Position numbers and translations under genes: made by a program. This document shows, piece by piece, positions 1 to 38,485 of a stretch of 38,485 bases of DNA. Source of the DNA: Actinomycetes bacterium (GTDB taxonomy: Bacteria; Actinomycetota; Actinomycetes; Mycobacteriales; Mycobacteriaceae); contig JAHZKD010000160.1 of NCBI GenBank assembly GCA_022600605.1, forward strand, positions 1-38,485, read 5' to 3'. A model generated the notes under the pieces. It was given only the letters and a program-made list of their open reading frames with translations. It was not told the DNA's origin and ran no database searches. Numbering within the stretch: position 1 is the stretch's first letter; every line of letters begins with the position of its first letter.

Positions 1-2016
1 GCCCCGAGGTCGGGTGACGGCAACATCGCGACCAGCATGCTGAGGGTCCTTCGGCCAGGCCGCCCGGCAGACGTGCCGGCGGGTTCGGTCAAGATCGGCC
101 GCGCGGGCGACAACGAAATCGTCATCCCGGACGTGCTGGCCTCACGTCACCACGCCACCCTGGTCGCGACGCCTTCGGGCACCGAGATCCGCGACAACGG
201 CAGCATCAACGGCACCTTCGTCAATGGCACTCGCATCAACACGGCGATGCTCACAGACGGTGACACCGTCACCATCGGCAACGTCGACCTTGTCTTCGGC
301 AATGGCACGCTGGTACGTCGCACCCAGGCCGCCGCTGACAGTGCAGTCGGCGGCCTCGACGTCCACGGTGTTTCCTGGACGATCGAGGGCAACAAGACGC
401 TGCTGGACAACATCTCGATGTCAGCGCGGCCAGGGACACTGACGGCTGTGATCGGTCCCTCGGGCGCCGGCAAGTCCACATTCGCCCGGCTGGTCGCCGG
501 CTACACCCATCCGACGACGGGCCAGGTGTCATTCGAGGGCCACGACGTTCACAGTGAATACGCCTCGCTGCGCTCCCGAATCGGAATGGTGCCGCAGGAC
601 GACGTGGTGCATGGCCAGCTCACGGTAAGGCAGGCGTTGATGTACGCCGCTGAGCTCCGACTGCCTCCCGACACCAACCAGACCGACCGTGATCAGGTCG
701 TCAACGAGGTGCTGCAGGAGCTTGAGATGACCGAGCACCTGGACACCCGCGTTGACAAGCTCTCCGGCGGGCAGCGCAAGCGCGCCTCAGTCGCGCTCGA
801 ACTGCTGACCGGCCCATCGCTGCTCATCCTCGATGAGCCGACCTCAGGCCTGGATCCCGCCCTGGATCGCCAGGTGATGACCATGTTGCGCCAGCTTGCC
901 GACGCGGGCCGAGTGGTGCTCGTCGTAACCCACTCGCTGACCTACCTCGACGTGTGCGACCAGGTGCTGCTGCTGGCCCCTGGCGGAAAGACCGCGTTCT
1001 ACGGCCCACCCAGCGAGGTCGGCCCCTCAATGGGCACGACCAACTGGGCCGACATCTTCTCCGGCGTCGCCGGCGACCCAGACGGCGCGGCGCAGCGCTT
1101 CCTCGCCCAGCACGGGCCTCCCCCGCCGCAGCCCCCTGCCCTTAGTCCTACAGACCTGGGTAATCCCACCCGGACCAGCACCCGAAGGCAGTTGTCCACG
1201 ATCGCGCGGCGCCAGATCCGGCTGGTGATCTCCGACCGCGGGTACTTCGCGTTCCTGATGATGTTGCCGTTCATCATGGGCGTGTTGTCGTTGTCGGTGC
1301 CCGGCGACGTCGGGTTCGGTGTTCCCGTTCCCGCCGAGCGGGGTGGTGAGGCGCCCAATGAGCCCGGGCAGATCCTGGTGATGCTCAATGTTGGCGCAAT
1401 CTTCATGGGCACTGCCCTGACCATCCGCGCCCTGATCGGCGAGCGGGCCATCTTCCGACGCGAGCAGGCCGTCGGCCTGTCCACCTCGGCCTACCTCATG
1501 GCGAAGGTCATGGTGTTCACCGGATTCGCCATCGTGCAGGCTGCGATCGTCACCTCTATCGCGATCGTGGGCAAGGGTTGGGGTCCCGGCGCAGTCGACA
1601 GCGGTGCGATGATCGGCAACCGCAGCCTAGAATTGTTCGTCGACATCGCGGCGACGTGTGTGGCTGCGGCTATGGTCGGCCTGGCACTTTCGGCTCTCGC
1701 CAGGTCGAGCGAGCAGATCATGCCGCTGCTGGTAGTCGCGATCATGAGCCAGCTGGTGTTCTCCGGCGGCATGATCCCGGTGACCGGCCGCATCGTCCTG
1801 GACCAGATGTCCTGGGCCACACCAGCCCGCTGGGGCTTCGCATCCTCGGCGTCGACCATCGACCTAATCAGGTTGGTACCGGGTCCGTTGACCCCGAAGG
1901 ACCGACACTGGGAGCACACCTCGGGTGCGTGGATGTTCGACATGGCGATGCTGGCGGCGATCAGTGTCTTCTACGTCGGTTTTGTACGCTGGCGGATCAG
2001 GCTCAAAGCTGGCTGA
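1..2016 (+). CDS. FHA-ABC transporter, ATPase fused to permease (Rv1747 type), 5' end outside window
   Basis: The reading frame is open from base 1, so the true start lies upstream; the Met at position 37 is internal. Counting from that Met, an FHA phosphothreonine-binding domain spans about residues 1-95 (SRHHA at 36-40). An ABC ATPase follows, with Walker A GPSGAGKST at 140-148, signature LSGGQ at 242-246, Walker B LLILDEP at 262-268 and H-loop His299. The C-terminal third is an ABC2-type membrane domain with about six hydrophobic segments. The order and sequence match M. tuberculosis Rv1747, which has a second FHA domain further N-terminal and is regulated by the kinase PknF; that first FHA would be outside the window. 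It probably exports a cell-envelope component; the substrate cannot be read from sequence. It converges on mfpA. In M. tuberculosis Rv1747 is not next to mfpA, so this junction is a rearrangement. Confidence 0.93.
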   Translation, partial: APRSGDGNIATSMLRVLRPGRPADVPAGSVKIGRAGDNEIVIPDVLASRHHATLVATPSGTEIRDNGSINGTFVNGTRINTAMLTDGDTVTIGNVDLVFGNGTLVRRTQAAADSAVGGLDVHGVSWTIEGNKTLLDNISMSARPGTLTAVIGPSGAGKSTFARLVAGYTHPTTGQVSFEGHDVHSEYASLRSRIGMVPQDDVVHGQLTVRQALMYAAELRLPPDTNQTDRDQVVNEVLQELEMTEHLDTRVDKLSGGQRKRASVALELLTGPSLLILDEPTSGLDPALDRQVMTMLRQLADAGRVVLVVTHSLTYLDVCDQVLLLAPGGKTAFYGPPSEVGPSMGTTNWADIFSGVAGDPDGAAQRFLAQHGPPPPQPPALSPTDLGNPTRTSTRRQLSTIARRQIRLVISDRGYFAFLMMLPFIMGVLSLSVPGDVGFGVPVPAERGGEAPNEPGQILVMLNVGAIFMGTALTIRALIGERAIFRREQAVGLSTSAYLMAKVMVFTGFAIVQAAIVTSIAIVGKGWGPGAVDSGAMIGNRSLELFVDIAATCVAAAMVGLALSALARSSEQIMPLLVVAIMSQLVFSGGMIPVTGRIVLDQMSWATPARWGFASSASTIDLIRLVPGPLTPKDRHWEHTSGAWMFDMAMLAAISVFYVGFVRWRIRLKAG

Positions 2017-2045
2017 GTAGGCGCGTCGTACGAGCCAGCAAGAAG

Positions 2046-2081
2046 TCGGCCCGGGAAAAGAATCGGCGACTCTGGGGCCGA
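2046..2081. terminator. weak inverted repeat between convergent genes
   Basis: TCGGCCC (2046-2052) and GGGCCGA (2075-2081) are complementary 7-base arms around a 22-base loop in the 70-bp gap between the convergent ABC transporter gene and mfpA. The loop is long and there is no clear U-tract, so a terminator role is only a guess from position. Confidence 0.22.
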
Positions 2082-2086
2082 AAACC

Positions 2087-2638
2087 TCACCCGCCGATAT
2101 CGAGCCCATGGGCGGCCGCGTAAGCCAGCGCCTGCTCGATGTCGACCAAGGCGCCACGCAGTTTTGCCGTTGTCCAGAACGTCGGCTCGATGCGTGCACC
2201 GCGCAGATCGGCACCCTCCAGCCGGGCGTCCTGGACCCGCACCCCTGTCAGGTCGGCGCGCCGCAATACCGCCTCGCGCAGGTCGGCAGCCACCAGGCTC
2301 GTTTCGCGCAGCCGGCAGTCGGACAGATCGGTTTTGCGCAGGTCTGCCCCGCCCAGCACGGCCAGCGTCAGATCCACCTCGACCAGCTTCATGGGCCTCA
2401 TCCTGCAGTCGATGAACGTCGATCCGAGGAAGCTGCACTGTCGAAACACACTGTGCCACAGCGAAGTACGGCGAAACATGCAGTTGCGGAAGGCGGAGCC
2501 GACATGCTCTGACTCGGTCAGGTCGACGCCGGAAAAGTCACATCCGGTGAAAACCACACGCTCAGTGCGTAGGCGACTGAGGTCTTCGTCGCGAAAGTCG
2601 CGACCGTCGAATTCCCGGTCGACTTCGTGTGCGTTCAC
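2087..2638 (-). CDS. mfpA: MfpA pentapeptide-repeat gyrase-interacting protein
   Basis: The 183-residue product is a pentapeptide-repeat protein (A/C-D/N-L/F-x-x register almost throughout, e.g. ADLRK, CRLRE, ADLRE, ADLTG) and has the same length as M. tuberculosis MfpA (Rv3361c). Near-identical blocks include FTGRDFRDEDLSRL-like sequence at the N-terminus and AYAAAHGLDIGG at the C-terminus. MfpA folds as a right-handed quadrilateral beta-helix that mimics B-DNA, binds DNA gyrase and lowers fluoroquinolone sensitivity. The start is GTG at 2638, six bases after the stop of the upstream sensor kinase. No strong ribosome-binding site precedes it, so translation is probably coupled to the kinase gene. 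In M. tuberculosis three further genes (Roadblock, DUF742, small GTPase) lie between kinase and mfpA; they are missing here. Confidence 0.95.
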   Translation of the reverse strand: MNAHEVDREFDGRDFRDEDLSRLRTERVVFTGCDFSGVDLTESEHVGSAFRNCMFRRTSLWHSVFRQCSFLGSTFIDCRMRPMKLVEVDLTLAVLGGADLRKTDLSDCRLRETSLVAADLREAVLRRADLTGVRVQDARLEGADLRGARIEPTFWTTAKLRGALVDIEQALAYAAAHGLDIGG

Positions 2639-2644
2639 GCCATA

Positions 2645-4525
2645 TCAGCCGGCCACGAACTGGTCGGCCGGCACGTACACCCCCGCAGTGATGCCCGACC
2701 CCGGCTCCTGGGCGACAGTGCTGCGAAGCCGCGCTACCATGCCGTGCCGGGTGGCCAGCCGGCCCACCACGAACAGCCCCATGTGCAGTGCGGTGTACGA
2801 GTTGCCCTCACCGAAGGACTGCAACCGGGTGTTGGCCATCTGCAGATCGGCCTCAGTCATTCCCAGACCGGTATCAGCCAACTCAAGGACCAAGCCGCCG
2901 CTGCCGGTACGCACGGCAGACACCGTCACCTGCGAGTCAGACGGCGAATACCTCAACGCATTGTCGAGCAGCTCAGCGAGCAAGTGCACCAGATCACCTG
3001 CCGCGGCACCGGCAATCTCGCCGCCCGGCAGCCCCGCGGTGGTGATCCGGCTGCCGTCCTCGACCTCGGAGACAGCCGCGTTGACCAGCGCAGCGACCGG
3101 CACCGGGCCGGGCTCTTCGCGGGGAGGTCGCACGTCGGCCAGCACCAGCACGTTCGCGCCGATACGCTGCATTCGAGCGGCGAGATGGTCGAGCCGCACC
3201 AAGCTCGCGAGCCGGTCTGGGTCCACTTCGTTGCGCTCAAGTCGATCGATGAGGGCGAGCTGCTCATCGATCAGTGACTGGTTGCGTCGCGACAGCGTCT
3301 CGAACATGCCGGTAACCTGGACCTGAAGCCGAGCGTGTGCGCCGGCGAATTGCACTGCCTGCTCATGCAATTCGTCGATGGCGTACGCGACCTGACCGAT
3401 TTCTTCAGAAGTGTGCACCGGGAAGGGCTGCACCGGGGATGGTTTGCCGCCACTGCCTCCGTGTTCGACTTCACGAGCCAGGTCGCTGTGTGCCACCTTG
3501 AGTGCGTTGTCGCGCAGCGTGCGCAGCGGAAGCACCAGCGAACGAGCCAGCAGCGCAACGAATAGGAGCGCAATCGCGATCGCGGCGACCACGAGTACCG
3601 AGTCGCGGATCGCGGCAATCCGCGCGTCGTCTGCCCGCTGGTCTACTGTCGCCGGAATCGACTGGGCGGTCACGGCGATCACAGCGGCGGCGATATCTCG
3701 GGTGACCTGTTGGGACGCCAGCAATCCGGGGTTCCCGACGAGCACGGACGCCGGATCGGATATCACGAGCATCCGGTCGGCCATCGCCGATCGCAGCGCC
3801 TCTGCACCGGCAGTCCCGCCACCGAGGTAAGCACTCATCGCCGACACCATTGAGGGCTCGGCACCAGCCAGTGTGAGCATGGTCGAGCGCAGGACCGGCT
3901 CGGGAAGTTCAGCGCCACGGTTGACCAGCAGTTGCTGCATCACCATCTGCCCGCGCTCGCCGACAGCGTGCGACAGCGCTGTGGCCTGAGACCGGACATT
4001 CCGGTCGTCGGCCACCAGGGCAGTGTCGTCGGCCACCAGGGCGGTGTCGTCGGCCACCAGGCCGGTGATGGCGGTCTCGGCGGCGATCAGCAGTGCCGCA
4101 TAAGTCATCACCCACACCCGCAGATCGTCGGCGTTGCCCATGACCGTGCCGAGCAGGTCCTGGCCGTCGTCGAGCAGTGTGGTCGTGGCCAGCCCGACAC
4201 TGTCGGGTACCTCGGTGTCGGCCAATTGCCCTCGGAGATCGATCCTGCGCTTATCGAAAATCGTCAGCGCGGCCTGGGTATCTCCGCCCCCAGTCGCCGC
4301 GATCATCGTGTCCTCCAGCGCAGCGAGGTAATCGACAACGGCGGGCACCATGTCGGCGCGCTCGGCGGCCCCACGTAGCTGCACTGCCGCAGCCGCGCTG
4401 GAGTAGATACGCAAGCCGCCGAGCACGACGGCCAGCACCAGAGGCACCACGACGATGGCAAGTACTTTCCAGCCGACCGGCCAGTTCGACAGTGCAAACC
4501 GAGACTGCCTCTTGTCAGCCGTCAT
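2645..4525 (-). CDS. Conservon-type membrane sensor histidine kinase, short C-terminus (Rv3365c/CvnA-like)
   Basis: The 626-residue protein has an N-terminal TM helix (about residues 20-40), an extracytoplasmic helical sensor region, a second TM (about 310-335) followed by a HAMP-like linker (LVLPLRTLRDNALKVA), and a kinase core. The core has the conservon-type dimerisation segment (LVRLDHLAARMQR), N-box ELLDNALRYSP, G1 ADTGLGMTE and G2-like HMGLFVVGRLATRHGM. This is the CvnA architecture of actinobacterial conservons (Rv3365c in M. tuberculosis). The protein stops shortly after the ATPase domain (VYVPADQFVAG), whereas Rv3365c, as I recall it, is about 250 residues longer. Its ATG overlaps the stop of the methyltransferase gene by ATGA, and mfpA begins six bases after its own stop. 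The sensor domain contains a 7-residue tandem repeat (VADDTAL). Confidence 0.85.
   Translation of the reverse strand: MTADKRQSRFALSNWPVGWKVLAIVVVPLVLAVVLGGLRIYSSAAAAVQLRGAAERADMVPAVVDYLAALEDTMIAATGGGDTQAALTIFDKRRIDLRGQLADTEVPDSVGLATTTLLDDGQDLLGTVMGNADDLRVWVMTYAALLIAAETAITGLVADDTALVADDTALVADDRNVRSQATALSHAVGERGQMVMQQLLVNRGAELPEPVLRSTMLTLAGAEPSMVSAMSAYLGGGTAGAEALRSAMADRMLVISDPASVLVGNPGLLASQQVTRDIAAAVIAVTAQSIPATVDQRADDARIAAIRDSVLVVAAIAIALLFVALLARSLVLPLRTLRDNALKVAHSDLAREVEHGGSGGKPSPVQPFPVHTSEEIGQVAYAIDELHEQAVQFAGAHARLQVQVTGMFETLSRRNQSLIDEQLALIDRLERNEVDPDRLASLVRLDHLAARMQRIGANVLVLADVRPPREEPGPVPVAALVNAAVSEVEDGSRITTAGLPGGEIAGAAAGDLVHLLAELLDNALRYSPSDSQVTVSAVRTGSGGLVLELADTGLGMTEADLQMANTRLQSFGEGNSYTALHMGLFVVGRLATRHGMVARLRSTVAQEPGSGITAGVYVPADQFVAG
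4004..4066. repeat. three 21-bp tandem repeats inside the sensor kinase gene
   Basis: Units at 4004-4024, 4025-4045 and 4046-4066 differ by only one or two bases and keep frame, adding VADD(T)AL repeats to the extracytoplasmic part of the kinase. Slipped-strand expansion is the likely origin, so copy number may vary between strains. Confidence 0.85.
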
Positions 4526-5163
4526 CGGCCACCCACACCGTCGGCGACGGACCCCAAAGGTGCCGCTCGCAGGAAAGCGACAAGAAAGTCGGAATCATCG
4601 GTGAATGGGCGCAGGTCCCAAGTGGACAGCAGCAGGTCGGGCGCGAGCCCAGCATCTGCAACGTCAGCGAGAAACTGGACGAACTCGTAATCGCGGCCCG
4701 CGCCGAAGCCGATTACCGCTCGACCGTCGTCGGCAAGGTGGGCACGCAGCCGGCTCAGCACCTGGACTCGGGTACTCGGGGCAAGAAATGTCATGACATT
4801 TCCGGCCGACGCGATGACATCGAACGGCTCGGCGATACCCCGGGCCGGCAAATCGAGCTCAGCGAGGTCGCCAACGAGCCAGCGCGGCCCAGGGTGGTCC
4901 TGTTCGGCTGCCTCGATAAGCGCTGGGTCGACGTCGACACCGACCACATCGTGACCCGCGGTAGCCAGATAGCCGCCCAGCCGGCCGGGTCCGCAGCCGG
5001 CGTCCAGGATGCGGGCACCGCGGGGCGCCATCGCGTCCACCAAACGAGCCTCACCGGCTAGATCGTCACCGGCGCGCGCCATGGCACGGAAGCGCTCGAC
5101 GTACCACTGCGAATGTCCGGGATCGGCCGAGACCTTCTGCATCCAGATGCTCTGCTCGACCAT
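4522..5163 (-). CDS. class I SAM-dependent methyltransferase
   Basis: The product (213 residues from ATG 5163) has a Rossmann-type SAM-binding fold. Motif I is ILDAGCGPGRLGGYLA (about residues 52-67), followed by an acidic motif at the end of strand beta2 (VVGVDVDPALI), then WLVGDLAELDLP and FDVIASAGNVMTFL. This resembles Methyltransf_11/25 family members; the substrate is not recognisable. A longer reading frame reaches 5217, but MVEQSIWMQKV at 5163 is the better start because the extra residues look unstructured and would crowd the divergent spoU promoter. The stop overlaps the ATG of the sensor kinase by four bases (ATGA), which suggests a methyltransferase-kinase-mfpA operon. I do not recall this gene in the M. 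tuberculosis mfp locus. Confidence 0.83.
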   Translation of the reverse strand: MVEQSIWMQKVSADPGHSQWYVERFRAMARAGDDLAGEARLVDAMAPRGARILDAGCGPGRLGGYLATAGHDVVGVDVDPALIEAAEQDHPGPRWLVGDLAELDLPARGIAEPFDVIASAGNVMTFLAPSTRVQVLSRLRAHLADDGRAVIGFGAGRDYEFVQFLADVADAGLAPDLLLSTWDLRPFTDDSDFLVAFLRAAPLGSVADGVGGR

Positions 5164-5250
5164 GCGAGCATTATCGCAAGAGGCGACGGCTGGATGTTCG
5201 CAGAGGCCGTCCGGCAACCGCCCGTCGACGGCCTAGAGGATGACTTAGTT

Positions 5251-5715
5251 GTGTTCAACGTGATGTTCCACTCGCCGCGCATCGCCGCCAATACGGGCAA
5301 CGCGATCCGGATGGTGGCAGGCACCGGGTGCGAATTGCATCTGGTCCAACCGCTGGGTTTTGACCTGTCTGAACCCAAGCTGCGCCGAGCCGGGCTCGAC
5401 TACCACGACCTCGCGTCGGTGACCGTGCACTCCGATCTCACAACCGCCTGGGCGGCACTGGGGACGGCCCGCGTCTTCGCCTTCACTGCACACGCCACCA
5501 CGTCATTCGCCGACATCTGCTACCAACCCGGTGATGTGCTGATGTTCGGCCCGGAGCCCACCGGCCTTGAGGCGGCAACCCTGGCCGACCCGCACATCAC
5601 CGCGCGGGTCAGGATTCCGATGCTGAGCGGACGACGGTCACTGAACCTGTCCAACGCCGCCGCCATCGCCGTCTATGAAGCGTGGCGTCAGCAGGGATTC
5701 CCCGGAGCGGTGTGA
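5251..5715 (+). CDS. SpoU/TrmL-type tRNA 2'-O-methyltransferase (Rv3366)
   Basis: This SPOUT-superfamily methyltransferase has the trefoil-knot motifs NTGNAIR near the N-terminus, LMFGPEPTGLE in the middle and IPMLSGRRSLNLSNAAAIA at the C-terminus. It closely matches M. tuberculosis Rv3366 and the TrmL family, which methylates the ribose of nucleotide 34 in certain tRNAs. The start GTG at 5251 gives 154 residues, the length I recall for Rv3366, and has the purine-rich GAGGA at 5236-5240 ten bases upstream. An open frame extends further 5' to 5113, but that part overlaps the divergent methyltransferase gene and has no family similarity. The specific tRNA target is inferred from the family. Confidence 0.9.
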   Translation: MFNVMFHSPRIAANTGNAIRMVAGTGCELHLVQPLGFDLSEPKLRRAGLDYHDLASVTVHSDLTTAWAALGTARVFAFTAHATTSFADICYQPGDVLMFGPEPTGLEAATLADPHITARVRIPMLSGRRSLNLSNAAAIAVYEAWRQQGFPGAV

Positions 5716-5721
5716 CCGGCG

Positions 5722-5843
5722 GGTCACATGCTCCTCGCGCAAGCGCTCGTCGGTCACATGCTCCTCGCGCAAGCGCTCGTCGGTCACATGCTCCTCGCGC
5801 AAGCGCTCGTCGGTCACATGCTCCTCGCGCAAGCGCTCGTCGG
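5722..5843. repeat. four perfect 30-bp tandem repeats (VNTR-like)
   Basis: A 30-bp unit beginning GGTCACATGCTCCTCGCGCA recurs four times without mismatch or spacer in the gap between the convergent tRNA methyltransferase and nitroreductase genes. On the minus strand the array is open in one frame (DERLREEHVT repeats) but has no start context. Each unit contains GCGCAAGCGC, a small self-complementary core. Perfect identity implies recent expansion; this would be a typing locus of the MIRU/VNTR kind. Confidence 0.95.
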
Positions 5844-5848
5844 CGGCG

Positions 5849-6490
5849 CTACCAGGTGTCCCAATGGCTCAGCTGGGCAGCCGGGAGCCGCCGCGCCAGG
5901 CGGAAGTCGGTGCCCTTGGTGTACGCGATCGGGAACAGCCCAGCTTGGCTGTACTCACCGAACGGGATACCGAGCAGTTCGGCGGCCTGACGCTCGCCGT
6001 CGCCAAGGAGGTGCAGCGTCGTCCAGGCAGACCCCAACCCACGAGAACGCAACGCCAGCATGAAGCTCCACACCGCCGGCAGCAGGGAACCCCAAAAACC
6101 TGCGCTGTGACCGGAAGGGGTGTCTTGGGGCTTACCTTCCAAGCAGGGGATCAGCATCACGGGAACTTCATGGAAATGGTCGTTGAGGTACATCGCGGAG
6201 TCAAAGACGCGCGGCTGCTGCTCATCGCGAATGTCACCGTGTGTGGGCTTAGGCGCCGAGAGGTAGGGCGTCGCGTTGGTCCGGTAGATGTCGGCGAGTG
6301 CCTTCTTCTTCTCCGCGTCTTCGACGAACACCCATTGCCAGCCTTGGTTGTTCGAGCCAGTGGGCGCCTGCAGTGCGATCTCAAGACACTCCATCAGCAC
6401 GTCGCGTGGGACCGACTTGTCGAGATCAAGCCGCTTACGCACCGAGCGGGTAGTGGTCAGGACTTCGTCGGCGGACAGGTTCAGAGACAT
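5849..6490 (-). CDS. nitroreductase-family flavoprotein (Rv3368c)
   Basis: The 213-residue protein belongs to the FMN-dependent nitroreductase family. Visible features are the N-terminal TTRSVRKRLDLDKSVPR segment, the FMN-phosphate region APTGSNNQGWQWVFVED and the C-terminal LGIPFGEYSQAGLFPIAYTKG. It is close to M. tuberculosis Rv3368c throughout. Members reduce nitro compounds or quinones with NAD(P)H; the physiological substrate is unknown. ATG 6490 (MSLNLSADEV) is chosen over the more distal 6571 because Rv3368c starts at the same place and the extra 27 residues are Arg-rich and unlike the family. M. tuberculosis has Rv3369 between this gene and dnaE2; here only 123 bp separate them. Confidence 0.9.
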   Translation of the reverse strand: MSLNLSADEVLTTTRSVRKRLDLDKSVPRDVLMECLEIALQAPTGSNNQGWQWVFVEDAEKKKALADIYRTNATPYLSAPKPTHGDIRDEQQPRVFDSAMYLNDHFHEVPVMLIPCLEGKPQDTPSGHSAGFWGSLLPAVWSFMLALRSRGLGSAWTTLHLLGDGERQAAELLGIPFGEYSQAGLFPIAYTKGTDFRLARRLPAAQLSHWDTW

Positions 6491-6613
6491 CCTGCGAGGA
6501 TACATTTGGCGGGATTGTCGCCATCGTCCTGCGAACGCGTGCCGAATGTCGGGGTGCGCGGTGCGTGTCAACGCGCGCGGTGCGTGCCGACGCGCGCGCG
6601 GCGAGAGACCAGC

Positions 6614-9600
6614 TCAGCGGAAATCGCGGCTCCGCGAAGCTACCCGCATGCTGAGTTCGTCCATCCGGTCGGCGATCACGGTGACTGCGCCGGTGGCGTT
6701 CTGCACGATGCCGCGAACCACCAGCGCCGAGGCCGTCTGCGCCAGCCTGCGATGCCGCGACCACACCCCCGGTGAGCACAGCACGTTGACCATCCCCGTC
6801 TCGTCCTCGAGATTCATGAAGGTTACGCCCTGCGCGGTGGCCGGCCGTTGCCGATGCGTGACAGCCCCGGCCACCAACACCCGGGTGCCATCAGGCACCG
6901 ACAACAGCCGGTCGGCGGGAACCACGCCCAGTGCCGCAAGGTCGTCGCGCAGAAACTGGGTCGGATAGCTGTCCGGTGAAACTCCGGTCGCCCACACGTC
7001 GGCTGCCGCCAGCTCCAACTCAGTCATCCCGGGCAGCGACGGGACATGCGACGCCGATCCAACCCCCGGTAGCCGATCAGGTCGTTGCGTGGCGGCAGCG
7101 CCTGCGGCCCACAACCCCTCCCGTCGGGAGACCCTGAAGCTGCCCAGCGCCCCCGCGGTGGCCAGCGCCTCGGTCTGGGGTACAGAAAGTTGCAGCCGGC
7201 CGGTCAGGTCGAGCAGAGAAGCAAAGGGGCCATTCATATTCCGCTCGTCGACCAAACGCTTAGCCAGCTCGTCGCCCAGATGACGAACGCTGCCGAGCCC
7301 GAGCCGCACCTCCAGGCCATGGTTCTCCAGGGTGGCGTGGGCGAGGCTGGCATTGACATCTGGACCCCGGACGACGACACCGTGCCTGCGGGCGTCGGCG
7401 ACAAGCGATTGCGGGGAGTAGAAACCCATCGGCTGCGCCCGCAGGAGCGCGGCGCAGAACGCCGCTGGATGGTGCAGCTTGAACCAGGACGAGTAGAACA
7501 CCAGCGACGCGAAGCTCAGCGAATGGCTCTCCGGAAAACCAAAGTTGGCGAAGGCCTCCAGCTTCTCGTAGATTCGCTCGGCTACCTCCCCGGTGACGCC
7601 GTGCAGTTCGGCCATCCCGTCAAAGAAGCGGTTGCGTAGCCGCCGCATCTTCTCCGTCGAGCGTTTCGATCCCATCGCACGGCGCAATTGGTCAGCCTCG
7701 GCCGCGGAGAATCCAGCGCAGTCGACGGCCAACTGCATGAGCTGTTCCTGGAATAGAGGTATTCCCAATGTTTTTCGTAACGCCGACTCCATACAAGGAT
7801 GGTCGTAGGTGACCTCCTCAAGTCCGTTGCGCCGCCTGATGTACGGGTGTACCGAACCGCCTTGGATCGGCCCTGGGCGGATCAGCGCCACCTCGACCAC
7901 CAGGTCGTAGAACACTCGCGGCTTCAGCCTGGGCAAGGTGGCCATCTGCGCCCGTGACTCCACTTGGAACACTCCGACGGAGTCCGCTCGCTGCAACATC
8001 TCGTACACTGCCTGCTCACCCAGGTCCAGCCTGGACAGATCCACTTCGATGCCCTTGTGCTCGGCCACTAGATCAATGGCGTAATGCAAAGCCGAGAGCA
8101 TACCTAAACCAAGCAGGTCAAACTTCACCAATCCGATTGCTGCGCAGTCATCTTTGTCCCATTGCAACACGCTGCGGTGCTCCATCCGCGCCCACTCGAC
8201 CGGACACACGTCGGCAATCGGACGGTCACAGATCACCATGCCACCGGAGTGGATACCCAAGTGCCTGGGAAGGTTTGAGATCTGCATAGCCAGGTCGACC
8301 ACCTGATCTGGAATACCCTCGATATCGGGTGAGCCTGTGAGGCCGTTCCATCGACTGATCCGCCTACTCCAGGCATCCTGCTGCCCTTGGGAGAATCCCA
8401 GTGCACGAGCCATATCCCGCACCGCGCTGCGGCTGCGGTAGGTGATCACGTTGGCCACCTGCGCAGCGTACTCACGTCCGTAACGCTGGTAGACGTACTG
8501 GATCACGTTCTCTCGCAAGTCAGATTCGATGTCGATATCGATGTCGGGCGGCCCGTCACGGGCCGGCGACAGGAATCGTTCGAACAGCAACTCGTTGGCG
8601 ACCGGATCGACATTGGTGATCTTCAGGGCATAACAGACCGCCGAGTTGGCTGCCGAACCCCTTCCCTGAACCAGGATATTGTTGAGCCGGCAGAATCGGG
8701 TGATGTCGTGTACCACCAGGAAATAGCCGGGAAACCCCAACTGCTCGATGACCTTCAGCTCATGTTCGATCTGGGTGTAGGCGGCCCGGGCGCGCTCAGG
8801 TATGCCGTAGCGGTCTTGGGCACCTTCGGCGACCAAATGTCTTAGCCAACTGTTCTCGGTATGCCCATCGGGTACGTCGAACGGCGGCAATCGCGGCGCA
8901 ATCAGGGCCAGGCCGAAGGCACACTGCTCACCAAGCTCGGCTGCGGCCGTGACCACCTCTGGGCAGTGCGAGAACACCTGTGCCATCTCGTCTCCGGACC
9001 GCAGGTGCGAGCCACCCAGTGGCGCAAGGAAGCCCGCAGATTCATCCATGGCCCGTCTGGCTCGGATCGCCCCCATTGCCATGGCCAAGCGTCCCCGGGC
9101 GGGTTCGGCGAAGTGCGCTGCGGTGGTGGCAATGACACCCAGACCGAAACGGGGGGCCAACTCGGCCAGCGCAGCGTTGCGCTCGTCATCGAGCGGATGG
9201 CCGTGGTGGCTGAGCTCGACGACCACCCGGTCACGGCCGAAACGGTCGACCAGGTCGGCGAGTGCTGCCGCGGCGGCCTCCGGTCCGCCTGTCGAAAGTG
9301 CCTGACGGACATGGCCTTTGCGGCATCCGGTCAGGATGTGCCAATGCCCGTCTGCGGCCTCGCTCAATGCATCGAAGTCGTAGTGCAACTTTCCTTTTTC
9401 GCCCCCGGCCAGATGCGCCGAAGCCAACTGCCTCGACAGTCGTCGGTACCCTTCGGCCCCCCGCGCGAGCACCAAAAGGTGCGGCCCAGGCGGGTCGGGT
9501 TCGTCGGTGCGACTTCCGCCGCCCAGGGACAACTCGGCACCGAACACTGTGGCCACGTCCAGTTCCTTGGCCGCCTCAGCGAACCGCACCACCCCGTAGA

Positions 9601-9967
9601 GTCCGTCGTGGTCGGTCAGCGCGATGGCCCGCAGATCGAGCCGGGCGGCCTCCTCCACGAGATCCTCGGGCGTGCTGGCTCCATCAAGAAAGCTGTAGGC
9701 CGAATGGGTGTGCAGCTCGGCGTAGGGCGTCCCGCCGGGCCCCGAATTGGGCTCCGACTGGGGCTTCGAACTGGACCCGGCCGAACCCCCGGGTTCGTAT
9801 CCGCCCCGCTTGCGCGACCAAGCCGGACTGTCACCGCCATCGCCGTGCGTCGTACTCAGCGGCTTTCCGCCCCGGCGCGGCTCACCACCCCCGGCGGGGC
9901 CCAGTGGTCGGCCGCTAAGGACGCGTTCCATTTCCGTCCAGCTCGGCGGACCATTGTGCCAACCCAC
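6614..9967 (-). CDS. dnaE2: error-prone DNA polymerase DnaE2
   Basis: The 1117-residue protein is a C-family DNA polymerase. The PHP domain starts near residue 80 (AELHTHSAYSFLDGAS, ALTDHDGLYG). The polymerase catalytic signature PDIDIDIESDLRE contains the metal-binding Asp residues, and a C-terminal OB-fold region includes AGAVTHRQRPATAQGVTFMNLED. Sequence, N-terminus (MGWHNGPPSW) and the final SRDFR match M. tuberculosis DnaE2 (Rv3370c), the translesion polymerase that works with ImuA' and ImuB in SOS mutagenesis. A linker of about 40 Gly/Pro/Ser-rich residues before the PHP domain accounts for the slightly greater length. The start is GTG at 9967. A LexA box lies 12 bases upstream, and a -10-like TACATT six bases upstream suggests a leaderless transcript. 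Confidence 0.97.
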   Translation of the reverse strand: MGWHNGPPSWTEMERVLSGRPLGPAGGGEPRRGGKPLSTTHGDGGDSPAWSRKRGGYEPGGSAGSSSKPQSEPNSGPGGTPYAELHTHSAYSFLDGASTPEDLVEEAARLDLRAIALTDHDGLYGVVRFAEAAKELDVATVFGAELSLGGGSRTDEPDPPGPHLLVLARGAEGYRRLSRQLASAHLAGGEKGKLHYDFDALSEAADGHWHILTGCRKGHVRQALSTGGPEAAAAALADLVDRFGRDRVVVELSHHGHPLDDERNAALAELAPRFGLGVIATTAAHFAEPARGRLAMAMGAIRARRAMDESAGFLAPLGGSHLRSGDEMAQVFSHCPEVVTAAAELGEQCAFGLALIAPRLPPFDVPDGHTENSWLRHLVAEGAQDRYGIPERARAAYTQIEHELKVIEQLGFPGYFLVVHDITRFCRLNNILVQGRGSAANSAVCYALKITNVDPVANELLFERFLSPARDGPPDIDIDIESDLRENVIQYVYQRYGREYAAQVANVITYRSRSAVRDMARALGFSQGQQDAWSRRISRWNGLTGSPDIEGIPDQVVDLAMQISNLPRHLGIHSGGMVICDRPIADVCPVEWARMEHRSVLQWDKDDCAAIGLVKFDLLGLGMLSALHYAIDLVAEHKGIEVDLSRLDLGEQAVYEMLQRADSVGVFQVESRAQMATLPRLKPRVFYDLVVEVALIRPGPIQGGSVHPYIRRRNGLEEVTYDHPCMESALRKTLGIPLFQEQLMQLAVDCAGFSAAEADQLRRAMGSKRSTEKMRRLRNRFFDGMAELHGVTGEVAERIYEKLEAFANFGFPESHSLSFASLVFYSSWFKLHHPAAFCAALLRAQPMGFYSPQSLVADARRHGVVVRGPDVNASLAHATLENHGLEVRLGLGSVRHLGDELAKRLVDERNMNGPFASLLDLTGRLQLSVPQTEALATAGALGSFRVSRREGLWAAGAAATQRPDRLPGVGSASHVPSLPGMTELELAAADVWATGVSPDSYPTQFLRDDLAALGVVPADRLLSVPDGTRVLVAGAVTHRQRPATAQGVTFMNLEDETGMVNVLCSPGVWSRHRRLAQTASALVVRGIVQNATGAVTVIADRMDELSMRVASRSRDFR

Positions 9968-9973
9968 CTCGTC

Positions 9974-9979
9974 AATGTA
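9974..9979 (-). promoter_or_regulatory. dnaE2 -10 element, predicted leaderless transcript
   Basis: On the minus strand TACATT (a TANNNT -10 match) ends six bases before GTG 9967, so transcription would begin at or within a base of the start codon. Leaderless mRNAs are common in mycobacteria. The SOS box abuts this element on its upstream side, which explains repression by LexA. GAGG immediately abuts the GTG and is too close to act as a normal Shine-Dalgarno sequence, which supports leaderless initiation. Confidence 0.5.
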
Positions 9980-9995
9980 TCGAACAAATGTTCGA
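9980..9995. promoter_or_regulatory. LexA (SOS) box upstream of dnaE2
   Basis: TCGAAC-AAAT-GTTCGA is a perfect match to the mycobacterial SOS box TCGAAC-N4-GTTCGA. It sits directly upstream of the dnaE2 -10 element and between dnaE2 and the stop of the next gene, so it should control only dnaE2. Confidence 0.93.
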
Positions 9996-10008
9996 TTTAT
10001 GAGGTTTT

Positions 10009-11154
10009 CTAGACGCCCTTGCCCGTATCCGGCCCGTCATCGGCGCCCAGCGTCGGCAGTACTACGTATCGAACCTGATCACCGCCGGCCATCCGCGCCT
10101 CCTTGATCGCCGTCCTGGCGATCCCGATCATCGTGTCGACCACATTGTCGGGAGGCTCGACCGCCAGCGGCGCCAGCGGCGTGCACACGACGCCGATGCT
10201 CGCGGTCAGGCGCTGTGGCGTGACGGCGATCGCATTGCGGATTCTCTCCACCAGAGGCGAGGCATCGGTGGTAGTGAACGTGTCGGCGACCACGAAATCG
10301 TCATCGTCGAAGTGGGCGACGACCGCGTTGTGCCGAACTGTCTCGCGAAGCGCCTGCGACACCGCTACCTGTGCGCGAACACCTCCTCGCGCACCACCCA
10401 AGCCCAGCACCAGCGAGAAGCTGTCGATGCTCACCGCGACAACGACCAAATACTGGTCGTCGCTGCGGCTGCGCGACGCCAGCAACGTGGCGACGCCCCG
10501 GTAGAACGCCTCGCGATTAAGCAGGCCTGTGAGCTCCTCGGTGTCGTCGAGATAACCGTCCGGCCGAATCAACTTGACCGTCATCCAGCAGGCGAAAGCC
10601 ATGATGACGTTGAGCGCGACCGCCGTCCCCCCGGCGCATACCGCCAGCGCCAGGTCCGTCGACGCCAGCCGCGCAATCAGCACTCCCACCACCACCGCGG
10701 CGATGGTCCAGCTCGCGGCCAGTAGCCGCGGGGTATGCATGAACACTACGAACACCGTCACTACGACGAAGTTCGCGGCAGCAAGGAATCCGAAGAGCGG
10801 GTCGGAGACGATAACGGCGGATAGGCCGATGGCCAACGATCCGACAATCACACAGGTGAGCGACTGCGCCCGGGAAGGCCAAAAGCGACGCAGCCACAAC
10901 GCCGCCATCGCCACACACGAGACGACCACGGCCACGCCGGCGATCGGCATCGCCAAACTATCGGGCCCGGGTCGGCTGACCATCAGCGCACCGAGAATCA
11001 GCCCGAGGGCCGCGAAACACGCTGCTACCAGACGACATGCCCACACCTGCAGACCCCGCGCAGCGAGGACCGCAGTGATCCAGTAGTAGTGATCGGACTG
11101 CAACAGGACAGGGCGCCGAGAAACAGCGAGGGAACTCCGCCGACCATCAATCAT
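10009..11154 (-). CDS. multi-TM protein with degenerate GGDEF domain
   Basis: About six hydrophobic segments fill residues 35-200, followed by a GGDEF-family domain (LTGLLNREAFYRGVA near residue 220, TASIGVV near 315, IARTAIKEARMAGGDQV near 345). Active diguanylate cyclases make c-di-GMP at a GGDEF loop; here that loop reads DDDDF at residues 283-287, with both glycines replaced by Asp. The Gly pair normally contacts GTP, so catalysis is doubtful; a GTP-sensing or dimerising role is possible. The gene lies downstream of htdY on the same strand after a 101-bp gap in which I see no strong signal. I do not recognise a specific orthologue, and the family of the membrane part is uncertain. Confidence 0.8.
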   Translation of the reverse strand: MIDGRRSSLAVSRRPVLLQSDHYYWITAVLAARGLQVWACRLVAACFAALGLILGALMVSRPGPDSLAMPIAGVAVVVSCVAMAALWLRRFWPSRAQSLTCVIVGSLAIGLSAVIVSDPLFGFLAAANFVVVTVFVVFMHTPRLLAASWTIAAVVVGVLIARLASTDLALAVCAGGTAVALNVIMAFACWMTVKLIRPDGYLDDTEELTGLLNREAFYRGVATLLASRSRSDDQYLVVVAVSIDSFSLVLGLGGARGGVRAQVAVSQALRETVRHNAVVAHFDDDDFVVADTFTTTDASPLVERIRNAIAVTPQRLTASIGVVCTPLAPLAVEPPDNVVDTMIGIARTAIKEARMAGGDQVRYVVLPTLGADDGPDTGKGV

Positions 11155-11255
11155 TCAACACCCCGGTAGTCAGTGTGATCGAACCAGATCACCCGCCCCG
11201 AACGATCAAACTACCAGCACCACAGTCATTTCACAGCGTGAGACCCGCGGCGCGA

Positions 11256-12125
11256 TCACTCGATGTATTCGGCCACACCGTCCTCGAGCACCACACGAGC
11301 ATCCGAACCGTCCGGGTTCGCTGCCTCGGTGCAAAATACGGCCCGGCCAGATTCCAGACGCCACATCGATGTCTTCAGAACATCGCCCGGGAAGACCGGC
11401 GAACTGAAGCGGGCCGAGATCGCAGTGACCTTCGAAGCATCACCGCCGCCCAAGGCTGCGACCAGTGCCCGGCCGGCGACCCCGTAGGTACACAGGCCGT
11501 GCAGGATCGGCTTGGGGAAACCAGCCAGCTCCCGCGCGAACCACGGGTCGCTGTGCAGCGGGTTGCGATCCCCGGACAACCGGTAGATGAGTGCCTGGTC
11601 CTTACGGGTGGGTAGTTCCACCCGGGCGTCGGGGTCTCGCTCGGGAATTCCAGGCGCTTGTGCACGCTGTCCCGGCTGTCCCCCGAAACCTCCTTCCCCG
11701 CGGATGACCAGGGTGGTGAGTGTTTCGGCGATAGCCTGACCGCTGTCAGGATCACTTCCAGTCGCCTTGAGCATCACGATCGCGTTCTTGCCCTCGCCCT
11801 TGTCCTGGATGACGGCCACTTCGGAGACCACGCTGAGCTTGCCCGCCGCGGGCAACGGGGCGAACACCCGAATGGCCTGGGACCCGTGCAGCAGCTTGGA
11901 GAAGTTGAACGACCCGACCTTGGCGATGGCGCCGAACGGCGAGCAGGCGATCACGGCGTAGGTGGGCAGCACCTGCTGCTCGATGCCGTGACTGTTCTCG
12001 GTGGTGAAGGCGAGATCATCGACACCCGCCCCCACGCCCAGCGCGTACAACAGGGTGTCGCGGTCGGCCCATTCGAAGACCTGCGGTGATGTCGTGACGC
12101 CTATGGCGTTCGGATCGATCGGCAT
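11256..12125 (-). CDS. htdY: MaoC-type (R)-specific enoyl-CoA hydratase HtdY (Rv3389c)
   Basis: The 289-residue double hot-dog protein carries the hydratase-2 signature YRLSGDRNPLHSDP followed by FPKPILHGLCTYG, containing the catalytic Asp and His. An N-terminal MaoC-like half starts at FEWADRDTLLYALGVG. It matches M. tuberculosis Rv3389c (HtdY, 290 residues), a 3-hydroxyacyl-CoA dehydratase of fatty-acyl metabolism. The start is placed at ATG 12125 (MPIDPNAIGV), where Rv3389c begins; the frame remains open to 12197 but that part would overlap the divergent acrA1 start. No clear Shine-Dalgarno sequence is visible. lpqD, which lies between htdY and acrA1 in M. tuberculosis, is absent, so the two genes are divergent with only 70 bp between them. 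Confidence 0.92.
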   Translation of the reverse strand: MPIDPNAIGVTTSPQVFEWADRDTLLYALGVGAGVDDLAFTTENSHGIEQQVLPTYAVIACSPFGAIAKVGSFNFSKLLHGSQAIRVFAPLPAAGKLSVVSEVAVIQDKGEGKNAIVMLKATGSDPDSGQAIAETLTTLVIRGEGGFGGQPGQRAQAPGIPERDPDARVELPTRKDQALIYRLSGDRNPLHSDPWFARELAGFPKPILHGLCTYGVAGRALVAALGGGDASKVTAISARFSSPVFPGDVLKTSMWRLESGRAVFCTEAANPDGSDARVVLEDGVAEYIE

Positions 12126-12195
12126 GAGAAGAGACATTAGCTGGCCCGCCCAGGGGCTGTTGACCTTTGTCCGGCGACGCGTGACCATGGGTCGC

Positions 12196-14208
12196 ATGCG
12201 CTATGTCGTTACCGGCGGTACCGGGTTTATCGGCAGGCGTCTGGTGGACCGAATACTGGCCCTGCCCGAAACATCAGCTGTGCACCTGCTGGTCCGTCGC
12301 GAGTCGCTCGGCAGGTTCGAACGCCTCGCGCAGCGTTGGGGCGACCGAGTGCGGCCACTCGTCGGCGACCTCACCGCGCCCAACCTGGGCCTCACCGACG
12401 CCGCCCTCGAATCTGCAGGCCCCAACCTCCAGGTCGACCACGTGGTGCACTGCGCCGCAATCTATGACCTCGCCGCCTCCGAGGACCGGCAGCGGGCCGC
12501 AAACGTCGACGGCACGCGCGCCGTGATCACACTGGCGAGCCGATTGGACGCGACGTTGCACCACGTGTCCTCGATCGCCGTCGCCGGAACATACACGGGG
12601 GTCTTCACCGAAGACGACTTCGACGTCGCGCAGGAACTTCCGACGCCCTATCACCAAACAAAGTTCGAGGCCGAGTTACTGGTGCGGTCCGCGACCGGAC
12701 TTCGGTACCGGATTTACCGGCCGGCCGTGGTTGTCGGTGACTCCCGGACCGGGGAGATGGATAAGGTCGACGGCCCGTACTACTTCTTTGGCCTCTTGTC
12801 CCGGCTCGCCGGGCTGCCCAGCTTCACGCCGATGGTGTTGCCCGACACCGGACGCACGAACATCGTGCCGGTGGACTATGTCGTTGAGGCGATCACCGCG
12901 CTCATGCACGCCGACGGCCGGGACGGCCAGACATTCCACCTCACCGCGCCGAAAGCGGTCGGGCTGCGGGGCATATATCGCGCAATCGCCCCGGCCGCCG
13001 GGTTACCGCCGCTGGTCGGATCGCTCCCCCGCGCCGCGGCAACCCCGTTCCTACGAGCCAGCGGGCGCGCGAAGATCCTGCGCAACATGGCATCAACTCA
13101 ACTCGGTATCCCCGGAGAGATCCTCGATTCCGTCGACCTCGCGCCGACATTCACGTGCGAGTACACCCAAGAGGCCCTGCGCAGCAACGGAATCACCGTT
13201 CCGGAGTTCGCATCCTATGCACCGCAGTTATGGCGTTACTGGGCCGCGCACCTCGACCCCAACCGGGCTCGCCGGGATCATCCCGAGGGGCCGCTGGTGG
13301 GTAAACATGTGATCATCACAGGCGCCTCCAGCGGCATTGGGCGGGCGTCGGCGATCGCGGTGGCCGATCGTGGCGCAACGGTTTTCGCGTTGGCGCGCAA
13401 CGCCGAAGAGCTCGACAAGCTGATCGCCGAGATCCGAGCGACTGGCGCGGACGCGCACGCATTCACCTGTGACGTCACCGACTCGGCCGCGGTGGAGCAC
13501 ACCGTCAAGGACATCCTGGGCAGCTTCGGCCACGTCGACTACTTGGTCAACAATGCCGGAAGGTCGATCCGGCGGTCAGTGATCGCCTCTACCGACCGAC
13601 TGCACGACTACGAACGCGTGATGGCGGTCAACTACTTCGGTCCGGTCCGGATGGTGCTCGCACTGCTTCCACACTGGCGCGAACGACAGTTCGGCCACGT
13701 GGTGAATGTGTCCAGCGCCGGGGTACAGGCAAGCAGCCCGAAGTACAGTGCCTATATCCCCAGCAAGGCAGCCCTGGATGCATTCTCTGAAGTCGTTGGT
13801 GCCGAGACACTTTCGGATCACATCACCTTCACTAACATCCATATGCCGCTGGTTAAGACGCCGATGATCGCACCCTCACGTCGACTCAACCCGATGCCAC
13901 CGATCTCGGCTGAACACGCAGCCGCCATGGTTGTCCGGGGCCTGGTGGACAAACCTGCACGCATCGACACACCGGTCGGGACGCTTTCTGATCTGGGGAT
14001 GTACTTCACCCCGAAGCTATCCCGTCGCGTATTGCACCAGCTGTATCTGGGCTACCCCGATTCAGCTGCGGCCCGCGGAGCCGCCGAGGACCACAGCGCC
14101 CCATCAGCAGTGCGACGGCCTCACCGTCCGTCGAGACCTAAGCCCGCACTTCGGGTTCCCCGCACGGTCAAGAGAGCGGTACGGCTAGTTCCCGGAGTGC
14201 ACTGGTGA
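12196..14208 (+). CDS. acrA1: AcrA1: two-domain acyl-CoA reductase/SDR (Rv3391)
   Basis: The 670-residue product fuses two Rossmann domains. The N-terminal extended-SDR domain starts MRYVVTGGTGFIGRRL and has a YHQTK active-site motif, as in fatty acyl-CoA reductases. The C-terminal classical SDR starts near residue 370 with HVIITGASSGIGRAS, then NNAGRS and YIPSK (YxxxK). This is the architecture of M. tuberculosis AcrA1 (Rv3391), thought to reduce fatty acyl-CoA to aldehyde/alcohol for lipid synthesis. A basic, Pro-rich tail of about 40 residues follows the second domain. Start choice: ATG 12196 agrees with Rv3391; ATG 12187 (three residues longer) is possible. Its stop overlaps the GTG of iunH by four bases. 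Confidence 0.92.
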   Translation: MRYVVTGGTGFIGRRLVDRILALPETSAVHLLVRRESLGRFERLAQRWGDRVRPLVGDLTAPNLGLTDAALESAGPNLQVDHVVHCAAIYDLAASEDRQRAANVDGTRAVITLASRLDATLHHVSSIAVAGTYTGVFTEDDFDVAQELPTPYHQTKFEAELLVRSATGLRYRIYRPAVVVGDSRTGEMDKVDGPYYFFGLLSRLAGLPSFTPMVLPDTGRTNIVPVDYVVEAITALMHADGRDGQTFHLTAPKAVGLRGIYRAIAPAAGLPPLVGSLPRAAATPFLRASGRAKILRNMASTQLGIPGEILDSVDLAPTFTCEYTQEALRSNGITVPEFASYAPQLWRYWAAHLDPNRARRDHPEGPLVGKHVIITGASSGIGRASAIAVADRGATVFALARNAEELDKLIAEIRATGADAHAFTCDVTDSAAVEHTVKDILGSFGHVDYLVNNAGRSIRRSVIASTDRLHDYERVMAVNYFGPVRMVLALLPHWRERQFGHVVNVSSAGVQASSPKYSAYIPSKAALDAFSEVVGAETLSDHITFTNIHMPLVKTPMIAPSRRLNPMPPISAEHAAAMVVRGLVDKPARIDTPVGTLSDLGMYFTPKLSRRVLHQLYLGYPDSAAARGAAEDHSAPSAVRRPHRPSRPKPALRVPRTVKRAVRLVPGVHW

Positions 14209-15242
14209 CCGATGCGCGTCAGCCCATCTTCATCGACGTCGACACCGGCGTCGATGACGCGATGGCTCTTGCATACCTGTTGGGCAGCGCCGAGGCTGAA
14301 ATCACCGGTATCGCCTCAACTGCGGGAAACGTTCCCGTACAACAAGTATGCCAAAATAACCTAGGCCTGCTGAAGCTGTGCGGGACCACTGACGTGCCGG
14401 TGTCGATGGGTTCGGAAAGCCCACTGTTCGCGCCACTGCGGACGGCCGAGGACACCCATGGGCCCGAGGGGCTCGGCTATGCCCGGCTGCCTGTACCCAC
14501 CACCGAACTCACCTCCTACGATGCCGCCGAGGCGTGGGTGCGGGCGGCCCATGCCCACCCCGGTGAACTGATCGGGGTGGTGACCGGGCCGTTGACCAAC
14601 CTGGCGCTGGCGCTGCGCGCCGACCCATCCCTGCCCCGACTGGTGAAGCGGCTGGTGATCATGGGCGGAAGTTTCGACTATCGGGGCAATACGACTCCGG
14701 TGGCGGAATGGAACGTCAGCGTCGACCCGGAATCGGCGGCTGAAGTTTTCGGGGGGTGGGCTGCCGACCAGGAACGTCTTCCGATCCTGTTGGGGCTCAA
14801 CCTCACCGAGAATGTCGCGATGACGCCAGATCTTCTGAGCCGGCTGGCACTGTCCGCGGGATCTTCCTCAACTCCGATGACCGCGGATGATGATCGCGGC
14901 ACCAGATCGGCTGCCTCCAATCCGCTGATCCGGGTGCTCGAGGACGCCATGCGGTTCTACTTCGAATTTCATCACAGCCAGGGTGAAGGCTACCTGGCCC
15001 ATCTGCACGATCCGCTGGCTGCCGCGGTTGCCCTGGACACGGATCTGGTGCGCTGCCGCGCCGCCACCGTCGATGTGGAGTTGACCGGCACGCTGACGCG
15101 CGGCATGACTATTGCCGACTGGAGCCGACGGTGGGGTCGGGAACCCAATGCACTCATCGGTGTAGACGTCGACCCGGCGGCATTCTTCGACCGGTTTATC
15201 ACCCGTGTGGGCGCATTCGCCAAGCAGCTCGATCAGTCGTAA
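14205..15242 (+). CDS. iunH: inosine-uridine preferring nucleoside hydrolase (Rv3393)
   Basis: The 345-residue protein has the Ca2+-binding nucleoside hydrolase signature FIDVDTGVDDAMAL (residues 9-22). Other family blocks are GVVTGPLTNLALAL, VIMGGSF, EWNVSVDPESA and HDPLAAAVAL. It would split ribonucleosides to base and ribose in purine/pyrimidine salvage. It starts with GTG overlapping the acrA1 stop (GTGA), so the two are translationally coupled although functionally unrelated; M. tuberculosis has cmaA1 between them, which is missing here. It is about 35 residues longer than Rv3393 as I recall it, with a low-complexity insertion near residues 225-245 (AGSSSTPMTADDDRGTRSA). Its last 10 bases overlap the 3' end of the convergent imuB. 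Confidence 0.93.
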   Translation: MTDARQPIFIDVDTGVDDAMALAYLLGSAEAEITGIASTAGNVPVQQVCQNNLGLLKLCGTTDVPVSMGSESPLFAPLRTAEDTHGPEGLGYARLPVPTTELTSYDAAEAWVRAAHAHPGELIGVVTGPLTNLALALRADPSLPRLVKRLVIMGGSFDYRGNTTPVAEWNVSVDPESAAEVFGGWAADQERLPILLGLNLTENVAMTPDLLSRLALSAGSSSTPMTADDDRGTRSAASNPLIRVLEDAMRFYFEFHHSQGEGYLAHLHDPLAAAVALDTDLVRCRAATVDVELTGTLTRGMTIADWSRRWGREPNALIGVDVDPAAFFDRFITRVGAFAKQLDQS

Positions 15243-16900
15243 ACACCTTCGAGGTACCACCGCCGCTGCCGGTAGCACAGCAACAGAGCCTGGACGGGAT
15301 CCCCAGCCTGGACACCGCCAAGCAGCACCTGCGCTCGAGCCGTACGCCCGCTTCTTGCATCCTCCCACCAGCGTTCGTCGACAGCCCAGGGGCCGGCCCA
15401 CCACGACAACTGACCTTTGCGGCCGGGGGCGGCCAGCCGGAAAGGATCTGCGGAGAACAGCCCTCGCGCGGTGACCCGCACCGGGTTGCCCTCGGCGTCA
15501 AACAGTTCGACCGGATCATCGAGCAGCACGGTCGGCGACGGCTCCGGGAGCCGTCCCGGCCAAGGCTGGTCTGGATTTGCTTGTGGAACAAGTTCATCCC
15601 CCAGCGGGGTGAGGGTGATGCGTTCGGCAGGACCCCGCCCTCCACTGAGCACTGGGACCTTGACAGCCTCGGGCCCCAGAAGTCCTTGCACCCGCACCAG
15701 TGCTCGTCGCGCTCGCAGTCTGTCCTCCTCACCGACGCCACCCCACAACGGCAGTTGTAGGGCTTCAGCCGACACCACCTCCACCGGGCGCAGTCGCAGC
15801 ACGGCGACCGGTGCGCCGGGTCGGCCTCCGCCATCCCCCGGTCGTCCCCTGCCCTCCGGGCGTGGGCCCACCGCTCCTGCCCGCCGAACCTCGTTTCTCC
15901 GATTCAGCCAACCATCTAGCTGCCAGCGCACACGGTCGGCGGTGGCGTCCTCGGTCAGCGGCTCGGCACATCGCCAAACACGTTCCAGTTCTTGCCCGTT
16001 GGTAGCTACGGCGTGGATAGCCAGTCTGGTGCATCCCACTCCCGCGGCCTCCAGGTTGCAGTGCAGCACGCTGGCAAGCGTGCGCCCGGCAAAGGCTGCT
16101 GCGTCCACTCGGTCGATCGGCGGATCACAGTTCATCACCGCCTCAAGTTCTCGTTCGGGCTCCCTCCCCGACGGAGGCCGGGTGGGCTCACCGCGAGCAA
16201 GGCGGTGCGCGGCAATCCCATCAGCGCCGAATCGGGAGGCCACGTCAGTTCGGGATAGTTCAGCGAACTGCCCGATCCGTCTGATTCCCATGCGCCACAG
16301 GAGATCTGTCAGCCCTTCATGACTGTCCAGAGCGAGGCTCGGTTCAGTTGCCAGTTGCCGGATCGACATCTCTGAAAGGAACAGCGCATCCTTGCCCGGG
16401 GCGACGATCCTGCCCTCTCGAGCGGCGAAGACAGCCGTGGGTAATTGATCGGCGATGCCGACCTGACATTCGGCGCCGGCCGCAGCCACCACGTCGACCA
16501 ACCGTTCAGCAGCAGCCTGCTCAGATCCAAAGTACCGGGACACGCCGCGGACCGATAGCACCAGTAGCCCGGGACGCAGCACCTCCGCATGGGGTACCAG
16601 GTCGTCCACCGCGGCGGTGACATGCTCAAAATGCCGGGCATCGCGGTCGGGATCGGCTGTAAGAACATGTAATTCCGGGCATCTGGCCTGCGACTCGCGG
16701 CGGCGCAGCCCCCGACGCACACCCGCTGCACGGGCTGCCGCTGAACACGCGATGACTCGGTTGGCCAGCGTGACCGCAATCGGCACCGTCGAGGGCAGCC
16801 CGGCAGCTGCCGCCGCGGCGACGGCGGGCCAGTCCATGCACCAGAGCGCTAACACTCTGGAACGAGCCGCACCCTCTGGTCGTCCCCGCCGCCGCGTCAT
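15233..16900 (-). CDS. imuB: ImuB, inactive Y-family polymerase and beta-clamp adaptor
   Basis: The 555-residue product is a Y-family polymerase homologue matching M. tuberculosis ImuB (Rv3394c) from [18 protein letters not shown] near the N-terminus to [14 protein letters not shown] at the C-terminus. ImuB lacks the catalytic acidic residues of active Y-family enzymes and acts as the hub joining ImuA', DnaE2 and the sliding clamp. The clamp-binding motif QLPLWG is intact at residues 382-387. A Gly/Pro/Arg-rich insertion (about 337-362) precedes it and is longer than in M. tuberculosis. ATG 16900 is chosen because it overlaps the imuA' stop by ATGA; the frame is open further upstream but lies inside imuA'. 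The 3' end overlaps iunH by 10 bases. Confidence 0.96.
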
Positions 16901-17646
16901 CCGCCTAGCGCACGGGCAGGGCCGCCCATACGTCCTCGAGCACGCATGGTGAGCCGCACCCGGCTGATCCGCCCACATCCCGGGGTGGGCGCTCCTCGAC
17001 CGGCACCAGCCACCTCGTAGCCACTGACATTCGCATCCAGCCTGTCAGAAGCCCCCTGCCAGTTCCCATCAGTGACGAGCAGCGTGCATTCCCGCTGCCG
17101 GGCGCGGGCCACCACTGCCCTGGCGCGGGTCGCCGGCACCGACCGACCCCCCAGGCCCAGCACCACCAGATCCATTCCGTCCAACAGGACCGCGGCTACC
17201 TCGACCGGGTCGGCTCCCGGCTCCGGAATGACCGCGACCCTGCTCAGGTCTGCCCCCATCTCCACCGCGGCGAGTAATCCGATATCAGGCTGGCCGATGA
17301 TCGCGACATGGCCTCCCTGCGCTGTCACCGCCGCCACCATGCTCAGCTCCAGCGACCGGGCACCCGAAAGCAACGCCACAGTTCCGCGAGGTAGCGGACC
17401 GGGGAGGAGCTCAGACAACGAATCGAGCATCAGCAAAGAATCAGGCCCGGGTGAGAGCTCCGGACGCGCCGGCGCCACCCGGAGGTTTCCACCCTCCTTT
17501 CCTGCCATCTTCTCGGACACCACGAGCATCCGCCTACGCAGTTCTTCTACCTGTTCAGCGCGGCGTGACGGATTCCTATTAGCGCTCACTTCATCCATTG
17601 CCGGATCCATTGCCGGATCCATTGCCGGATCCATTGCCAGCGTCAC
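16897..17646 (-). CDS. imuA': ImuA' mutasome protein
   Basis: The 249-residue protein is RecA-like but degenerate: [19 protein letters not shown] occupies the Walker A position without the GKT core. It matches Rv3395c (ImuA'), which is needed with ImuB and DnaE2 for damage-induced mutagenesis. The start is GTG 17646 with GAGG seven bases upstream; a LexA box lies 38-53 bases upstream. The N-terminus carries an unusual M-D-P-A repeat (residues about 5-18) from a 12-bp tandem repeat, so ATG codons within it could also serve as starts. The stop overlaps imuB by four bases, which makes imuA'-imuB a two-gene SOS operon. Confidence 0.94.
17595..17640. repeat. 12-bp tandem repeats at the imuA' N-terminus
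   Basis: CCATTGCCGGAT occurs three times perfectly (17595-17606, 17607-17618, 17619-17630) plus a partial fourth copy. Each copy adds the in-frame tetrapeptide MDPA and one more ATG near the imuA' start. Confidence 0.9.
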
Positions 17647-17683
17647 GGCAGCACCTCACGCATCGCCCGATTCAACACTATGT

Positions 17684-17699
17684 TCGAATGTATGTTCGA
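17684..17699. promoter_or_regulatory. LexA (SOS) box upstream of imuA'-imuB
   Basis: TCGAAT-GTAT-GTTCGA matches the mycobacterial SOS box with one mismatch (T for C at position 6). On the minus strand TAGTGT just downstream could be the -10, so LexA would overlap the core promoter. The operon is thus SOS-controlled together with dnaE2. Confidence 0.87.
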
Positions 17700-17747
17700 T
17701 ACGTTAGTAAACACTCCACCCCCGACAGCGTCAACCAAGTTCTTTAC

Positions 17748-17789
17748 CAAATGGTGCCATTGACAACTGTCACCATTTGCTGGTGTACT
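17748..17789 (+). promoter_or_regulatory. candidate promoter and operator of the SDR-diiron-BVMO-MerR operon
   Basis: A perfect 9-base inverted repeat, CAAATGGTG (17748-17756) and CACCATTTG (17771-17779), has a 14-base spacer. Within it, TGACA-AC-TGTCA (17761-17772) is a second dyad. TTGACA at 17760-17765 is a consensus -35 and TGTACT at 17784-17789 a plausible -10, with an 18-bp spacer. A dyad across a long -35/-10 spacer fits MerR-type control, and a MerR regulator is the last gene of the operon. The region lies in the 260-bp gap shared with divergent imuA'. Confidence 0.5.
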
Positions 17790-17906
17790 CCAGGGGTGCC
17801 CACTGGTGAGCATCCAGACTCGCCGCCAAAGCGCGGCTCACCACAAGCCCGCGCCGCCAGCGGACGATGCGAGCTGCAGACCTGGCTTGAGCGGTGAGCT
17901 GAAACC

Positions 17907-18755
17907 ATGGGCATCTTCGGCACTGGGGCTCCGCGGCGGAGCCAGTCCGCCGATGCCGTGATCACCGGCGCCGGCAGCGGAATCGGCGCCGCGTTCGCCG
18001 TCGAGCTGGCCCACCGTGGCGGGCGCATCGTGTGCAGCGACATCGACGAAGGCGCCGCACGAAAGACCGCCGAGCAGATCGTGGCCTCCGACGGGCAAGC
18101 TATGGCACTGCGCTGCGACGTCAGCCAGGTCGACCAGGTGTATCACCTTGCCGACCAGGCACAGTCCTGGTTCGAAGGTTCACCGACGCTGGTGATCAAC
18201 AACGCAGGCGTCGCCGCCGGCGGGGCCTTTATCGGCGACACCGAACTCACGGACTGGACCCGAGTGCTGAACGTCAACCTGTGGGGCCCTATCCACGGCT
18301 GCCACGTATTCGCCCCGATCCTGCGGAACGCCGGTCGCCCGGCAGGCATCATCAATGTCGCGTCCGCAGCCGCGTTCGGCGCTGCCCCCGGCATGGCCGC
18401 CTACAACGTCAGCAAGGCGGGCACCCTGTCACTGTCGGAGACCCTGGCTGCCGAACTGGCGGGCACCGGAGTCAACGTCACGGTGCTGTGCCCGACCTTC
18501 GTCAAAACCAGGATCGTGGAGAACGCAGCCGCATGCGGCGCCATGTCCCAGCAATCCACCCAGATCGCCGACCACCTGATGCGCTGGACCGGGTTCTCCG
18601 CCGAGCGCGTCGCCCGGATGTGCCTGGACACCCTCGATCGCGGCGGCCTCTATTGCATGCCGCAGCTCGAGGCCCGGATCGGCTGGGGTGTCAAACGTTT
18701 CACTCCCACGGTGTACACCCGCGCCGTTGGAATCACCACGCGTGTCATCAGGTAG
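17907..18755 (+). CDS. short-chain dehydrogenase/reductase
   Basis: This 282-residue classical SDR has the NAD(P)-binding TGAGSGIG (residues 20-27), NNAG (98-101) and the catalytic Ser153, Tyr166 and Lys170 (YNVSK). The substrate is unknown. It resembles SadH-type enzymes of the mycobacterial mymA operon, which also pairs an SDR with a flavin monooxygenase; that link is inference. It is the first gene of a tight four-gene cassette and the next gene starts 8 bases downstream. ATG 17907 is used; the ribosome-binding site is weak (GTGAGCTG). Confidence 0.9.
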   Translation: MGIFGTGAPRRSQSADAVITGAGSGIGAAFAVELAHRGGRIVCSDIDEGAARKTAEQIVASDGQAMALRCDVSQVDQVYHLADQAQSWFEGSPTLVINNAGVAAGGAFIGDTELTDWTRVLNVNLWGPIHGCHVFAPILRNAGRPAGIINVASAAAFGAAPGMAAYNVSKAGTLSLSETLAAELAGTGVNVTVLCPTFVKTRIVENAAACGAMSQQSTQIADHLMRWTGFSAERVARMCLDTLDRGGLYCMPQLEARIGWGVKRFTPTVYTRAVGITTRVIR

Positions 18756-18763
18756 GAGGAACC

Positions 18764-19684
18764 ATGGCGATCGACATGGATGTGATGCTGGCGAAGATCA
18801 AAGATCGCCAATGGGCACTGGTCGATATCGACTGGACCGCCCCTGGCGCCGAGACCATCACCGATGAGATGCGGCCGAAGCTGAAAGCGTTCATGGCCGA
18901 TCTGTGCTGGATCGAGAACATCGGTGCGCGTGGATTCGCCGCACTGGCCAAAAAAGCACCAACCCCCACCATCGCCGAGATCTACCGGTACTTCCACGCA
19001 GAGGAACAGCGGCACGCCAATGCCGAACTGGCACTGATGAAACGCTGGGGCATGCTTGAGGACGGCGAAATGCCGGAACCAAACGTCAACATCCGGCTGG
19101 CCATCGAATGGCTCGACACCTACGCCGACGACATGTCGCTGTCCATCCTAGGCACGGTCATCCCAATGCTCGAGGTCGCCTTGGACGGTGCACTGCTGAA
19201 ATTCCTGCTCGAAGAGGTGCACGACCCGGTCTGCCACCAAGTGTTCGAGAAGATCAACAACGACGAATCCCGGCATATTGCAGTTGATTTCGAGGTTCTC
19301 GAAATGATCGGCCAAGCTGACGCGCGCCGACTGCTCGTGCAGTTCGTCGGCAACGTCGCCTCTCCGGGTGTCATCATCGGTGCGATCATGTATGTGCCAC
19401 TGCTCAATCGGATGCGAAACAACATCGTCGCCATGGGCCTGCAACCCGAAAAGTTGTACAACGCCATGAAGCGGTTCAAGACACTCGGTGAACGTAGTGA
19501 AAGCACTTGGCGGGTACCGACTTACCAAATCCTCAAGATACACGCCCGCCTGGTGGCCAAACCGGACAACCCGTACCACTGGCTGGCCAATCCGATGGTC
19601 TGGGCGTCGGACTTCTACCCGAAGAAGCTGTTGAAACCCATCCCCAGCTGGTTCAAGGAACTCACCCACGAGCCGGCCGCCTGA
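18764..19684 (+). CDS. ferritin-like diiron protein
   Basis: The 306-residue protein has a ferritin-like four-helix iron site. Ligands can be read as Glu51 (WIENIG), Glu81-x-x-His84 (EQRH), Glu137 (MLEVAL) and Glu168-x-x-His171 (ESRH), the E...ExxH...E...ExxH pattern of diiron oxygenases and desaturase-like proteins. A strong ribosome-binding site (AGGAGGA) lies just before ATG 18764. Its position between an SDR and a Baeyer-Villiger-type monooxygenase suggests oxidation of a lipid or other hydrophobic substrate. Such proteins are often annotated only as reductase or hypothetical; the exact reaction cannot be read from sequence. Confidence 0.85.
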   Translation: MAIDMDVMLAKIKDRQWALVDIDWTAPGAETITDEMRPKLKAFMADLCWIENIGARGFAALAKKAPTPTIAEIYRYFHAEEQRHANAELALMKRWGMLEDGEMPEPNVNIRLAIEWLDTYADDMSLSILGTVIPMLEVALDGALLKFLLEEVHDPVCHQVFEKINNDESRHIAVDFEVLEMIGQADARRLLVQFVGNVASPGVIIGAIMYVPLLNRMRNNIVAMGLQPEKLYNAMKRFKTLGERSESTWRVPTYQILKIHARLVAKPDNPYHWLANPMVWASDFYPKKLLKPIPSWFKELTHEPAA

Positions 19685-19686
19685 AC

Positions 19687-21195
19687 ATGGCGCACCCCTC
19701 AAAGAAAAGCATCCACGACACGCTTATCGTCGGCGCCGGATTCAGCGGCCTAGGGGCGGCTATCAAACTGAGGCAGGCCGGCGTCGAGGACATCGTGCTC
19801 GTCGAGCGGGCCGACCGGGTCGGCGGAACCTGGCGTGACACCACCTACCCCGGGGCGGCATGCGACATCCCGTCGCTGCTGTATTCATTCTCGTTCGTCA
19901 AGAACCCGTCGTGGTCAAGCGCCTACCCTTCCAGTACGGAGATCTACGAGCACATCGAGGAGCTGACCGACCAATTCGGATTGCGCACGCTCATCCGATT
20001 CAACACCGAGATCACCGGGTTGACGTTCGACGAGTCCACGGGAGTTTGGACCGCACAAACTCAGCAGCACAACACGTTTCATGCGCGCACAGTCGTGCTG
20101 GCCGCCGGCCCTCTTGCCGATCACAAACTGCCGGACATTCGTGGTATCGACACCTACCAGGGGCACAAGATTCACAGCGCGGCATGGGACCCGAGCTACG
20201 ACTTCACCGGCAAGCGGGTCGCCGTCATCGGCACCGGGGCAAGTGCTGTGCAGATCGTGCCCGAGCTGGTCAAGACCGCTCAGTTCGTCAAGGTGTTCCA
20301 ACGCACCCCGGGCTGGGTGCTGCCCCGCATGGACGTCCAGATGCCCGCCGCCGTGCAGGCACTATTCGCCGCGGTCCCCGCCGCCCAGGAGTTCGCCCGC
20401 CAGGCGCTGTTCTGGGGACACGAAGCTAGCGCGGCGGCGCTGGTATGGGACACCCCGATGAGCCGCCTCGTCGCCCGCCTGGGCCGAGCGCACCTGCACC
20501 GCCAGGTCAAAGACCCGTGGCTGCGCCGCCAGCTCACGCCGGACTTCACCCCGGGCTGCAAGCGCATGCTGGTCTCCAGCGACTACTACCCTGCCCTTCA
20601 ACGCGACAACTGCAAGCTGATCGATTGGCCGATCGCCACCATCAGCCCAGTCGGTATCCGTACAAGTGACGGTATCGAGCACCACCTCGACGCAATCGTG
20701 TTCGCGACCGGTTACGACGTGCACCTGTCCGGCCCACCATTCCCGGTCACGGGTCTCGGTGGGCGGTCGTTGCAACAGGAGTGGGCCGATCACGCCGAGG
20801 CGTACAAGAGCGCCAGCGCACACGGCTATCCGAACCTGTTCTTCATGACCGGACCCAACTCCGGCCCCGGCCACAACTCACTGCTGGTCTACGTCGAGGG
20901 ACAACTGGACTACGCCGTCGCCGGTATTACCACGATTCTGCAGAACAATCTGCGCTATCTCGACGTCCGCGCTGACGTGCAACACCGCTACAACCGCGGA
21001 ATCCAGAAGCGCCTGACCGCCACAACGTGGATGACGGGCTGCAGCAGCTGGTATCTGACCGCAGACGGCTACAACGCTTCTATGTACCCGGGACTGGCCA
21101 CGCAGTATCTTCGACAGATGCGCGATTTCCGACTCGAGGACTACAACGCAGCGTCGCTCGACACCCTTGCCCGCGTTGTCACCTCGACCGCCTAG
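19687..21195 (+). CDS. Baeyer-Villiger-type FAD monooxygenase
   Basis: The 502-residue protein has two Rossmann motifs: FAD-binding VGAGFSGLGAA (residues 15-25) and NADPH-binding AVIGTGASAVQ. Just before the second is YQGHKIHSAAWD, a good match to the Baeyer-Villiger fingerprint FxGxxxHxxxW. GGTWRDTTYPGAACDIPS is also typical. Class B flavoprotein monooxygenases use NADPH and O2 to turn ketones into esters or to oxidise heteroatoms; M. tuberculosis MymA and EthA are relatives. The ATG is two bases after the diiron gene stop. The frame stays open upstream but only as a shadow of the diiron gene. Confidence 0.92.
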   Translation: MAHPSKKSIHDTLIVGAGFSGLGAAIKLRQAGVEDIVLVERADRVGGTWRDTTYPGAACDIPSLLYSFSFVKNPSWSSAYPSSTEIYEHIEELTDQFGLRTLIRFNTEITGLTFDESTGVWTAQTQQHNTFHARTVVLAAGPLADHKLPDIRGIDTYQGHKIHSAAWDPSYDFTGKRVAVIGTGASAVQIVPELVKTAQFVKVFQRTPGWVLPRMDVQMPAAVQALFAAVPAAQEFARQALFWGHEASAAALVWDTPMSRLVARLGRAHLHRQVKDPWLRRQLTPDFTPGCKRMLVSSDYYPALQRDNCKLIDWPIATISPVGIRTSDGIEHHLDAIVFATGYDVHLSGPPFPVTGLGGRSLQQEWADHAEAYKSASAHGYPNLFFMTGPNSGPGHNSLLVYVEGQLDYAVAGITTILQNNLRYLDVRADVQHRYNRGIQKRLTATTWMTGCSSWYLTADGYNASMYPGLATQYLRQMRDFRLEDYNAASLDTLARVVTSTA

Positions 21196-21196
21196 C

Positions 21197-22099
21197 ATGC
21201 CACCAACCAGGCAACCGAGGCCGCAGGCCGGCCCAATCCCCACGATCCTGCGCCGGATCCGTCGCGGGTCACGCGATGTGATCGAGAACGCCGTGTCGCA
21301 ACTCTTCGACGCAGCCGTACAACCCCACAGTGTGGCCCAATCCGGGGAGTACCGCCTCGACGAGTTGGCCCGGCTGGCAGGCACAACCACGCGAAACATC
21401 AGGGTGTATCGCGACCGTGGCCTACTGCACCCGCCGCTGCGGGTCGGCCGCATCGTACTTTTCAATGACACCCACTTAACGCGCCTGCGGCTCATCACCT
21501 CGATGCTGGACCGTGGCTACACGATCGCTCATGTGAACGAGATGCTCTCGGGATGGGAGCAGGGCAAAAACCTCGGCGATATGCTCGGCCTGGAGTCTGC
21601 GATCGCGGGGAGTTGGGCTACGGAGAGGCCGCAACGCATGTCGGTTGCCGAGGCCAAACGGTTGGTGGACAACGATCCAGGATTCGAACGCTTAGTCGGG
21701 CTGGGCATCATCCGGATTGAGGATAATTCGACAGACACCCAAGCCGTCGTCGTGCGTCCGAAACTGATCGAGGCCTTCAACGAGCTCCGCCAATACGGAG
21801 TGGCCACTGAGAAACTCATCGATCTGCACGAACAAATCGAACCCCTGCTCGATCAGATCAGCGCGATCCTGGTGCAGGCAGGCGTGGAGGAGGTATTCGA
21901 CAAGGTCAACCCGGGCGCCGCCATGCCAGACGACGTCGAAGTGGCCGAGCTGATCACCACGTTAGTGCGTTTCCGAACCCAGGCGGTGCAGGCAGCTGCG
22001 GCTACCCTGGCATTCTCGATCGAATCGACCATCGAATCGGTGGTTGCCCAGTTGCTCGGCGACTTCATAGAGAGCAAGGGCGAATCCGGCCAACAATAG
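21197..22099 (+). CDS. MerR-family transcriptional regulator
   Basis: A MerR winged helix-turn-helix lies at about residues 50-115 (YRLDELARLAGTTTRNIRVY, RDRGLLHPP, RLRLITSMLDRGYTI). A long C-terminal part of about 180 helical residues has no Cys pattern for metal binding, so an organic ligand is more likely. A basic N-terminal extension of about 45 residues is unusual. ATG 21197 lies one base after the monooxygenase stop; an ATG at 21167 in the same frame is possible but sits inside the upstream gene. It ends three bases before the convergent guaA stop. It is probably the local regulator of the four-gene cassette. Confidence 0.88.
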   Translation: MPPTRQPRPQAGPIPTILRRIRRGSRDVIENAVSQLFDAAVQPHSVAQSGEYRLDELARLAGTTTRNIRVYRDRGLLHPPLRVGRIVLFNDTHLTRLRLITSMLDRGYTIAHVNEMLSGWEQGKNLGDMLGLESAIAGSWATERPQRMSVAEAKRLVDNDPGFERLVGLGIIRIEDNSTDTQAVVVRPKLIEAFNELRQYGVATEKLIDLHEQIEPLLDQISAILVQAGVEEVFDKVNPGAAMPDDVEVAELITTLVRFRTQAVQAAAATLAFSIESTIESVVAQLLGDFIESKGESGQQ

Positions 22100-22102
22100 C
22101 GG

Positions 22103-23662
22103 TCACTCCCACTCGATGGTACCCGGCGGCTTGCTGGTGACATCCAGAACCACACGATTGACCTCGCGCACCTCATTGGTGATCCGCGTCGAAATACATT
22201 CCAGCACTTCGTAAGGCACCCTCGTCCAGTCGGCCGTCATCGCATCCTCACTGGATACCGGGCGCAATACGATCGGGTGCCCGTACGTGCGGCCGTCACC
22301 TTGCACACCCACTGAACGCACATCAGCCAGCAGCACCACCGGACACTGCCAGATCTGGTGATCCAACCCGGCCGAGGTCAGTTCCTCACGCGCGATGGCA
22401 TCGGCCCGACGCAGCGTGTCAAGGCGCCCGGCGGTAACCTCACCGACGATACGAATACCCAGACCAGGACCCGGAAATGGTTGGCGCGCAACGATCTCTT
22501 CCGGCAGGCCCAGTTCCCGACCGACGGCACGCACCTCGTCCTTGAACAGGAGACGCAAAGGCTCGACGAGCCTAAACTTCAAATCACCGGGCAATCCACC
22601 GACGTTGTGGTGGCTCTTGATGTTTGCGGTTCCCGTTCCGCCACCGGACTCCACCACATCGGGATAAAGCGTGCCCTGGACCAGGAATTCGACCTCACTA
22701 TCGGACACGCCCAGCGCGTCTCGCACGGCACCCTCGAATGCTCTGATGAACTCGCGTCCGATGATCTTGCGCTTGCCCTCCGGGTTGGTGACGCCAGACA
22801 GTGCCTCAAGGAAACGGTCAGCCACGTCGACGGTGATCAGTTTGGCGCCTGTCGCAGCGACGAAATCACGTTGCACCTGAGCCCGTTCGCCGGCGCGAAG
22901 TAACCCGTGATCGACGAACACGCATGTCAAGCGATCGCCGATGGCCCGCTGCACCAGCGCGGCGGCTACTGCAGAGTCGACACCCCCCGAGAGCCCGCAG
23001 ATCGCCCGCCCGGTACCAATGCTCTCACGCACCTGCTCGACGAGTGCGTCGGCGATGTTGGCCGGCGTCCACGCCGCATCGATGCCGGCGAACTCGTGCA
23101 GGAACCGGCTGAGCACCTGCTGACCGTGCGGTGTGTGCATCACCTCGGGGTGATACTGCACGCCGGCCAGCCGACGCCCCCGATTCTCGAACGCCGCTAC
23201 CGGCGCGCCGGAGCTCGTCGCGACCACATCGAAGCCCTCCGGGGCGGCAGTCACCGCGTCGCCGTGGCTCATCCACACCGGCTGCACAGCGGGCAGTTCG
23301 CAATGTAGTTGCCCACCAGTGACTTTCAACTCCGTTCGACCATACTCACTAGTTCCGGTGTGGGCGACGGTGCCACCCAGAGCCAACGCCATCGCCTGGA
23401 ATCCATAGCAGATGCCGAACACCGGGACGTCCAGGTCGAAGAGCGCGGGATCCAGCTTCGGAGCCCCGTCGGCATAGACGCTGGCCGGCCCCCCCGACAG
23501 CACGACCGCGCGAGGGTTGCGGGCCTTGATCTCATCGATACTGGCGGTGTGGGCGATAACCTCTGAATACACCAGGGCCTCCCGGACGCGCCGCGCGATC
23601 AGCTGCGCGTATTGCGCACCGAAGTCGACGACCAACACCGGACGGGGGGCTGCGGATTCCAC
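22103..23662 (-). CDS. guaA: GMP synthase (glutamine-hydrolysing)
   Basis: The 519-residue enzyme converts XMP, ATP and glutamine to GMP. It has a class I glutamine amidotransferase domain with nucleophile Cys85 (GICYGFQ) and His171/Glu173 (QYHPE). The ATP-pyrophosphatase P-loop SGGVDS is at 225-230, and a C-terminal dimerisation domain ends in KPPGTIEWE. All catalytic residues are intact. The start is GTG 23662. With guaB2 and guaB3 nearby it completes the IMP to GMP route. M. tuberculosis has about a dozen genes (Rv3397c-Rv3408) between guaA and choD; here only a short repeat region separates them. Confidence 0.98.
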
Positions 23663-23667
23663 CCGAT

Positions 23668-23840
23668 CAGTCTAATGGGGTGGGTGTCCGTGGACGGTCG
23701 GCGGCGCCGCCCATCAGGCCGAGCAGACTAACGGGGTGAGTCGCCGCAGCCGGTCGGCGGTGCAGCCTGCCCGCCGAGCTGACCCACGGCGCAGGTCGCC
23801 GCAGCCGGTTAGCGGCGCAGCCTATCCGGTCGAGCTGACC
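23668..23840. repeat. degenerate ~55-bp tandem repeat between guaA and choD
   Basis: Three diverged units with period about 55 bp start near 23686, 23741 and 23796. The best-conserved pair shares TCGCCGCAGCCGGT...GCAGCCT...GAGCTGACC (23741-23785 versus 23796-23840). The last unit runs into the choD 3' end, so the C-terminal residues of ChoD are repeat-encoded. Confidence 0.75.
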
Positions 23841-25558
23841 GGTTCGATCGGGATCCTGCGCAGCGCGCCCGGCGCCTCGGCGGGTACGACCGGGTTCGCC
23901 GGGGCGATGGGCGCGAGGCGCCGATACGGCTCACCCTGAGTGGGGCGGAGATCCTCCTCGCCCTTGTTCGGCCACAGCGCAGCTGCCCGCTCAGCCTGGG
24001 CAGTGATCGAAAGCGATGGGTTCACACCGAGATTGGCCGAGACTGCCGCACCATCCATGACCGACAGCGTGGGGTAGCCGTAGACCCGCTGATAGGGATC
24101 AATCACGCCGTTCTCGGAACTATCACCGATCGCAGCGCCACCGAGGAAATGGGCTGTGAGCGGGACGTTGAACAATTCGCCCCAGGTCCCACCAGCGACA
24201 CCGTCGATCTTCTTCGCGATGCGACGAGTGACTTCGTTGCCCGCCGGGATCCACGTCGGATTCGGTTCCCCGTGGCCCTGTTTGCTGTCCAGTAGGCGAA
24301 ATCCGAGCTTGGTTTTGCGGGTGAACGTGGTGATCGAGTTGTCCAGATGCTGCATCACAAGAGCGATTACGGTGCGCTCACTCCACTGACGCGGGTTGAG
24401 CACCCGCAGCGTGCCCTTCGGGTCGGCCTTCACACCCCGGAGCAATTGCTTCCAGCGCGGGACGTCGGTGCCCTGCGGCCCGGCACCGTCGGTCATCAGC
24501 GTCTGCAACAACCCCATCGCGTTGGAGCCCTTGCCGTAGCGGACCGGTTCTACATGAGTGTCGGCCGTCGGGTGAATGGACGAGGTGATGGCCACACCGT
24601 GCGTCAAGTCCAGGTCGTCGCCGGCTTCGAAGCGCGCCGCCCCGACGATGGACTCCGAGTTGGTTCGCGTCAGCACGCCGAGTCGATCGGACAGCTTCGG
24701 CAACGCACCCCCATCCCGCATCTTGAACAGCAGCTTCTGCGTGCCGTAAGTTCCGGCCGCAAGAATCACGTGACGCGCCGTGAAGGTCTTGCGCCGCCGG
24801 CGCAGCTTGCCCCCGGTTCGCGCGGTACCTACCTCCCAGAGCCCGTCGGCACGTTGGTGAAATTCCTTGACCATGGTCAGCGGATGCACTTGAGCTCCAG
24901 CAGATTCCGCGAGCCCGAGGTAGTTCTTCACGAGGGTGTTCTTGGCGCCGTACCGGCAACCTGTCATGCAGGAACCACACTCGGTGCAGCCGGTGCGCTC
25001 CGGCCCCGCCCCACCGAAGTAGGGATCCTCCACGGTCTTGCCCGGTATCTTCCCGCCGTCGGTGCCGAAGAACACTCCGACCGGCGTCGCGACGAAGGTG
25101 TCACCGACACCCATGTCCTCGGCGACCTCCTTCATGATCCGGTCCGCGTCGGTGAACGTCGGGTTCTCGACTACACCTAGCATCCGCTGGGCCTGCTCGT
25201 AATGCGGCATGAGCTCAGCACGCCAGTCGGTGATGTTCTTCCACTGCAGATCCTCAAAGAACGGCTCCGGTGGCACGTACAACGTGTTGGCGTAGTTCAG
25301 CGATCCGCCGCCGACCCCTGCGCCCGCTAGGATCATGACGTTGCGCAACAGGTGGATGCGTTGGATGCCGTACATACCGAATTGCGGCGCCCACAGAAAC
25401 TTGCGCAAGTTCCAAGAGGTCTTGGCGAAGTCCTCGTCGGTGAACCGACGACCTGCTTCCAGCACGCCGACTCGGTAGCCCTTTTCGGTGAGCCTCAACG
25501 CGCTGACGCTACCGCCGAACCCCGAGCCGATGATGATCACGTCATAGTCAGGCTCCAT
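23822..25558 (-). CDS. choD: cholesterol oxidase-type GMC oxidoreductase (ChoD)
   Basis: The 578-residue flavoenzyme starts with the FAD-binding motif DVIIIGSGFGGSVSA. It has the GMC-family AGAGVGGGSLNYANTLY segment and the C-terminal HFLGGAAIG...VYGYP...DGAAVSANLGVNPSL active-site region. It matches M. tuberculosis ChoD (Rv3409c, also 578 residues). A Cys-rich loop CTECGSCMTGCRYGAKN resembles an iron-sulfur ligand motif and is conserved in this subgroup, unlike secreted Streptomyces cholesterol oxidases. No signal peptide is visible. Substrate assignment as 3-beta-hydroxysterol follows the family name; some studies doubt that mycobacterial ChoD is the main cholesterol-degrading enzyme. Confidence 0.93.
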   Translation of the reverse strand: MEPDYDVIIIGSGFGGSVSALRLTEKGYRVGVLEAGRRFTDEDFAKTSWNLRKFLWAPQFGMYGIQRIHLLRNVMILAGAGVGGGSLNYANTLYVPPEPFFEDLQWKNITDWRAELMPHYEQAQRMLGVVENPTFTDADRIMKEVAEDMGVGDTFVATPVGVFFGTDGGKIPGKTVEDPYFGGAGPERTGCTECGSCMTGCRYGAKNTLVKNYLGLAESAGAQVHPLTMVKEFHQRADGLWEVGTARTGGKLRRRRKTFTARHVILAAGTYGTQKLLFKMRDGGALPKLSDRLGVLTRTNSESIVGAARFEAGDDLDLTHGVAITSSIHPTADTHVEPVRYGKGSNAMGLLQTLMTDGAGPQGTDVPRWKQLLRGVKADPKGTLRVLNPRQWSERTVIALVMQHLDNSITTFTRKTKLGFRLLDSKQGHGEPNPTWIPAGNEVTRRIAKKIDGVAGGTWGELFNVPLTAHFLGGAAIGDSSENGVIDPYQRVYGYPTLSVMDGAAVSANLGVNPSLSITAQAERAAALWPNKGEEDLRPTQGEPYRRLAPIAPANPVVPAEAPGALRRIPIEPVSSTG

Positions 25559-25614
25559 TAAGACAGTATGAACTTACCCGTCGGTAATATGCTAGAGAGT
25601 CGACCCTAACTTTC

Positions 25615-25704
25615 GGTTGCCGCACGGTCGGTTGCCGCGCGATCGGTCGCCGCGCGATCGGACGCCGCGCGATCGAACGCCACGTGATCGAACGCCAAGT
25701 GACC
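25615..25704. repeat. six 15-bp tandem repeats
   Basis: Degenerate units of the form GGTTGCCGCGCGATC are at 25615, 25630, 25645, 25660, 25675 and 25690. The first four are nearly identical and the last two diverge. They lie in the 278-bp gap upstream of the DUF559-like gene and downstream (antisense) of the choD start. Confidence 0.85.
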
Positions 25705-25724
25705 ATGGCCGAACGCAAACGTGG

Positions 25725-25775
25725 TCGAACGTGAACATGCTTTCACTCCCACGTTCGAGAATGAAGGTATCTTCA
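25725..25775. repeat. nested inverted repeats upstream of the DUF559-like gene
   Basis: TCGAACGTG (25725-25733) pairs perfectly with CACGTTCGA (25750-25758). Inside them GTGAA (25731-25735) pairs with TTCAC (25742-25746). Just downstream, TGAAG-GTAT-CTTCA (25762-25775) is a third dyad, followed by CGCTCG. The last resembles two dyads placed after the gene (26757-26772 and 26787-26802). The outer arms contain LexA-like half sites but with 16-base spacing, so this is not an SOS box. Confidence 0.7.
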
Positions 25776-25836
25776 CGCTCGTGCTGGCTGCGCCGAGGCG
25801 GCGCCGCATGTCAGAGCCGGTCGGCACACTCGCCGC

Positions 25837-26702
25837 ATGGGGGAACCATTCGTGGGCAGTGCAGCCATCGCAGCAGGTATGACCTGGGGTGAGCTGCAAC
25901 GCAATTACACGCGGATCTTTCGGGATGTGTACATCCACGCCGACGCCGATGTCACCCCCGTCACGCGCGCGCGGGCGGGTTGGCTGTGGTCCGGGCGGAA
26001 CGCGATAGTCGCCGGACTGTCGGCAGCGGCCATCCACGGCAGCAAGTGGGTCGATGCACAGTCGCCGATCGAACTGATCCACCACAATCGGCATCGCCTG
26101 GCCGGCATGCGCGTCTGGGGTGATCGCATCAACGACGACGAAATTATCCGGATTGACGGGATGGGGGTGACGACGCCGGACCGGACCGCATTGGACCTCG
26201 CGTGCTGGCACCCGCGACGGGCGGCGACAGCTGCAGTCGACGCATTAATGCAGGCAACCGCGCTGCGGATCGCCGATGTCGAGGAGATCGCGGAACGGTA
26301 CCGCGGGCGACGGGGCATTGTGAGGGCCCGCGCGGTGCTGCGTTCAGCCGATAGTGGCGCGCAATCCCCGCAAGAGACCTACCTACGACTACTGCTGATT
26401 GACGACGGACTCCCCCACCGCAGACGCAGATCCCCGTTCTGGGTGACAACGGTTCGGTGGTCGCCTACCTCGACATGGGGTGGCCGGATCTCATGGTCGC
26501 CGTTGAGTACGACGGAGAGCAACACCGCACCAACCGGTCCCAGTACAGCTGGGATGTGAAGCGACTGGAAATGGCCCAGCGGCGAGGGTGGATAGTCGTC
26601 CGGGTGCTCGCCGGGGACAAGCCGAAGGACACTCTGCACAGAGTTCGCGCCGCCCGCTCGCGCCGCGTGAAGGTGTCCGCCGCCTCCCACCGGCCAGCGT
26701 GA
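25837..26702 (+). pseudogene. frameshifted DUF559 / type IV TA AbiEi-like protein
   Basis: Two reading frames together make one protein of a family common in mycobacteria: an AbiEi-like N-terminal part (FVGSAAIAAGMTWGELQ, TTPDRTALDLACWHPR, ERYRGRRGIVRARAVL, SPQETYLRLLLIDDGLP) and a C-terminal DUF559/Vsr-like nuclease fold (YLDMGWPDLMVAVEYDGEQH, GWIVVRVLAGD). The first frame breaks in the C5 tract at 26412-26416. Reading on in the -1 frame gives P-Q-T-Q-I-P-V-L-G-D-N-G-S-V-V-A, which joins the conserved C-terminus. One lost C (six to five) explains it; a -1 slip on CTC-CCC-CAC or a sequencing error are alternatives. The gene is inserted between choD and guaB3, which are adjacent in M. tuberculosis, and is flanked by repeats on both sides. 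Confidence 0.82.
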
Positions 26703-26753
26703 AGGTCGGCGCCTCCCACCGGCCAGCGTGAAGGTCGGCGCCTCCCACCGGCC
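26665..26753. repeat. three 29-bp tandem repeats
   Basis: Units starting AGCGTGAAGGTCGGCGCCTC lie at 26696-26724 and 26725-26753, with an earlier diverged copy from 26665. The first overlaps the end of the DUF559-like frame, so the C-terminal residues of that protein are repeat-derived. Confidence 0.88.
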
Positions 26754-26756
26754 AGC

Positions 26757-26802
26757 GTGAAGGTGTCTTCACGGCTAGGCCCCAATGTGAAGCTGCCTTC
26801 AC
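26757..26802. repeat. two GTGAAG-N4-CTTCAC palindromes
   Basis: GTGAAG-GTGT-CTTCAC (26757-26772) and GTGAAG-CTGC-CTTCAC (26787-26802) are perfect 6-base dyads, the second followed by GCTCGG. Each could form a short hairpin in RNA. The 15 bases between them show nothing else. Confidence 0.85.
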
Positions 26803-26905
26803 GCTCGGCGGGGACCGACCGTGGAGATCGCTCAGCGGGGACCGACCGCGGAGATCGCTCGCCGGGGACCGACCACGGGGACGCTCAGCGGGGACCGACC
26901 GCCCG
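26802..26905. repeat. four ~27-bp tandem repeats downstream of guaB3
   Basis: Units beginning CGCTCNGCGGGGACCGACC start at 26802, 26829, 26856 and 26882; the last is diverged at its end. They fill the space up to the guaB3 stop at 26932, so any guaB3 terminator must lie within repeats. Confidence 0.85.
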
Positions 26906-26931
26906 GGGCATTCAGGCCAAAACTGCAGCGG

Positions 26932-28068
26932 TCAGCGTCCGACCGTCAACCCGACCTTCTGGAACTCCTTGAGGTCGCAGTAGCCGGCCTTTGCCATCGC
27001 CCTGCTCAGACCTCCGACAAGGTTGAGCGAGCCGAACGGATCGTCGGACGGCCCGGTCAGCACTTTCTCAAGGGACGGCCGTATACCGCTGGCCACCTCT
27101 AGCAGCGCGCCGCGCGGCAGCGATGGGTGAGCTGCGGCCGAGGGCCAGAACCAGCCTCCCCCGAGCGCTTCCACGGACGAGGCCAGTGGAGTGCCGAGCA
27201 CCACGGCATCCGCGCCACAGGCAATAGCCTTCGCCAGGTCGCCCGATGTGTGGATATCGCCGTCGGCGAGGACGTGAACGTATCGTCCGCCCGTCTCGTC
27301 GAGGTACTCTCGCCGCGCTGCCGCGGCATCAGCGATGGCCGTGGCCATCGGCACACTGATCCCCAAGACCTCGTCGCTGGTAGTGACCCCATCGGTGGAG
27401 CCGTATCCGACGATCACCCCGGCCGCGCCGGTGCGCATCAGGTGCAATGCGGTCCGGTGGTCGAGTACCCCGCCGGCGACCACCGGCACGTCGAGCCCAG
27501 AAATGAAGGTCTTCAGGTTGAGGGGCTCGGCGTCCTGCGCAACGCGCTCCGCAGAGATGATCGTGCCCTGGATAACCAGCAGGTCGATCCCCGCCGACAC
27601 CAGGGTAGGCGTCAACGCCTGTGCGTTCTGCGGGCTGATGCGCACCGCAGTAGTCACCCCGGCATCGCGGATCCGCGCGACAGCCGCGCCGAGAAGGTCG
27701 GGATCTATTGGCGCCGAATGCAATTGCTGCAGCAGCCGGATGGACTCCGACGGGTAGGACTCTTTGTCGGCCACCTCAAGCACCTGGGCGATCTTGTCGC
27801 CGACGTCCGCGTGCCGCCCGATCAAGCCCTCTCCGTTGAGTACGCCGAGACCTCCGAGACGTCCAAGCTTGATGGCGAACTCCACCGAGACCAGTGCGTC
27901 CGTGGGATGCGCGACCACCGGAATCTCGAATCGGTACGCATCGAGCTGCCACGCTGTGGAGACATCCTTCGACGAGCGTGTGCGACGAGACGGCACGATG
28001 TTGATGTCACTGAGTTCATAGGTTCGGCGCGCAGTCCTGCCCATGCCGATTTCGACCATGTCACGCAT
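26932..28068 (-). CDS. guaB3: GuaB3, IMP dehydrogenase-family protein
   Basis: The 378-residue (beta/alpha)8-barrel protein belongs to the IMPDH/GMPR superfamily, without CBS domains, and matches M. tuberculosis GuaB3 (Rv3410c) almost throughout (ELSDINIVPSRRTRSSKDVS, VLADGDIHTSGDLAKAIACGADAV). At the position of the IMPDH catalytic loop GSICTTR it has GYGSTDGVTTSDE, with no Cys, so ordinary IMP dehydrogenase chemistry is doubtful; its role in mycobacteria is unsettled. ATG 28068 has AAGGA nine bases upstream and is preferred to the ATG at 28059, where the M. tuberculosis annotation starts. It lies 31 bp downstream of guaB2, probably in one operon. Confidence 0.93.
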   Translation of the reverse strand: MRDMVEIGMGRTARRTYELSDINIVPSRRTRSSKDVSTAWQLDAYRFEIPVVAHPTDALVSVEFAIKLGRLGGLGVLNGEGLIGRHADVGDKIAQVLEVADKESYPSESIRLLQQLHSAPIDPDLLGAAVARIRDAGVTTAVRISPQNAQALTPTLVSAGIDLLVIQGTIISAERVAQDAEPLNLKTFISGLDVPVVAGGVLDHRTALHLMRTGAAGVIVGYGSTDGVTTSDEVLGISVPMATAIADAAAARREYLDETGGRYVHVLADGDIHTSGDLAKAIACGADAVVLGTPLASSVEALGGGWFWPSAAAHPSLPRGALLEVASGIRPSLEKVLTGPSDDPFGSLNLVGGLSRAMAKAGYCDLKEFQKVGLTVGR

Positions 28069-28099
28069 GCTGATCAGTCCTTGACTGGGCCGGGGGCCC

Positions 28100-29680
<1,581 letters not shown>

Positions 29681-29810
29681 TCAGCCTCCAGTAACAGATG
29701 CGGCCAGGCACAGACTCGACCTGAATGCCACATCTTATCGGCAACGAACTTGGGGTTTCGGTTCGCCCGACGTGCTGCCCAACCGCTGGCGCGATACCTG
29801 GGGAGCTGCG

Positions 29811-29816
29811 TAGTCT
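29811..29816 (+). promoter_or_regulatory. -10 element for a predicted leaderless DUF5319 transcript
   Basis: TAGTCT ends seven bases before GTG 29824, the spacing expected if transcription starts at the start codon. No Shine-Dalgarno sequence is placed for this start, which supports leaderless translation. Confidence 0.45.
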
Positions 29817-29823
29817 TGGGGTC

Positions 29824-30228
29824 GTGCGAGACCATCTGCCACCAGGATTGCCTCCCGACCCGTTCGCCGACGACCCGGCCGACCCGTCGGCGGTGCTCGA
29901 CGCTCTGGAGCCGGGGCAACCGTTGGATGCACAAGAACGCATGGCGGTCGAAGCCGATCTCGCCGATCTCGCGGTCTACGAGGCATTACTGGTACTCAAG
30001 GGCATTCGCGGTCTGGTTGTCTGCTGTGACGAATGCCAGCAAGACCACTATCACGACTGGGACATGCTGCGCGCGAATCTGCTGCAGTTACTCGTAGACG
30101 GCACGGTCCGTCCGCACGAACCGGCATTCGACCCCGAACCCGATTCCTACGTGACGTGGGACTACTGCCGTGGTTACGCCGACGCCTCGCTCAATGAAGC
30201 GACGACGGAGTCCGACGGATATCGCTGA
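29824..30228 (+). CDS. DUF5319 protein (Rv3412)
   Basis: The small 134-residue acidic protein starts VRDHLPPGLPPDPFADDPADPS and contains the conserved block CCDECQQDHYHDWDMLRANL, with three Cys and two His that could bind a metal, then SYVTWDYCRGYADASLNE. It matches M. tuberculosis Rv3412 closely. Its function is unknown. GTG 29824 gives the length and N-terminus of Rv3412; the frame is open further upstream but overlaps the guaB2 promoter region. It is divergent from guaB2 and convergent with rsdA. Confidence 0.92.
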   Translation: MRDHLPPGLPPDPFADDPADPSAVLDALEPGQPLDAQERMAVEADLADLAVYEALLVLKGIRGLVVCCDECQQDHYHDWDMLRANLLQLLVDGTVRPHEPAFDPEPDSYVTWDYCRGYADASLNEATTESDGYR

Positions 30229-30271
30229 GAGCGCTAGCTCCACTTCCGCATCGGCTCGCGGTACCGGCTGC

Positions 30272-31690
30272 TTACGGCACCTCTATTAGCGTCGTGGTGG
30301 TTGGCACCCGCGCAGGTGTCGATGCCGGCGCCGGTCGTTGGGCCTGAGTAGTAGTTACCCGCGTAGGCGCTTGGGTTGTCCTGGGCGCTTGAGTTGCCGT
30401 GGGCGCCTGAGTTGCCGTGGGCGCTTGGGTTGCCGTGGGCGCCTGAGTTGCCGTGGGCGCCTGAGTTGCCGTGGGCGCTTGAGTTGCCGTGGGTGACGGC
30501 GCTGCCGCGGCCGGCGACGAAGACGGCACCGCCGCCGACGAAGGTGCGACAGCCGGTGATGACGAAACCGCTGCTGAAGAGGGTGCAGAAGATGGAGCTG
30601 CAGCCGACGTAGTTGTGGCGGCTGTTGACGGCGAGACACTCGTAGACGGCGACACGCTTGTCGACGCACTCGTAGACGGCGACGCACTCGCAGACGGCGA
30701 CGCACTCGCCGACGGTGACGCACTCGCCGACGGTGACGCACTCGCCGACGGTGAGGGTGCGCTCGCCGAGCTCGGGCTCGGCGATACAGCCGCCGAAGAC
30801 ACGGTGGCCTCCGACAGCGCAGTTGTCTCCGACGGGACACTGCTCTCAGGAATCGCAGCCGCCCGCTGAGGCACACTGTCCTCCGGAACCACAGCCGCCC
30901 CTGAAGGGACACTGCCCTCAGGAACCGCAGCCGCCCCCGAGGGGACATTGGCCTCCGGAAGCGAGGCTGTCCTTGGAGGCGCCGTCGTGAACACCGTGAT
31001 CGACCTATCCGACGGCGGGTTGGTGAGGGTAGCTGGGTCGATGTTCAGCGCCGGTATATCCGGGAACGTCGGCGGCGGCGCATCAGGGGCAATGGTGGCG
31101 GCCGCATCCTGAGCCTCGACCTTGACCGTCAATTCCTGCCACTGGGTGACTAGTTCCTCTTTGCTTTGAACGTCGTTGACCGTAGCCACCGTGGTGGTGA
31201 CCGTTTCCAGCTTGTCCTGAGCGGCCTGCCAGTCACCCTGCTCGATGAGCTGCTGCACCTCTGCCATCCCGGTCTGGGCAGCAAGGATCACCGCGTCGTC
31301 TCGCGTTGCCTGCTCACCGAACAACATGGTTCGCAACCCATACAGCGCGTCGCCTGGGCCGGTGCCGGCGACCACCGCGCCGAATCCGCCAAGGCATAAC
31401 ACTGCGGCAGCTGCCGAACCGACGACAGCCAAGGAGAACCGTCGGCGGCGGCCAACCGATCCGCTGTCCAGCACCCGGGCGGCCTCATCGACGGTGACCA
31501 ACTCCGACGCCGGAGTCTCGCGGACATCGTCGCGCCACCCTGCCAGCAGGGTCGCCAGTTCGGCCTCGCCGCGATCGGTCGGGTAGACCGGCTGCTGCGA
31601 TGCCAGCGCATCGAGGAGCTCATCGGTGCGATTGATCTCGTTGATTGAAGGGTCTCCACCATCGGCGGCCCAGCGTCCGAGGTCAGGCAT
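30272..31690 (-). CDS. rsdA: RsdA, anti-sigma-D factor with expanded extracytoplasmic tail
   Basis: The N-terminal cytoplasmic domain contains a sigma-D-binding helix region (NRTDELLDALASQ, AELATLLAGWRDDVRETPASELVTVDEA). One TM segment follows at about residues 85-110 (FSLAVVGSAAAAVLCLGGFGAVVAG), then a helical extracytoplasmic domain (GPGDALYGLRTMLFG, GDWQAAQDKLETV). This is the layout of M. tuberculosis RsdA (Rv3413c, about 300 residues). Here the protein has 472 residues because of a Ser/Pro/Thr/Ala tail of about 250 residues with three repeat types (VPSGAAxVPE, SPSASA, APTATQ). RsdA is degraded by regulated proteolysis to release SigD. ATG 31690 overlaps the sigD stop, which implies coupled synthesis. 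Confidence 0.9.
   Translation of the reverse strand: MPDLGRWAADGGDPSINEINRTDELLDALASQQPVYPTDRGEAELATLLAGWRDDVRETPASELVTVDEAARVLDSGSVGRRRRFSLAVVGSAAAAVLCLGGFGAVVAGTGPGDALYGLRTMLFGEQATRDDAVILAAQTGMAEVQQLIEQGDWQAAQDKLETVTTTVATVNDVQSKEELVTQWQELTVKVEAQDAAATIAPDAPPPTFPDIPALNIDPATLTNPPSDRSITVFTTAPPRTASLPEANVPSGAAAVPEGSVPSGAAVVPEDSVPQRAAAIPESSVPSETTALSEATVSSAAVSPSPSSASAPSPSASASPSASASPSASASPSASASPSTSASTSVSPSTSVSPSTAATTTSAAAPSSAPSSAAVSSSPAVAPSSAAVPSSSPAAAAPSPTATQAPTATQAPTATQAPTATQAPTATQAPTATQAPRTTQAPTRVTTTQAQRPAPASTPARVPTTTTLIEVP
30385..30492. repeat. six 18-bp tandem repeats in rsdA (APTATQ)
   Basis: GCGCTTGAGTTGCCGTGG and near-identical units start at 30385, 30403, 30421, 30439, 30457 and 30475. They encode six-residue APTATQ repeats near the C-terminus of RsdA. 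Confidence 0.93.
30663..30752. repeat. five 18-bp tandem repeats in rsdA (SPSASA)
   Basis: GACGCACTCGCCGACGGT-type units start at 30663, 30681, 30699, 30717 and 30735, the last three identical. They encode SPSASA hexapeptides in the extracytoplasmic tail; diverged copies continue towards 30615. Confidence 0.92.
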
Positions 31691-32261
31691 GGCCACCCCC
31701 AGTTGCCACAATTTCGGACTTCAGCCGGGCCAGCGCTCGGTGCTGCGCCACGCGCACCGCTCCCGCGGTGCTCCCCACGGCATCAGCAGTCTCCTCGGCA
31801 CTCATCCCTACGACGACACGCAGGACCAGGATCTCCCGCTGCTTCTCGGGGAGAATCTGCAGCAGCTCTTTCATCCGGGCTGACTGCTCGGAATCGATCG
31901 CCAGCTGTTCGGGCCCCGCCTCACCGGTCGAGCTTTCTGGGACGACATCCATCGGATCAGCCCGGTTACGCCCTGCAGCTCTGTGGGCGTCAGCAACCTT
32001 GTGTGCAGCGATGCCGTAAACAAAGGCCAGGAACGGTCGCCCCTGATCCTTGTAGCGCGGCAGCGCCGGGATGGCAGCCAAGCACACCTCCTTTGCAACG
32101 TCATCTGCTGAGAGACCGCTACGCTCCGTGGCCCCCACCCTCGCCCGGCAATACCGGACGATGATGGGGCGGATGGTCGCCAGCACCTCCTGGAGTGCGC
32201 CCCGATCGCCGTTTACTGCATCAGCAACGACAGAATCGAGACGTTCTCTCGAAATAGTCAT
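31683..32261 (-). CDS. sigD: ECF-type RNA polymerase sigma factor SigD
   Basis: The 192-residue sigma factor has region 2 (LQEVLATIRPIIVRYCRARV, AKEVCLAAIPALPRYKDQGRPFLAFVYGIAAHKVADAHRA) and a region 4 helix-turn-helix (LPEKQREILVLRVVVGMSAEETADAVG, AGAVRVAQHRALARLK). It matches M. tuberculosis SigD (Rv3414c), which acts in stationary phase and starvation. Its stop lies inside the first codons of rsdA (ATGCCTGA), the usual sigma/anti-sigma arrangement. GGAGAT about ten bases upstream can serve as ribosome-binding site. The 134-bp gap upstream holds no promoter I can defend. Confidence 0.95.
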   Translation of the reverse strand: MTISRERLDSVVADAVNGDRGALQEVLATIRPIIVRYCRARVGATERSGLSADDVAKEVCLAAIPALPRYKDQGRPFLAFVYGIAAHKVADAHRAAGRNRADPMDVVPESSTGEAGPEQLAIDSEQSARMKELLQILPEKQREILVLRVVVGMSAEETADAVGSTAGAVRVAQHRALARLKSEIVATGGGHA

Positions 32262-32395
32262 CGCTTACGCAATCTCCAGCGTTACGTCGAGGAAACACAT
32301 CCCGGTGGGGGGAGGTGGTTCTGCCGGCAGGCAGACGGCCCCACCACGCGGTGCGGCTCAGCTAAACAATAACGACCAGATGGGGCTCAACCCGG

Positions 32396-33217
32396 TTACC
32401 GCGGACACCACACGCCGCCCTGTCTGATCACGGTTTCGGCAGACATGTCACGGATCGCGGCGAGTTCGGCGTACGAATGCTGTTCGCTGCCGATATCTGC
32501 GAGCAGGTTGGCGACCGCCCAACGCAACGGGACCAGGCCAAACACCGCCGTCTGGAGCAGCGCTTTGTCGGCCGTGCGGCGCGATCCGTCGACGTCACCT
32601 CTGCTACATAGTGCCGCGGCCAGAATGACCTGTGACTTGACGCCGTGCCGCGCTGAGGCCAGGGTCTCGGCGAGTCGCATCGCACGTTCGGCCGCCGCCA
32701 CCGCGGCCATGCCGTCGCCGGTCACCATTGCTAGTTCGGCCGATACCCAGGCAAACCGCACGGGCAATCGGGCCGCCGCCGAATCGGTGACAAGCTCGGC
32801 CGCGTGCAGCAGGGCTCGCACGGAGGCAGCAAACCGCCGCACGCCCAGCGCGTCGGCGGCCAGCCCGATGAGCGCATCGGCGGAAGGGGCAGCGAAGCCA
32901 TTGGCCAGCGTCAGCGCCTGCCCGTCCAACGAACGGGCTCTGTCATGCCAACCGAGCTGACGCAGAAACGATGCTCGCGTACTGAAAGCCAACGAAGCTA
33001 GTGGAGCATTTGCCGCCGATGGCCCACTCGCCGCCAGCCGCTGGAGGTGCCCCAGGTCGGACAGCGCAGTGCCGTAATGACCCTGCCCACCTGCGGCCAC
33101 CGCACGCAACCACAGCTCGTGTGGTGTCGCGGCAGGCGGCAGCGGCCAGCACCCCGGGTTGCTACCGAACGCCACGTCCTCCAGGTCGACTGCGGCCGAT
33201 ACCGGGCTCTTGCTCAT
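32396..33217 (-). CDS. conserved helical-repeat protein (Rv3415c)
   Basis: The 273-residue protein, rich in Ala and Leu, resembles M. tuberculosis Rv3415c. Regularly spaced helices of about 34-40 residues (LWLRAVAAGGQGHYGTALSDL, RASFLRQLGWHDRARSLDGQA, AERAMRLAETLASARHGVK) suggest TPR-like repeats, but no exact TPR consensus is clear. The C-terminus ends in CPR. Function is unknown; in mycobacteria it lies between sigD and whiB3, suggesting a link to starvation or redox response. It is divergent from whiB3 across a 389-bp gap. Confidence 0.82.
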   Translation of the reverse strand: MSKSPVSAAVDLEDVAFGSNPGCWPLPPAATPHELWLRAVAAGGQGHYGTALSDLGHLQRLAASGPSAANAPLASLAFSTRASFLRQLGWHDRARSLDGQALTLANGFAAPSADALIGLAADALGVRRFAASVRALLHAAELVTDSAAARLPVRFAWVSAELAMVTGDGMAAVAAAERAMRLAETLASARHGVKSQVILAAALCSRGDVDGSRRTADKALLQTAVFGLVPLRWAVANLLADIGSEQHSYAELAAIRDMSAETVIRQGGVWCPR

Positions 33218-33606
33218 CGGCTGGGGACGCTACCAAGCCAACAGTTCATTGCGAATTACGTTTGTTAACAATTCATTATCGCGGTGTTACCGACATATCA
33301 ACCACCTTCGGCCCGCCGGTACTGCTCGGCCGACACTGTGTGAACCGGTAAGCCAAAACAGCCGCTCACTTGCACGTCGGCCACCGGTGCTTGCTACCAA
33401 CTCGTTGCCCCCACATCACAACGATGAACGTGATGTAAATTTCGCACGTTTGGCCTGCAGCTATGCACAGCTCCGGGCTGTTGACGTCCAATCCACCACC
33501 CTTCTACTTTATGTGCACGGGCGGTCATCGGCGACTGCACTCGGATCTGTTCCACGACCCACACATCCACTGCGCGAACCGAATATGCCGACAAAGGGGT
33601 TTTCCA
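33218..33606 (+). promoter_or_regulatory. long divergent regulatory region upstream of whiB3
   Basis: This 389-bp stretch has no supported gene. It contains an AT-rich patch (33240-33300) unlike the surrounding DNA, with the perfect palindrome TTGTTAACAA at 33262-33271. Further down, AACGTG (33427-33432) and CACGTT (33445-33450) form a dyad with a 12-base spacer. An AAAGGGG ribosome-binding site lies at 33593-33599. M. tuberculosis whiB3 also has a long leader, as I recall. A frame is open from 33463 into whiB3, but the upstream residues are not WhiB-like, so I treat it as leader. I cannot place the transcription start. Confidence 0.5.
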
Positions 33607-33897
33607 GTGCCACAGCCTCAAGAGCTACCGGGACCGAACGCCGACATCTGGGATTGGCAGATGTCCGGCCTGTGCCGGGGTGTCGATTCATCGATGTTCT
33701 TCCACCCTGATGGCGAGCGCGGTCGCGCCCGCGCGCACCGCGAGATACGCGCCAAGGAGATGTGCCGCAGCTGCCCCGTGATCACCCAGTGCCGCACCCA
33801 CGCGTTGACCGTCGGCGAGCCCTACGGCATCTGGGGAGGTCTCAGCGAAACCGAGCGCGAACTGCTCCTCAAGCGGGGCATTCGCCGCACCGCCTGA
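33607..33897 (+). CDS. whiB3: WhiB3, Fe-S redox/NO-sensing transcription factor
   Basis: The 96-residue protein has the four WhiB cysteines at 23, 53, 56 and 62 (GLCRG, CRSCPVITQC), the same positions as in M. tuberculosis WhiB3. Also present are the GIWGG turn and the C-terminal basic KRGIRRTA. It holds a [4Fe-4S] cluster that reacts with O2 and NO, binds the principal sigma factor and controls lipid and redox metabolism. GTG 33607 (VPQPQELPGPNADIWDW) is chosen because it matches the WhiB3 N-terminus and has AAAGGGG seven bases upstream. It lies directly upstream of the H-NOX operon, separated by 191 bp. Confidence 0.95.
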   Translation: MPQPQELPGPNADIWDWQMSGLCRGVDSSMFFHPDGERGRARAHREIRAKEMCRSCPVITQCRTHALTVGEPYGIWGGLSETERELLLKRGIRRTA

Positions 33898-34024
33898 AAC
33901 GTTTGCAGTGTGCAGTGGCGCGCGATGTCGAGGGAGGGATCGCCAGGTCTTCGGATTCCGACACCATCAGCACGGGACAGGTGACGTTCCAAGCTGACGG
34001 TGACCATCGGTGCCACGATTCGAC

Positions 34025-34065
34025 TCGGCAAAATTGCCGACAACGCAGAAGCGGCGGACTACGCT
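34025..34065 (+). promoter_or_regulatory. candidate promoter and operator of the H-NOX operon
   Basis: TCGGCAA (34025-34031) and TTGCCGA (34034-34040) form a 7-base dyad with a two-base spacer. CCGACA (34037-34042) and TACGCT (34060-34065), 17 bp apart, are a plausible -35/-10 pair, so the dyad overlaps the -35. A GAGAGG ribosome-binding site follows at 34075-34080. The rest of the 191-bp gap after whiB3 shows no clear terminator, so read-through from whiB3 is also possible. Confidence 0.4.
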
Positions 34066-34088
34066 TTACTGCCTGAGAGGTGGTTCAG

Positions 34089-36956
34089 GTGGCGAGGACC
34101 GACGCTGAAGTGCCTTTGGTTTGGTGGAGTCGCAGTGCGGTGGCGGTGGGGCTCGCGATTGCCCTTGCCACTTGGCTGGGTTGGGCGACCGGTGTCGAAC
34201 AGTTAACCCAGATTCGTCGCGACTGGCCGCACATGACGCCGTGGACCGCTGCGCTCCTGGCCGGATTGGGAATCGCCATTCTGCTGCAGCTGGGGCAGCA
34301 GTCACGCCCCCGGGCGTGGATCGCTCGTGCCGTCGCCGCGTTGACCGGCGGGCTTGCGGCGGTGTTCCTGGCGGAGTACGCCACCGGTCGAGGGTTCGGA
34401 CTAGACCGGATGTTGTTCTCCGATGCGGTGAGCGCACTGCAGGAAAGCTGGCCCGGGCGCCCGAGTCCCCAGACGGCGATGTCAGTTCTGGCGCTGGCGG
34501 GGGCAGTCGCGCTACTGAGACTGGAGCGCCGCTGGATTCCGGCAGCTTGGCCTTTGAGTATCGCGATTGCTGCGGCCCTTCCGCTTGTCGCGATCGCGGC
34601 CTACATGTTGGACGCTGCTCAGATGGTGAGCGTCACGTCGTCTACCGGTATGGGCAATTCGACTTCGATCGCCATGATGCTCCTGGTCGCAGCGACTCTG
34701 TTTGCGCGCTCTGATCGTAATCCGGTGGCTTGGGTGGTGGCGCGGCCCGACCGCAGAGTCCTGGCGACGGTAGTCACCACCTTCGCGGTCCTTCCGATCT
34801 GGGTTGCCGCCTGGCGGACCCTGTTTCTGGCGGTTGGCTTGCAGGGCGATGCGGCGTGGGTGCTGTCGCTCGCGTTGACGGCCCTCCTTCTCGGAGCTTC
34901 CTCCTTCTTCATCACCCGGAATGTCCAACAGCTGTTGATCGACAAGTTGGCGCAGAGCCGCCAACGCGCCGAAGCCGAGCACCAACGTGCCGAAGCCGAG
35001 CACCAACGCGCTGAAGCCGACGAGCGGTATCGGATTCTTGCCGAGAACTCCATCGATGTTGTCGTTCACCTGCGGGGTAGCGAGCCGGTCTGGGTTTCAC
35101 CGTCGATCGAGCCGGCGTTCGGTTGGACCCCTCAGAAGTGGATCGGCGCCGACTTCAGCCCCCGCATCCACCCCGACGATCTCGACACGGTCTTCGGCGC
35201 ACTAGCTGAGATCGCCCAAGGCAAAACGGCGGTCGCGCGGTTTCGCATCGCGACCGCCGATGGCGGTCATCGCTGGGCCGAAGGCCACGGAAAGCCCTAC
35301 ATCGACGTCGAGGGCAACACCGATGGGGTGATCGTCGCGGTACGCATCATCGAGGCTCAGGTCGCGGTGGAGCGGGAGCTTCAACAGGCACGTGACGAGG
35401 CCATTGCGCTGACGGAGTCGAAGTCCGACTACGTGGTGACGGTCAGCCACGAGATCCGCGCTCCATTGCACGCAATACTGGGCTTCTCCGAATTGTTGGA
35501 TAACCAGCTGTCGTCTGAGGGCCGTAACCTCGCCGCCGAGTGGTCCAGGCTGGTCCGTACGGAGGCAGAACGTCTGACACGCCTCATCGAAGATCTCCTC
35601 AACCTCTCCCGACTGGAGGCCGGCAAGACGAAGATCGACTCCACGGCGTTCGCGCTGCGCAAGGTGGTCGACGACGTGATCCAGGTCTCCAGATTCAAGG
35701 CGGAGGCAAAGGGGCTGAAGCTCAACAGCTCGGTCGACCCGAACATCCCGGATTGGCGAACCGGAGATCCTGACAAACTGCACCAAGTGCTGATGAACCT
35801 TGTGTCCAACGCGACGAAGTTCACTCGTGAGGGCCGCATCGACGTAGAGATTTCATCGGGGGCCACCGAGACGGCGGCAGATCTGGTCCGGTTCGCTGTA
35901 ACCGATACCGGGCCGGGGATTCCCGGTGAAGAAATCGGCCGGATTCTGGAGCCTTTCAGGCAGGTGTCGGCCTCCGACGCCGACCGAGGCAGCGGCCTGG
36001 GACTGGCGATCTCCGACAAGATCGTCCAGGCCCTCGGCGGCGAGGGCCTCGGCATCGCGAGCCTCGAGGGCCACGGGACGACCTTCCACTTCACCATTGC
36101 GTTGCCGGAGTCGGAGCCCAATGCACCCGCATCCATTAGGGAGATGGCCGAAACCGCAGAGACCGGTTCGGTGAGGACCATCCTCGTCGCCGACGACAAC
36201 CCGACGAACCAATTGCTGGTCGAGGCACAACTCAAGAAACTCGGCTACGCGTGTGACATCGCGTCCAATGGAGCGGAAGCCCTGGAACGCCTCGAAACGG
36301 GCAGCTTCGAGGCGGTACTGATGGACTGCAATATGCCGGTGATGGACGGATATGAGGCGACCCGCCGTATCCGGGCCCGGGAGCGCGGCACCGGGGTTCA
36401 TCTACCTGTTCTCGCGCTCACGGCGTCTGCGATGGATGCCAACCGCGATGCTTGCGACAGGGCCGGAATGGACGGATTCCTGACCAAGCCATTGCTCCTA
36501 TCCGAACTTGCCAAAGAGCTCACTCGCTTCCTGGGCACTAGTGAGGCAGACGGCTTGAGTCCCGAAACCGACGCCGGCGATTCAGGTCCGAACGGGTCGA
36601 ATGTGCACATCCTCGATGGGGCGCATATCGATCGGCTGGCCGAAGAACTCGGAGCCGAACCATTGCAAAAGGTTGTTTCCACCTTCACCGCTGAAATGCC
36701 ACGGCGCCTGGCCGAGCTGTCGCGGGTGGCAGCCGAGGAGGACCCCGACGCGGTACGGCGCAGCGCTCACGCTCTCCGCTCCCCTAGCGCGATGCTAGGC
36801 GCGGCCGCGTTGGCTGATCGGCTCCGAGTTGTCGAGGAGGCCGAAGATCCTGTCTCGAGACTGTCCGAAGTGCGGCTCGATGACCTGATTGATGCGACCA
36901 TGGAGCAACTGCACGCGAGGATTGGGCAAGCTGTGGATCAAGGAGGAGCCCCATGA
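34089..36956 (+). CDS. membrane hybrid histidine kinase (8TM-PAS-HisKA-HATPase-REC-HPt)
   Basis: The 955-residue protein combines a whole phosphorelay. About eight TM helices cover residues 8-285, followed by a coiled-coil linker with a threefold QRAEAEH repeat and a PAS domain (about 312-435; YRILAENSIDVVVHL, IHPDDLDTVF). HisKA has His454 (SHEIRAPLHAILGF). The ATPase has the N-box with Asn574, then VTDTGPGIP and GSGLGLAISDKI. The receiver has Asp746 (LMDCNMPVMDGYEA), preceded by VADDNPTNQ and followed by LALTA and FLTKPL. The HPt has His894 (AHALRSPSAMLGA). GTG 34089 has GAGAGG eight bases upstream; GTG 34080 is in frame but overlaps that site. The stop overlaps the H-NOX ATG (ATGA), so it is the likely partner kinase. 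No linked output regulator is seen. Confidence 0.93.
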   Translation: MARTDAEVPLVWWSRSAVAVGLAIALATWLGWATGVEQLTQIRRDWPHMTPWTAALLAGLGIAILLQLGQQSRPRAWIARAVAALTGGLAAVFLAEYATGRGFGLDRMLFSDAVSALQESWPGRPSPQTAMSVLALAGAVALLRLERRWIPAAWPLSIAIAAALPLVAIAAYMLDAAQMVSVTSSTGMGNSTSIAMMLLVAATLFARSDRNPVAWVVARPDRRVLATVVTTFAVLPIWVAAWRTLFLAVGLQGDAAWVLSLALTALLLGASSFFITRNVQQLLIDKLAQSRQRAEAEHQRAEAEHQRAEADERYRILAENSIDVVVHLRGSEPVWVSPSIEPAFGWTPQKWIGADFSPRIHPDDLDTVFGALAEIAQGKTAVARFRIATADGGHRWAEGHGKPYIDVEGNTDGVIVAVRIIEAQVAVERELQQARDEAIALTESKSDYVVTVSHEIRAPLHAILGFSELLDNQLSSEGRNLAAEWSRLVRTEAERLTRLIEDLLNLSRLEAGKTKIDSTAFALRKVVDDVIQVSRFKAEAKGLKLNSSVDPNIPDWRTGDPDKLHQVLMNLVSNATKFTREGRIDVEISSGATETAADLVRFAVTDTGPGIPGEEIGRILEPFRQVSASDADRGSGLGLAISDKIVQALGGEGLGIASLEGHGTTFHFTIALPESEPNAPASIREMAETAETGSVRTILVADDNPTNQLLVEAQLKKLGYACDIASNGAEALERLETGSFEAVLMDCNMPVMDGYEATRRIRARERGTGVHLPVLALTASAMDANRDACDRAGMDGFLTKPLLLSELAKELTRFLGTSEADGLSPETDAGDSGPNGSNVHILDGAHIDRLAEELGAEPLQKVVSTFTAEMPRRLAELSRVAAEEDPDAVRRSAHALRSPSAMLGAAALADRLRVVEEAEDPVSRLSEVRLDDLIDATMEQLHARIGQAVDQGGAP
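34962..35024. repeat. three 21-bp repeats in the kinase coiled coil
   Basis: Units CAACGCGCCGAAGCCGAGCA... at 34962, 34983 and 35004 encode three heptads (QRAEAEH, QRAEAEH, QRAEADE) linking the last TM helix to the PAS domain. A change of whole heptads would keep the coil register, so the length could vary without breaking signalling. Confidence 0.88.
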
Positions 36957-37489
36957 AGGGCGTGCTGTTCAACGCCGTTGAGGAAGCGGTATCGCGCGAG
37001 TGGAGTGAAGATCTGTGGGATGACCTACTGATCGCAGCCGATGTGGACGGGGCTTACACCGCTCTGGGAAATTACCCCGACGCCCAACTGGTTGCGCTGG
37101 CCAATGCTGCAGCCGAACGCCTGAGTTCTCCGGTCGAGGATGTCCTGCGGACGCTGGGAAGGATAACCTTTGAACCTCTTTTTGCCCGTTACGGGGGTCT
37201 CATGGAGGAGCCCACATCGCTACGCGAATTCCTTCCCATACTCGAAGAATTGATTCACCCCCAGGTGCTGAAGCTCTACCCGGGAGCTTCGGTCCCACGA
37301 TTCGTGCTCCGCGAGAACGGAGCCGACCTTGAGTTGGACTACGTGTCAGTGCGGAACATGTGCACCCTCGCCGAAGGACTAATTCAAGGGGTCGCCGATC
37401 ACTACGGTGAAACCGTGGCAGTGGACCAGCCGAGCTGCAAACAGCGCGGCGACTCCCGCTGCACCATACGAATCAAGCCCGCGGCTTGA
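36953..37489 (+). CDS. H-NOX (heme nitric oxide/oxygen binding) sensor protein
   Basis: The 178-residue protein is a complete stand-alone H-NOX domain. It begins MKGVLFNAVEEAV and has proximal heme ligand His102 (LIHPQV), Pro115 (packs against heme) and the propionate-binding Y-x-S-x-R motif as Tyr130, Ser132, Arg134. Spacing agrees with Thermoanaerobacter H-NOX (His102, Pro115, Tyr131, Ser133, Arg135). The O2-stabilising distal Tyr140 of that protein corresponds to Leu139 here, so stable O2 binding is unlikely and NO is the predicted ligand. Cys137, Cys162 and Cys170 align with three zinc-site Cys of proteobacterial H-NOX; the His ligand is Gln159. Bacterial H-NOX proteins bind and inhibit or activate a neighbouring kinase or cyclase. 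Start and stop overlap both neighbours by four bases. Confidence 0.94.
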   Translation: MKGVLFNAVEEAVSREWSEDLWDDLLIAADVDGAYTALGNYPDAQLVALANAAAERLSSPVEDVLRTLGRITFEPLFARYGGLMEEPTSLREFLPILEELIHPQVLKLYPGASVPRFVLRENGADLELDYVSVRNMCTLAEGLIQGVADHYGETVAVDQPSCKQRGDSRCTIRIKPAA

Positions 37490-38163
37490 GCGGGCCTGCT
37501 GATCGGCCCGCGGCCGTTGAGCGCCTTGAGCGCCGCCTTGCCCGCGAGCGGGCCGCACGACTTCAGGCCGAGGCCATCGCAGAGCGTGTCACCTCGGATC
37601 GCTGGGAGCTCCAGCAGCAGCTGGAGGAGAAGCTCGCTCTGCGGACCTCGGAATTGGAGGCGGCGAGGCGGACCGCAGCCGAGGCGGTGAGCGAGCAAGA
37701 GCGTTTCACCGCGGCAATATCTCACGACCTCCGAACCGCGCTGGGGGCGCTGTTTTTTCTGGCCGATTCACTGTCCCCGGAGGAGCCGCCGAGCGCGCAG
37801 CAGCTTGAGCAACTGCGGAACCTGCTCGCGGACATGCGAACCGTCATGGACTTCCAGGCGGGCGCTACGACCGCTGAGGACGCCGACACCGGGCGCCGGG
37901 TCGCTGCCGGCAACAGCCCCGCCTCTCCTATGACGCTTGCAGACGTCATCTCAGCCCACGAGGGGACCTGGCATCAGGTCGCCGCCCGCGCCGGCAAGTT
38001 ATTGATGCTCGACATACAAACCCCCGCCAGCCAGGTGAACGCTGGTCTCGGGGACGAGGTCGATGAGATCGTTCTAGGTGTAATCCATCATCGGTTGGAT
38101 GCTTCTGAGCCGGTGATCGAGCTGCATCTCACGGTCGACGCCGGAGCCTTGCAGGTCACGTAG
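37486..38163 (+). CDS. small coiled-coil/HisKA protein with degenerate or missing ATPase
   Basis: The 225-residue protein starts with TTG overlapping the H-NOX stop (TTGA). Residues 10-75 form a charged coiled coil (RLERRLARERAARLQAEA, ELEAARRTAAEAVSEQERF). A HisKA-like helix follows with His80 (FTAAISHDLRTALGALFFL). After residue 120 there is only a vestige of an ATPase domain (DEVDEIVLGVIHHRLDASEP), with no N-box Asn, no G1 DxGxG and no G2. It may be a phosphoacceptor or dimerisation partner for the hybrid kinase, or an H-NOX-binding scaffold. It could also be a decayed kinase, but the frame is intact and tightly coupled. No TM segment is visible. Confidence 0.75.
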   Translation: MSGPADRPAAVERLERRLARERAARLQAEAIAERVTSDRWELQQQLEEKLALRTSELEAARRTAAEAVSEQERFTAAISHDLRTALGALFFLADSLSPEEPPSAQQLEQLRNLLADMRTVMDFQAGATTAEDADTGRRVAAGNSPASPMTLADVISAHEGTWHQVAARAGKLLMLDIQTPASQVNAGLGDEVDEIVLGVIHHRLDASEPVIELHLTVDAGALQVT

Positions 38164-38164
38164 C

Positions 38165-38485
38165 CTACCGACGCTGGGCCGCGTCGCTGCAAACCACCAC
38201 GTTTCGGCCCGATTGCTTGGCCCGATACATCGCGGCGTCGGCGCGGGCGGTTGCTTCGGTAGCCGACTCACCCGGAACGGTGATGGTGGCGCCGATGCTC
38301 AGCGACAAATGAATGGACGTTCCGCGGTGCTGGATCGGCTCGGTGGCCCGGCAACGAATTTTCTCGGCGATCTTGGTGACCTCGCCCAGGTCGAGCACAC
38401 CAGGCAGCAGAACGAGCAGCACGTCCTCGCCCACGCGTCCCAGGGTGTGGGACGGGCGGATACATTCGTGGCTCCGGACCGCGAC
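38165..38485 (-). CDS. C-terminal part of a GGDEF-domain protein, degenerate motif, cut by window end
   Basis: The frame is open to the last base, so the N-terminus is outside. The visible 106 residues are a GGDEF domain: LGRVGEDVLLVLLPGV holds the active-site loop, read as GEDVL instead of GGDEF, followed by LSLSIGATI and ADAAMYRAKQSGRN, which are canonical. With the second Gly, the Glu and the Phe replaced, cyclase activity is unlikely unless another site compensates. It converges on the H-NOX operon with a one-base gap between stop codons. H-NOX genes in other bacteria are often linked to c-di-GMP enzymes; here the strand is opposite, so co-function is only suggested. Confidence 0.85.
   Translation of the reverse strand, partial: VAVRSHECIRPSHTLGRVGEDVLLVLLPGVLDLGEVTKIAEKIRCRATEPIQHRGTSIHLSLSIGATITVPGESATEATARADAAMYRAKQSGRNVVVCSDAAQRR

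Follow-up and report, generated by a model that had tools for sequence, protein, structure and literature searches.

A rare mycobacterial gene trio encoding a hybrid histidine kinase, an H-NOX protein and a candidate ATP-dead kinase-like adaptor

Results and discussion

The window, a 38,485-nucleotide stretch of mycobacterial DNA, is one contig (C283) of a 5.05-Mb assembly of 565 contigs that is 88% complete with 7% contamination. It contains three adjoining genes, referred to here as the trio, that encode a hybrid histidine kinase, an H-NOX protein and a small kinase-like protein (Table 1). The H-NOX protein gives the only HNOB match in the whole assembly. An earlier note on this DNA had described three genes with 4-nt overlaps, and their coordinates and Pfam domains are as first described: the kinase and H-NOX genes share ATGA, and the H-NOX and small-protein genes share TTGA. 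The same note placed this H-NOX phosphorelay operon of a mycobacterium downstream of whiB3. This is confirmed in the window, although the start then given, 33607, takes in whiB3 itself, and the kinase gene begins 182 nt past the end of whiB3.

Table 1. Genes, domains and predicted functional sites in the trio region of the window
Feature	Position	Strand	Basis or remark
whiB3	33607..33897	+	Pfam Whib, 88 bits; serves as flanking anchor, not constantly linked to the trio
Hybrid histidine kinase, 958 aa, GTG start	34080..36956	+	Pfam
PAS of hybrid kinase	35088-35333	+	Pfam
HisKA of hybrid kinase	35424-35624	+	Pfam
HATPase_c of hybrid kinase	35763-36107	+	Pfam
REC of hybrid kinase	36180-36518	+	Pfam
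Hpt of hybrid kinase	36672-36896	+	Pfam
H-NOX, 178 aa	36953..37489	+	PF07700, 118 bits
Codon of predicted proximal heme ligand His102	37256..37258	+	Invariant in 30/30 aligned H-NOX
YxSxR motif (Y130, S132, R134)	37340..37354	+	Invariant in 30/30 aligned H-NOX
Span of predicted Cys3-Gln zinc site (C137, Q159, C162, C170)	37361..37462	+	Alignment
Putative ATP-dead kinase-like adaptor (small HisKA protein), 225 aa, TTG start	37486..38163	+	43-member family
H-NOX-partner coil of adaptor (RRLxRExxARxxAEAIAE type), N-terminal, ~40 residues	37501..37626	+	HMM
Codon of phosphoacceptor-type His80 of adaptor	37723..37725	+	His in 43/43 family members
GGDEF protein, C-terminal part, convergent, cut by contig end	38165..38485	-	Pfam

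The GC content of the trio (63.6%) is close to that of the window backbone (64.8%), and thus there is no sign of very recent foreign origin. A promoter common to whiB3 and the trio was set aside after a pattern scan of positions 33850-38300 gave no sigma-70-type site, such a scan being uninformative for mycobacterial promoters. Terminator-like sites in the same scan numbered 3, compared to 2.7 in shuffles. No NCBIfam model matched the H-NOX or WhiB protein of the window, and the best 25 of 131 NCBIfam matches to the hybrid kinase were all below their cut-offs.

Distribution of the trio

A search for HNOB across the genus gave matches in 22 of 396 genomes, the window genome included, and in 15 of the 361 genomes of high quality. 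Comparison of the neighbourhoods in all 21 other HNOB genomes separates two types of H-NOX. The first, present in 15 genomes, is about 40% (38-44%) identical to the window H-NOX and is not part of a trio. The second, present in six genomes, is 71-80% identical and is in all cases accompanied by the trio in order, with identities of 57-66% for the kinase and 51-62% for the small protein. Because the same order recurs in these six genomes, the trio is not a chance arrangement. It is nevertheless rare within the genus, where 7 of the 396 genomes have it, the window genome included. A scan of GTDB yielded 261 confirmed H-NOX loci, of which 80 were kept, and the trio is present in five of these 80, all mycobacterial: Mycolicibacterium xanthum Y57, Mycobacterium sp. 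PO1, the MAG HK-STAS-ACTI-10, M. iranicum H39 and M. palauense CECT 8779. The genome G084 is a further carrier.

In a tree of 97 H-NOX sequences, both mycobacterial groups form clades (SH-aLRT 99-100). As to a single origin, the two clades lie apart in the best tree, but a joint clade is not rejected (p-AU 0.449). A plasmid search for H-NOX returned 17 records of at most 45% identity, none of them mycobacterial. Two actinomycete loci (L073 and L121) bring together an OmpR-type regulator, a related kinase, an H-NOX and a coil-bearing partner of the kind described below.

The earlier note had allowed that the operon might prove widespread and already described. H-NOX proteins of Mycobacteriaceae are indeed in print: the available text of two reports, from 2020 and 2022, places them in a network group (PMC7108781, PMC8738867), and one of these assigns a Mycobacterium sp. 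H-NOX to a group with conserved zinc ligands (PMC7108781). NCBI also annotates H-NOX-type proteins in M. iranicum, M. palauense and M. obuense. In contrast, the trio is rare, and no description of it was found in the literature searched, a search that most subscription journals lie outside.

A phosphorelay kinase and a predicted NO-selective H-NOX

Judged from its sequence, the hybrid kinase is a complete membrane phosphorelay kinase. Hydropathy analysis gives six hydrophobic segments at the N-terminus, and Pfam finds all of the relay modules originally ascribed to the protein (HisKA, HATPase_c, REC and Hpt). The phosphoacceptor His, the N, G1 and G2 boxes, the REC Asp and the Hpt His are intact in all seven orthologues.

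The H-NOX had been called complete, and it matches PF07700 (HNOB) over profile positions 1-162 of 163, with a score of 118.3 bits against a curated cut-off of 25.5 (E 4e-34). Its AlphaFold2 model (pLDDT 84) has Shewanella H-NOX (4u99) as the best PDB match (TM 0.84, E 5e-14), and Shewanella H-NOX (2kii, 4u99) is also the closest sequence with a solved structure. In the alignment, His102 pairs with His103 of the Shewanella protein. It is invariant across 30 aligned relatives, as are Pro115 and the three named residues (Tyr130, Ser132 and Arg134) of the YxSxR motif, which has a role at the heme. At the place of Leu139 in the window protein, the O2-binding H-NOX of Thermoanaerobacter presumably carries its distal tyrosine, Tyr140. 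The leucine in place of this tyrosine points to a heme that is NO-selective and not O2-binding. The trio H-NOX is hence predicted to be an NO-selective heme sensor, which would bind both heme and NO.

A second candidate sensing site is formed by three cysteines (Cys137, Cys162 and Cys170) that are invariant in a 19-row alignment and by Gln159 at the fourth-ligand place. These four residues occupy the places of the zinc ligands of Shewanella and Vibrio H-NOX. The same pattern of three Cys plus His or Gln is reported for H-NOX in the available text of PMC7108781, which also covers oxidative activation at such a zinc site. The trio H-NOX might accordingly serve mainly as a thiol/zinc redox sensor, as proposed for the heme-free H-NOX of Vibrio cholerae. 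However, the heme residue His102 and the YxSxR motif are invariant as well, and we consider a mainly redox role unlikely.

A kinase-like protein without ATP-binding boxes

The third product was initially termed a small HisKA protein. A HisKA domain is present in the window protein (27.6 bits, cut-off 26.9) and Pfam gives no HATPase_c match, but the protein is more fully described as a kinase without the ATP-binding G boxes that bears the coil of H-NOX partners. It consists of an N-terminal coil, a DHp hairpin and a CA domain that ends before the G1 box. The family has 43 members of 188-239 aa, which rules out a truncation through sequencing or assembly. His80, Arg83 and Thr84 are present in every member. 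The N-box Asn, found in all four of the nearest full kinases, is retained in only 2 of the 43, and the alignment leaves 0-10 residues at or beyond the G1 column. A DxGxG string occurs in nine members, where it lies before the N-box place and not at G1. In sum, the N, G1 and G2 boxes of active HATPase domains are missing. The predicted structure likewise comprises a DHp hairpin and half a CA domain, with fold matches to kinase cores that include RetS, DivL and GacS among the 50 matches listed. The best reading of these sequence features is that the small protein is an ATP-dead adaptor derived from a kinase.

Phosphotransferases of the Spo0B/ChpT type consist of a DHp domain plus a degenerate ATPase domain, and the predicted architecture of the small protein fits this description. 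With its universal His and its lack of G boxes, the protein could pass phosphate from the hybrid kinase to another regulator under the gating of H-NOX. This function seems improbable for a system in which the hybrid kinase itself supplies an Hpt domain. Spo0B and ChpT are also missing among the 50 fold matches listed, although neither is thereby excluded.

A coil shared by H-NOX partners

The N-terminal region of the small protein is not confined to the trio. We constructed an HMM from residues 6-66 of the 43 small proteins and ran it over 13,263 stop-to-stop frames from 96 H-NOX loci, excluding five duplicate loci from the same genomes before counting. Among the 90 non-trio loci, a coil match immediately follows H-NOX (same strand, within 350 nt) in 82 at E<=0.01 and in 71 at 1e-3. 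When matches are counted by reading frame, 88 at E<=0.01 adjoin H-NOX, six of them being the trio's own, and two are found elsewhere (loci L079 and L036); counting each domain row instead gives 15 non-adjacent rows at this threshold. At E<=1e-3, a single frame scores away from H-NOX. Six loci (L028, L055, L069, L081, L106 and L111) show no adjoining match at E<=0.2, and in the genomes of two of these, L028 and L106, an adjoining coil was recovered with a profile of 21 coil sequences.

These 21 sequences have the motif RLxRRLxRERxARxEAEAIAERGLRDLY in common, with R12, R15, E16, R20, E24, A27 and E28 invariant. In whole genomes that carry H-NOX, the best match to the 21-sequence profile adjoins H-NOX in 22 of 22 and is the sole match in 20, where six of the 22 had contributed sequences to the profile and, in three, only 150 of 234-286 candidates were scored. 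The other two genomes hold three weaker extra matches away from H-NOX. None of 17 genomes of the genus without H-NOX has a match below 1e-3, and one match reaches 0.008.

Ten proteins of H-NOX loci were scanned for domains. The six that bear the coil are of the HATPase-REC (two), HisKA-REC, HisKA_3, GGDEF-EAL and SpoIIE types. Because these partners differ in output domain, the coil appears to accompany H-NOX and not one particular output. The simplest reading is that the coil would be a docking site for H-NOX. No account of this partner coil was found in the literature searched, with most subscription journals outside its reach; the available text of PMC2828450 treats the signalling helix of sGC and describes no partner coil.

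In each of the seven trio genomes, the coil profile gives one match, at the small protein, and the hybrid kinase does not score. This bears on the alternative of a direct action of H-NOX on the hybrid kinase, as on HnoK-type kinases, with the small protein as the degenerate remnant of a former partner kinase. The 4-nt overlap of the H-NOX and kinase genes is compatible with direct action, and a leftover would be expected to lack catalytic boxes, as the small protein does, in a setting where coil partners elsewhere are mostly full-size proteins. Nevertheless, the position of the coil argues against direct action. Furthermore, the small protein does not appear to be a mere leftover, because its size, the His, Arg and Thr of its H-box and its coil, much of which is invariant or nearly so, have been kept in 43 members. 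We therefore doubt this alternative.

The whiB3 site

In M. tuberculosis, we take the gene order to be guaB3-guaB2-Rv3412-rsdA-sigD-Rv3415c-whiB3, followed by groEL1, and the window genes at 26932-33897 fit the guaB3-to-whiB3 part of this order. The spacing between whiB3 and groEL1 ranges from 1.9 to 31.6 kb in 14 genomes, ten without H-NOX and four that carry the trio. The trio is located inside this interval in M. xanthum and M. iranicum, where 10-14 kb separate it from whiB3, and also in M. palauense and Mycobacterium sp. PO1, which have groEL1 on the same contig. The separating genes are an ArsR-family gene and an E1-E2 ATPase gene in M. palauense and one reverse ORF in PO1. In two other carriers the trio is outside the interval, 2.8 Mb from whiB3 in G084 and on a different contig in G209.

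The proximity in the window had suggested a functional tie to WhiB3, by which the trio would supply WhiB3 regulation with a second NO signal from the same locus. The kinase gene lies less than 2 kb from whiB3 in just two carriers, the window genome and PO1 (1.3 kb). Because the interval is variable and whiB3 closely precedes the trio in these two genomes only, a partnership is not indicated. Both spacing and content vary among carriers, and for want of constant linkage a whiB3 partnership was rejected. That the trio supplies such a second NO signal is accordingly very improbable, despite the 182-nt spacing in the window.

Polysaccharide genes and a proposed mechanism

On the 3ˊ side of the trio, five of the six relatives have a convergent OmpR-family regulator (REC plus Trans_reg_C in 5/5), two STAS proteins and then polysaccharide genes. 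The latter encode GT1-type and GT2-type glycosyltransferases, a Polysacc_synt flippase and a polysaccharide pyruvyl transferase, after which comes a membrane protein of 1086 aa that matches no Pfam family. Families were assigned by Pfam in M. xanthum, and orthologues in the others were located by tblastn. G209 has the trio alone, without polysaccharide neighbours. The flippase (E<=1e-60) is present in 7 of 392 genomes, namely six of the seven trio genomes and one (G032) that has no H-NOX match. The hypergeometric probability of this overlap is 1e-11, a value uncorrected for relatedness that assumes both draws (396 and 392) to consist of the same genomes.

In the window genome, contig C69 carries the regulator (cut at the edge), both STAS genes, a GT4 gene and a GT2 gene in the same order, and contig C473, which has a 133-base end in common with C69, carries the flippase and the pyruvyl transferase. 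No common end was found between the window contig and C69, which are thus at most candidate neighbours. The overlap of C473 with contig C29 (903 bases at 94.5%) indicates that the assembly mixes more than one strain, and C29, which holds groEL1, may therefore belong to another strain.

Since the trio usually adjoins genes for making polysaccharide, NO would likely adjust surface polysaccharide. We give about an even chance to the reading that the trio forms one switch for NO (or an oxidant), with H-NOX docking on the shortened kinase and the latter tuning the hybrid kinase. NO or an oxidant would be sensed by H-NOX bound to the coil of its ATP-dead partner, and H-NOX would change how the partner's DHp domain pairs or exchanges phosphate with the hybrid kinase, through a heterodimer or phosphoryl exchange. 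A parallel is RetS acting on GacS, where a kinase-like protein regulates a hybrid kinase. From the modules present, we infer that phosphate might then travel through REC and Hpt to reach the OmpR regulator, which would act on the polysaccharide genes, with surface polysaccharide as the output. The two STAS proteins point to an additional step of partner switching, and the effect of NO could be in either direction, on or off. More tentatively, and at somewhat less than even odds, H-NOX proteins across bacteria may share a specific docking coil at the N-terminus of the protein that follows them, and mycobacteria may have converted one such partner into an ATP-dead adaptor by which H-NOX steers a separate, complete phosphorelay, so that NO would directly control an exopolysaccharide cluster via phosphate and not c-di-GMP.

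Relation to known systems

The trio is a variation on H-NOX signalling and not another kind of sensor. As in the H-NOX/HnoK systems of Shewanella and Vibrio, a stand-alone H-NOX lies beside histidine-kinase genes and has the Shewanella H-NOX fold and a zinc-type site of three Cys plus Gln or His. Unlike those systems, the trio has an active-type hybrid kinase, separate and complete, encoded upstream of H-NOX, and the usual partner's place downstream codes for the inactive, coil-bearing kinase without ATP-binding boxes. An OmpR regulator and polysaccharide cluster nearby are a further difference. The other mycobacterial H-NOX clade, present in 15 of the 22 genomes with H-NOX, also has a coil-bearing partner downstream of H-NOX, but its H-NOX is only about 40% identical, the trio is lacking, and the three partners scanned are of the GGDEF-EAL, HisKA_3 and SpoIIE types. 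RetS/GacS and DivL, as their biology is generally understood, resemble the trio in that a kinase-fold protein is expected to regulate a hybrid kinase, whereas the small protein of the trio stops short of the G1 box and is linked to H-NOX through the coil. The HqsK system of Vibrio parahaemolyticus similarly places H-NOX on a hybrid kinase with a multi-step relay, but its output is quorum sensing and the available text names no kinase-dead adaptor (PMC8738867).

As far as the literature was searched, the conserved trio, the kinase-dead adaptor, the association with a polysaccharide cluster and the H-NOX partner coil are new. The locus offers a concrete, testable system of sensor, adaptor and kinase, to which most carriers add a regulator and a candidate target cluster. 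In addition, the coil provides a sequence rule that predicts H-NOX partners, together with a short interface. If the kinase-dead adaptor proves true, it would illustrate a way to couple a gas sensor to a phosphorelay already in place.

In the window, the trio adjoins a GGDEF gene that has six paralogues of 49-58% identity in its own genome. In the six relatives, no GGDEF homologue exceeds 38% identity and none is found beside the trio. Because the paralogues are confined to the window genome, c-di-GMP may add to the output in the window lineage only.

The whiB3-groEL1 chromosomal interval and the polysaccharide cluster

The interval between whiB3 and groEL1, which holds the hybrid kinase, H-NOX and adaptor genes in some carriers, is a variable site, with lengths ranging from 1.9 to 31.6 kb across 14 genomes. 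The polysaccharide cluster that accompanies these three genes in five of the six other carriers ends with the gene for a multi-pass membrane protein of 1086 amino acids, which is 72-81% identical between carriers and had no match in a Pfam search. The corresponding cluster in a genome with the flippase but no H-NOX match (G032) is adjoined by IS21-type transposition genes.

Related H-NOX loci

In the actinomycete locus L073, two H-NOX genes are accompanied by genes for a hybrid kinase with HNOBA and PAS domains, a regulator of the OmpR type, a protein bearing the N-terminal coil and, separately, an Hpt protein. This arrangement is possibly the ancestral layout. A second mycobacterial H-NOX clade, with approximately 40% identity to the H-NOX of the window, is present in 15 genomes of the genus (loci L023-L042). 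The three coil-bearing partners scanned from this clade are GGDEF-EAL, HisKA_3 and SpoIIE proteins.

Coordinates of features at the compared loci and in the window
Feature	Location	Remark
L073 locus	6242-12619	two H-NOX genes
L073 H-NOX genes	6964-7560 and 10001-10540	
Multi-pass membrane protein	L173:12257-15517	and orthologues
IS21-type transposition genes	L170:8565-11065	G032
GGDEF fragment	window 38165-38485	
Putative anti-sigma-D protein	window 30272-31711	

Other features of the window and its genome

GGDEF proteins of one type have multiplied in the window's own genome, where copies on contigs C275, C364, C217, C247, C415 and C214 share 49-58% identity with the GGDEF fragment in the window. 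None above 38% identity was found in the six other carriers. Two contigs of this assembly, C473 (flippase and pyruvyl transferase) and C29 (groEL1), overlap by 903 bases at 94.5% identity, and the assembly therefore contains sequence from more than one strain. The likely anti-sigma-D protein of the window has a long low-complexity tail composed of Ser/Ala/Pro and ATQAPT repeats.
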